The notes under the pieces are model-generated. The model had not been told where the DNA came from. It did no database searches and saw only the letters and a list, made by a program, of their open reading frames with translations. Below, one piece after another: positions 1 to 64,000 of a stretch of 64,000 nucleotides of DNA (positions within the stretch are counted from its first letter, which is position 1; the number at the start of each line of letters is the position of its first letter). A program made the translations under genes and the position numbers. The DNA comes from Mesostigma viride (taxonomy: Eukaryota > Streptophyta > Mesostigmatophyceae > Mesostigmatales > Mesostigmataceae), in the NCBI GenBank assembly GCA_009746045.1, contig RPFO01000078.1:1459107-1523106 (forward strand). The letters run 5' to 3'.

Positions 1-326
1 CACAGGGCACCCGCACCCTCATGGTCTATCACGCTATGCCCGGGTAAGGGGGGAGCATGCCTGTGAGGGGGAAGATCATCATGGCTATACAAGAGCTATG
101 GCATGGCTTCTCAGCAGAGAGTGACTCCCTGCATGGGCACAACATTACTAAATAACAATGGCAGACCATTGTCCATACATTAATATGCAGGCCCAATTAA
201 TAAACCAATTAATAAACCAATTAATAAATGCAGGCCCACGCACCAGCCCCTGTGGGCAAGCCCGCCCCCCCCCCCCCAGGAGGAAGGGGCGCTTTGCTGA
301 GTAGAGTAGCCGCTAGGATTTTGGTA

Positions 327-449
327 GATTAATTAATTAACTAATTAATAGACACGTGACTGCGTCACGTGAGCATAAGTCCTCAGTGGGAGGGGAACAT
401 GGGATGGAATGGATGGTATAAGCTATCTAGGTCCTAGTTACAGGGGTGG
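327..449 (-). mobile_element. 3'-end fragment of RTE-like LINE with TTAA tail
   Basis: This stretch nearly matches the 3' untranslated end of the RTE-like LINE at 11195-14535. Both share a TTAA-rich tail, the CACGTGACTGCGTCACGTGA palindrome and the run leading to a CCTAGTTACAGGGGTG block. Read on the minus strand, the TTAA tail lies at the 3' end, as expected for a 5'-truncated retrotransposed copy. No coding sequence remains. Confidence 0.75.
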
Positions 450-676
450 TTTGGTAGATTATATTAGATTATCTATGATTGTTCGCTTAGTAGTTTTTCG
501 CGGCTCCGCACACCCCCACCCACCCGCGATGGAATACGTGCTCCCATGATCTCCCAACGGAGTCATACATTATAATTTAATTTAATTTTTTTAATCCCTG
601 TTTGATTCACATGCAACAAGAACGAGGGGGCATTAATTAAACGCGTGAGCAGCACTCCCGTTAAGGATTCACTAGC

Positions 677-1058
677 TCCAGAGTGCTTTTAATCCCTGTA
701 TGCGCACAGCAGGAAGGGGGCAGAGACCCCGGCCCCCTTCCCTCATGCCGCTGGCATGCCACAGGTGCAATTGATGGTCAAGTTATAATTAATTATGTTA
801 AATTGGACTGCGTCACGTGAGCATAAGTCCTCAGGGGGATGGAATCGATGATGCTAGCTATCTAGGTTCTAGTTACAGGGTTGCGGGTGCCGCGGCCCAA
901 ATTACTATGAATGCCATCAATTAATTGAACAAGTGCTCCCACTGGGGAGTCACGGAGCACCAGAGTGCTTCTAGTCCCTGAGTGTGCACAGCGGGTAGGG
1001 GGCAGAGACCCCTCCCTTCCCTCATGCCACAGGGCACAGGCATGCCACAGGGTGCACA
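677..1058. repeat. Duplicated G-rich segment around LINE ends
   Basis: A segment of about 95 bp beginning with CCAGAGTGCTT and holding a GGGGGCAGAGACCCC core occurs at 677-775 and again, diverged, at 960-1058. A related CACAGGGCAC/CATGCC motif starts the window. The two copies flank the LINE fragment at 783-920. No gene is seen in 1-1554 apart from these repeats, which form the 3' flank of the exostosin gene. Confidence 0.5.
783..920 (-). mobile_element. Second 3'-end fragment of RTE-like LINE
   Basis: A diverged copy of the same LINE 3' end as at 327-449. It retains the GACTGCGTCACGTGAGCAT block, the TAGCTATCTAGG block and the CCGCGGCCC block in the same order, with an AT-rich tail on the low-coordinate side. 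It is 5'-truncated and non-coding. Confidence 0.65.
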
Positions 1059-1554
1059 ATCAGACCCGTCGAAACGATCTGGAACCCCCTGTGGGTGCAA
1101 TAAATATAGTAAAAAATTACAATATGGGAACCCTGGCTTCGCCTGCGCAGCCCCAAAAGTGACCATGCACCGTTTTGTGAGGGCTTGCGTGGCTTGCCGT
1201 TTCCTGCGAGATCCGGGGGTTGTCATAGCTGCAGCTGCATCTGTCACCTCTTTAGTCGCTGCGGCTTCTCAAAGCGTTAGATCCAGGAATTCTGCCAGTT
1301 TGCTCCAGGAAAAATTCCAGCGAGCTGTGTCTGCTCGCAGGATCTTTCTACCCTTCACGAGGGTGGCCCTTTGCGGCCAGCTTCCTGAGGCGTATGCTCG
1401 GCCAGGGCTGGACTATAACCATGTCATAGTACATCCTTTCATATTCTGTGCAGGTGACCCTATATATCATTGGCTTTGGGGTCAGCTTCCTCTGGCCTTG
1501 TTGTTCCGCCTTTCGATGAAGCACGGAACATTCACAAGAAACCGCCACTGGTGT

Positions 1555-8061
<6,507 letters not shown>

Positions 8062-8690
8062 CAGAAAATATCCGCTTCGCTACCGAGGAAACAGCATTGT
8101 AATCAAGCTTTGGCGAGGCAGCAATGATTTCATTGCAAGCCGCTCTATCTGATGCGTCTTCCGCGACAACGATCGATCATTACTAACGACCAAAACACTT
8201 TTGCACATTAGAGACGCCATATATGTCTGAAGAAACGCGCGCGTCTCTTGGTCGATTCGGCTTCGCAAGTTCTTAGAATTCACGTAGTTTGCCGGATATA
8301 ATTGACGTCATTAGTCGTTACCCATAACCCTCTTTTACAATTATTCAAGGGATAAACGGATCTGACATTTATAATGACAATCATGATCAATCATCATACA
8401 GTATGACGGACGACGGTATATTAATAATAATAATTGTCCAATACTGATAGTAGACAATACAATAATAATAATTATTGTCCATCCTGATTCCTCTCTGAGT
8501 AGTAAGATACAGTACGCCTGCTAACATTCGCCCCCGTGGGGCTACTGTAACATGTGACGCTATTGGCGAGAAACTGGACTACCGTAGCAGAAATGTACAC
8601 TTTGGCGAATTATTTAATTTTTGGCCCAAAATGTATCAGATTCCGACAATTTTTTACCCCTATCTTCCATTTTTGGACCGTGGCTTGGCA
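8062..8690 (-). promoter_or_regulatory. Upstream region of the exostosin gene
   Basis: About 630 bp upstream of the presumed start codon at 8061. It is AT-rich around 8330-8490, with ATAATAATAAT-type runs. No convincing core promoter element can be assigned by eye. Confidence 0.35.
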
Positions 8691-8693
8691 TCG

Positions 8694-9502
8694 TACACCG
8701 TCCGCATTGGAAGTTTGTTATTATGGGTCAATTTTTGCCGTATTTGCATTACGAATAACCCTGGATTGTTTGTTGGGGAGCCAGTTAGAGTCCCGGGTTT
8801 TTATTATTTAATTAAAACCTTTTGTTTGTTTGTTTGTTTGTCCTGCAGCCGTTCAAGGCACGTGGGTACTTATTTAATTAAATTTCTTTTGTTTGTTTGG
8901 TTGATATGGTACACGCCGTCCCCAACCCGGCCCGGCGGCCCCCCTTTCGGCGGCCACAGGAGGCCACAGGCTATCATAGTCAGTGGAGGTCTCAGGTCAG
9001 TGATACCCTATTTAATTGCTCAAGGCCCATAAGTATCGCACATGAGTAGTACATCTTACATGTACATCTGTAGACACGCTCAGGCCTCAGCCCGCTCTAC
9101 TGAGTACCGACCGACGTGCCCTGCCGAGGCAGTAGAGCGTGGATTGCTGGATGCAAAAGCGGTTCACTTGGTTCGCGCCTCACCCCGCGCTCGGCCTGCG
9201 TCTCGCGGGTTTTTTTCGATTTTCACGATATTTCCGTCATGTTCCCCGCCTGTCCAAGGTATTTTCGAAGGTTTTATGTACTTTATATTATATAATATAA
9301 AGTGTTTGTTTGTTTTCTCACAGGGCGACGACCCCGTGCCCACATGAGTTAATTAATTAATTTTGTTTGTTTGTTTGTTGAGTCCAGTCCTCAGCCCCCG
9401 GAGTTAATTAATTAATTTTCTTTTGTTTTTTTTATGGTTTTCAGCCAGAACATTTTCCAGAAGCTAATTATTTATTTAAAACTTCTAATGCGGACGGTGT
9501 AA
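8694..9502. mobile_element. Possible non-autonomous element with inverted termini
   Basis: An ACACCGTCCGCATTGGAAGT end at 8694-8714 is matched in inverted orientation at 9481-9500 with about two mismatches over 24 bp. The 0.8 kb between is AT-rich with several TTAATTAA and GTTTGTTT runs and no credible coding region. The layout resembles a small DNA transposon or fold-back element. No clear target-site duplication is seen. Confidence 0.4.
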
Positions 9503-9599
9503 TGGCAGATCCTGACTGCCCTCGCCGAGATCTATCGACTGCGCTACTTAACCCTGGGTTAAACTTGAGATCAGACCCCCCCATCTCCTAGTTGCCATT

Positions 9600-10990
9600 C
9601 TTGACTTTGGCTTACTTGATCCGGATGGCCCCGTGATATCAAGGTCCTGCAGATATCAGTTACTGGCATATACTGAAGTTAATGCTTGGGTGCACAACAT
9701 GCCATCGCTACACGCTTTAAACACCCTCATCCAGGCCATCCAGCTACATGGCATGCTCTGATGATGGCCCCACGCAAGGCCCTCCAACCGGGTAATTGGA
9801 TCAGTTTTTACCCAGACGGGATCACACCCACATGCAAAGGTCTGGTCCGGGGAGTGTTACTACCTCCGGCCGGAATTCAAGTCCAAGTGGCCGACATCCT
9901 TCCCGGCCACCATGGTTGCCTCAATCAGTTGGCGACATGATGTGTATGTCTTCCAGCCCACCAATGTCACCGTATCCGGATGGTCCCGTGGTTAATATCA
10001 AGGTCCTGCATGTTCCAGCCGGACCCCACGACCCCGGCGGACTGGAGGCCATCACTTGGTTACACGTAGGCAATACGAGGTTGGACACTCTACCATTGGA
10101 CCCCCTGGAATTTGGCTGGACCCTGAACAAGGGGATGTCTAGGATCAGCAAATGTCTTTACGAGTACACGGCAGAATGGGGCTATGACATTTTATTGCAC
10201 GAGAACCATAAGCTCCACCCTGGCCGCCCCCGATGGGGCTTTCAATGGCCTGGTTACAGTTGGATTAAACTTATCACCCTGGCGGTCGATCACCCCTTGG
10301 TGGACCGCAGAGCGACCGACATTCAACATCTTTTACTGCACAGGGCAATTGGGGTAAACGCGACCCTCAACAGTCGGTCGTTTCACCACGATGCGACAAT
10401 GATGCATGTGCACCTTCCCCTCGGAAACAATTGCGCACCGCTTTCTCTACTGCCAAGTGAGCGGGGTGTGGCAATGGTTGTTTAACGTATGGTCCGCATG
10501 GACCGCGCTACCACATTCCACATGTTAATTAGCGCTATCAGTGCGTTGTATCATATTCGGTATTGCGGGGACCCCAGGGGATGAGTTGTCTGACAGTCAA
10601 CTAGCCTGGGTATGGCTACGCACTAACATGCTATATGCGATCTGGACTATCCGGAACGAGACGGTTAAATTCAAAGTGCGGCACGAGTACACCAAAGCCA
10701 CCGTGGTGAGTGAGGCGGTTTATCTTCCTCTGGAACTCAGCAACGCGTCGCGCTTGGCTCTTGGCGCAAGAACACTACAAGGTGTGGGACCCCGGGCCCA
10801 ACAATGACAGGCCTAACCCCTTGGAGCTTTTCCATGCTCGAGCTCCTGGGACGCAACAGGGTGTTTACTTGCATTCCTCACGGTGACCTTACGCGCGTCA
10901 CTTGCTCCCCTGGTCACATAATGCTCCTTTCTAAACCTTTCACCTATCACACTACCCTCAGTCAGTGGGTAACCAGCTGGTCGATACGTG
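9600..10990 (+). pseudogene. 3' fragment of L1-like LINE, decayed
   Basis: Translated pieces in several frames match the C-terminal part of the LINE at 52382-55900. Shared motifs are YEYTAEWGY, a KLHPGRPRWG block, WLHVGNTRLDTLPLDP, VDRRATDIQHLL and a distal MLYAIWTIRNE segment. A start near TVNAWVHNMP-like sequence at about 9655 is also shared. Stops and frameshifts break the frame, and the reverse transcriptase core is absent, so this is a dead 5'-truncated copy. Confidence 0.8.
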
Positions 10991-11194
10991 GTACCTCTTA
11001 ACCTAACGATATTCTTATTGGTAAAATTATAAAAAAATACCCATTTACCCGGAAAACTTTGGCTGACTTGGCGTAAGAGAATGACGTAAGAGCCATTTCA
11101 GTTGGCCAGTCTCGTAGTAACAAGACTATCACCTGGTCCGAAACCAACCTTCGACCCGAGGGCAGATTTGGAATTCCCTTTGAGAGATCTGTCG

Positions 11195-14100
11195 ATTAAT
11201 TAATTAATTAATAGACACGTGACTGCGTCACGTGAGCATAAGTCCTCAGTGGGAGGGGAACATGGGATGGAATGGATGGTATAAGCTATCTAGGTCCTAG
11301 TTACAGGGGTGTGGGCACCGCGGCCCGAATCGCTATGAATGCCATACTTGGTCACACGCGGAGCCCCCACAGGCTTGGGGGTGGTCTCCTTCATCACTAC
11401 TTGCCATCTATCCTTGCGCACCATCTGCCTCCATATTACAGACAAACCAGGAGGCTGCCCGGGGGTGAGCCCGTCACGTCTAGTGTAGCACATGTCCATG
11501 CCGAGTCTATCACGAAATGTCCACGGGTGGCGGCCCTGCCGCGCGCGGCCGGGGGCACGCCAGGTTAGGACATGTCGCCCAGGCTGGGCGGGCTTGGTGC
11601 CAGCTAGTCTATCTGAGGTATCTACCTGATCTGTGCGGGCCAGGTGCCCGGCTACTAGCCCAGGCGCCTGTGCCTTAGTGCCTAATAATGTGGGAAACAT
11701 AGGGCAAATCAGCGTACAAATCCTCATTCCTAATGTGCAAACCAAAGGGGAGGTTAAGGGCCTTGCGCAGCATCTTGGTGACGGCGCCGTCGAGTCGTTG
11801 CTCCAGCTCCTGCGTCAGTGCCCACGTCTCGGCGCCGTAGGTCAGGATCGTCAGAATGACGACCTTGAAGAGGTCACGCTTGACGATCCGGGGTAGGGCG
11901 GGGCTGCTCCACCAGCGGCGGTGGTCATGGATCGAGGTGCGCCCACGCCATGCATGCCGATCCGTGTCGTCATGTCGTCCTCGCAGTCGGGAAGCCAACT
12001 GCCGAGCAGCTTGCCAGCGGCCTGAAGGAGGGTAGTTGACCTCGGCATCGTCTAAGAGGCGGAGTGTGGGTGGAGGCCCTGCCATGCCGAGGGCCAGGGC
12101 CTCCGTTTTGGGGCTGATTTCTAGACCAACCGCCCGAGCCTTGAGGTCCAGGCAGTCCAGCCAAAGTTGGGCAGACTCCGGCTTCTCGATGTCAGCGTGA
12201 TGTCGTCGGCATAAATGAGGTCAGCTAGTAAATTCTGCTTGTTAGTCGGCCCCCCTTCCCCAAGCTCGTTCGTGATCGCTAGGCCAGGGGCACGGCCTGC
12301 AATGCTAGCAAAGCGAGCACGTGCCTGGCGCATAACATAATCCACTACAATAATAAACAGGTACGGCGACAGGACGCAACCCTGCCAGACGCCGGTCTGC
12401 AGTGGGCATGGCGGGGTAATGCCGTGTTGAGTGCGCACCGAAGTGGTCGACCCCTCATACAGCGTGCGGATGACGGTAATCAGGGGAGTGGGGACGCGAG
12501 CGCGAGCAAGTACAGCCCATAGAGCGTCCCAGAGGACAGAATCAAAAGCCTTGATGAAGTCGACGAAGATCAGGATGGCGGGAAACTCACCAGGTTGCAG
12601 GAGAGCGATTTCCTCGAAGAGGCGACGCGCGACGAAGATGGCCATGACGGTGTTGCGCCCAGGACGGAAGCCCATTTGACTTTCCCAAGGTGACAGTCGA
12701 GAGCAGAACGAAGGCGGTTGAGGATCATGCGCATGAACAACTTAAGTGCGGCGCTCTGGATGCAGACTCCTCTGTAGTTGGCGGGGTCGTCAGGGGAACC
12801 TTTGTTTTTGTACAGCATAATACGGTAGCTGTGCTGCCACTCAGGAATCGGCGGCGCGTCGGCAAGCAGGATCCGGTTGCAGACGTCAAGCAGGAACCCG
12901 TGAGCGCCGTCAGCTTAATCACCGGGGCTGGGAGCTGGTCAGGTCCAACGGCGGCATAGAAGCGGAGTTGCTTGGCGGCGGTGCTCAGCTCGAGCTCGGT
13001 GAACGGCGGGAGCTCGTTGGGGTCGGCCAGGGGTTCCGTCAGGGCTGGGTACGTGTAGTCCTGCTCAGCGGCGGGCGGCGTGGGCGGCGCAGGGACGTCC
13101 GCAGGCGCTACTGCCAGGCGTGCGGCCGCCAGAGGGCCAAGCGGCGGAGGCGGGGGGGGGCGCCGAGCAGCCGGGACTGGGAGGAATACCACTGGTCGAG
13201 CTGCTGCTGCGGTGAGCCAGAGAGCGTCCGCGGCGCCGGCTGCGCGCCGCCGGCGGGCCGTTGGGCGTGACGCAGGCGGGTCCAGGCGTACTTGCCGTGC
13301 TGGTCCTTGAGGTGGGCGAAGTACTCGCGGACATGAAGGTCCTCCTGCTCCTTGGTCGCCTGCCGGATGGCCGAGTGGTAATCGGCTTTGAGGCGGGCGT
13401 AGCGGGCGGGGTCGCTGTTGTCGCGCAGGGCTTGCCGGGCCTGGATGACGGCGGGGAGCCGGTGCAGGCTGGTGAAGCGGGGCGGGCGGCGGGGGGGCAG
13501 CAGGGCCCCGGCCGCGGGCAGCTTGTCAGCGAGGTGCCGAAGGGCCGATGCCGGGCCGGCAGCGAACAGCTGGGCGTGGCTGGCCGGGATGTCCAGCGCG
13601 TCGACGAACGCCTCTGCGCGCGCTTGTGGGCGCGTTTTTCAGGGAAGTCCAGGCTCCAGAGCGTCGTCAGATTTCTCAAGCAACTGAAGTGTGCGCAAAT
13701 CAGGTGGTGCCACGTGCTTACGAAAGGGCGAGGGGAATCGCAGGCGGATGCGGGCGGTGACGATGCGATGATCGGAGCGCACCAGGGGGATCACATGCGA
13801 GCGAGCAGCTAGTACAGATCCTTGATGACGCTTGCGCATTACAACATAGTCAGCAGCGTTCAGTGCCAGTTGGCGAGGTGTGTGTGACCAAAGCATCTGG
13901 ACTATGTGCCGGAAAGCGGGTGTTGGCAGTGACCAAATCGCATGTCGTAAGCAAATCAGCAAAAATTAGTTCAGTGTTGGCATTGGAGACCGTACCGTTG
14001 GGGGCGTGATGACATCCGCCAGTACCCGGTGGTAGCGTGGCGTTGGCGTCCAGCAGCAGAGCGAGGTAGTTGCGACCAGGGATGCCGTTCGCCAGGTTCT

Positions 14101-14535
14101 CCAGCGCTGCAAAGAAGTCCTTGCGGTCTTGTTCTGGGTGGCCGGAGTGGGGTGCGTAACCAACGCCCACCGTCAGGGCGTAGGTCGAGTGGCCCTCCAT
14201 CGAATAAAAAGTGGCCACAAGGAGCCGAGCGTTGACCAGCTGGGGTTCGCTCATGTGCATGGCGTACGGCGAGCGGGGAGCAGAGGAGACCGACGCGCGC
14301 CCCCGTTCCCGGTGCCGTCGCCGCCTCCGTAGTAGAACCGCCAGCCGTCGATGTTGTCAGCAGCAAGGGCAGTTGATCCGCGGGCCGATGCAGTGCGCCT
14401 GTGTTCTTGGATTCCCAGGATGGCGATATTATTGTCGATGCAGAAACCAATTTAAGATTGGAGACTCGATGGCACTGACAGTCGTCACTGCGCAGGCACT
14501 AGTCTGTCGATTGCACTATAGTCAAATTTAAATTT
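11195..14535 (-). mobile_element. RTE-like non-LTR retrotransposon, frameshifted
   Basis: Read on the minus strand, an endonuclease (EEP) domain starts near 14420 with NIAILGIQEHR. It continues through GVGYAPHSG and LLLDANAT and ends near 13780 with VRSDHRIVTARIRL. The reverse transcriptase follows: YKNKGSPDDPANYRGV, FVDFIKAFDSV, TGVWQGCVLSPYLF and the catalytic LIYADDITL (near 12220). Downstream are LTYGAETWAL and a LRKALNLPFGLHIRNEDLY stretch, typical of RTE-type elements. Several frameshifts, for example near 14290, 13900, 12850 and 12130, make it inactive. The 3' end is a TTAA-repeat tail at 11195-11213. The 5' limit is approximate. Confidence 0.85.
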
Positions 14536-14635
14536 GGGGTTGATCTACGAGGCCCAGTTTCCTTGCGTAGTCCAGTCCTTCAGTTTTGTTGGTTGGTTGC
14601 ATTTGGACTGCGTTATCGGGCGATCGATTTGCATT

Positions 14636-15610
14636 AACATATATATTATAAAAATATAATTACTTACAGCAGAGTGAAATCACTCAAACCAAAGCAAACG
14701 CCCAGCTATAAACCTATATACAGAGCCATGTCAAAGCTCTATACTACGATAAGACCAATGGAAACACCGAACGGGAGGAACCTAATAGCCCTGCTGCACC
14801 GCAAAATCAGCCCGCGTACGGCGGAGCATGATATCAGCCATGGCCCGAGTCAGCGCCACCGACAAGCGCTGACGCCAATATGACGTCCAGGTCCTGAGGT
14901 CCGCGCCGACCATGGGGCCCGCTGGCCCTCCAGGTCCAGCCGGTCCTCCTGGAGCCGGCAACACTCCTTGAAGAAGGCGGAGGTCAGGGGCCCCATGGCC
15001 CCAAACTCCTCCAGGACAAAGGGCACCACACGATGGTGCCCGACGTCGCCGTAGGCCAGGAGCTTGGCCCGCTCCGCGCCCGGTCCGCCGTGTAACCTGC
15101 CGTGAGGGAGGCCCCAGCCACGTGGCTAAGAGCCAAGGGCCGCGCCACCGAAACGTCAATAAGCAGATGCCGGCCACCCCCCTCAAAGTCCAGCACCACG
15201 ATGTCAGGCCGGTGGTTGGGGGAATAGAAGGCAGCGCCATCCGCATCCTCGGACCGGATGTTCGCGTGGGGGAAAACCGACCGAACCATGGCGAGCACCA
15301 CCGTCAGGAGGACAGTGTGCAAATACAAATACCAATTCTGATTCTGTTGGCCCCCCATGCAGGCAAGGTAGTGAGTCCCCGTGGGATCCAGCGGCTGCCC
15401 ACAGCTACCACAAGGCCGCTTGGCCGGAACAAGAGGAGTGCGGGGCAAATAGCTGGTGCCGGAGCGCCACCGAGTAGTGGCTGGGAGCTAAGGCGAATGG
15501 GGGGGCCATGGGAAGAGCACGAAGGTACGCCGAGCCCACACTCCGCAAGGAAAGCGAGAACAGCCACGCACGTCCCTGCATGGGCATTGAGGTCCGCGAA
15601 AAAAGCCAAC
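14636..15610 (-). mobile_element. REL-endonuclease LINE copy A, 5'-truncated
   Basis: Copy A of a family repeated six times up to 20085. It covers the 3' part of the ORF (Cys-rich finger and endonuclease domain) and a 115-bp 3' UTR ending in an ATATATAT-type tail at 14636-14650. Small insertions relative to copies C and D, near 14895 and 15085, shift the frame. AACATATATATTA occurs at both ends (14636 and 15608), compatible with a target-site duplication. Confidence 0.8.
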
Positions 15611-16718
15611 ATATATATTAAAAATATAATTACTTACAGCAGAGTGAAATCACTCAAACCAAAGCAAACGCCCAGCTATAAACCTATATACAGAGCCATG
15701 TCAAAGCTCTATACTACGATAAGACCAATGGAAACTCCTAACGGGAGGAACCTAATAGCCCTGCTGCACCGCAAAATCAGCCCGCGTACGGCGGAGCATG
15801 ATGTCAGCCATGGCCCGAGTCAGCGCCACCGACAAGCGCTGACGCCAATATGACGTCCAGGTCCGCGCCGACCATGGGGCCCGCTGGCCCTCCAGGTCCA
15901 GCCGGTCCTCCCGGAGCCGGCAACACTCCTTGAAGAAGGCGGAGGTCAGGGGCCCCATGGCCCCAAACTCCTCCAGGACAAAGGGCACCACACGATGGTG
16001 CCCGACGTCGCCGTAGGCCAGGAGCTTGGCCCGCTCCGCCCGGTCCGCCGTGTAACCTGCCGTGAGGGAGGCCCCAGCCACGTGGCTAAGAGCCAAGGGC
16101 CGCGCCACCGAAACGTCAATAAGCAGATGCCGGCCACCCCCCTGAAAGTCCAGCACCACGATGTCAGGCCGGTGGTTGGGGGAATAGAAGGCAGCGCCAT
16201 CCGCATCCTCGGACCGGATGTTCGCGTGGGGGAAAACCGACCGAATCATGGCGAGCACCACCGTCAGGAGGACAGTGTGCAAATACAAATACCAATTCTG
16301 ATTCTGTTGGCCCCCCATGCAGGCAAGGTAGTGAGTCCCCGTGGGATCCAGCGGCTGCCCACAGCTACCACAAGGCCGCCCGGCCGGAACAAGAGGCTGC
16401 GGGGCAAATAGCTGGTGCCGGAGCGCCACCGAGTAGTGGCTGGGAGCCAAGGCGAATGGGGGGCCATGGGAAGAGCACGAAGGTACGCCGAGCCCACACT
16501 CCGCAAGGAAAGCGAGAACAGCCACGCACGTCCCTGGGCGTTGAGGTCCGCGAAAAGAGCAATCCAATCAGCCGTGTGCAGAATACCCGCGTAGGTTTTC
16601 TGGTGTTTATCGATGACGCGAGCAGGGAATGCGGCGGGAGATTGAACGGAGGCGACCGAGGGAGTGCCGCGAGGGAGGTGGCGCTGTACCGCCTGAGCGG
16701 CACGGACGGGAGAACATA
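15611..16718 (-). mobile_element. REL-endonuclease LINE copy B, 5'-truncated
   Basis: Same orientation as copy A and directly abutting it. Its TA-rich 3' tail starts at 15611 and its 5' truncation lies at about 16715 inside the ORF. A six-G run near 16460, where C and D have seven, shifts the frame. Downstream of that point the frame is open to the usual stop at 15752. It is joined head to head with copy C through TATATATA. Confidence 0.8.
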
Positions 16719-16723
16719 TATAT

Positions 16724-18062
16724 AGCCCCGACCTCGCGCCACATGCTATTCGCATTGCCTCCCTGCCTGCACGGATGGGTGGCTGTGGTCTGACTCGTGC
16801 CGCCCGGCTGGCCCCAGCAGCATTTTTGGGCTCCGTCGCTCAGTCGTGGGCGGAAAGCTGCCGGCTCCTGCCCCTTTTGGCAACGGCAGCGCCTGACCTC
16901 CTGGACCCCAGCAGCCCTTTGCCCTTCGTCACCGCCATCCAGGAGGCCTATGCTGAGATCCAGCAGGCCTGTTCTCCCGTCCGTGCCGCTCAGGCGGTAC
17001 AGCGCCACCTCCCTCGCGGCACTCCCTCGGTCGCCTCCGTTCAATCTCCCGCCGCATTCCCTGCTCGCGTCATCGATAAACACCAGAAAACCTACGCGGG
17101 TATTCTGCACACGGCTGATTGGATTGCTCTTTTCGCGGACCTCAACGCCCAGGGACGTGCGTGGCTGTTCTCGCTTTCCTTGCGGAGTGTGGGCTCGGCG
17201 TACCTTCGTGCTCTTCCCATGGCCCCCCCATTCGCCTTGGCTCCCAGCCACTACTCGGTGGCGCTCCGGCACCAGCTATTTGCCCCGCAGCCTCTTGTTC
17301 CGGCCGGGCGGCCTTGTGGTAGCTGTGGGCAGCCGCTGGATCCCACGGGGACTCACTACCTTGCCTGCATGGGGGGCCAACAGAATCAGAATTGGTATTT
17401 GTATTTGCACACTGTCCTCCTGACGGTGGTGCTCGCCATGATTCGGTCGGTTTTCCCCCACGCGAACATCCGGTCCGAGGATGCGGATGGCGCTGCCTTC
17501 TATTCCCCCAACCACCGGCCTGACATCGTGGTGCTGGACTTTGAGGGGGGTGGCCGGCATCTGCTTATTGACGTTTCGGTGGCGCGGCCCTTGGCTCTTA
17601 GCCACGTGGCTGGGGCCTCCCTCACGGCAGGTTACACGGCGGACCGGGCGGAGCGGGCCAAGCTCCTGGCCTACGGCGACGTCGGGCACCATCGTGTGGT
17701 GCCCTTTGTCCTGGAGGAGTTTGGGGCCATGGGGCCCCTGACCTCCGCCTTCTTCAAGGAGTGTTGCCGGCTCCGGGAGGACCGGCTGGACCTGGAGGGC
17801 CAGCGGGCCCCATGGTCGGCGCGGACCTGGACGTCATATTGGCGTCAGCGCTTGTCGGTGGCGCTGACTCGGGCCATGGCTGACATCATGCTCCGCCGTA
17901 CGCGGGCTGATTTTGCGGTGCAGCAGGGCTATTAGGTTCCTCCCGTTAGGAGTTTCCATTGGTCTTATCGTAGTATAGAGATTTTACATGGCTCTGTATA
18001 GAGAGTTTATAGCTGGGCGTTTGCTTTGGTTTGAGTGATTTCACTCTGCTGTAAGTAATTAT
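16724..18062 (+). mobile_element. REL-endonuclease LINE copy C, 5'-truncated
   Basis: A plus-strand copy, head to head with B and tail to tail with D. It carries an intact reading frame to the stop at 17933-17935, followed by the short 3' UTR and a TATTATTAATATATATT tail near 18060. Its 5' end is cut inside the ORF at GCCCCGACCTC. Confidence 0.85.
16775..17935 (+). CDS. C-terminal part of LINE ORF: zinc finger plus REL endonuclease
   Basis: 386 residues remain open in copy C. In order they show a LPARMGGCGL-like post-RT segment, a CCHC finger (CGSCGQPLDPTGTHYLAC) and a PD-(D/E)XK-type core with RPDIVVLDF, LLIDVSV and a following ERAKLLAYGDVG. They end with a conserved ADIMLRRTRADF tail. This order after the reverse transcriptase is known from R2/R4-like elements that cleave specific targets with a restriction-like endonuclease. 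The reverse transcriptase itself is missing, so the first Met is only a convenient start. Autonomous activity is not expected. Confidence 0.75.
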   Translation: MGGCGLTRAARLAPAAFLGSVAQSWAESCRLLPLLATAAPDLLDPSSPLPFVTAIQEAYAEIQQACSPVRAAQAVQRHLPRGTPSVASVQSPAAFPARVIDKHQKTYAGILHTADWIALFADLNAQGRAWLFSLSLRSVGSAYLRALPMAPPFALAPSHYSVALRHQLFAPQPLVPAGRPCGSCGQPLDPTGTHYLACMGGQQNQNWYLYLHTVLLTVVLAMIRSVFPHANIRSEDADGAAFYSPNHRPDIVVLDFEGGGRHLLIDVSVARPLALSHVAGASLTAGYTADRAERAKLLAYGDVGHHRVVPFVLEEFGAMGPLTSAFFKECCRLREDRLDLEGQRAPWSARTWTSYWRQRLSVALTRAMADIMLRRTRADFAVQQGY

Positions 18063-18063
18063 A

Positions 18064-19612
18064 TTATTAATATATATTAAAAATATAATTACTTACAGCA
18101 GAGTGAAATCACTCAAACCAAAGCAAACGCCCAGCTATAAACCTATATACAGAGCCATGTCAAAGCTCTATACTACGATAAGACCAATGGAAACGCCTAA
18201 CGGGAGGAACCTAATAGCCCTGCTGCACCGCAAAATCAGCCCGCGTACGGCGGAGCATGATGTCAGCCATGGCCCGAGTCAGCGCCACCGACAAGCGCTG
18301 ACGCCAATATGACGTCCAGGTCCGCGCCGACCATGGGGCCCGCTGGCCCTCCAGGTCCAGCCGGTCCTCCCGGAGCCGGCAACACTCCTTGAAGAAGGCG
18401 GAGGTCAGGGGCCCCATGGCCCCAAACTCCTCCAGGACAAAGGGCACCACACGATGGTGCCCGACGTCGCCGTAGGCCAGGAGCTTGGCCCGCTCCGCCC
18501 GGTCCGCCGTGTAACCTGCCGTGAGGGAGGCCCCAGCCACGTGGCTAAGAGCCAAGGGCCGCGCCACCGAAACGTCAATAAGCAGATGCCGGCCACCCCC
18601 CTCAAAGTCCAGCACCACGATGTCAGGCCGGTGGTTGGGGGAATAGAAGGCAGCGCCATCCGCATCCTCGGACCGGATGTTCGCGTGGGGGAAAACCGAC
18701 CGGATCATGGCGAGCACCACCGTCAGGAGGACAGTGTGCAAATACAAATACCAATTCTGATTCTGTTGGCCCCCCATGCAGGCAAGGTAGTGAGTCCCCG
18801 TGGGATCCAGCGGCTGCCCACAGCTACCACAAGGCCGCCCGGCCGGAACAAGAGGCTGCGGGGCAAATAGCTGGTGCCGGAGCGCCACCGAGTAGTGGCT
18901 GGGAGCCAAGGCGAATGGGGGGGCCATGGGAAGAGCACGAAGGTACGCCGAGCCCACACTCCGCAAGGAAAGCGAGAACAGCCACGCACGTCCCTGGGCG
19001 TTGAGGTCCGCGAAAAGAGCAATCCAATCAGCCGTGTGCAGAATACCCGCGTAGGTTTTCTGGTGTTTATCGATGACGCGAGCAGGGAATGCGGCGGGAG
19101 ATTGAACGGAGGCGACCGAGGGAGTGCCGCGAGGGAGGTGGCGCTGTACCGCCTGAGCGGCACGGACGGGAGAACAGGCCTGCTGGATCTCAGCATAGGC
19201 CTCCTGGATGGCGGTGACGAAGGGCAAAGGGCTGCTGGGGTCCAGGAGGTCAGGCGCTGCTGTTGCCAAAAGGGGCAGGAGCCGGCAGCTTTCCGCCCAC
19301 GACTGAGCGACGGAGCCCAAAAATGCTGCTGGGGCCAGCCGGGCGGCACGAGTCAGACCGCAGCCACCCATCCGTGCAGGCAGGGAGGCAATGCGAATAG
19401 CATGTGGCGGGAGGTCGGGGCCCGGGACCAGCTGCGCCAAGGCCGACTGGATGCGTTCGTCGTGGCCCTCGGCGGCCAGCCGGACCTGAGCCGGAAGAGC
19501 GCCCCGGAGCCAGTGAACGACGCGAGGGTGAGCGCAAAACCACAGAAGCAGACCCTTGGTCTGCGAATCATGAAGGCGCGCAATCAAGGGCAGTACCTCA
19601 GTGCGTATTATT
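18064..19612 (-). mobile_element. REL-endonuclease LINE copy D, longest copy
   Basis: The longest of the six copies, on the minus strand. The ORF is open from the 5' truncation near 19610 to the stop at 18211 and adds about 70 residues upstream of what copy C keeps, including an RIASLPARMGGCGL stretch. The tail at 18064-18090 abuts copy C's tail. The 5' end joins copy E through ATTATTAATATATATAG. Confidence 0.85.
18211..19610 (-). CDS. C-terminal LINE ORF with CCHC finger and REL endonuclease
   Basis: The reading frame of copy D is uninterrupted over about 466 residues and nearly identical to copy C where they overlap. It has the same CGSCGQ finger and RPDIVVLDF/LLIDVSV endonuclease motifs. 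Codons upstream of about 19610 belong to the antisense of copy E, so the true N-terminus is lost. High identity with C points to recent insertion. Function is inferred from the motifs only. Confidence 0.75.
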
Positions 19613-19618
19613 AATATA

Positions 19619-19890
19619 TATAGCCCAATGGTCCCCATGGTCGGCGCGGACCTGGACGTCATATTGGCGTCAGCGCTTGTCGGTGGCGCTGACTCGGGCC
19701 ATGGCTGACATCATGCTCCGCCGTACGCGGGCCGATTTTGCGGTGCAGCAGGGCTATTAGGTTCCTCCCGTTAGGCGTTTCCATTGGTCTTATCGTAGTA
19801 TAGAGCTTTGACATGGCTCTGTACATAGGTTTATAGCTGGGCGTTTGCTTTGGTTTGAGTGATTTCACTCTGCTGTAAGTAATTATATTT
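19619..19890 (+). mobile_element. REL-endonuclease LINE copy E, short 3' end
   Basis: Only the last 45 or so codons, the 3' UTR and the TA-rich tail remain. It lies head to head with copy D and tail to tail with copy F. It begins within the TWTSYWRQRL-encoding region. Confidence 0.8.
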
Positions 19891-19892
19891 TT

Positions 19893-20085
19893 AAATATAT
19901 ATATTAAAAATATAATTACTTACAGCAGAGTGAAATCACTCAAACCAAAGCAAACGCCCAGCTATGAACCTATATACAGAGCCATGTCAAAGCTCTATAC
20001 TACGATAAGACCAATGGAAACGCCTAACGGGAGGAACCTAATAGCCCTGCTGCACCGCAAAATCAGCCCGCGTACGGCGGATCTA
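19893..20085 (-). mobile_element. REL-endonuclease LINE copy F, shortest copy
   Basis: The 3' UTR plus about 20 codons, minus strand. The tail (ATATATATTAAAAATATAAT) meets that of copy E near 19895. The 5' truncation at 20082 runs into TCTAATATATATGTATGCC. Confidence 0.8.
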
Positions 20086-20101
20086 ATATATATGTATGCC
20101 A

Positions 20102-20178
20102 GATCGCGTTTTCCGCGGACTGGCACTGAATGCAACCTTTGGTTTTCACCTTTGCGGCGTGCCAAATCAGAATATATG
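20102..20178 (+). mobile_element. SINE body fragment
   Basis: About 75 bp starting GATCGCGTTTTCCGCGG and including CACCTTTGCGG matches, in inverted orientation, the body of the tRNA-headed element at 35838-36020. The tRNA-like head is absent here. It lies immediately beyond LINE copy F. Confidence 0.6.
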
Positions 20179-20199
20179 TATGCCAGGGTCTCCACATGG

Positions 20200-20830
20200 G
20201 GGATGCTAGCAAAAAGTACATAGTGGACCAGTCCGGCCGGCAACCTGCCGGGACGCAAGTTTTATTTTGAACAAGACCAGTAGTTTTTGAACGTTACGCC
20301 CGACATCATCACCTACATGCGATGCGGTGTGCGCCCTATTTATTCTCGTTTTCTCGTCGCCCCTTGCGTTGCCCGGGCACCTCCTCCCCATCCGACGGCT
20401 CCAACCCCTCCTGGCGCGCCGCAGCAAGGTCCATGTAGCATGTGCGGTACTCCGGGCGATTCGACAGCATGCAGCATGCAGCATGTCGGGCCACTGGACA
20501 GGGCTCTCCAGCGACTGTCCGGCGTTTTTCGGATCCATCTATGCGGTTTTCGGTTCCATCTATGCGGTTTTTTGGGTCCATCTATGCGGTTTTTTGGGTC
20601 CATCTATGCGGTTTTTCGGTTTTTCGGGTCCATCTATGCGGTTCTTCGGGTCCATCTATGCGGTTTTTCGGATCCATCTATGCGGTTTTCGGGTCAGTAC
20701 CTGTCAGTCGGGCCGTTCGATTCACACATCTGACGGTCGTAAATCTACAAGTCTGCAATCGGTGGGAGAGAGGGTGTATTCTCGCCAATAGCGTCTTGTA
20801 CAGTTTTCCAGTGAAATGTACCATGTACAG
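20200..20830. repeat. Intergenic stretch with 22-bp tandem repeat (20526-20695)
   Basis: About eight copies of a unit around TCCATCTATGCGGTTTTT lie at 20526-20695, varying by a few bases. Short GCAGCAT triplications lie at 20467-20485. No supported gene is seen in the rest. Confidence 0.75.
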
Positions 20831-20998
20831 TCATTCACGCACAAATTTATTGTCGAGCTCGGCCTCCTCGTGGAGGTTGAGCATCTGCTGCTGGAGCTGT
20901 GCTGCGACGGCGGAGGTGGTGAAGGTGGTGTGGTGCTTTAGCATGTCCGCCCAGGTCTGGGTGGGAGGAGCATCGCCTGCCGGGCCAGCGGGTGCTGG
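20831..20998 (-). CDS. Possible terminal exon of an unknown protein
   Basis: On the minus strand an acceptor-like CCGCCTAG at 20999 is followed by 55 open codons and a TGA at 20831. Third positions are GC-rich, and the product ends in a polar, helix-prone LQQQMLNLHEEAELDNKF segment. I do not recognise the protein. No upstream exon is visible because LINE sequence begins just beyond 21085. It may be a stranded exon or chance. Confidence 0.25.
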   Translation of the reverse strand, partial: PAPAGPAGDAPPTQTWADMLKHHTTFTTSAVAAQLQQQMLNLHEEAELDNKFVRE

Positions 20999-21084
20999 CT
21001 AGGCGGCAATGTCCTTCACCGCCTGGGCGGTGAGGAGGTGTCGGATGGTATGGGTGATGTAAGATGGAGCTCGCAGTAGACACT

Positions 21085-21512
21085 ATGGATAGCTCAGCAG
21101 GCACCAAGCCTGCCCAACCTGGGCGTTCCAGATGACATTCTCACATGCATGGCATGCCCCAGGCCGCGCGCGGCAGGGGCGCCACCAGTGGACTTTCCGG
21201 GATAGACTAGGCAAGGGTATATATTACCCATGATGCAATGGGCTCACGCCTGGGCAGCCCCCTGGCATGTCTGTAATCTGGAGGCAGATAGTTCGCAAGG
21301 ATAGGTGGCAGGTAGTAATGAAGGAGACCACCCCCCAGCCAGTAGGGGCTTCGCGTGTGACCGCGTATGGCATTCATAGTGATTCGGGCCGTGGTGCCCA
21401 CAACCCTGTAACTAGGTCTTAGATAATAGCTCCATCCATGCATCCCATCCCACTTGACAGTACTGAGGACTTATAATGCTCACGTAATGCTGTTACGTGT
21501 TAATTAATTAAT
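21085..21512 (+). mobile_element. 3' part of RTE-like LINE, truncated
   Basis: Matches the C-terminal coding end and 3' UTR of the LINE at 11195-14535 on the opposite strand, including a GTKPAQPGR-encoding stretch and the CCGCGCGCGGC block. It ends in a long (TTAA)n tail at about 21500-21530. Stops show it is non-functional. Confidence 0.75.
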
Positions 21513-21532
21513 TAATTAATTAATTATTAATT

Positions 21533-21775
21533 AATGGAGGCAGATGACGCGTAAAGATAGGTGGCAGACAGTAATGAAGGCCACCACCCCCTGGGCAGTC
21601 AGTGGGGACTCTGCGTGTGACTGTAAGTTTGGCATGCAGAGCGATTCGGGCCGTGGTGCCCGCAACCCTGTAACTAGGAACTAGACATAGCTACATCGAT
21701 CCATCCACCCCGGCCATCCCATATTCATTTCCCTGAGGACTTATGCCCACGTGACGCAGTTACGTATTAATTAAT
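21533..21775 (+). mobile_element. Second truncated RTE-like LINE 3' end, in tandem
   Basis: Starts directly after the TTAA tail of the preceding copy and repeats the WRQM-encoding GGAGGCAGATG block, the GATTCGGGCCGTGGTGCCC block and the CACGTGACGCAGT palindrome remnant. A TTAATTAATT tail follows. The order suggests insertion into the earlier copy's tail. Confidence 0.75.
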
Positions 21776-22079
21776 TGAGCTAACATGATCGATCCGGATT
21801 CTCCCGATTTCTGGCAGCTGCGCTGGTTGTCCCCTTGATGTAAAGCTATAGAATAGTGTGTACGCTGAAGTAACGTTCATATGGAATCCAATGCGCATTT
21901 GATTGCAACGCACATGTTTGGTCCGCTCATAGGATCAAGAATTTGCATCAACGGCAATGGATCGAACTAAAAACTGTGTCTCAATATAAATAATACCATA
22001 GTTGTCAGCGTGTTTTAATTCATACATGGGATGTGACGGGGAGCAATTCACAACAGGCACGTCTGTAATGCAGTTAGCT
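21776..22079. other. 3' flank of WASHC5
   Basis: About 300 bp between the LINE tail and the WASHC5 stop codon. It holds one copy of a dispersed motif of about 40 bp (21796-21840) also found at 36693 and 49742. The 3' UTR of WASHC5 should lie here. Confidence 0.5.
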
Positions 22080-25000
22080 TCACATTGTGGAAATGTCAGC
22101 AATATACGGCGGGAACACGGACGCCAGCTGCTCCCGGGACAGCGCGCCCCACTTGCACATGCCATCTGCGACGAGCAGCAAATTGACCACCTCGGGGATG
22201 GTGTCCACCCCCCCCGTGCGGCGGTACTCGGCGCTCATGCCCTGCGCGGTCGCCAGCACATGGACCGCGATGTGTTGGCGGATCAGGTGCAGCAGCGTCC
22301 ACACGTGCTTGCCATGGAACTGACGCAAGAGGGTGATAACGCCGAGCTGCAGGGGGCAAAAGTCCAGCGCGTCACGCTTGGACTTATGCACGAGGGACGC
22401 CAGGTGGCGGTCGTACACGAACCGAGGCAGCTGTGTGAGCAGGAACACGAAGAGCAGCAAGGGGAGGTCGTCCATCGATGAGGGGGTGATGTAGAGCGTG
22501 GCACAGATATTGCTGGCCCCCGCACGACCCATGTGCACCACCCACTCGTGCATCTGCGCCACCACATGCTCTCGAGCGGGAGATAGCGAGGCGGGACATG
22601 CCCCGCCCCCAGGACCCTGCAAACACACTGCAGCATGCCCTGCAGGCGCAGACGTGTCCTCGATGCCCCGTCCACCAGCTGCCAATCCAGCATTGAAGCC
22701 ACCACCTGCCGCGTGGGTGCTGGGGTTGCTGGCCCCTTGACCCCGCCGCAGCCCTGTTTGCGCTTGTGCGCCCGTGTCCAGGGATGTTTCGCGAAGCAAT
22801 CTGCGGATGTCAGCCATCAGCGCATCATCGGTGGCGTGCGCAGCCGATGCCAGCAGGCTTGTGTCGTGCTTGCGGCGCGCGGCCAGCTCCATGGACAGGT
22901 GGCGCCGGAGCAGCTGTCCCTGGCCCACGCGGACAAGGGCATCCAGCAGGGTGGCCCAGGACTTGGACAACGACGCGCAGATCTGCGAGGTAAGGAGAAG
23001 AGGAGGAGGTGACGAAAGAAAACATAGAGGAAAGTCTGTTAGACAACCCAGCGCCCCCAGGATCATTGCTAAGTGCTGTCCAGCGCGCACGTGGGGCTTC
23101 CTTGCAGTACTTGAGAAGCTTGCCCCCCCCGTGCCCACAGAGGCACCTGAGTGGCCATACCCATAAGCGTGCGCACACGCACAAGCATGGCAAAGGGGTC
23201 AACACATGCCTACATGAGAATGGTGTAGCACCCTCCTCGGTGCAAGACATTTCACGTGAGCATGCTCACAGGAAAGCAAACATCCGTTGGGCAGTAAGTA
23301 AACGGGTGCCTGTTTGTCAGCGCCATCCACCTCGGTGTACAGCACGGGCGAGGCGTGGTTGTTCATCCTGCATGACAAGTGGGTCGACGGGGCCTATAGG
23401 ACAGCGCCACCCACCTCGGTGTACAGCGCGGGCGAGGCGTCAGGCATCCCCGTCAGCGCGTGCAGCGAATTGCGAAGGGAACGCAGCGTCTCCCGTGTTT
23501 CCGGGTGCTTCACCTGCAACGGGCATAAGATGGAAAGGAGCAGCCGACAAGGTGGAAAGGAGCAGCCGACAAGGTGGAAAGGAGCAGCCGACAAGATGGA
23601 AAGGGACAGCCGACAAGATGGAAAGGGGCAGCCGACAAGGTGGAAAGGAGCAACCGACAAGGTGGAAAGGAGCAGCCGACAAGGTGGAATGGAGCAGCCG
23701 ACAAGATGGAAACGAGCAGCCGACAAGATGGAAAGGGACAGCCGACAAGATGGAAAGGGGCAGCCGACAAGATGGAAAGGAGCAGCCGACAAGGTGGAAA
23801 GGAGCAGCCGACAAGATGGAAAGGAGCAGCCGACAAGATGGAAAGGAGCAGCCGACAAGGTGGAAAGGAGCAGCCGACAAGATGGAAAGGGGCAGCCGGC
23901 AAGATGGAAAGGAGCAGCCGACAAGGTGGAAAGGAGCAGCCGACAAGATGGAAAGGAGCAGCCGACAAGATGGAAAGGAGCAGCCGACTAGGTGGAAAGG
24001 AGCAGCCGACAAGATGGAAAGGGGCAGCCGACAAGATGGAAAGGAGCAGCCGACAAGATGGAAAGGAGCAGCCGACTAGGTGGAAAGGAGCAGCCGACAA
24101 GATGGAAAGGGGCAGCCGACAAGATGGAAAGGAGCAGCCGACAAGATGGAAAGGAGCAGCCGACAAGATGGAAAGGAGCAGCCGACAAGGTTTCCCGCGG
24201 CGTGCGTGCGGTCGTGTTGTGGGTGGGGGGACACGGTTAGACTTTTCATTTACTGAGCCGCCACCCCTTTTTCGGTCGGCCCATACTTACGGTTCATCCA
24301 TTTACCCCTTACGGTTCATCCATCCACCCCTCACTCACGGTTCATCCATCCACCCCTCACTCACGGTTCATCCATTTACCCCTTACGGTTCATCCATTTA
24401 CCCCTCACTCACGGTTCATCCATTTACCCCTTACGGTTCATCCATTCACCCCTCACGGTTCATCCATTCGCCCCTTCACAGGTGCAAAACCAGTGGTCAA
24501 AACACATGAATTAATAGTTTTTCTGCATGTTGTGGGCGTAGTTATTATTTGGCCAGATTTGCTAGATGTACAAAGCATTGCTGTGGGCATAACACATGAG
24601 ACACGCGGGGAGGTCTATTAGTAATCATCCCCTGTCTGCGGCATATCACCTCCCATCGGCCGGATGCTGGAAGGAAGCGGTGGCAGAGGACTAGGATGAA
24701 TCCACACGGCCAGCCTAAAGATAACCCTTTCAAAGTTGAGAAAAGTCCTTGCTCATTAAGAAGGCTTTAATATATTATTCATGCATTCGATTTCGTGTAT
24801 TATTGCTTTCTCATATAGTATAGATGGATTTGATGAAAAAACAAAATTGTGCATAAAATTGCAAAGGTGTCACGTGGAGCCCACAGCGGAATGATTTTGC
24901 TCCCACTGATGCAAACACAGCAAGCAAGCAAGCAAACTGAGCAGGGCAAGCAAACTGGCCTGCAAGCCAAGACCACCCTACGTGCCTTGGCTTGCAGGCC

Positions 25001-28000
25001 GGCCACCAACCATCCATCAAGCAAATGCATGGGACCAGCAAACAAGCCATCCATCAAGCCAGCACAAACTGCCTTTGCTTGCAGTCGGCCACCCGACCAT
25101 CCATCAAGCGATTATGTTCGCCCGTTCACCTACTTTGGCTTGCAGGTCGGCCACCGCGACGTTCAGGTCCTGTACGATGCGAAAGCAGAGGATGCGGTCG
25201 AGTCCTGCAAGGCCAACCTCGCAGATGCTGCCACCCGCCAACAGCAGCGCACCGACAAAATGCAGTCAACCCAAGGACAAAACAAAGAAACATAAATTCC
25301 GCCCAGAAACACATCGATCCAGCAAAGAGCCAGATGGGACCTGCCCAGAAAGACCCCGTGTGGCCGAGAAAGACCCCATGCAGCCGAGAAAGACAGCATG
25401 CACACAGCCAGGAGGAAATCGGAGAGGAGAAAACGCGACCATGGGAGGAATCAGACAGCGGCATATGGCGGCCCGCTGAGGCCAGTAAAATAAAGCAGGC
25501 AGAACATGCAAGTGTGCGAGGGAGCTGGGCTATGGTGGAGAGAACAAAAGGGACGTAAGACGAGGGATAAGAAAACGGAGCAAACAGAGAAGGACGGAGG
25601 GAAGTAGACTGAGGGGGAGAGAGAGGCTGCCTTTCTGAGGCACGGCTGCTGCAGCCAGGGGAGATCGGACACGCAGGGCTGGAAAAAAGAAATTAAAAAA
25701 AGGCCAAATAAGGAAGTGGATAAATCCAGGAACTCTCTAACCTCACCAGAGAAAGCAACATGAGCGACCAAAGGAGCTTAAGTACAGTCTAGCTAGTGGT
25801 CGCTGATACGATCGCTGGTGAGCTGGGGTGTAGGAACCACAGGGGGGCCTCCGTGGAGCTCTGTCGCTTGCTGCAGACGAGACCAGTAGAACCCATGCGT
25901 GAGCAGAACAAGCCATGAAGCACAACGCGCCTCTGACGGCGTTGTGTGTCCTGACAACTTGACAAACCAGTATCCATGGTGCGGCAAACTATGGAATAAT
26001 ACCATTGTTTGATTATTCCAGCTGCTTGAAGAAAGCGGGTAGACATGCCCTCACCCTGTAATGCATGGATTTGGAGGGTAAAATGCCCCAGTGTCCGTGC
26101 AAATATGTGCCGTTGGCCTTGTCCTTTACATGTCCTGCTACAAGTATCGTGACTTACCAGTCAGCCAGCTGCGCAAATGTGCGTATGCCCACGATCTCGA
26201 ACCCTTCCTTGTTGAACCTGCGCTTTCAACAGGAGCATGGGAAGGCAGAACCAAAAGCAAAGAACAGTGAAGAAAGGGCACAAAGCCGAGATTCGACGAT
26301 CCACGGTTTTAACATTCACATTGGCCTGCGCGCAGCATGAGCATTCCACAGAAACAAGAACAACAACAGGAGCAGAGAAAATAAAAACAGTGTGCAGAAG
26401 CGCATACTTAATAGTTGCCAGGCGCCTATAAGTGCCATACAAAGTGCCATTGCCATGGCATCATTGGCATGCGACTCCCAGATTCTTCACCGTGGACTTC
26501 CTGCTTTATCCAAGGTTTTCGGCAGCCAACGAGGACCCTGACCGCTAGCAGGTTTCAAGTAGTCAAGGGGATGACCTCAACATTGATGGCAGCTTCGTCA
26601 ATCGAAACCTTGGTCATATTCACTGGCTTTTGAGAGCCGTATAGACAGCATATAGGCAGCATAGCACGTGCACTCGTGACCCGTGCTGATGCCTATTTGT
26701 CAAACATCACGCCAAACAACATGACCAGCTGGCTATGTGACCAAGGTACACGGGCACATAGCCAGGTTGGCACAGTAATCCAGCAGCCAACTCTGCCGTT
26801 CACTTGAGTTGTGCACGAGTACTATCCGCTTGCCTTTCTCACATATTTTGATTGCAATGCCCGTGCTGGACAAGAAGAATGGCTACAAACAAAGCCTTCA
26901 CACCAGCACAGCGACTTCGAGTATCATACCACATTACCTCCACGGCAACCACTATGTCCCATAACCACTAGCAGTTCCTACAGGGCGCACTCTCCCCATG
27001 CTGGTGCTGCAGCTGCCACTCACCATCCGCTGAGTGGGCTTATGTACATCGCGGTGGCCGGGTGGGTGCGCCGCAGCAGCTCATTCAGCACCCGCCCTGG
27101 AGAGTGAAGCATTTGAGGAGAGACACATAAAGCATGGCACATAATGGTCAAGCAGGTGATAGGACCCTGCACGTTGTGCAGCAAAAGTTAGAACCTGGCA
27201 ATGGATAACAACCAGCTGGCTAATGAGGTCACTAAAAGACACATGAGGAGCTTGCACAGGAGATACATTGGAGATTGCACAGGATTGATGTCAGCAAGAT
27301 GGTGCGCCACAAAAAGAAAGCACACAATCTTTGACACCCTTAAAAACACTTCCTGAACGTCCTTAGAATACTAAACCTCGGACGGAGAACACTAACCCCA
27401 ACATCCTTGCATCCTGCCCATTAGTAGCAAGTGCGCCAAGGATAACGGAAGGACAAAAAGCGCCAAGGATGACTGTCTAGGCTACATGGCGGTCAACAAA
27501 TTTTGTTTATCCCCCGAGGTCCAATGCCCATGCCTAGAGAAACAACAACTCGCATCGCGAGCAAGTGCAGGCCACATCGGTAAAATAACAACGTGACATT
27601 GGAGGGTCAGTGTGGCCGGCAGATGCGGGGGCTTACCCAGGAAGTTTGGGTGTGCCGGCTCCGGCACTATCGGCACAGCGGCACTCTGGTGGTGACTGCT
27701 GCTGGCCTCGGTGGCGGCACGCACGAATGCGTTGCACTCCTGCGCATTCAAGGGGGGGGCACATCCACAGAAGACAAAAAAATGGGAAACGTCAAGAAAA
27801 GTCTGCCCATACATGCCATCGTGGTGCCGATATGAATATTATATTTATTGCATTATGATTCGCGGACAGGACGCTGATTGAGATCTTGCTCGGACGATCC
27901 CAGACATGCAGGCCTCTCGAAAGGGGGGGTTAAAAAGAGGGGTTTCAAACGGGGGGTTTCGCGGCTGCAGCAGGCAGGTCCGAAGGTAATAACCGGCGGA

Positions 28001-31000
28001 CACCGATTTTGCTTGGCGCACAAATGCTACGCACGCCGATAGTACGCCGATCAACAGCAAAAAGATGATAGTAACGAGAGTAATGCTATACTTATGGTGG
28101 TAACAAAAAGATGATAGTAACGATAGTAATGTTATATTTATGGTGGTAACAAAAAGATGATAGTAACAACAGTAATGTTGCACTTATGGTGGTAACAAAA
28201 AGACGATAGTAACAACAGTAATGTTATACTTATGGTGGTAACAAAAAGATGATAGTGGGAAAGGGCCACTGGCGCGGCCTTGCACCTAAGTATTGCGACA
28301 AATGATTTATAATGTACATGAAGGACTAGGAATGATGATAGCCGTAAGGAAACATCACTCGGTCACCTGCTCGACGATAACAGCAGCACACGTGCAAAGA
28401 GCCATTGTTTGCTCCCCAGCTCCACGTGCACCGCGACGACAGAAGTAACTCGGCAAGAACAGCACTTTTAGCAACAACTGCAGATTATGAGGTGGCGTCA
28501 CTTGTTTGCTCGACCTGCTCCGCGTGCAGTGCGATGAGATCATCCACAGCAACAACAGCAACAACAACAACCAACGATGATGACAAAATAAACAACCGAC
28601 ACGGTTGATCCCCCACCTGCTCCGCGTGAAGCGCGATGACGCGCGCCAGCTCCTGGTGCCACATCGCCAGGGTGTCCATCTTGACATAATCCTGGCAACA
28701 CAACGCGTAGGGAAGCACGCGGCCAAGGCAGGTGACCGTAAGCTTTGTACTTTTACATGGGTATTTGGCAGACAAAGTGCACATCAAGAGGAGCCATTAT
28801 TTACTAATGCGCATCGTACAGCTGTGCTGGAACGCTTCGGCGGCGATACCTTTGGCTGAACATCAGTTGCATAGATGCCACATGCGTGCATGCCACACGT
28901 TGGCGCCCCCTACTTGGTGGATGCCAACACCAATGCATGCCATGAAAGCGGCAGCAGCAAGACCGAGAGGTTGGTAACAACTGCAAGGCTGCCATCACCT
29001 TTTCTCGTAAAACCTGTTTACCAATGTGCTCATACTACTTTTGATGCTACATATTCTTTCCACTGTACAAACGCATACAGTAAAAACTGCTCAGTCAAGT
29101 CTGTACCCTCAAACAACCATGGATTCTTTAAAGAAACGCGTCCAATGAAGAAAGAAGGTGCCGGCTTGCCAGCAGCCTCCCAGGCTTCCCAGCAACCCAT
29201 AATAACATGCATCTGCAACGTTCCATTCGTCTTGTGGGAGTCTCTACCGTACGGCACGCACACACGTGATCTATTGTGGGCTAGATCAACCCCCTCAGGA
29301 CCCACAAAAGCTACGACGTGCACAGTAATAAACCTGGAGGTTTGTTTGCAGCGTATTGCTGCCAAATGTTACAAGCACAAATTGAAATGTGAATCATCAA
29401 GCCATATGGGGCATCGTCCCGAAACTTGGCCAGGCCTTCCATGCATGGAATCCCTATCGATTTGTGTGCGCCACGTGCGATTGTAAAACTCCGCCACGGG
29501 CGGGCATTCGGCCATCGAAACACCTCGCTTGATTAATGGAAAAAAGAAATATACACGGCAACTGTAGCACCTGATACGCATTACCCCAGCGCGCAACAAA
29601 GGCGTGAGCAGCCACCTACCTGGATGCACGCACTAGCCTTGCACAACAGGCATTGGCATTAGCGTCAGGCCTAAACCTCAAACTTAAAACCCCAAACCCT
29701 AACCCTCCCCCCTTTCAACCCCGAACAATAACCCCTAACCATTAAACTCTAGCCACCCACCGTAGCACCCACCTGGATGGACGCGAAGGTCTTGCGGAAA
29801 CCCCCAAGTGTGACAGACAGCTTCTTGAGCCGAGGCTCGAACTCATCTTCCGATTTGCCTGCAGGGGGGAGGCCGCGCGGGACAGGAAAGGCCAGCCATG
29901 CTTAGCCAGTGTTGGCCAACCGACAATTTGGTACGTGATGAGGTACACCGCGAGACAGAGATGTAAGGAAACGTGAGGCGCATGTCCCTCACATGGAAGA
30001 TGCGGGAATTTAGATATAGAAAGCTGTTGCCGTTTCTGATCACGTGCCCCGCCCATCACATTACTAGGGCAAGTAAAATGGTTTGCTTGGGGCGGCGACG
30101 CTATGACATCATGCCGGCGGAAGCAAACGCATGATTACAAAAAATCTCACAAATCATAACGGCTGAGCTAGCTTTCATCCCAAAATGTTACCGCCCACCG
30201 AGACTATCGGTGGCCTCAGGCCACCACGCCACATTTGCTGTGGGTTCTTACAAAAATGCAGAATCGTCTGCCTGGGACCTTGGCTGATTAGAAGGATCTA
30301 AAGAAAGAAACGCCAGTCCTTTCTTGTAGACCATGCCAAGGCTTAAGTACCTCCCCTCTCTTTCAAGCCCTTATGGCTTCGAACGACAACCACTTCAAAA
30401 TGGTCCTGTGCCAACTTCACAGCCCCTTTACCTTGTGGGAAGTGCAGCGAGCCGGACAGTGCGGAGGAGATGTGGTGCGACAGGTGGCGGCGGATGCCTT
30501 CCTCAAGCAGCAGCTGGGGGTCCTGTGGGCGACACGTCGTCAGGGGCATGGCGGTGGATGGGACGGGTGGCAGCAGCACAAGGCGGAGTGAGAAGTGAAA
30601 ATGTGGTAGGGGGGGGCGTACGGCAAGATTTACAACCGCAGGATCGCAAGCGTAAAAGGCATACTGCAAAAACGGCAAGCGGGTGAGATGCATCCCTTCT
30701 CCTCACATCCCTGTTTAAAAGTGCAAGTTGCTGTTTAAAGGTGCAAAGTGGATCAACCTCTGCCACGGTTTCCCTAACAAGTGAGAAGATGCAGCAGCCA
30801 AGAAGGTTGGCTGTTGCGAATGACGGCAGCTAGTATAATGACGCACTCCACATCAGCCGTTCCGGAAGGAAAGCCGTCTTCTCGCGAGGATGCGACACCT
30901 GGTGGGAAAGGCCAGGTGGGGGCGAAAAAATGCGACCAGGAGGTGCCGCCACTGTGATGGAACCCCCATGCTGGGTTTTGCATGGGTTGTAGTGGGTTCA

Positions 31001-34000
31001 GGAGGGCGTGCTCTGCGCCAAATGCCCCGATGCTGTGTCGCCACAACCGCTGCGACGTCACGACCGCAGGGTGGTAGACAACTACCCGCGTACCGTGCTA
31101 TAGGCAACCAAGCAGCGCACGTGGGCACCAAGGCTAAGTACATCACCATCAAGGCGCCATGCACCATCCACAAAGCAGCACGCGAGATCAGCAGTTTGTG
31201 GTGAATGCATCGTTCTACATGCACCATCTGGAAGGCTATCTTAGCCATCATCCCCATCGCGCCCCCACCAGCGATCATGCCCATCACAACACGCATCGTC
31301 ATCAGGGTCAAACGACATCCTCAACGCGACACCAAACCGCATCACCCAACCGCACACACTCACCAGCTCAATCATGCCCAGGAAGGTCTTCTCCATCGCC
31401 CAGATGCCCTGCACATGCACCATTGCGTTCATCATGCCGAGGAGAAAGGGACGTGAAGGTGATGCAGCCGCCACATCACAGCAAAGGGTCATCAACACCG
31501 CCGTGTCAGCGTATTGTACACGTAGTAGTGTGTGTTTGCATGCAAGAGTGTACGTGAATTGCACCCAGGTATCATGGCATCATGCCAACAAATGCAAAAC
31601 GTGGCCAAGTGCTCAAGTGCTTGGGCGGAGCCTTGAAAGTGGTTGAGCCGAGAGGGCAAACAAACAACAGGGCCTTGAAAAGAGGTTGAGCCGAGATAGC
31701 AAACGAGCAACAGGGCCCCCTGTCCAGGGCCTCCAGCATGCTCGTTGGCCGGTGTCTCTAGTCCGATGCTCTTCGCCCACACATACTTCTGTGATCAACA
31801 CGCTGCAAAACGTGCCCAGGAGACATGCCTGCGAGTTCATTATTGGCAGGGCAGCCTGTCTCCAGCAACACATAAGCTGTATGTGCTTACTTGGGATGTC
31901 AGCAGCCATGCAAGCTCACATGCACTACTAGCATCGATAAAATTTTCACAAGTTTTTGCAAGCCAGGATGGGGCCTTACCTGGGTGAAGGCAGCGATCTG
32001 CTGCAGCGCGCGTGCCAGGGCATGGCGCTCCTGCGACTGCACCCGCAGCGTACAAACAAGACGAAGCGAAGGTTTGCATACAAGTGGCGGAGTTTAAGGC
32101 AGAACAAAGCACATCAACAAGGTCAGACCGTTCTGGCCATGAAGATAACCCGGGTCATTTCTTTTATGCATAAACAGGCACAAACATGCTCTATGGGCGC
32201 GCGCAGTAGCCCAACCGGCACTGTACCGTACGTGCACCCTGTTCACAGGCACAAGCGGGAGCTGTGTTGGCACCGTACGGTGTTCATTGGCAGGAAAGCA
32301 CAGGATGGAAAAGGAGGGCATGGCAGTGCCAAAAGATCCCAGCCCTGACCCCAATCACACGCAGGCTCCCCTCCTCCGCACGTCCCCCCCCCTCCCCCCC
32401 CCGCCCACAACAACAAGCTACCCAACCCAGAACACTACCCACACAGGACTGAGCGTGCACAAATGCACGGATGAATACCGCAGACACACAGACACCCTCT
32501 CTAAAAGCGTGCCAAACAGTGAACTGTGGACGTAACTGCCACCGTCCAAATGTTGCAGATGCCACACCCTGACAAGGCTGCGTTATCAGCACCAACGCGC
32601 ACGCGAATGCTGCACGCGAATCATCACGATGAACCCCAAACGCTGTTCCACGGTCGAATTCCAACGACACAAGGGCTCACTGTACGCCCATACTGAAATG
32701 CAATTGCTTGAATAAGGCATATGCTCCGATGTTGCAGGAAGCTAGCACGAAACTGGTGCACAGATTATAAAGGAATAAAGGAACAAGGACTCGCCAGCAA
32801 ACCGTATCCCACCACCGCCATGATGTCAGGTACGGATACTCTGCAGGACTGCAGCTCCGCTTCAAACCCTACGCCTGGGTTATCCCCTCACCTTGCCAAT
32901 CCCCACATCAACCATGCCAGAGTATACCGCCTACCTATCGAGGCACCAGGCCTCGCGCACTACGGCACCATCTCTCACACACTAGCACACGGCCCCTCAC
33001 CATCGCAAACCGCTTCACGCCCGCCTTGTCTCGACCTGCTGTCGATCGACGGCCCTAGCCCCCCTGCATTCCCTCACCGTCGCCCACTAGCACACGCCCC
33101 CTCACCATCGCAAACCGCTTCGTGGCCCTCACCATCACTCACACACTGGCGCACGCCCCCCTCACCATCACAAACTGCTTCACATCCGACTTGTCCATGC
33201 GTGTGGGCAGCTCCTTGAGGTGCTGCGTCTGCAACACAATCAGCTCCTGCACGATGCCAAACATGTTCACCTGCGCAGGGGGGCCACAGGAAGTGGATGC
33301 AATGCAGCAAGGTTAAGCGTGTGAGCACGATGCCAAACATGTTCAACTGCCGAGCGAGTAGTCGACAAATGGGATCAGGTTTGGAGTACAGGGTTGATGA
33401 TAGCATTAGTGAGCAGGAATCAAACGTTTTCAACTGCTGCGATCAAACATCTTTGTTTCAACTGCAGAGTGGGCAACCGTGGGACAAGCTTGCACTAGAG
33501 CAAGGGTAGGTATGCGACTGAAAAAGAACTTGTCGATCTCCGGGGCGATGGTGGGCAAACGCAGGCAGAAGCAGGAGGTGAAAGGGTGTGACTGGTTCAA
33601 GGGTGCAAATGCAGTGCATGTGTCAGCAGCAGATTACTTTGGCAATGATAATGCCAGGCATGCCCATGCGCATGACACGAAAGTACTTACTTACTTTTAC
33701 TTATAATGCCGGGACGTTAGACACGGCAGAGGACGCAGTTGAGCGCCGCCTTGCATGCCACTGGAGACAAAGTGAGTACCAACGCCATGTTTTCTGATGC
33801 AGCCACCGGTGCGAATGAGGTGCCGTACTAATTAGATGCCTGTACTGATGAGGTGACGGCACTAATGAGGTGCCTGCACTAATAAGGTGCATATGCTTGT
33901 GCAGTGCCTGCACTGATGAGGTGCCTGTACTAGTGGAGTGCCTGCACTTATGAGGCGCCTGCACTACTGAGGCGCATGTACGGATGAGGTTCCTGTACCC

Positions 34001-37000
34001 CTGCGATGCTTGTTGTGTTTAAAACTCCACAGTAATGCTGGCCTGCCCCTCATAACCTTGGTGTGCGTTCATATCACGCCTTACAAGCAATCCCAACTAG
34101 CAAAGCCATCACGACATCTAAGAAGCCTCAACCAAATAGCGTCCAATAGCCCTTTCTTACAGCATCACTACACCATCCCTGCAGCAGCTAAAAAAGGCAT
34201 ACAACTATTCCATTCCTTGACTGCGCCGTTGTCAACCTCACCAGCACTGTTTCCAGGACCACCCCACCATTCCTCACTTCCAGCATCCCCCCAGCATCCC
34301 TTCAGCAAATGAAGCACGCTTACCTGCACCACCACGCCACAACGAGGCATCGGTGTTGCATGCCTGAGCAGCCAAGTGTCTAACCGGAACCACCTCCCAG
34401 TAAAACCGAACCAAACCATTCCTTCAGCATATAACACGAGCTTATCAGCACCACCTCCAGCTCCAATAAACCTGTTTCATGCCTGAGCGCTTGTGGGTGC
34501 TACCGGCACCACCTCCAACATCACCACACGGATTTCTTGACAGCTGCGTAGGCTGCCTTACCGGCACCACTTCCAGCGTCGCCCGCGCAAAGGACGCCAG
34601 CTCGTGCGACATGAACTCGGTGGCGGCGTAGAGGTCAGGGCTGGGCACACAGTATTTGTGGTACGGCCAAAACAAGAAGAGCATGGGTGGCGGAAAAGAG
34701 AGTACGTAACGCAGCTGCAGAGATGCAGCAGAGATACAGAAATTGATGACGATGCTGGTAAGACTCACACGCAGGCATCAGTATACAAGCATACAGGGAA
34801 GGAACGTAGTGCATAAGAATGAAGGTATTAAAACAACATGGCGAGGGTGGTAGCCCCCCATGAAGGCCGCGTATCATGATTGGTTGATGCCCAGCTGGTC
34901 TAGTATTGTCGCAAGAGGAAACTCGTAAGAGTCTACATATCAATCTTAACGACTATAGTAGTATTGATGTTTCAATATCAATAGTAATAAGACAGTGAAA
35001 TAGTTTGGTACAATACCGGATTCGAACACAGGACCTCTTGCATGATTTCAACATCAATGGAATGAAGACAGCGGTATCCATCACATGCTGGCATCAACCA
35101 CTCTTTGTTCACTTCCCCTTTCACTACCTCTGAAACGCATGTCGCAAGGTACGCTGCCAGGCCCGCGCCCGCTGCTTCATACGTTACGATAGCGCCAATC
35201 GCTGTAGGGGTAGAAGTCATCGAGGATGAAGACAAGTGTGCATGGCGTCCCCCCGACTACACTCATCCCTTGGTCCACACTAGCACGCGTCACATCCAGC
35301 GACTCATCCGGTCATCCCTGCAAACTACCCCAGACAGCACTCCTGCGCCTTACGGTGCCTCCCAAGGGGCAGTGCCTGCCCCATGGTGCACGTGCCGTGG
35401 CTCACTCCAGTACCTATTCTATTGATAGTTGCATGTATTTGAAGCATGTACTTGTAGCTTGTATCTGTAGCATGTGTTTGAATCATGTGTTTGAATCATG
35501 CGTTTGAATCATGTACTTGAAGCATGTGCTTGTAGCATGTACTTGAAGCTTGGTTTGCTGTACTGCTTGCCACATGCGCACCTGCTGCACTGGCTGAGCC
35601 GCAGCAACGGCATCTCCATCACAGACCGCAACTTGGTGAAGAGGCAGCGCAGCTTGAGCAGGGAGCGGGGGTCTTTCCGCACACGCGCGTGGAGGCGGGG
35701 GATGTGGCCCCGAGCAATGTTCCAGAAATAGCCGCAGTCCGACACCTGTGTGGGCAGGTGAACCAGAACCAGGTTAGACTACAGGCGGCACCAGCAGCTC
35801 GCAGATGGACACTTAAGGGAACCCATGAGGCTGGGATGCATTCCCATGAATTCTGATCAGACACTCCGCAAAGGTGAAAACCTTTGCGTTCAGTGCCGGG
35901 CCGCGGAAAACGCGGAAAACGCGATCTACAAATGAATCCGACCTGAATCGAACTGGGGACCTCTCGCACCAAATTTTGCTGACAGCAGGACGGACGTCTC
36001 CGGTTACCATGGCATCGCCAACTTACACCTACAGTCATCCGCAAAATTTCTCCTGTCCGGGGAGTGATGCAAGCCTTTCGGATTTGGTACTAGATAAATC
36101 ACTCGAGATCTGTGTGTATGAATATTTCATTGCAATGGCAGCTCACGCCTCCCTCTAAATTCTTCGATGTAAGACGCACGACATTGCAAAAGTAGTGCTG
36201 ATGCACCAAGGAAAGGGCCGTCGCCGCTCCCTTACCCGCAAAGCTACCCCCTATACCCCACAGGAGTGGAACCCAAAACTGTGGCGCGTGACTTTCTGAC
36301 AACGATATGCACTCATGACCACACACACACCACATCGGCACCATCGCTATTGGCTTCCAGGTACATGAACATACTTAGCCATGCAGTTACCAGCTACATG
36401 TACGCCATGGTTCCGGACGCATGATTCTGATACCCAACGGCCTGTTCGCGAGTCCGGACGCATGATCAGAGCCACAGAATCGGCCAGCGAGCACGTACCA
36501 CCGCTGCCATCCAGCGCCTACCCTCTACATGGGGTCTCCTTGCGAAGCCGTAGATGGATGCGCGCTACCCAGGCCAGAAGCACCCCAGATGGGAGGTGAG
36601 GCATACATAGGGGCACAGCTGGATTAAATTCTTCAAACTACTTACTTGAGGGCATACTTATGGGCGTTGTGGGCTCAAGCTACGTTCATGTTTCGCGATT
36701 CTCCAGATTTCTGGCCTGTGCTGGTCGTCTCATGGACACTTAAATCCAATTCTTTAACTACATGCTGGACGGCAGCACGGGGCCAGCGCGGTGCGCCCTG
36801 TAAAAAGCATACTACCTCTGACGCCTTGTAAACGTGCATTACTTGGGGGGCAACCAGCCACCACAGCCAGCAACCTCAGCGCTCCATGCGACGCGGCCGG
36901 ATCCCGCAGAAGCGGACCTAGGGTCCTGTAAACGACAAGACTAAACGACTAGCAAGCCCCACGCCGCCAGCCAGCGACACAAAGGCTCCCGGCAGCACGC

Positions 37001-40000
37001 AGCCACAATGCCAATCAACCGCGAACATGCACCACCGCCGCCATCATACTTGACAAATAGATCCACAACGTGATGACAGCCACAGCATCAGCCTGCGAGC
37101 ACATACCACCGCCACCGTGGTGAGTATGGCCGGTGACAGCTCCAGCAATAGCATGAGCCGCGTGACCTGGTGCCGTGTCTCCACCAGGTGGGCCTTGGCC
37201 TGCAGCTGCGACGCCAGCTGGTGAAGCTGCAAGACGTCACTCAGCGCCGCCAGCACTTTCTCCAGCGTGCGTTTGCTGCGGCGGCTGCTGCCGGTAATGC
37301 TGGCGGTGGTAGAGGAGGAGGATCGGCCAGAGGCGTCCCCAAGATCCAGCGCATCCAGCTGGCTGGCAATTCGATAGAACCATTCCTGTGGCGGATGCAA
37401 GATGGGAGCAATGCGTGGGGCATATACAGGGTAAGAACAAGGCATGCGGGCAGGTATAGGACACAAGCAAGGCATAGATACCCAAACAGCCAACTATATA
37501 TGACTAGTACTATGTACTACTACATACTACTATATACCCGGCCGATGGTGGCTAGCAGCAGCACCCAGCGGTACCTTGTGGCGGGAAGCGGCTCCATGAT
37601 CCACGTTCCGTACCTGTGACGACACGCAGCGGCTCTGGCCAGTGGCATTATGCGACAAAAAAGGAGGCCCAGGCCCCGGGGCCCTGAGCAAGTAGGCCCA
37701 GGGTATATGGTGAAAGGTTGAAATAGCGGGGGTGGTGGACGACAGAGGGTGACATGACCAATATCCCTTCAATGTAGATAGCGGGGGTGGTGGACGACAG
37801 AGGGTGACATGACCAATATCCCTTCAATGTAGATAGCGGGGGTGGTGGACGACAGAGGGTGACATGACCAATATCCCTTCAATGTAGATAGCGGGGGTGG
37901 TGGACGACAGAGGGTGACATGACCAATATCCCTTCAATGTAGATAGCGGGGGTGGTGGACGACAGAGGGTGACATGACCAATATCCCTTCAATGTAGATA
38001 GCGGGGGTGGTGGACGACAGAGGGTGACATGACCAATATCCCTTCAATGTAGATAGCGGGGGTGGTGGACGACAGAGGGTGACATGACCAATATCCCTTC
38101 AATGTAGATAGCGGGGGTGGTGGACGACAGAGGGTGACATGACCAATATCCCTTCAATGTAGATAGCGGGGGTGGTGGACGACAGAGGGTGACATGACCA
38201 ATATCCCTTCAATGTAGATAGCGGGGGTGGTGGACGACAGAGGGTGACATGACCAATATCCCTTCAATGTAGATAGCGGGGGTGGTGGACGACAGAGGGT
38301 GACATGACCAATATCCCTTCAATGTAGATAGCGGGGGTGGTGGACGACAGAGGGTGACATGACCAATATCCCTTCAATGTAGATAGCGGGGGTGGTGGAC
38401 GACAGAGGGTGACATGACCAATATCCCTTCAATGTAGATAGCGGGGGTGGTGGACGACAGAGGGTGACATGACCAATATCCCTTCAATGTAGATAGCGGG
38501 GGTGGTGGACGACAGAGGGTGACATGACCAATATCCCTTCAATGTAGTCTGAGAACCGATAAAAACACAAAATAGATCATTAATATTAAGCAATCATCAT
38601 GCATTAAAATGAAAATTTTATTTTTATTTTTATTTTTTTTTTATTTTATTTGGGGGGGGGGGGGGGGGGGGGGGGAGGGGCATCGGCGCACTCGCCAGAC
38701 CGCACTTGTTAGGGAGAGCGTGCATGCAGTGCATTGGACATGCATGCACTGCACCATGAGTTGTTTTGGATGGAGCAGGCGGGGCAATGAGGCAAGCGAG
38801 CCACACGACTACAAGCGAAGAAAAATGCTGTCTCATGATGAGAAAAGGGGCCGGGAGTTTATAGCAATGTTGTCCTACAAAGAGAAGGGGCTGGGAGTTT
38901 ATATCAAAACAGTCTCATGAAAAGGAAAGGCCTTGGGAGTCTATGACAACGTGGTCTCATAAAAAGAAAATGGCTTATAGCTCATGTCAGTATTTGTGTT
39001 CCGACATGGATACTCAAGTTTAGGCAGCGGGAGTAAAATAGTCTAATACCACCTGGGTGCTGCCACCTGCAAGACTTTTTGTTTCCCTGAGGATTGACAA
39101 TCAGGCCGACAAACAGATAGTGACCATGAAGCCAGCAACTGCGTGCCACGCCACATCCATCCAGGTCCCACCGCACCTGTAAACTTGCGTCCTTGACGTC
39201 TCTTGCCAGAGACAGCACTCGCGACCCTGCATAGAAATCACCGAGCTCCCGAAGGGCCAACACGGCCCTCGCCCGGCTCTCCCTCATCTTGGCCGCTTGC
39301 GACCCGAGCAGGCCGCCGTACATCTGCTTCACCTGGAGCTCGAGCGCTGCGGTGTCCAGCATAAGGGTCAGGGAGGCCTCGGCGCGCACGTCCGCCACCG
39401 CGACCGACACGGAGCATTTCGCGAGCAGCTCTTGGAGCTTCTTGTTGGTGGTCGTGCGGTGCAGCAGCAGCCATCGCAGCGTGATGTTGCACTCGCGGAT
39501 GCAGTCCAGCACCTGCAGGGGGGCGTATGGCAGTAACCATGCGGGATGTTCGGTGCGTGTCATGGAGCGTGCCTGTAAACACCATGCACTCCACGTGCAC
39601 GCGAGAATGCCCATGCATCGGGTCACGAGAATGCCGTCCAGACCAGAACCTGACCGGTGAGGGGTCAGCAATACAACCATGGCACAGATAGAGCGGCGTA
39701 CGATATTGAGCTTGTGCACATCATGCATGGCGCTTGAGCACACCATGCATGGCGCTTGAGCACACACCATGCATGGCGCTTGAGGTGCGCGACCGTCCAG
39801 CAACTGCGGGCCAGTGACCAAGGTACCGTTTGATGTGCAACCCATGACATAACACAAGTGGACATTGCACTAGTACCCCTGTGAAATGGGAAATACACGG
39901 GTCAACGCCTACCTGAGCAACGCGCCCCACCAGAAACTCCTCACTCCTATCGACACAACAAGAATGGCTGGTCCTGCGCCACATTTTTCAGCAGAGGCTC

Positions 40001-42811
40001 CTCACATCTACCCATACCCGCATCCTCCCATCTACCCATACCCGCATCCTGCGCTGATCAATGGCTGTACCTGCCCCACATTCTCCAGCAGAAACTCCTC
40101 GCTCAGCACGCCCTCCTTTAAGAACCCCGCCACATCCCGCTGCAACACTTCCAGGCGCGCCGTGTGCTGCTCGTTTAGCCGCTTTACCGACGCGGGCTGG
40201 ATGGTCCCTGCCAGGGCGGCCCGCGTGGCGGCCCAGGGTTGCCACAGCTCACTCAGGTCGATGGTGAAGCCCAGGTAGAGGTGGACAACCCAGTTGTCGG
40301 CATAGTGGCGCGTCACCAGCTCGCGCATGAGGGCGTGGTCGGAGTGCATGGCCTGGGTGGGATCCCAGCAGTTGGCGTGGTGGGCGAGCACAGCCAAGCA
40401 AAATGTTGGGGGTGGGCGAGCACAGCCAGGAAACATAACAGAGAAGCTGTAGTGACAAGCATAACAGAGAAGATGTGGTGGTGTCCGAGAGTGTGGTCTG
40501 TTCAGAGTAACACCCATAAGCAGGTGATCGCAGGTGGAGGGTGCGATTACAGTGCACACAATCAGTCAACTGATAAGGCCGGTTCCCAAAAAGAAAACCA
40601 AAGAGGAGAGGATGTTACCAGGGCATTGTCCGAGCGTGTCTCCTGGGCGAAGTGGAGGGCAATATGCTCGGTAGAGATGCAGGGGACGCTTACGATGGGC
40701 ACGGTGTCATGCATGGCGATAGGCACGGTGTCATGCATGGCGATTACGATAGGAACGATCAGAGACCACTGATAGGCACCCTCGCAACTGGGAGGACAGA
40801 AAACAGAAAACATAACGAACGAAACGAGGTGTACGAGCGCATTGCCAGCACGACAAACAGATGAACGGCGTGCAGAGAGGCGAAGGCTATGACACTGTGC
40901 CCCCCGCTCACCTCGGGCAAGAAGAGCAGCAACACAAACAGGCAGGACGCCTGCGGGGCCAGCGCGGCGCTCCGGTGCTCGTGTTTCGGGTACAGCCGCG
41001 TCTGACAATATAAATCGTCCGACCGGAGCCGCTCCACCAGCGGCTGAACGACGCTGACCGGGAGAGCAAACCGACCAATCAAAGTGTCCGCCCAGTTCAC
41101 CCGCGCGGCGTCCCGGTCCACTATATCCCCCCCCGCCCATAGTGACCCCCCCAAGAAGGACATCAGTATCCCCCCCCCTCGCGCGGCACTACTACCCGCC
41201 ACCCCTGCCCATCCCTTGCTTGCCCGCAAGCTACCCGCAGAATTCCCCAGAATCGGCTGGGATTCCCGACACAGCCGGTACACCGCATCAAAGGTCGTTA
41301 TGCTGGCAGCCGGCTCTCTGCCACGGTGCCGGTAGTGGGCCACCGCGACGCGCTCCCTCAGTTCGCCCGGGAGGCATAATTCTGTCAGCAGCAGCAGTGT
41401 CCCCAGCAGGTGCACGGCTTCTACTAGCAGCTGCTTGCCTTCCACGCTCAGCAGCAGGCCATCTAAGGTGTGGCCCAGGTAAACACCGTCCTGCGGGTTG
41501 CAAGAATTCAGGTTTCGGACAAACAGCCAGTTATAAAACTAGCAGACGCCAGTCAATCAGAAAAATCCCACAATCTAGACCTATATCGCTGGAGCCCAAC
41601 CACCGCAAATCAACGCAAAGGGGTTGCGTTTTGTACAAATAGGCTGCAAGCCCAATGCCATCCCCCACATACCGTAGTGGCCATAATCACTTTGCTATAC
41701 CACCATACGGTACCATACAGTACTAGCATATAGCCATGGTTCCTGTTGCTGACATACCGTGGTGGTCATAATCACTTTGCTATACCACCACTTTGCGAAT
41801 CGACCTCACAAACTGCTTTTGATGGGCTTCATTTTGGGTTGCAAAGTTCAAAAGTTACCGCGCCGCGCCGCACAGCCCGTCTAGCCAGCGAACGCGTCGG
41901 CGCGCCACAACTTTCGCGATATTATTAAATGAGACAACTATTACTATTTCATGAAGTATATTATTACCAGTGCTACCTAATAGCCCAATTGATCAATCAA
42001 ATCAACTATTAGGTAGCCTACCTAATATATTACCCGGGTAATCATTAACTGATAAGAAGGTACAAGCCACTGACCAAGTGACCATAAACAAGTCGATCGG
42101 CTCGCAAACCTGAAACTTTGCCTTCATTTGGGGTCGCAAACTATAAATTTCACCTTGTTTTTGGGGCACAAAGTAGTTTGTCGCAAAGCGATTATGACCA
42201 CTACAGTAGGTATACCGCACGCTCGGTAAACCCCAACCCCTTCCACCCACCTTAATGTGCTCCATATACTGTCATTAGCTTGTGCTCACACGGCCTCACG
42301 GCACCCACCTTCAGGCCCTGCACGCCGTCTCATAGCCGGGCATGCCCACGCTGAGGTCCTGCCCATCAAGGCAGGTGACTGCGCCACCTCCTCCCCGTTC
42401 CACCCCACCTCTCACCCACGCGCAGGTGCTGCCTGCGCTCACACTACCGTGAGCTCATACTGCCACACGGCACCCACCTTGAGGTCCTGCAAGAACGCCA
42501 GCAGGCCCGTGTGGTACTCCACGATGCTGCCACACGCGGCGTACAGAGGCTCCACCACGGTCGCCAGCAGCGGACCGTTTGCGAACTCGTCATCCAACCG
42601 TCGCAGCTCCGCGTCCTGATCTATGCGAGCCTCGGTGCCGTCCACGTCATCAAAGTAGCTGGCAGGTTGTTGTTGGTGGTGGTGAGGTGGTGGTGGTGGT
42701 GGTGGTGGCGGTGGTGGTGGCGGTGGCGGTGGTGGTGGCGGTGGCGGTGGCGGTGGCGGTGGCGGTGGCGGTGGCGGTGGCGGTGGCGGTGGCGGTGGCG
42801 GTGGCGGTGGC

Positions 42812-42843
<32 letters not shown>

Positions 42844-43576
42844 TGGTGGCGGTGGCGGTGGCGGCGGGGGTGGTGGTGGTGGTGGTGGTGGTGGTGGTGG
42901 TGGTGGTGGTGGTGGTGGTGGTGGTGGTGGTGGTGGTGGTGGTGGTGGTGGTGGTGGTGGTGGTGGTGGTGGTGGTGGTGGTGGTGGTGGTGGTGGTGGT
43001 GGTGGTGGTGGTGGTGGTGGTGGTGGTGGTGGTGGTGGTGGTGGTGGTGGTGGTGGTGGTGGTCGGTGCAGGTTGAAGGGGGTGCAGGTTGCACAGGTAA
43101 CAGGTTTATAAGAAGGTGGTGGTGGTGGTGGTGGTGGTGGTGGTGGTGAAAGAGGGGGGGGGGGGGGGGGGGGGAAGGGGGGGGGGGGGGCGCCGTTGGC
43201 GGTGCATGCCTAGGCCGTTCGCACAGAAATAGGCGTCAACTTGATTTGCGTCCCAAAACCTGGATGCCCCAAGGGGAGACTAGGTACAAAAAAGAGTGCG
43301 ACAATCCTGGCAGATGTACGAGCAATGGCAACAGCATCCCTTGACATGCTGGTATGCCTGCGTGGTGCATTCATGACGGCAAGATGACATAATTGAAACA
43401 CCAAAATGGATAGATGAAGCACACCTGAAACCGAAGAGGATCGATTGGTAAGTGCCAGAAAGGAAGTCGTGAGGCACGGTATCGCATAGTCGCAAGAGGT
43501 GTGTCACGAGGTAGCTGCCTCGACTAGCCAAGCCTAGAAGGGCAACCCCCACGCCTTGGTCAAGAATATCACTCAT
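22080..43576 (-). CDS. WASHC5: WASH complex subunit strumpellin, 20 exons
   Basis: Exons (minus strand): 43425-43576, 42478-42658, 40912-41490, 40071-40352, 39177-39512, 37107-37385, 35582-35745, 34562-34640, 33166-33270, 31980-32036, 31364-31408, 30432-30522, 29773-29858, 28617-28691, 27637-27739, 27024-27096, 26158-26217, 25134-25227, 23415-23513, 22080-22982. Every junction is GT-AG, phases agree, and the total is 3,843 nt (1,280 residues; animal strumpellin is about 1,160). The start is the ATG of MSDILDQGV. Landmarks that align with animal strumpellin include LASRGSYLVTHLLRL, ERLRSDDLY, YADNWVVHLYLGF, RECNITLRWLLLH, LQTQHLKELPTRMDK, LLLEEGIRRHL, GLDRILCFRIVQDL and LGVITLLRQFH. The subunit belongs to the pentameric WASH complex, which activates Arp2/3 on endosomes. 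The last exon carries an extra Gly/Ala-rich stretch of about 70 residues (near 22560-22800). Introns are full of tandem repeats. Confidence 0.93.
23316..23414 (-). repeat. Duplicated exon-19 end and donor in WASHC5 intron 19
   Basis: A block at 23316-23352 repeats the last 30 or so bases of exon 19 plus its donor (CCACCTCGGTGTACAGC core, GGGCGAGGCGT) with about three mismatches. It lies about 84 bp downstream in the direction of transcription. Confidence 0.8.
23526..24190. repeat. 22-bp minisatellite, about 30 copies
   Basis: Unit ATGGAAAGGAGCAGCCGACA plus AG, with variants (GGTGG, GGGGC). The array fills the start of WASHC5 intron 18, next to the acceptor of exon 19. The unit has no stops in most frames, so long spurious open frames run along both strands. 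Confidence 0.95.
24285..24480. repeat. GGTTCATCCAT tandem repeat
   Basis: Eight or so units of about 22-26 bp, each with CACGGTTCATCCATT(C)(T)ACCCC. They alternate short and long forms, in WASHC5 intron 18. Confidence 0.9.
24977..25133 (-). repeat. Exon-18 end/donor copies in WASHC5 intron 18
   Basis: The exon 18 terminus and donor (CACCTACTTTGGCTTGCAGG, 25128-25147) recur at 24977-25011 (CCTTGGCTTGCAGGCCGGCC) and at 25070-25096 (CTTTGCTTGCAGTCGGCC). The copies are interleaved with CATCCATCAAGC repeats. Confidence 0.8.
28058..28257. repeat. 46-bp minisatellite, about 4 copies
   Basis: Units of 46 bp beginning GATGATAGTAACGATAGTAA and containing TTATGGTGGTAACAAAAA. They lie in WASHC5 intron 14. 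Confidence 0.9.
28365..28616 (-). repeat. Exon-14 end/donor copies in WASHC5 intron 14
   Basis: The exon 14 end with its donor (CACCTGCTCCGCGTGAAGCG, from 28614) recurs at 28512-28538 with about 23 of 26 bases matching, at 28414-28440 with about 19 of 27, and partly at 28365. The nearest two intervals are close to 97-102 bp. Confidence 0.8.
29608..29642 (-). repeat. Exon-13 end/donor copy in WASHC5 intron 13
   Basis: About 35 bp (CCACCTACCTGGATGCACGC core) repeats the exon 13 terminus and donor at 29761-29797 (CACCCACCTGGATGGACGCG). It lies about 153 bp downstream in the transcript. Confidence 0.7.
29660..29730. repeat. Degenerate telomere-like CCCTAAA patch
   Basis: A short C/A-rich run with AAACCCCAAACCCTAACCCT on the plus strand, in WASHC5 intron 13. 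It is too short and irregular to be a telomere and is best read as an interstitial patch. Confidence 0.5.
32992..33165 (-). repeat. Exon-9 end/donor copies in WASHC5 intron 9
   Basis: The exon 9 terminus and donor (CCCTCACCATCACAAACTGC, from 33159) recur at 32992-33030 with about 32 of 38 bases matching and extending well into exon sequence. They recur again at 33101-33127, with shorter versions at 33069 and 33126. Confidence 0.85.
33808..34012. repeat. GATGAGGTGCCTGCACT tandem repeat
   Basis: Ten or so units of roughly 18-20 bp alternating TGCCTGTACT and TGCCTGCACT with (A)TGAGGTGC, in WASHC5 intron 8. Confidence 0.85.
34261..34561 (-). repeat. Array of exon-8 end/donor copies in WASHC5 intron 8
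   Basis: The exon 8 terminus and donor (TACCGGCACCACTTCCAGCG, 34559-34578) recur at 34501, 34443, 34382 and 34321 with decreasing similarity, at an even spacing of 58-61 bp. Flanking TTCAGCA and CACGCTTA/CGAGCTTA motifs repeat with them, so whole units of about 60 bp were duplicated. Confidence 0.85.
34998..35095 (-). mobile_element. tRNA-derived SINE head
   Basis: On the minus strand a B-box-like GTGTTCGAATCC follows CAAGAGGTCC, the variable-loop to T-arm order of a tRNA. A GATGCCAGCATGTGATGG segment upstream is A-box-like. Stems do not pair well enough for a working tRNA, so a tRNA-derived SINE is the better reading. It lies in WASHC5 intron 7. Confidence 0.5.
35430..35560. repeat. Short TTGAA/TGTAGCATGT repeats
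   Basis: About ten units of 12-18 bp alternating GCATGT, ACTTGTAGC and TTTGAATCATG, directly downstream of exon 7 in the transcript. Confidence 0.75.
35838..36020 (-). mobile_element. tRNA-derived SINE with body
   Basis: The minus strand reads from an A-box-like TTGGCGATGCCATGG through GAGAGGTCC to a B-box-like CAGTTCGATTC. It continues into a body with CGCGTTTTCCGCGG and CACCTTTGCGG. The body matches the separate fragment at 20102-20178 over about 70 bp, showing a dispersed family. It lies in WASHC5 intron 6. Confidence 0.6.
36482..37106 (-). repeat. Exon-6 end/donor copies in WASHC5 intron 6
   Basis: The exon 6 terminus and donor (GCGAGCACATACCACCGCCA, 37097-37116) recur at 36487-36511 (GCGAGCACGTACCACCGCTG) and at 37022-37042 (GCGAACATGCACCACCGCCG). 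The stretch between contains no gene. Confidence 0.75.
37717..38548. repeat. 55-bp minisatellite, 15 near-identical copies
   Basis: Unit of 55 bp starting AGATAGCGGGGGTGGTGGAC and ending CCCTTCAATGT. Copies are essentially identical, which implies very recent expansion or homogenisation. The array sits inside WASHC5 intron 5. A run of about 25 G lies shortly after it (38651-38676). Confidence 0.97.
39902..40070 (-). repeat. Exon-4 end/donor copies in WASHC5 intron 4
   Basis: The exon 4 end and donor (GTACCTGCCCCACATTCTCC then AGCAGAAACTCCTCGCTC) recur at 39972-40000 (TCCTGCGCCACATTTTTCAG) and partly at 39912-39940 (CACCAGAAACTCCTCACTCC). A CTACCCATACCCGCATCCT duplication lies between. Confidence 0.75.
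41660..42215. mobile_element. Fold-back (inverted-repeat) element in WASHC5 intron 2
   Basis: A TGGTCATAATCACTTTGC block, itself tandemly duplicated at 41678 and 41765, is matched in inverted orientation near 42180-42212. Internal arms ACCTAATAG/CTATTAGGT lie near 41975 and 42008. No coding region is seen. It resembles a MITE or fold-back element. Confidence 0.5.
42245..42477 (-). repeat. Exon-2 end/donor copies in WASHC5 intron 2
   Basis: The exon 2 terminus and donor (GGCACCCACCTTGAGGTCCT, from 42469) recur at 42300 (GGCACCCACCTTCAGGCCCT), 42346 (CCCACGCTGAGGTCCTGC) and 42414, and partly at 42245. Spacing is about 45-68 bp. Confidence 0.8.
42670..43190. repeat. (GGT)n/(GGTGGC)n array with poly-G
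   Basis: GGT, GGTGGC and again GGT triplets fill 42670-43062, with a further GGT block and poly-G runs to 43190. The array occupies most of WASHC5 intron 1. Frames full of Trp, Val or His are artefacts. Confidence 0.97.
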
Positions 43577-44561
43577 CGTGATTTTACTCAGGTTAAAAAC
43601 TTCCAGTTAATTTCAATCATCCTGCTCGCTTCTCGCCTGGCTGGAGAAATTGTAAGAGTCTTCCCATAGCTATTGGGATAAAATTAAGGAAGTTGATGGA
43701 GGCCATGCAATTATCTGCCAGTAAGTAGCTGGGTTTTCTGTTGTCAAATGCATTCTCGGCAATAAGGCAATCGACAGGGTGCCAGGATATACTGCTGCCC
43801 TCTCTTTTTGCAACTACATCATTTGGCAGACCTCGTCGTAGTTACAAATCGGGAATACATCGAATCAGCCATTTCCTATCCAGAATTGCCAGTAGCCGAT
43901 CGAACTTCACATCGCCATGAATTTGGGGCGTTCGTTGAGGTGACATGTTTCGCTGCTTGCAAAATGCCTCGAACGCTGCCAACTGCCAAGTGCCAAGGGA
44001 AAATGCCAACAGGGAAAATGCTAACAAATAGTGGAAACTATTCGCACTATTCGCTACTCGCAGGCTGCTTGCAGACTTGCCAGTTGGCACTTGGCACTGG
44101 CAAGACGTTGCAAATCTTGAGGCTGGCAGCATAAAAAGAAGTGTTTCTGACATGTTTTAAACAGATGCCAACAAGTTTCCGTGATCCAGTTCCCGTTCCC
44201 ACACACGACAAAAAAGAGCAGTCCTGATCCTGTGCCAAATTTCATGTTATTTTCCGTTTCCCCACCCATGTTTAATTGCCTAGTACTAGAAGAGCAAGGC
44301 TGCAAGCTTGTTGGCATTTGTATCTGTCAACGCTTGGATCGATGCTTAAGTGGCCCCCATTGCTAGTTAATGCGATTTTACTGCGACGCATTAGAGTCAA
44401 CGTGCAATCCGTCGGACGCAGTTCGTGGACTGGATCTATTGGAACTGTCAATTAATTTTGTTGTTGCGTATATGACTTGTAGTATGGATGTGACTGTGAA
44501 GATATAGGTGTGGCTGTGAAGATATAATTCTCTTTTGGCACTCGCGAACGTTGCACAATTT
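43577..44561. promoter_or_regulatory. Shared upstream region of two divergent genes
   Basis: The WASHC5 start (43576, minus) and the reductase start (44562, plus) face away from each other across 985 bp, so a bidirectional promoter is possible. A hairpin-capable CTTGCCAGT...ACTGGCAAG lies at 44073-44103. Related TGCCAAGTGCCAA motifs lie at 43975-44025. No core element can be assigned with confidence. Confidence 0.45.
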
Positions 44562-49383
<4,822 letters not shown>

Positions 49384-49786
49384 GATTTGCCATGCATGTC
49401 ATATTCTTTGTAGATATCAATGAGAAAACGGTATAGATATACTTGGGCCCATGACCATCAGGACCAGGGTAATTCAAGCAACATTCGCGTGGTCTTCGGG
49501 AGCTCGGGTAGTGGTGATGATGCTAGGATCGATGTCAAGCATACCATCACGCTAAGTGAGCCCATGCAACTCATACGATCTGTTTCACCCCTGCAGGGGT
49601 TTGATTGCATCAAGTGCATGGCAGTCATCAAGCCCAATTAATGCCTTACATTAGTCGCCTCTATGTATTTTAGTTATACCTGCTGGTTCTGCATATACCC
49701 AACTACTCTACAAACTGTGCCAAATTTACTCCACGGTCATTACCAGATTCTCCATGTTTCCAGCCTGTGCTGGTTGTCTCATTGAT
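49384..49786 (+). other. 3' flank of the reductase gene
   Basis: Contains the presumed 3' UTR. One copy of the dispersed motif of about 40 bp lies at 49742-49786, directly before a TTAA tail. No other gene is seen. Confidence 0.5.
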
Positions 49787-50164
49787 TAATTAATTAATTA
49801 ATTAATTAATGTCCAGGCCGGCTATATGTCCCGCCCTAGGTGCTGGAATACATAGCGGTGTGCAGGTGCACTTTGTGCACCCAGAGCAGGTGTAGTTAAC
49901 ACCCTACCCTTGCAGGAAGTAGCCAGGAATGTATTAAAAGCGATATGCCCCTTCTCAGGGATATGTGCTACATGTACCCCCAACGGAGTTATGTTACAAT
50001 TAAAATTTAATTTAATGCCGGCCCACCAGGCCGGGGAAGTGACCGGCCTACACCGCCTGGGTCGCGACAAAGTTGGCCTGGACGCGGCGGAATAACACAT
50101 CAGCCACCGCGCGAGTGAGGGCGAGGGACAGGCGCTGCCGCCGATACGAGGACCATGTGCGGGC
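49787..50164 (-). mobile_element. 3' end of a diverged REL-endonuclease LINE
   Basis: The minus strand from 50164 to the TAG at 50048 encodes a RTWSSYRRQRLSLALTRAVA tail. It aligns with the TWTSYWRQRLSVALTRAMAD terminus of the 14.6-20.1 kb family. A 3' UTR and a (TTAA)n tail at 49787-49809 follow. It is therefore a second, diverged subfamily with a different tail, truncated at the start of the GACC/GACG array. Confidence 0.75.
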
Positions 50165-50930
50165 ATGACGAACGAACGAATGAACAAGCGACCGACCGAC
50201 CGACCGACCAACCAACCGACCGACCGACCGACTGACCGACCCAGTGAGCGAGCGAGCGCGAGCGAACGAATGAACGGACTGACGGACGGACGGACGGACG
50301 GACGGACGGACGGACGGACGGACGGACGGACGGACGGACGGACGGACGGACGGACGGACGGACGGACGGACGGACGGACGGACGGACGGACGGACGGACG
50401 GACGGACGGACGGACGGACGGACGGACGGACGGACGGATGGACGGACGGACGGAGAGATGGATGGACGGACAGACGGACGAACGCACGAATTAATGAATG
50501 AATTCAAATCAGTGAGTGAGTGAGTGAGTGAGTGAGTGAGTGAGTGAGTGAGTGAGTGAGTGAGTGAGTGAGTGAGTGAGTGAGTGAGTGAGTGAGTGAG
50601 TGAGTGAGTGAGTGAGTGAGTGAGTGAGTGAGTGAGTGAGTGAGTGAGTGAGTGAGTGAGTGAGTGAGTGAGTGAGTGAGTGAGAGAGTGGGTGGGTGGG
50701 TGGGTGGGTGGGTGGGTGGGTGGGTGGGTGGGTGGGTGGGTGGGTGGGTGGGTGGGTGGGTGGGTGGTGGGTGGGTGGGTGGGTGGGTGGGTGGGTGGGT
50801 GGGTGGGTGGGTGGGTGGGTGGGTGGGTGGGTGGGTGGGTGGGTGGGTGGGTGGGTGGGTGGGTGGGTGGGTGGGTGGGTGGGTGGGTGGGTGGGTGAGT
50901 GAGTGAGTGAGTGAATGAACGAACGAACAA
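50165..50930. repeat. Consecutive tetranucleotide arrays
   Basis: In order: (CGAC)/(GACC) to 50275, (GACG)n 50278-50470, (GTGA)n 50511-50690, (GGTG)n 50691-50895, then a GAAC tail. Each differs from the next by one or two bases. Long Thr/His/Pro or Gly/Trp/Val frames are artefacts. Confidence 0.97.
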
Positions 50931-50935
50931 ACGGC

Positions 50936-51942
50936 GCACAACTGAAAGCTGATCTGCTGGATGCTAAAAGCATTGACGCTGCAGCGCTAGCTAGGAAGCG
51001 TGCATTCTAGAACTGTCGTCAAAACCCTAATTTGCCACCAAATGTACTAAATGAAGCTCGTATACTGAGGTTTCTGCTGTGTAGAATTATCTACTCAAAT
51101 AGGACCTGGCCGGTCACCAGAAGTCCCACTGCCAGCGGAGCGTGTGCACGAGATACAACTCGCACCTATATTGCTCAGGCAGAATAATTCACGGGGGTTA
51201 TGGCAGACATGCCTGGGTTGTCCGATGCTATATGAAACATGTGCTTATTTCTTGGAAATGCAGTTTCAGAAAAAAATGCCATTATCAGTTATCAGCTGCC
51301 ATCAGAAGATAGCCCGGGTGCCACTCGGCATCATGACCAGCCGCCTTACAACTCGTCGGCCCAGACCACGGGCAAGCGCCTTGTCCCATTGACCAGGTAG
51401 TCAGTTCATGACTTCCTGTGCATGCGTTTGACAAGTTCAAACACGTGATATCCACAGCTAGCTATGCTCAGATCTGTGGTCAATCTGAAAGCGTGGCGCG
51501 TACTTTACAAAGCCATCCGACCTGTTTACTGCAAGATTCTGGACGCAACCGCATCACTTGTCGATTGTTGAAAATGGGCAACACAACGGACACGGCCGGC
51601 TGGGGAGTGAAGCACCGGTTTGTTGACTTGCCCTTCGATATGCCTTTCGATGCACATCGGCGCCCTTCAAATTCACCCCGCATCCCTCCTTCGACAATGA
51701 TCGTTTACTGGGCCTGGGTGCTGTCTCGCAGAACTGCAGAGGCCACAGGAAAACGAGGAGCATTCAAAGAGACACAATAGCAAAAAGATCTTTATTGACA
51801 AGCGATTATGAGGTCGCCTCCCTGGTGCAAAGTTTGTGTGTCGCGATCGGACTGTGGCGAAGCGAGAGAAGCCGCGCGCGGCATCTAAGCCGTTAAGGAA
51901 CATTATGCGGGGAAACCGCGGGATTCATTGTAATATGAAAAC
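50936..51942. other. Intergenic stretch
   Basis: About 1 kb with no recognised coding region, RNA gene or repeat. Open frames of up to 120 codons show no known motif or clear codon bias. Confidence 0.4.
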
Positions 51943-52164
51943 CTAACAAAAGAAGGTCCATAAATAACATGGATCCCCACCTGGCGGGCCTTGCTTTCCG
52001 GCCGTCCAAACGGCGCTCTTATAGAAAACCTGCTCGCGAGCCAACGCCTCCGTCTTGTGCGGCTCCTTCAAGGCCTTCCGAGCCAAGTCCGCGCACAGGT
52101 TCGAGTACTTCAAATACGACATCCCCGCGGCACGCCAGTACCGCGCTGCTGCTGGGGTGCACAT
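51943..52164 (-). CDS. ATP15: Mitochondrial ATP synthase F1 epsilon subunit
   Basis: A 73-residue product starting at the ATG at 52164. It contains YWRAAGMSYLKYSNLCADL and KEPHKTEALAREQV, the diagnostic sequence of the small mitochondrial epsilon subunit (ATP15 in yeast; 70 or so residues in plants). The protein sits in the central stalk of F1 with gamma and delta. It lacks a cleavable presequence, as usual in this family. The frame continues to a TAG at 51943. A GTGGGG after GGCCCGCCAG could instead be a donor, so the last 13 or so residues are uncertain. Downstream lies intergenic DNA, upstream a LINE. Confidence 0.88.
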   Translation of the reverse strand: MCTPAAARYWRAAGMSYLKYSNLCADLARKALKEPHKTEALAREQVFYKSAVWTAGKQGPPGGDPCYLWTFFC

Positions 52165-52356
52165 TTTCTATGGCTGTCGGCCGCTGCCCGTAACCTTGCT
52201 GGCGTGGGAAGCAGCTTGTCGGGGTCGTACTGGCCTCTTTAAATGCGCTATGGCGACAGGTCATTATAGGGCATTGTAGACCGTGGCGTGCATGCACCGT
52301 GCAGGTGCGCGAAGGGTCGTGGACTGTTGGTGCGGGCATCTGGTACCGCATGGTCT

Positions 52357-52381
52357 GGCGGAGCCAATTTTCGGAAGAACC
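52357..52381. repeat. Left arm of 25-bp inverted repeat around the LINE
   Basis: The sequence starting GGCGGAGCCAATTTTCGG is exactly reverse-complementary to 55844-55868. A third, partial copy (GGTTCTTCCGAAAATT) lies at 52526-52541. The pair brackets the L1-like LINE almost exactly. Confidence 0.85.
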
Positions 52382-55300
52382 GTTAGGTTCGCCAGAATTG
52401 GCGAAGCTTATAAGGCCGTACACGTGAGAAAACATAGGATGATAGGAATAGCCGAATAGGGGATGAAAATCCGTCATCCATACATCCACCGAGTTTGTCC
52501 CTAATTTGCAAGGAAAGGGTGAGGTTCTTCCGAAAATTCCAGGTAAATAGGTGTACGTTTATTCCAAATATAGCCAATAGGTAATCCCTGCTAAGCCTAG
52601 GGTATCAAGATGTCAGTGGCTAAAACGGAGCCTTACTAGACCACGGAAGCCACTGGACTTCTAATGGGTTGTCATTGGGCATGTGGGTAAAGATCCTGTT
52701 TTTGCCCATGAGGTCATATGAAAGATCTCAAGTGGGCTGGGCTTATCCTGGTCCGCGCCAGGGTCCCAGATTTTGTTTTGTTCATTTGCAACCATCCAGT
52801 AGCGTCGCATGCCGGAGTTCCATAGGTAAATGAAGCGTGAGAGAACCCCAGCTTTGTCGAAAACTGTGCGCCTATTGAACACCACATCGTTTCGCACCGT
52901 CCAGATTGTATATAACATGCATGTGCGGAGCCATATCCACGCTTGTTGTGAAAAGGTGAGCTCAAGGCCAGGGGTGCCAGTGATGCCAAAGATAATTGAG
53001 CGGGTAGTAGACACCGGTATGATAGGCTCAGACGTCCAGGCTGCCCATAAACCAATCAACCAGGTCCAAACTCCCTGGAGGTTACACCATAAAAATCGGT
53101 GTTCCACAGTTTCAGTGGGGTTGGTACATAAACATGTAGCAGGGTGTTGAAATCGCCGGTGGAGGATCTCCCCGACCCCGATGGACCGGTGCATCAAGAG
53201 GTGTTGTACGTCGGTCGCGCGGCGATCAATCAGCGGGTGGTCAGCGGCGAGGGTGATGTTGCGGACCCAGGTGTGGCCAGGCCACTCAGTAGCGCCCCAG
53301 CGTGTCCGTCCGGGGTGGAATTGATGGTTTTTATGCAAGAGCATTGTGTAGCCCCACTCTGCCGTGTACTCGTAAAGGCCTTTTACAGTTCTGCTGTCAC
53401 CCTGATTTAGCACCCAGCCAAATTCCACTGGATCCAATGACAACATGTCCAGGCGGGTTGATCCCACATGTAGCCAAATAATAGCAGCGTCTGGAAGGTT
53501 GGGGTTGGGTTGGTATACACATGATTGTTCAAGGGACCAAGGTACAACCCGAATCCGGTGGCATAGCTGGGTGGGGAGGAACACCACTGCAGTTGTAAGT
53601 TGAGCCAGACAGCCATTGTGGCCGCTCAGCGGCGCCAGTAGTTGAACGTGCAGGGTTCCAAGGGGGAGTTCTGCGATCACCTTCCCCGAGCATGTTGCGG
53701 TCGTGCTGTATGGACAAAAGCAGCACCATTCACCAGCTTTATAGGGGGCACGGGGAGAAGTCATGAGTGTGTGCCAGCGGGGGGGTATGGCTTGTACTAG
53801 CGCGGCCCAGGCAGCATAAGTAGGCATATTGGGGACCCAGGCAGCCAGTTCGTTATATGTTAAGAGGCGGTAGCAGTCACCGTGGAGAATATACAGGTGG
53901 AGAATAGTGGTTACAGGGTGGGGGGATGTTATGAAGCCTTCATAGGGGTTAGGGCATCCAAAGGGGCGATTAAGGGGGTTGAGGTATATATCATTAAAGA
54001 ATAGGGGTTGGCGTGCAACTTCCTCACGTAGTGTGGGGAATAGTAGGCGGTCGGGTTTAAGTGCCATAAAGCCTTGCCATATACGAGCCCAGTACCAAGG
54101 AAGACCTCTGGTGAGCTTCGGGGAGGGGAGGCGAGCAGTAAGCAGTGCGGCTCCAGAGTGCCAGGAAATACCATTGGAGTGATGAGTAAGACGTGAGAGG
54201 GTTACACGTGCCAGAAGACATCCAGGGTGGGTGTTGACACCAATGTGGGCAGAGATAACTTGTTTGGCATACACAGACCATAAACGCCATTAATTGCATA
54301 TTGTGTAAGCCTAGTCCTCCAACAAGAGGCCACGGCATAAAAGACATTGACTCTCTGATCCATCCGTGTACCTGGCGGCTAAGATCGCTCGATTTTTTCC
54401 AAACAAAGTTATGCCCCAGTCGTTGAATAAGAGACACGGTGTGTTCATCCGGTGGGTGGGCCTGACCGAAGTACAGCAGCTTGGAGAACAGCAGCTGGTT
54501 CGTAACGAGGACCTTGCCCCGGAGGCTGAGGCGGTGTACGCCAGCCCAGCGGTTGGCCACCTGTTGTACACCAGTAAGTTTGCCCAGTTGTTGTGATTCG
54601 TCGTATAAAAAGGTTTTGACTTCCAATAACCTCCCTTCGGCTGTCCGACCGATAGGGCAGTTATGCAAAAGGTGGTATCCTCCTGGCGGGACCCATGTCT
54701 GACACCGCCAGGTTAGTAGGTTGGAGAGTCGGGTTGGTTGTTCTGCCAATATGCAAGCCCGTGGACTTTTGCACGTTGCAGCGTTGTTGGGAGGCGGTAC
54801 AGTATGTAGATATGTTGTCAAGCACAGCATCAACATCACGCAGGGAGGTGCAAATGTTAGTAGTGTCATCGGCGTAAGCAGTTTGAAACAGACCACGTGT
54901 GTGGTGAGGGAGGGGGTAGCCTTGAATACGGCTGTCCTGTTGATGAAGAAAGAAGAGGCCAGCGTGAGCGAGCAGAAAGAGAAGGGGAGAGAGACAGTCG
55001 CCTTGTGGGAGAGAGCGTGTGCTATGGCCTATGTGGGATTTATGTCCATTAATTAGTAGGTGCCAAGTGAGGGATTTGATCATGCCTAGACTGACCTTAA
55101 TAAGTTTAGGTCCAAATCCAAGCCCGTGTAGTATAGCCTCGAGGTATTTCCAACATATGCGGTCGAATGCCTTTTCAAAATCCCAAAATAAAATAAGACC
55201 TATAATATTGTTGCGCCATGCGTCATCAACAATGTCCATGATCATGGTGATGCTGTCGCTGATGTGTAGGTTGGACCTGAATCCAACTTGTTCCGGGCCG

Positions 55301-55900
55301 ATCAGATTATCTAGTACACTGTAGAAACGGCGTTGCAAGAGTTTGCTGGCTAGTTTGTAAGGGACTGTGAGCATGCGAATGGGTCTATAATTTTTCCAAC
55401 TTGTTTTATCCCCTTTTTTGTGTAAGAGGATGAGGATTGTTTGCGACCACTGGCCCACAACAGTTTCGGTGTTCCAGATTTCCAGGATGCATTGGTATAG
55501 ATCCCTGCCTATGAGGGGCCAGAACGTTTTAAAAAACTCTACTGGAAGGCCATCTGCACCAGGTGCGCTACCGGTTTTGAGATGTTGGAGTGCTAGAGAT
55601 GTTTCTTCCATAGTGGGGCTGGCGTCTAGTAGAGCTTGTTGTGACGGAGAGAGGCGGTGGGGAATTGCATCGAGGATTTTTTGTGTGGCTGTATTTGCAG
55701 AGGGGTCGGGTTCTGTTCGGAACAGGGTGGAGAAAAAAGCATGTCCAGATTGTAGGATGTCTTGGGGGGTGGTATGGGTGCCAGTCTCGTCTGTAATTTC
55801 TGTGATGGTGGTTTGTGAGCGCGGGGGTGGGATAAAGCGCGGGGGTTCTTCCGAAAATTGGCTCCGCCGTAGAGTTTCAACAAGCAAGTTGCAAACACCC
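52382..55900 (-). mobile_element. L1-like LINE with reverse transcriptase and zf-RVT, frameshifted
   Basis: Minus-strand segments in three frames make up one ORF. 54661-55923 carries the reverse transcriptase (GSAPGADGLPVEFF, FWDFEKAFDRI, SLPQGDCLSPLLF, TAYADDTTN). About 54290-54700 carries GYHLLHNCPIGRTAEGRLLE and the thumb region. 52661-54274 carries the C-terminus with YEYTAEWGY and a zinc-knuckle zf-RVT motif (CTNPTETVEHRFLWC). Frameshifts near 54680 and 54280 inactivate it. The upstream AP-endonuclease is lost by 5' truncation near 55850. A shorter relative lies at 9600-10990. Confidence 0.88.
55844..55868. repeat. Right arm of 25-bp inverted repeat around the LINE
   Basis: Perfect inverted match to 52357-52381, next to the apparent 5' truncation of the LINE. 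Confidence 0.85.
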
Positions 55901-55962
55901 ACGTTACTTGATACGCTCCGCATACGCCACGGACTGGGCGGATGCCCAGAGCTCGTTGTTCA

Positions 55963-57752
<1,790 letters not shown>

Positions 57753-58565
57753 CGGGGTTCTCTGAACAGAGTTTCTTTATAGTGATACGGAAGGGGAGCC
57801 GCTGATGCTAGGTGAAATAGAGCTGGGTGATGTGATCGTAATAAGGTTGATTAGGCTTCTAGTGTACGAGTATTACGGATGATATGGCCTAATTGTTGCG
57901 GCCCATACCTTGACGGTGTGCTGAGTACCTTGACGACGGATTTTTGCGTCTAGGTTCTCCTAGCAGATCTGTGATTGCGGACGGGTTTGCAACAGGCAAT
58001 ATCTGAAGTAAAACTTGACGGGGTGGTTTTACCGGATTAGGATACATTTTTTTGTCTAGGATACATTTGATGCACTGTGCAGTTTTCAGATGTGTTTGTG
58101 GGGGTTGATTGCGCCTAGCATGCATTTTATTGAAGCAATGAGTTTCCCAAGATATACATTATATAAACTAAGACAATTGACCCATTAACGCAATGAGACA
58201 ACATATGCCAATTGAAGGCTGCCCGCAACTTTATTCCAAGCTCATTATTATATGATTCCAAGACCATAACTCTTCCAAGACCGTACATCTTCAAGATATA
58301 GCACTACAGACACCCACGCGGCTTCCGCGGTCATCACGCTCCTCCTCCAAGACAACTCAACCTTACAGGACGTTGGGCCATCATACGTCCGGAATAATTG
58401 TGTCACTTATTACATAACCAAACTTTTTGAGGGATCGCCATGGTTGCATGGTTTCAACACATGCGCCCTGCACTCATGTGCATCAAAGGTGTTGCGTAGT
58501 GCCAACTCAGTGTCAAAGAAATGATTCAATAATATTTCCCGTATGGCCATGAAGGCCCACATGAG
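57753..58565. other. Intergenic stretch downstream of the minus-strand exon
   Basis: AT-richer sequence without a recognised gene. TGTAA motifs on the minus strand at about 58372 and 58415 could act as algal polyadenylation signals for the exon ending at 58566. Confidence 0.4.
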
Positions 58566-58645
58566 TTAAACATGGCCGAGAGTGATTGCATCATCCTTCT
58601 TGGCGACATCGGTCTTGACGACGTCGATGGGGAAGACGGCAGCAC
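58566..58645 (-). CDS. Probable terminal exon of an unidentified protein
   Basis: A CACATGCAG acceptor at 58646 is followed by 25 codons with strongly GC-biased third positions (FPIDVVKTDVAKKDDAITLG) and a TAA at 58566. The exon needs a phase-1 predecessor. The 8-bp satellite upstream would lie in the intron. The protein is not recognised. Reading in phase 0 would give a Ser/Pro-rich tail instead, running to 58526. Confidence 0.4.
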
Positions 58646-58829
58646 CTGCATGTGAACAAAAGAATCCATGAACTGTGGCATCCAAAGGCAACAACATATT
58701 AGCATCCCATTGAACACGAAGCCACGCTGACCCGGCCATCCAGCCGCCCACGCAGCCACAGAGCCAGCCAGCCACGCAGTGACGCACCCACCCAGCCACA
58801 CATCCACGCATCCACGCACCCGGCACCCA

Positions 58830-60350
58830 CCCCCCCCCCAGCCAGCCACGCAGCCACGCAGCCACGCAGCCACGCAGCAGCGCAGCCACGCAGCCACACA
58901 GCCACGCACCCTCCTTTCCAGCCACGCAGCCACGCAGCCACGCAGCCACGCAGCCACGCAGCCACGCAGCCACGCAGCCACGCAGCCACGCAGCCACGCA
59001 GCCACGCAGCCACGCAGCCACGCAGCAGCGCAGCTACGCAGCCACACAGCCACGCACCCTCCTTTCCAGCCAAGCAGCCACGCAGCCACGCAGCCACGCA
59101 GCCACGCAGCAGCGCAGCCACGCAGCCACACAGCCACGCACCCTCCTTTCCAGCCACGCAGCCACGCAGCCACGCAGCCACGCAGCCACGCAGCCACGCA
59201 GCCACGCAGCCACGCAGCCACGCAGCCACGCAGCCACGCAGCCACGCAGCCACGCAGCTACGCAGCCACACAGCCACGCACCCTCCTTTCCAGCCAAGCA
59301 GCCACGCAGCCACGCAGCCACGCAGCCACGCAGCCACGCAGCCACGCAGCAGCGCAGCCACGCAGCCACACAGCCACGCACCCTCCTTTCCAGCCACGCA
59401 GCCACGCAGCCACGCAGCAGCGCAGCCACGCAGCCACACAGCCACGCACCCTCCTTTCCAGCCAAGCAGCCACGCAGCCACGCAGCCACGCAGCCACGCA
59501 GCCACGCAGCAGCGCAGCCACGCAGCCACGCAGCCACACAGCCACGCAGCCACGCAGCCACGCAGCAGCGCAGCCACGCAGCCACGCAGCCACGCAGCCA
59601 CGCAGCAGCGCAGCCACGCAGCCACACAGCCACGCACCCTCCTTTCCAGCCACGCAGCCACGCAGCCACGCAGCCACGCAGCAGCGCAGCCACGCAGCCA
59701 CACAGCCACGCACCCTCCTTTCCAGCCAAGCAGCCACGCAGCCACGCAGCAGCGCAGCCACGCAGCCACACAGCCACGCACCCTCCTTTCCAGCCAAGCA
59801 GCCACGCAGCCACGCAGCCACGCAGCAGCGCAGCCACGCAGCCACACAGCCACGCAGCCACGCAGCCACGCAGCAGCGCAGCCACGCAGCCACGCAGCAG
59901 CGCAGCCACGCAGCCACACAGCCACGCACCCTCCTTTCCAGCCACGCAGCCACGCAGCCACGCAGCCACGCAGCCACGCAGCCACGCAGCCACGCAGCAG
60001 CGCAGCCACGCAGCCACACAGCCACGCACCCTCCTTTCCAGCCAAGCAGCCACGCAGCCACACAGCCACGCACCCTCCTTTCCAGCCACGCAGCCACGCA
60101 GCCACGCAGCCACGCAGCCACACAGCCACGCAGCCACGCAGCCACGCAGCCACGCAGCCACGCAGCAGCGCAGCCACGCAGCCACGCAGCAGCGCAGCCA
60201 CGCAGCCACACAGCCACGCACCCTCCTTTCCAGCCAAGCAGCCACGCAGCCACGCAGCAGCGCAGCCACGCAGCCACGCAGCCACGCAGCAGCGCAGCCA
60301 CGCAGCCACACAGCCACGCACCCTCCTTTCCAGCCAAGCAGCCACGCAGT
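58830..60350. repeat. GCAGCCAC 8-bp satellite with higher-order units
   Basis: About 1.5 kb of the octamer GCAGCCAC with variants (GCAGCAGC, ACAGCCAC), punctuated some fourteen times by a CACCCTCCTTTCCAGCCA block. All six frames stay open for hundreds of codons, so none is taken as coding. A C-rich run follows at 60365-60400. Confidence 0.96.
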
Positions 60351-60409
60351 CACACAGTCAAATCCCCCCTACCCCCCCCCCCCCCACCCCCCCCCACCCA
60401 CCCACTCAA

Positions 60410-60560
60410 CACTACACGAATGACTCACAAAGAACTGCTGCACCACCGATGATCCCTGCGGGAACTGCTCTGCTGCCGACGGTCCCTGCGAAAACTGCTG
60501 CAGTGCCGACAATGCCTGTGGAAACTGCGACATTGCCGACGCTGCCTGCGGGAACTGAAG

Positions 60561-60635
<75 letters not shown>

Positions 60636-60672
60636 AGTTGTTGCTGCAGTTGCTGCTGCAGTTGCTGCTGCA

Positions 60673-60711
<39 letters not shown>

Positions 60712-61059
60712 GCTGGACCACTTGTTTCTGCACCTCTTGACGCAGCTGCAAACCAAGCTCTTCAACCTTCTTGCTTTGGTTCTCCATAGCTCGTTGCATC
60801 TCTCTCATCGTCTGTTCCACGCCCACCAGTACGGGGGTCGGCGGCGGCAGCGGCTGGGTACGCTCTGGCTGGGTGCGCTCTGGCTGCCGTGCAGGACCTT
60901 GCCACATCGGCCGGCGCATTGGTGGTTTGCACCGGCCAAAAAATCTACTTTCATGGCACCAGATTTCTTTCCTAGCACCCATTTTCTACAATCGTCCCCG
61001 GCATAACACAAATCAATCAATTCGTCCATGTCATCGCTTCGGCTATCAGCATCGGGCAT
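60410..61059 (-). CDS. Uncertain Gln-rich coiled-coil ORF
   Basis: On the minus strand a frame from about 60982 reads MQRAMENQSKKVEELGLQLR, a likely coiled coil, into about 45 residues of Gln (CAG tract 60563-60715). A 30-bp repeat follows, four copies at 60430-60560. In one alternative frame it reads QFPQAxSAxx with synonymous changes between copies. An upstream frame from an ATG at 61059 (MPDADSRSDDMDELIDLCYA) would need a splice or frameshift near 60960 to join. A GTGAGT donor-like site lies at about 60428. Not recognised; a gene is plausible but its structure is unresolved. Confidence 0.35.
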
Positions 61060-61199
61060 AGTTCCCGTGGCTAGTGCCCATCATTCTTTCCACCTTGAGC
61101 GGGGCGAAGTCACGAATTCAAGCGCGAAGTGCATTTGAATCAAGCGGGAACTGGGTGACACTGCTTGAAGACGTGCAGCTCCAAGGCATGCAAATGATG

Positions 61200-62400
61200 C
61201 AATGTATGAAAGATACGATACGCAAAGTTCAGGTGTTCAGGTGAAGCCGTGAAGACGTGGTGAAGACAGGTGAAGACGCGGTGAAGACGTGAAGCCGTGA
61301 AGCCGTGAAGACGTGGTGAAGACAGGTGAAGACGCGGTGAAGACGTGAAGACGTGAAGACGTGAAGACGTGAAGACGTGAAGACGTGAAGACACGATACG
61401 GCAAGTTCAGGTGAAGTTCAGGTGTTCAGGTGAAGCCGTGAAGACGTGAAGACGTGAAGCCGTGAAGACGTGGTGAAGACAGGTGAAGACGCGGTGAAGA
61501 CGTGAAGACGTGAAGACGTGAAGACGTGAAGACACGATACGGCAAGTTCAGGTGAAGTTCAGGTGTTCAGGTGAAGCCGTGAAGACGTGAAGCCGTGAAG
61601 CCGTGAAGACGTGGTGAAGACAGGTGAAGACGCGGTGAAGACGTGAAGACGTGAAGACGTGAAGACGTGAAGACGTGAAGACGTGAAGACACGATACGGC
61701 AAGTTCAGGTGAAGTTCAGGTGTTCAGGTGAAGCCGTGAAGACGTGAAGCCGTGAAGCCGTGAAGACGTGGTGAAGACAGGTGAAGACGCGGTGAAGACG
61801 TGAAGACGTGAAGACGTGAAGACGTGAAGACGTGAAGACGTGAAGACACGATACGGCAAGTTCAGGTGAAGTTCAGGTGTTCAGGTGAAGCCGTGAAGAC
61901 GTGAAGACGTGAAGCCGTGAAGACGTGGTGAAGACAGGTGAAGACGCGGTGAAGACGTGAAGACGTGAAGACGTGAAGACGTGAAGACACGATACGGCAA
62001 GTTCAGGTGAAGTTCAGGTGTTCAGGTGAAGCCGTGAAGACGTGAAGCCGTGAAGCCGTGAAGACGTGGTGAAGACAGGTGAAGACGCGGTGAAGACGTG
62101 AAGACGTGAAGACGTGAAGACGTGAAGACGTGAAGACACGATACGGCAAGTTCAGGTGAAGTTCAGGTGTTCAGGTGAAGCCGTGAAGACGTGAAGACGC
62201 GAAGACGTGAAGACGTGGTGAAGACAGGTGAAGACGCGGTGAAGACGTGAAGACGTGAAGACGTGCATGCAAGGTATCAAAGATACGATACGCCGCAAGT
62301 TCAGGTGAAGTCGTGAAGACGTGAAGACGTGAAGACGTGAAGACGTGAAGACGTGAAGACGTGAAGACGTGAAGACGTGAAGACGTGAAGACCAGGACTG
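61200..62400. repeat. GTGAAGAC minisatellite with higher-order periodicity
   Basis: A base unit of 9-10 bp (GAAGACGT/GAAGCCGT) is organised into higher-order units of about 145-165 bp. Each is marked by GATACGGCAAGTTCAGGTGA (61388, 61537, 61692, 61852, 61990, 62139). Seven or so higher-order copies are visible. Confidence 0.95.
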
Positions 62401-62489
62401 TCACGTGAAGACTGGGACGTGAAGGCAAGTTGCAGCACTCGGCCGCTGCAGTCGCACGCAGGTAGAAACGAGTATTGCTGCTTGAATCT

Positions 62490-62790
62490 GTCAAGACCCC
62501 ATCGAATGTAAAACAGGTTTTTCGTAAAGAAATCCGATTTGTGGGCGGGCTTTACATATTGCTTCTGTCCAAGCACTACCGGATGTAAAACAGTATACTT
62601 CTTGAAGAAATAAGTTGGGGCTTTGTTGGGCGTCACATTTGACCGGTGGGCGGAGTTTCCTGCTTCTGTGAAGGCGCCATCGAATGTAGATCAGTAGATT
62701 TTCTAAAGAAATCTGAGTTGTGGGCGGGGCCTTTATTGCTTGTGTCCATCCACCACCGGATGTAGAACAGTAGACTTATTGAAGGTGAAT
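62490..62790. repeat. Diverged tandem units of about 80 bp
   Basis: Four units each begin with GAATGTA or GGATGTA, then AACAG/ATCAG, a TAAAGAAAT or TTGAAGAAAT stretch and GTGGGCGG. The last is cut at about 62782. It lies upstream of the CFAP299 exon, probably in its intron. Confidence 0.75.
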
Positions 62791-62925
62791 CACGATACAA
62801 CAGCTGTAGTTGACAACATCATGACCGGCACATCTTTCCCCCACCGCTGCTCAACCCGGTCCCCCCCAAACTCCTCCACACTTGCCCACCTTTCCACCCT
62901 CCTCCACGGCCCGTTGTGTTTGCAG

Positions 62926-63697
62926 GCGTTGGCACAAAGGGAGGAGGCCGTGCGAGCCGGGAAACTCACGGTATGGTTTGATTTCTAGTTTTGTATTAGG
63001 ACCCTAGGGTAGCTATGTTATATAGGCATGTCTGACAGCATAGCTCACCATTTCATTACCATGGGATGCTGAGCATACCATTTCCAGAGATATCAGTCAC
63101 TCTTCGCAGTTGACAAGTCAGAGAAAGCAATCAAGTGCAGCGTTCACAACTCTTGCCGCTCGTAACCTTTTGTCTGCCCGGTTTGGCAGCTCCCTGTCTT
63201 TGCTTTCTCTCGTATTTCTTTCTTTTGTCTCTTTTCTACATCTTTCTTTGCTAATTCTTGAATATATGATGCTATTGTAGCATCCTTCTAGCGCGGATCG
63301 CTCTTAATATCCTTCTCGCGCACGTTTCCTCGCTTTTTCTCATGTAAGAGCGTCTTCCCTGCCCATGCAGCGTGTACCTGGTGTGTGTGGCTCTGCCTTG
63401 CCAATCACAACTGACCGACATGCTGGTCAGGCACTGCAGGTCGTTGCCCTTGCGTGTGTGAACCTGCTGTTTTGGCTGTTCCCATGGCCGCTGCGTGTGT
63501 CCGTGAATGATACCATGGGAGGGAGACTTCTCCCATGGGTCCCCTTCGCTGACACTCGTGATGTAGGTTCGCGTCGACTTGTTTCTCTCACTGTGCCCAT
63601 ATTGGCCTCGCACGGCTTTGTCTCTCATTCCTTGTTTGCATGCGGCGGCGTGTAGACCATCATCTTAATCCGAGACCGCAACAGCAAGGGCCAGGAG
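62926..63697 (+). CDS. CFAP299: Cilia/flagella-associated protein 299, two internal exons
   Basis: Exon 62926-62970 (acceptor TTTGCAG, donor GTATGG) encodes ALAQREEAVRAGKLT. Exon 63656-63697 (acceptor TGTAG, donor GTGAGT) encodes TIILIRDRNSKGQE. Both are in phase 0 and join into the most conserved stretch of CFAP299 (C4orf22; human counterpart around AMREEDNRSGKL and FIRDRNSHGQE). The protein is conserved in organisms with motile cilia. The N-terminal exons were not found upstream; they may lie beyond the satellites or be too diverged to see. The C-terminal exons lie past the window end. Confidence 0.8.
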
Positions 63698-64000
63698 GTG
63701 AGTAATTGCTGAGGGCATGGCTCCTATCCCTTGATGAGTCTAGCGCCATGTACCACCCTCTATGCCTGCATATAGGTGACGCATTGAAAATGCAAGCATC
63801 TTACTAGAAGTAGCACGGGCCTCCGAGGTGAGATTTTGCGCAGGCCTCATGATCCCAATGGACCTGCGAAGCGCATGGCGCGCATGGGCGGCCGGCCGGC
63901 GCAGCTGGCATGCGGCGGGGCGGGGCTGTCGACGGGCGGCGGGGCAGGGCCGTCGGCGCGCGGGGGGCCAGCGGCGCTGCCGGTGCGCGCGGGCGGCGGG
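63698..64000 (+). other. Start of next CFAP299 intron
   Basis: Begins with GTGAGTAATTGC. At 63813-63843 a CGGGCCTCCGAGGTGAGATT block resembles the preceding exon end and donor (GGGCCAGGAGGTGAGTAATT). The last 120 bp are GC-rich GGCGGGGC-type repeats. No further exon is recognised. Confidence 0.55.

Follow-up and report, generated by a model that had tools for sequence, protein, structure and literature searches.

Intron growth is usually attributed to transposons. Introner elements are recognised as intron sequences that recur almost unchanged at numerous unrelated loci, and minisatellites in introns as units arranged head to tail. Natural insertions in rice were reportedly treated by Vaughn and Bennetzen in 2014. 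According to one account, which cites plant work, no class of short (<100 bp) insertion is commoner in the human genome than tandem duplication; small tandem duplications are traced to CST/Pol alpha-primase fill-in and end joining at breaks (PMC8355091). At an exon boundary, a tandem duplication in potato RdRp covered the first intron and the second exon and gave rise to a new intron (PMC4974935).

Here we describe introns of the green alga Mesostigma viride in which the end of the preceding exon, together with its donor site, recurs in decayed form within the intron itself. The window, by which we mean the whole stretch of DNA analysed, comprises 64,000 nt of contig RPFO01000078.1 and contains the WASHC5 (strumpellin) gene (Table 1).

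Gene models and intron samples

Translation of the 20-exon WASHC5 model reproduces P0001 (eukprot 'jgi/Mesvir1/26507/Mv16165-RA.1') at 1280/1280 residues, and the protein matches the Pfam entry Strumpellin (PF10266) with an E of 5e-294. Each exon edge was represented by a 40-mer of 30 exon and 10 intron bases, which was compared with the interior of the adjoining intron and with other introns; in the WASHC5 test, own-intron scores of at least 15 were tallied. The local sample comprised 38 introns of three neighbouring genes, including WASHC5 (19 introns) and BBS2 (13 introns), and the remote sample 16 introns of dynein heavy-chain genes on nine other contigs, giving a pooled n of 54.

Only introns that were protein-verified or supported by two methods were counted, since early passes of the gene finder had fused adjacent genes and pieces of retroelements. 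The search for an annotated Mesostigma model of a centrosomal protein (three hits) did not find one, and each of the six introns counted in this gene was called by the gene finder and recovered in one or more of three spliced alignments. One of them, 113267-114518, was supported by a single spliced alignment and interrupted in the other two. The many extra introns that these alignments placed in poorly conserved parts of the gene were dropped. Among the dynein loci, one further intron of L034 was excluded, a small exon being apparently missing, and two exon pairs of C2167 were left out. Outside the counts, four predicted introns of a TMTC gene gave donor scores of 10, 16, 23 and 11 (acceptor 9, 14, 11 and 10), two of an exostosin-like gene 6 and 9 (acceptor 7 and 12), and four extra centrosomal introns 12, 10 and 20, with one too short (acceptor 7, 18 and 9).

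Donor-edge copies in the WASHC5 introns

Own-intron scores of at least 15 were obtained for the donor edges of eight of the 19 WASHC5 introns, compared with none of 342 non-self comparisons and none of 20000 permutations. At the acceptor edges the corresponding figures were 1/19, 2/342 and 727/20000; the sole acceptor-side copy reaching this score is that of the exon 9 start in intron 8. The donor edge of intron 6, borderline with the standard probe, scores 17 when a longer part of the intron is included, and its segment from -6 to +38 aligns with a copy 608 bp away at 37 of 44 positions. This copy was counted as real despite its 40-mer score.

Table 1. Positions in the window of WASHC5 and of the exon-edge copies in its introns.
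Feature	Position	Strand	True donor (first intron base)	Basis or remark
WASHC5 (strumpellin) gene	22080..43576	-		20 exons, 19 introns; protein match and Pfam
Intron 2, copies of exon 2 end and donor	42362-42339, 42322-42299, 42264-42244	-	42477	local alignments; own score 20
Intron 4, two donor-edge copies	40003-39964, 39946-39910	-	40070	local alignments; own score 26
Intron 6, donor-edge copies	37042-37025, 36504-36489 (second runs to +38)	-	37106	borderline, own score 14
Intron 8, four donor-edge copies	34525-34501, 34461-34441, 34397-34377, 34332-34319	-	34561	spacing 58-61 bp
Intron 8, copy of acceptor and exon 9 start	33350-33325 (about)	-		25/26 bases; true acceptor after 33271
Intron 9, donor-edge copies	33138-33126, 33121-33097, 33030-32993	-	33165	own score 28
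Intron 13, one donor-edge copy	29613..29642	-	29772	local alignment and 40-mer score
Intron 14, two donor-edge copies	28537-28513, 28440-28416	-	28616	local alignments and 40-mer score
Intron 18, two donor-edge copies	25097-25073, 25007-24980	-	25133	local alignments and 40-mer score
Intron 19, one donor-edge copy	23321..23356	-	23414	exon part 25/26 identical; own score 32

The initial annotation had proposed such copies in about eleven of the 19 introns. Nine of these hold, with coordinates that agree to within 14 bases and with the period then given for the four copies of intron 8; scores of 11 and 13 place the donor edges of introns 10 and 11 inside the non-self range, at chance level. The further claim that similarity falls away from the exon was not borne out as a general rule: between neighbouring copies in nine introns, the nearer was the more similar five times and the farther one four times, with one tie.

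Extension to other genes and contigs

Exon-edge echoing is not peculiar to WASHC5. Of the 38 local introns, 18 (47%) contain a further copy of their donor edge, with a non-self rate of 0.43%, and five (13%) of their acceptor edge, with a non-self rate of 0.36%. The dynein introns carry donor copies in six of 16 and acceptor copies in three. Of the ten contigs sampled, six have copies. Pooling the samples gives 24/54 (about 44%) for donors against 8/54 for acceptors (p=0.0014). The statement of the initial annotation that copies lie always on the donor side is contradicted by the acceptor copies of WASHC5 intron 8, of four of the 13 BBS2 introns and of the dynein genes: the bias towards donors is not a restriction to them.

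The copies are direct and largely confined to the adjoining intron. In the local genes no exon end matched the intron upstream of its exon (0/30) and no exon start the intron downstream (0/30); inverted matches within the own intron were absent on both donor (0/38) and acceptor (0/38) sides, and probes from exon bodies gave no match (0/22 and 0/22). In 17 of 18 cases the best donor copy falls before 40% of the intron length. Neither intron phase (donor copies in 14/25 introns of phase 0 and in 1/7 of the others; Fisher p=0.088) nor intron length (medians 927 and 784.5; p=0.19) was significantly associated with copies. Intron starts are G-skewed in introns both with and without copies, and the copies themselves produce part of this skew.

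Local duplication is not limited to exon edges. Among unmasked 40-mers from intron interiors, 93/781 (12%) match elsewhere in their own intron and 5/781 in a random other intron, and in 304 kb, for lags of 20-300 bp, there are 8 to 23 times as many direct as inverted repeats. The dynein locus L032 is an unmistakable young and contiguous tandem array, identical throughout -18 to +188 at a lag of 99 and containing three exact 99-bp units (3.3 copies in all). Arrays of the minisatellite kind, with at least three similarly long units head to tail, are present in L032 and, roughly, in WASHC5 intron 8; many introns have one or two copies only.

Decay and spacing of the copies

The exon part of the copies is 82.2% identical to its source (387/471) and the intron part 71.4% (792/1110). 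The divergences of 17.8% and 28.6% stand near 1:2, in alignments that were chosen by score and for a ratio that has no null of its own. A ratio of 1:2 is expected when one copy drifts against a fixed exon, compared with both copies drifting, and the values appear about as expected for neutral decay of copies against a constrained exon.

If each copy had arisen by clean tandem duplication, the spacer separating it from the true edge should resemble the sequence after the copy. Taking the best copy of each intron only, such resemblance is significant in 5/22 testable copies and not significant in 17/22, including 9/12 with an exon identity of at least 85%; in a laxer alignment, homology reaches the offset in 8/22 introns and falls short in 14/22. 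For example, the exon part of the L029 copy is identical at 36/36 positions, yet its 52-bp spacer has no match, which disfavours a clean tandem duplication in this case. With so few spacers matched by either test, filler between copies or templated insertion is likely to contribute as well. Filler of this kind cannot be told from old intron sequence. Of the tandem duplication across the junction originally proposed, the local, junction-spanning copies and the L032 array stand, while contiguous, simple tandem duplication is shown in only some of the copies.

Origin of the copies

We consider it probable that introns of Mesostigma grow through repeated local duplications, short and of the break-repair type, and that events straddling a junction leave decaying copies. 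Such duplications, of tens to about 200 bp, would arise when nicks or double-strand breaks close by are repaired inaccurately, a source that we infer. An event straddling a junction would carry the exon edge, splice site included, into the intron as a copy, and many events would be more than clean tandem duplications, bringing filler or templated insertions with them. The copy would then decay neutrally, and since the exon original is held by selection it should stay recognisable about twice as long as a wholly intronic duplicate. As a guess at the donor excess, a duplicated acceptor may add a competing upstream AG and be purged, whereas after duplication of a donor the true one still comes first. 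Against this reading, donor edges (47%) exceed both interiors (12%) and acceptors (13%) by more than the roughly twofold gain in detection.

Alternatively, a process could be aimed at donors, with the exon end and donor favoured for copying into the early intron by a paused polymerase, an RNA template or an R-loop formed where the intron begins G-rich. We regard this as rather unlikely. The pooled donor excess, the crowding of best copies into the first 40% of introns, the G-skew seen with or without copies, and some young copies that stop 10-16 bases past the donor and lie at a distance from it (L029, L033) all speak for it. However, acceptor copies exist too, interiors carry local copies, the copies contribute to the skew, nearness to the donor would equally be given by tandem duplication, and L032 and others are contiguous arrays. 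It is likewise unlikely that the exon end and donor are themselves a preferred template, a process linked to transcription or splicing repeatedly copying a donor-centred segment of some 35-70 bp to sites within a few hundred bases of the intron start, with introns growing outward from their donors.

Purely neutral tandem duplication, by slippage or unequal exchange as in minisatellite growth, would act uniformly along genes, donors being conspicuous through exon constraint and purging of acceptors. The contiguous L032 array, the minority of spacers that match, the divergence near 1:2 and the general excess of direct repeats are all consistent with it. The unmatched spacers, among young copies too, are not, although they concern best copies only and old spacers may themselves have decayed. 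On balance we find this explanation improbable and prefer break-repair duplication.

The initial annotation suggested that the copies would serve as reserve 5' splice sites. Some are indeed strong donors, such as both copies in BBS2 intron 10, which read CAAG|GTGAGT. Yet GT is kept in only 17/29 copies, roughly the number expected at a per-base identity of 0.8 (flanking identity is about 0.8-0.9), the donor is destroyed in several, and the offset is a multiple of three in 10/29. These proportions fit neutrality; with the donor conserved no better than its surroundings, decoy or reserve sites under selection seem very unlikely and were rejected.

Scars of intron birth, through tandem duplication of an AGGT-bearing exon segment, are highly improbable. 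That known mechanism likewise duplicates junction sequence, but neither upstream exon ends in the last 80 intron bases nor downstream exon starts in the first 80 gave a score of at least 12 (0/38 each), which contradicts it for young events; very old ones would have decayed. Chance or assembly artefact is scarcely credible: two of the weakest initial cases, introns 10 and 11, do no better than chance and the dynein L034 donor match (score 16) is exceeded by a non-self match of 21, but the non-self and permutation controls contradict chance for the stronger cases, the pooled exon part differs by about 18%, so that the copies are not duplicated reads, and they occur on most of the contigs sampled.

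Relation to described systems

In Mesostigma the intron's own flanks appear to supply material for its growth, leaving a visible record of a kind that is rare. As the exon is fixed, each duplication becomes recognisable and roughly datable. If about 44% of donors are echoed genome-wide, as in the 54 sampled introns, duplication rates at splice sites would become measurable, the fitness difference between donor and acceptor duplications testable, and the question of how the spliceosome picks the first donor despite intact copies 60-200 bp downstream addressable.

The first impression that no described process bears this signature was too strong. The AGGT model of intron birth shares duplicated splice-site sequence as raw material, although the layout it predicts was not found here. 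Intronic minisatellites share head-to-tail units, as in the 99-bp array of L032, but in Mesostigma the units begin in the exon and many loci have one or two degenerate, often spaced copies. In the comparison of exon-edge copies, matches fall in the adjoining intron and very rarely elsewhere, which speaks against introner elements. The potato RdRp duplication (PMC4974935) also straddles a junction; it is one event that made an intron, whereas in Mesostigma there are many, in about half of the sampled introns and mostly on the donor side, and no intron-birth signature was found in the 38 local introns. Finally, the break-repair duplications of PMC8355091 are, like those described here, local and in direct orientation. 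Mesostigma differs in presenting an accumulated, decayed record at exon edges, from which we infer the causal step, and in its many unmatched spacers and its bias towards donors.

Exon edges recur in their own introns

Translation of WASHC5 exons 3-20 retrieved the annotated protein jgi/Mesvir1/26507/Mv16165-RA.1 at 100% identity in a protein search, and the full model equals that protein over 1280/1280 residues. A donor reference (last 30 exon and first 10 intron bases) and its mirror image at the acceptor were aligned to the body of their own and every other intron (match +1, mismatch -1, gap -2/-1). With a score cut-off of 15, chosen on the same data as were tested, donor copies were found in 8/19 introns versus 0/342 non-self comparisons (permutation 0/20000), and acceptor copies in 1/19 versus 2/342 (727/20000). 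Intron 6 is borderline with the 40-mer, yet its alignment spans -6..+38. Of the eleven introns listed in the initial annotation, nine are therefore sound, eight by score and intron 6 by this alignment; introns 10 and 11 do not hold up.

When 30 repeat-masked introns are profiled with a sliding window (20-base bins), the signal falls at the junction. Matching windows reach 46% and 44% in the two bins at the donor, fall to 5% at -40 and 0% at -60 on the exon side, and stand at 20% from +20 to +60 in the intron, mostly 0-13% further in. The acceptor peak is 16% and the background in other introns 0-1.7%. The WASHC5-only profile without masking is consistent with this.

Neighbouring genes and other contigs

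Sequence around the window (200 kb flanks and 40 kb more) brought in two further genes. BBS2, with 13 introns on L010, L011 and L022 (152228-166355 in window coordinates, extending past the window end), translates identically to annotated protein P0014 (711/711). From a CENPJ/CPAP-like gene six introns were retained, each predicted by a gene finder and also present in one or more of three spliced alignments. The core set thus comprises 38 introns on a single contig (WASHC5 19, BBS2 13, CENPJ/CPAP-like 6), 32 of them protein-verified; their junctions were placed by means of annotated or inferred proteins rather than RNA. According to the available text of PMC6947507, M. viride introns average 1142 bp, with repeats filling 30.1% of intron space.

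Donor copies occur in 18 core introns and acceptor copies in 5 (non-self 0.43% and 0.36%): 8/19 and 1/19 in WASHC5, 7/13 and 4/13 in BBS2, 3/6 and 0/6 in the CENPJ/CPAP-like gene. Permutation gave 0/20000 for either edge, showing that acceptor copies are real too. The excess at donors persists among protein-verified introns (15 versus 5, p=0.014) and with exon-only 30-mers at cut-offs of 12, 13, 14 and 15 (16/5, 15/5, 15/3 and 11/3, n=38; p 0.002 to 0.036). Controls were empty: exon ends against the upstream intron and exon starts against the downstream one (0/30 each), inverted matches in the own intron (0/38 at donors, 0/38 at acceptors) and exon bodies (0/22 and 0/22).

For other contigs, dynein heavy chains were searched by family (PF12780), with 38 exon matches. 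Sixteen introns came from ten short stretches spread over nine contigs, placed by reading frame and GT-AG joins alone and selected where dynein exons were findable; of these 6 carry donor and 3 acceptor copies, on 5/9 contigs (non-self 0.59% and 0.12% of 848 comparisons). For one of the six donor matches (L034, score 16) a non-self comparison scores higher, at 21, probably with a dynein paralogue. Pooling all 54 introns gives 24 donor versus 8 acceptor cases (p=0.0014), so that the copies are biased towards the donor side but not, as originally supposed, confined to it. In the dynein stretch L032 a 99-bp unit (last 18 exon and 81 intron bases) is repeated exactly and followed by a decayed fourth copy, showing young and old events at one locus. 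Intron 1331-1988 of L033, another dynein stretch, holds copies of both edges, the acceptor edge apparently having two copies upstream.

Local duplication and the donor bias

Within intron interiors, 93/781 unmasked 40-mers have another match inside the same intron, versus 5/781 with one in a random other intron, and at lags of 20-300 bp direct repeats of 10-mers are 8 to 23 times as frequent as inverted ones (304 kb; arrays with units >25 bp included). The duplication process thus extends beyond junctions, where the exon edge renders it visible. Copies accompany 12% of intron-interior windows and 13% of acceptor edges. At donor and acceptor edges alike, detection should rise about twofold through exon constraint; this puts acceptors at or below the neutral expectation and donors above it. 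We favour a combination in which acceptor duplications would be purged, as they place a second AG upstream, and some mutational excess would act on the donor side. G-rich starts are seen in introns that carry copies and in those that do not, so an R-loop origin is possible.

Layout and decay of the copies

Junction-crossing homology was collected in 22/38 introns, intron 11 among them, by a laxer alignment that has no null of its own. Identity is 82.2% in the exon part and 71.4% in the intron part, a divergence which, on such an alignment, is near the 1:2 expected with a stationary exon original. Offsets range from 26 to 207 bp, with a single case at 608; several fall at 57-63 and 97-108 bp, a clustering which may be chance.

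Under plain tandem duplication, homology must cover the whole offset or extend beyond it. This is so in 8/22 introns by the laxer alignment. A more stringent test, limited to the best copy, can overlook arrays where that copy is not the nearest (e.g. BBS2 intron 3); by this test the spacer is significantly similar to the sequence after the copy in 5/22, and in 3/12 where exon identity is at least 85%. At locus L029, 36 exon bases are identical, yet the 52-bp spacer is unrelated. Here filler might have been inserted at a break, a junction-bearing segment copied to a site further down, or the core renewed by gene conversion; the sequences are compatible with each of the three.

GT is retained in 17/29 copies and the offset is a multiple of three in 10/29, values that are expected for decay without selection and speak against the suggested reserve 5' splice sites. 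Nor does similarity fall away from the exon as first described: the nearer copy is more similar in five cases and the farther in four, with one tie. Phase-0 introns are in strong excess (BBS2 12/13, WASHC5 13/19). Donor copies occur in 14/25 phase-0 and 1/7 other introns, a difference that is not significant.

Other features of the window

The perfect array in WASHC5 intron 5 is either very recent or an assembly matter. Among the reverse-transcriptase-like ORFs lie near-identical stretches in opposite orientations.

Repeats and further candidate genes in the window
Feature	Position	Strand	Basis
Exostosin-like glycosyltransferase gene	1555-8079	minus	name from ORF reading only
Reverse-transcriptase-like ORFs	11200-19800	both	ORF list only
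22-bp unit, about 30 copies, WASHC5 intron 18, directly ahead of exon 19	23527-24189		TRF
Perfect 55-bp unit, fifteen copies, WASHC5 intron 5	37723-38547		TRF
Trinucleotide tract (some 1.8 kb) with several frames open	55900-57800		ORF list

Comparison with known duplications

Among the open-licence papers listed by literature searches, no title or abstract opening told of recurrent exon-edge copies in introns, and the available text of the M. viride genome paper (PMC6947507) makes no mention of them. Intron gain by tandem duplication, as outlined in the accessible part of PMC3443670, is a close precedent; it differs in that its predicted layout was looked for here and not found (0/38 and 0/38). 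Also close, as far as their available portions go, are the small tandem duplications originating at breaks (PMC8355091) and a potato tandem duplication across an intron-exon boundary (PMC4974935).
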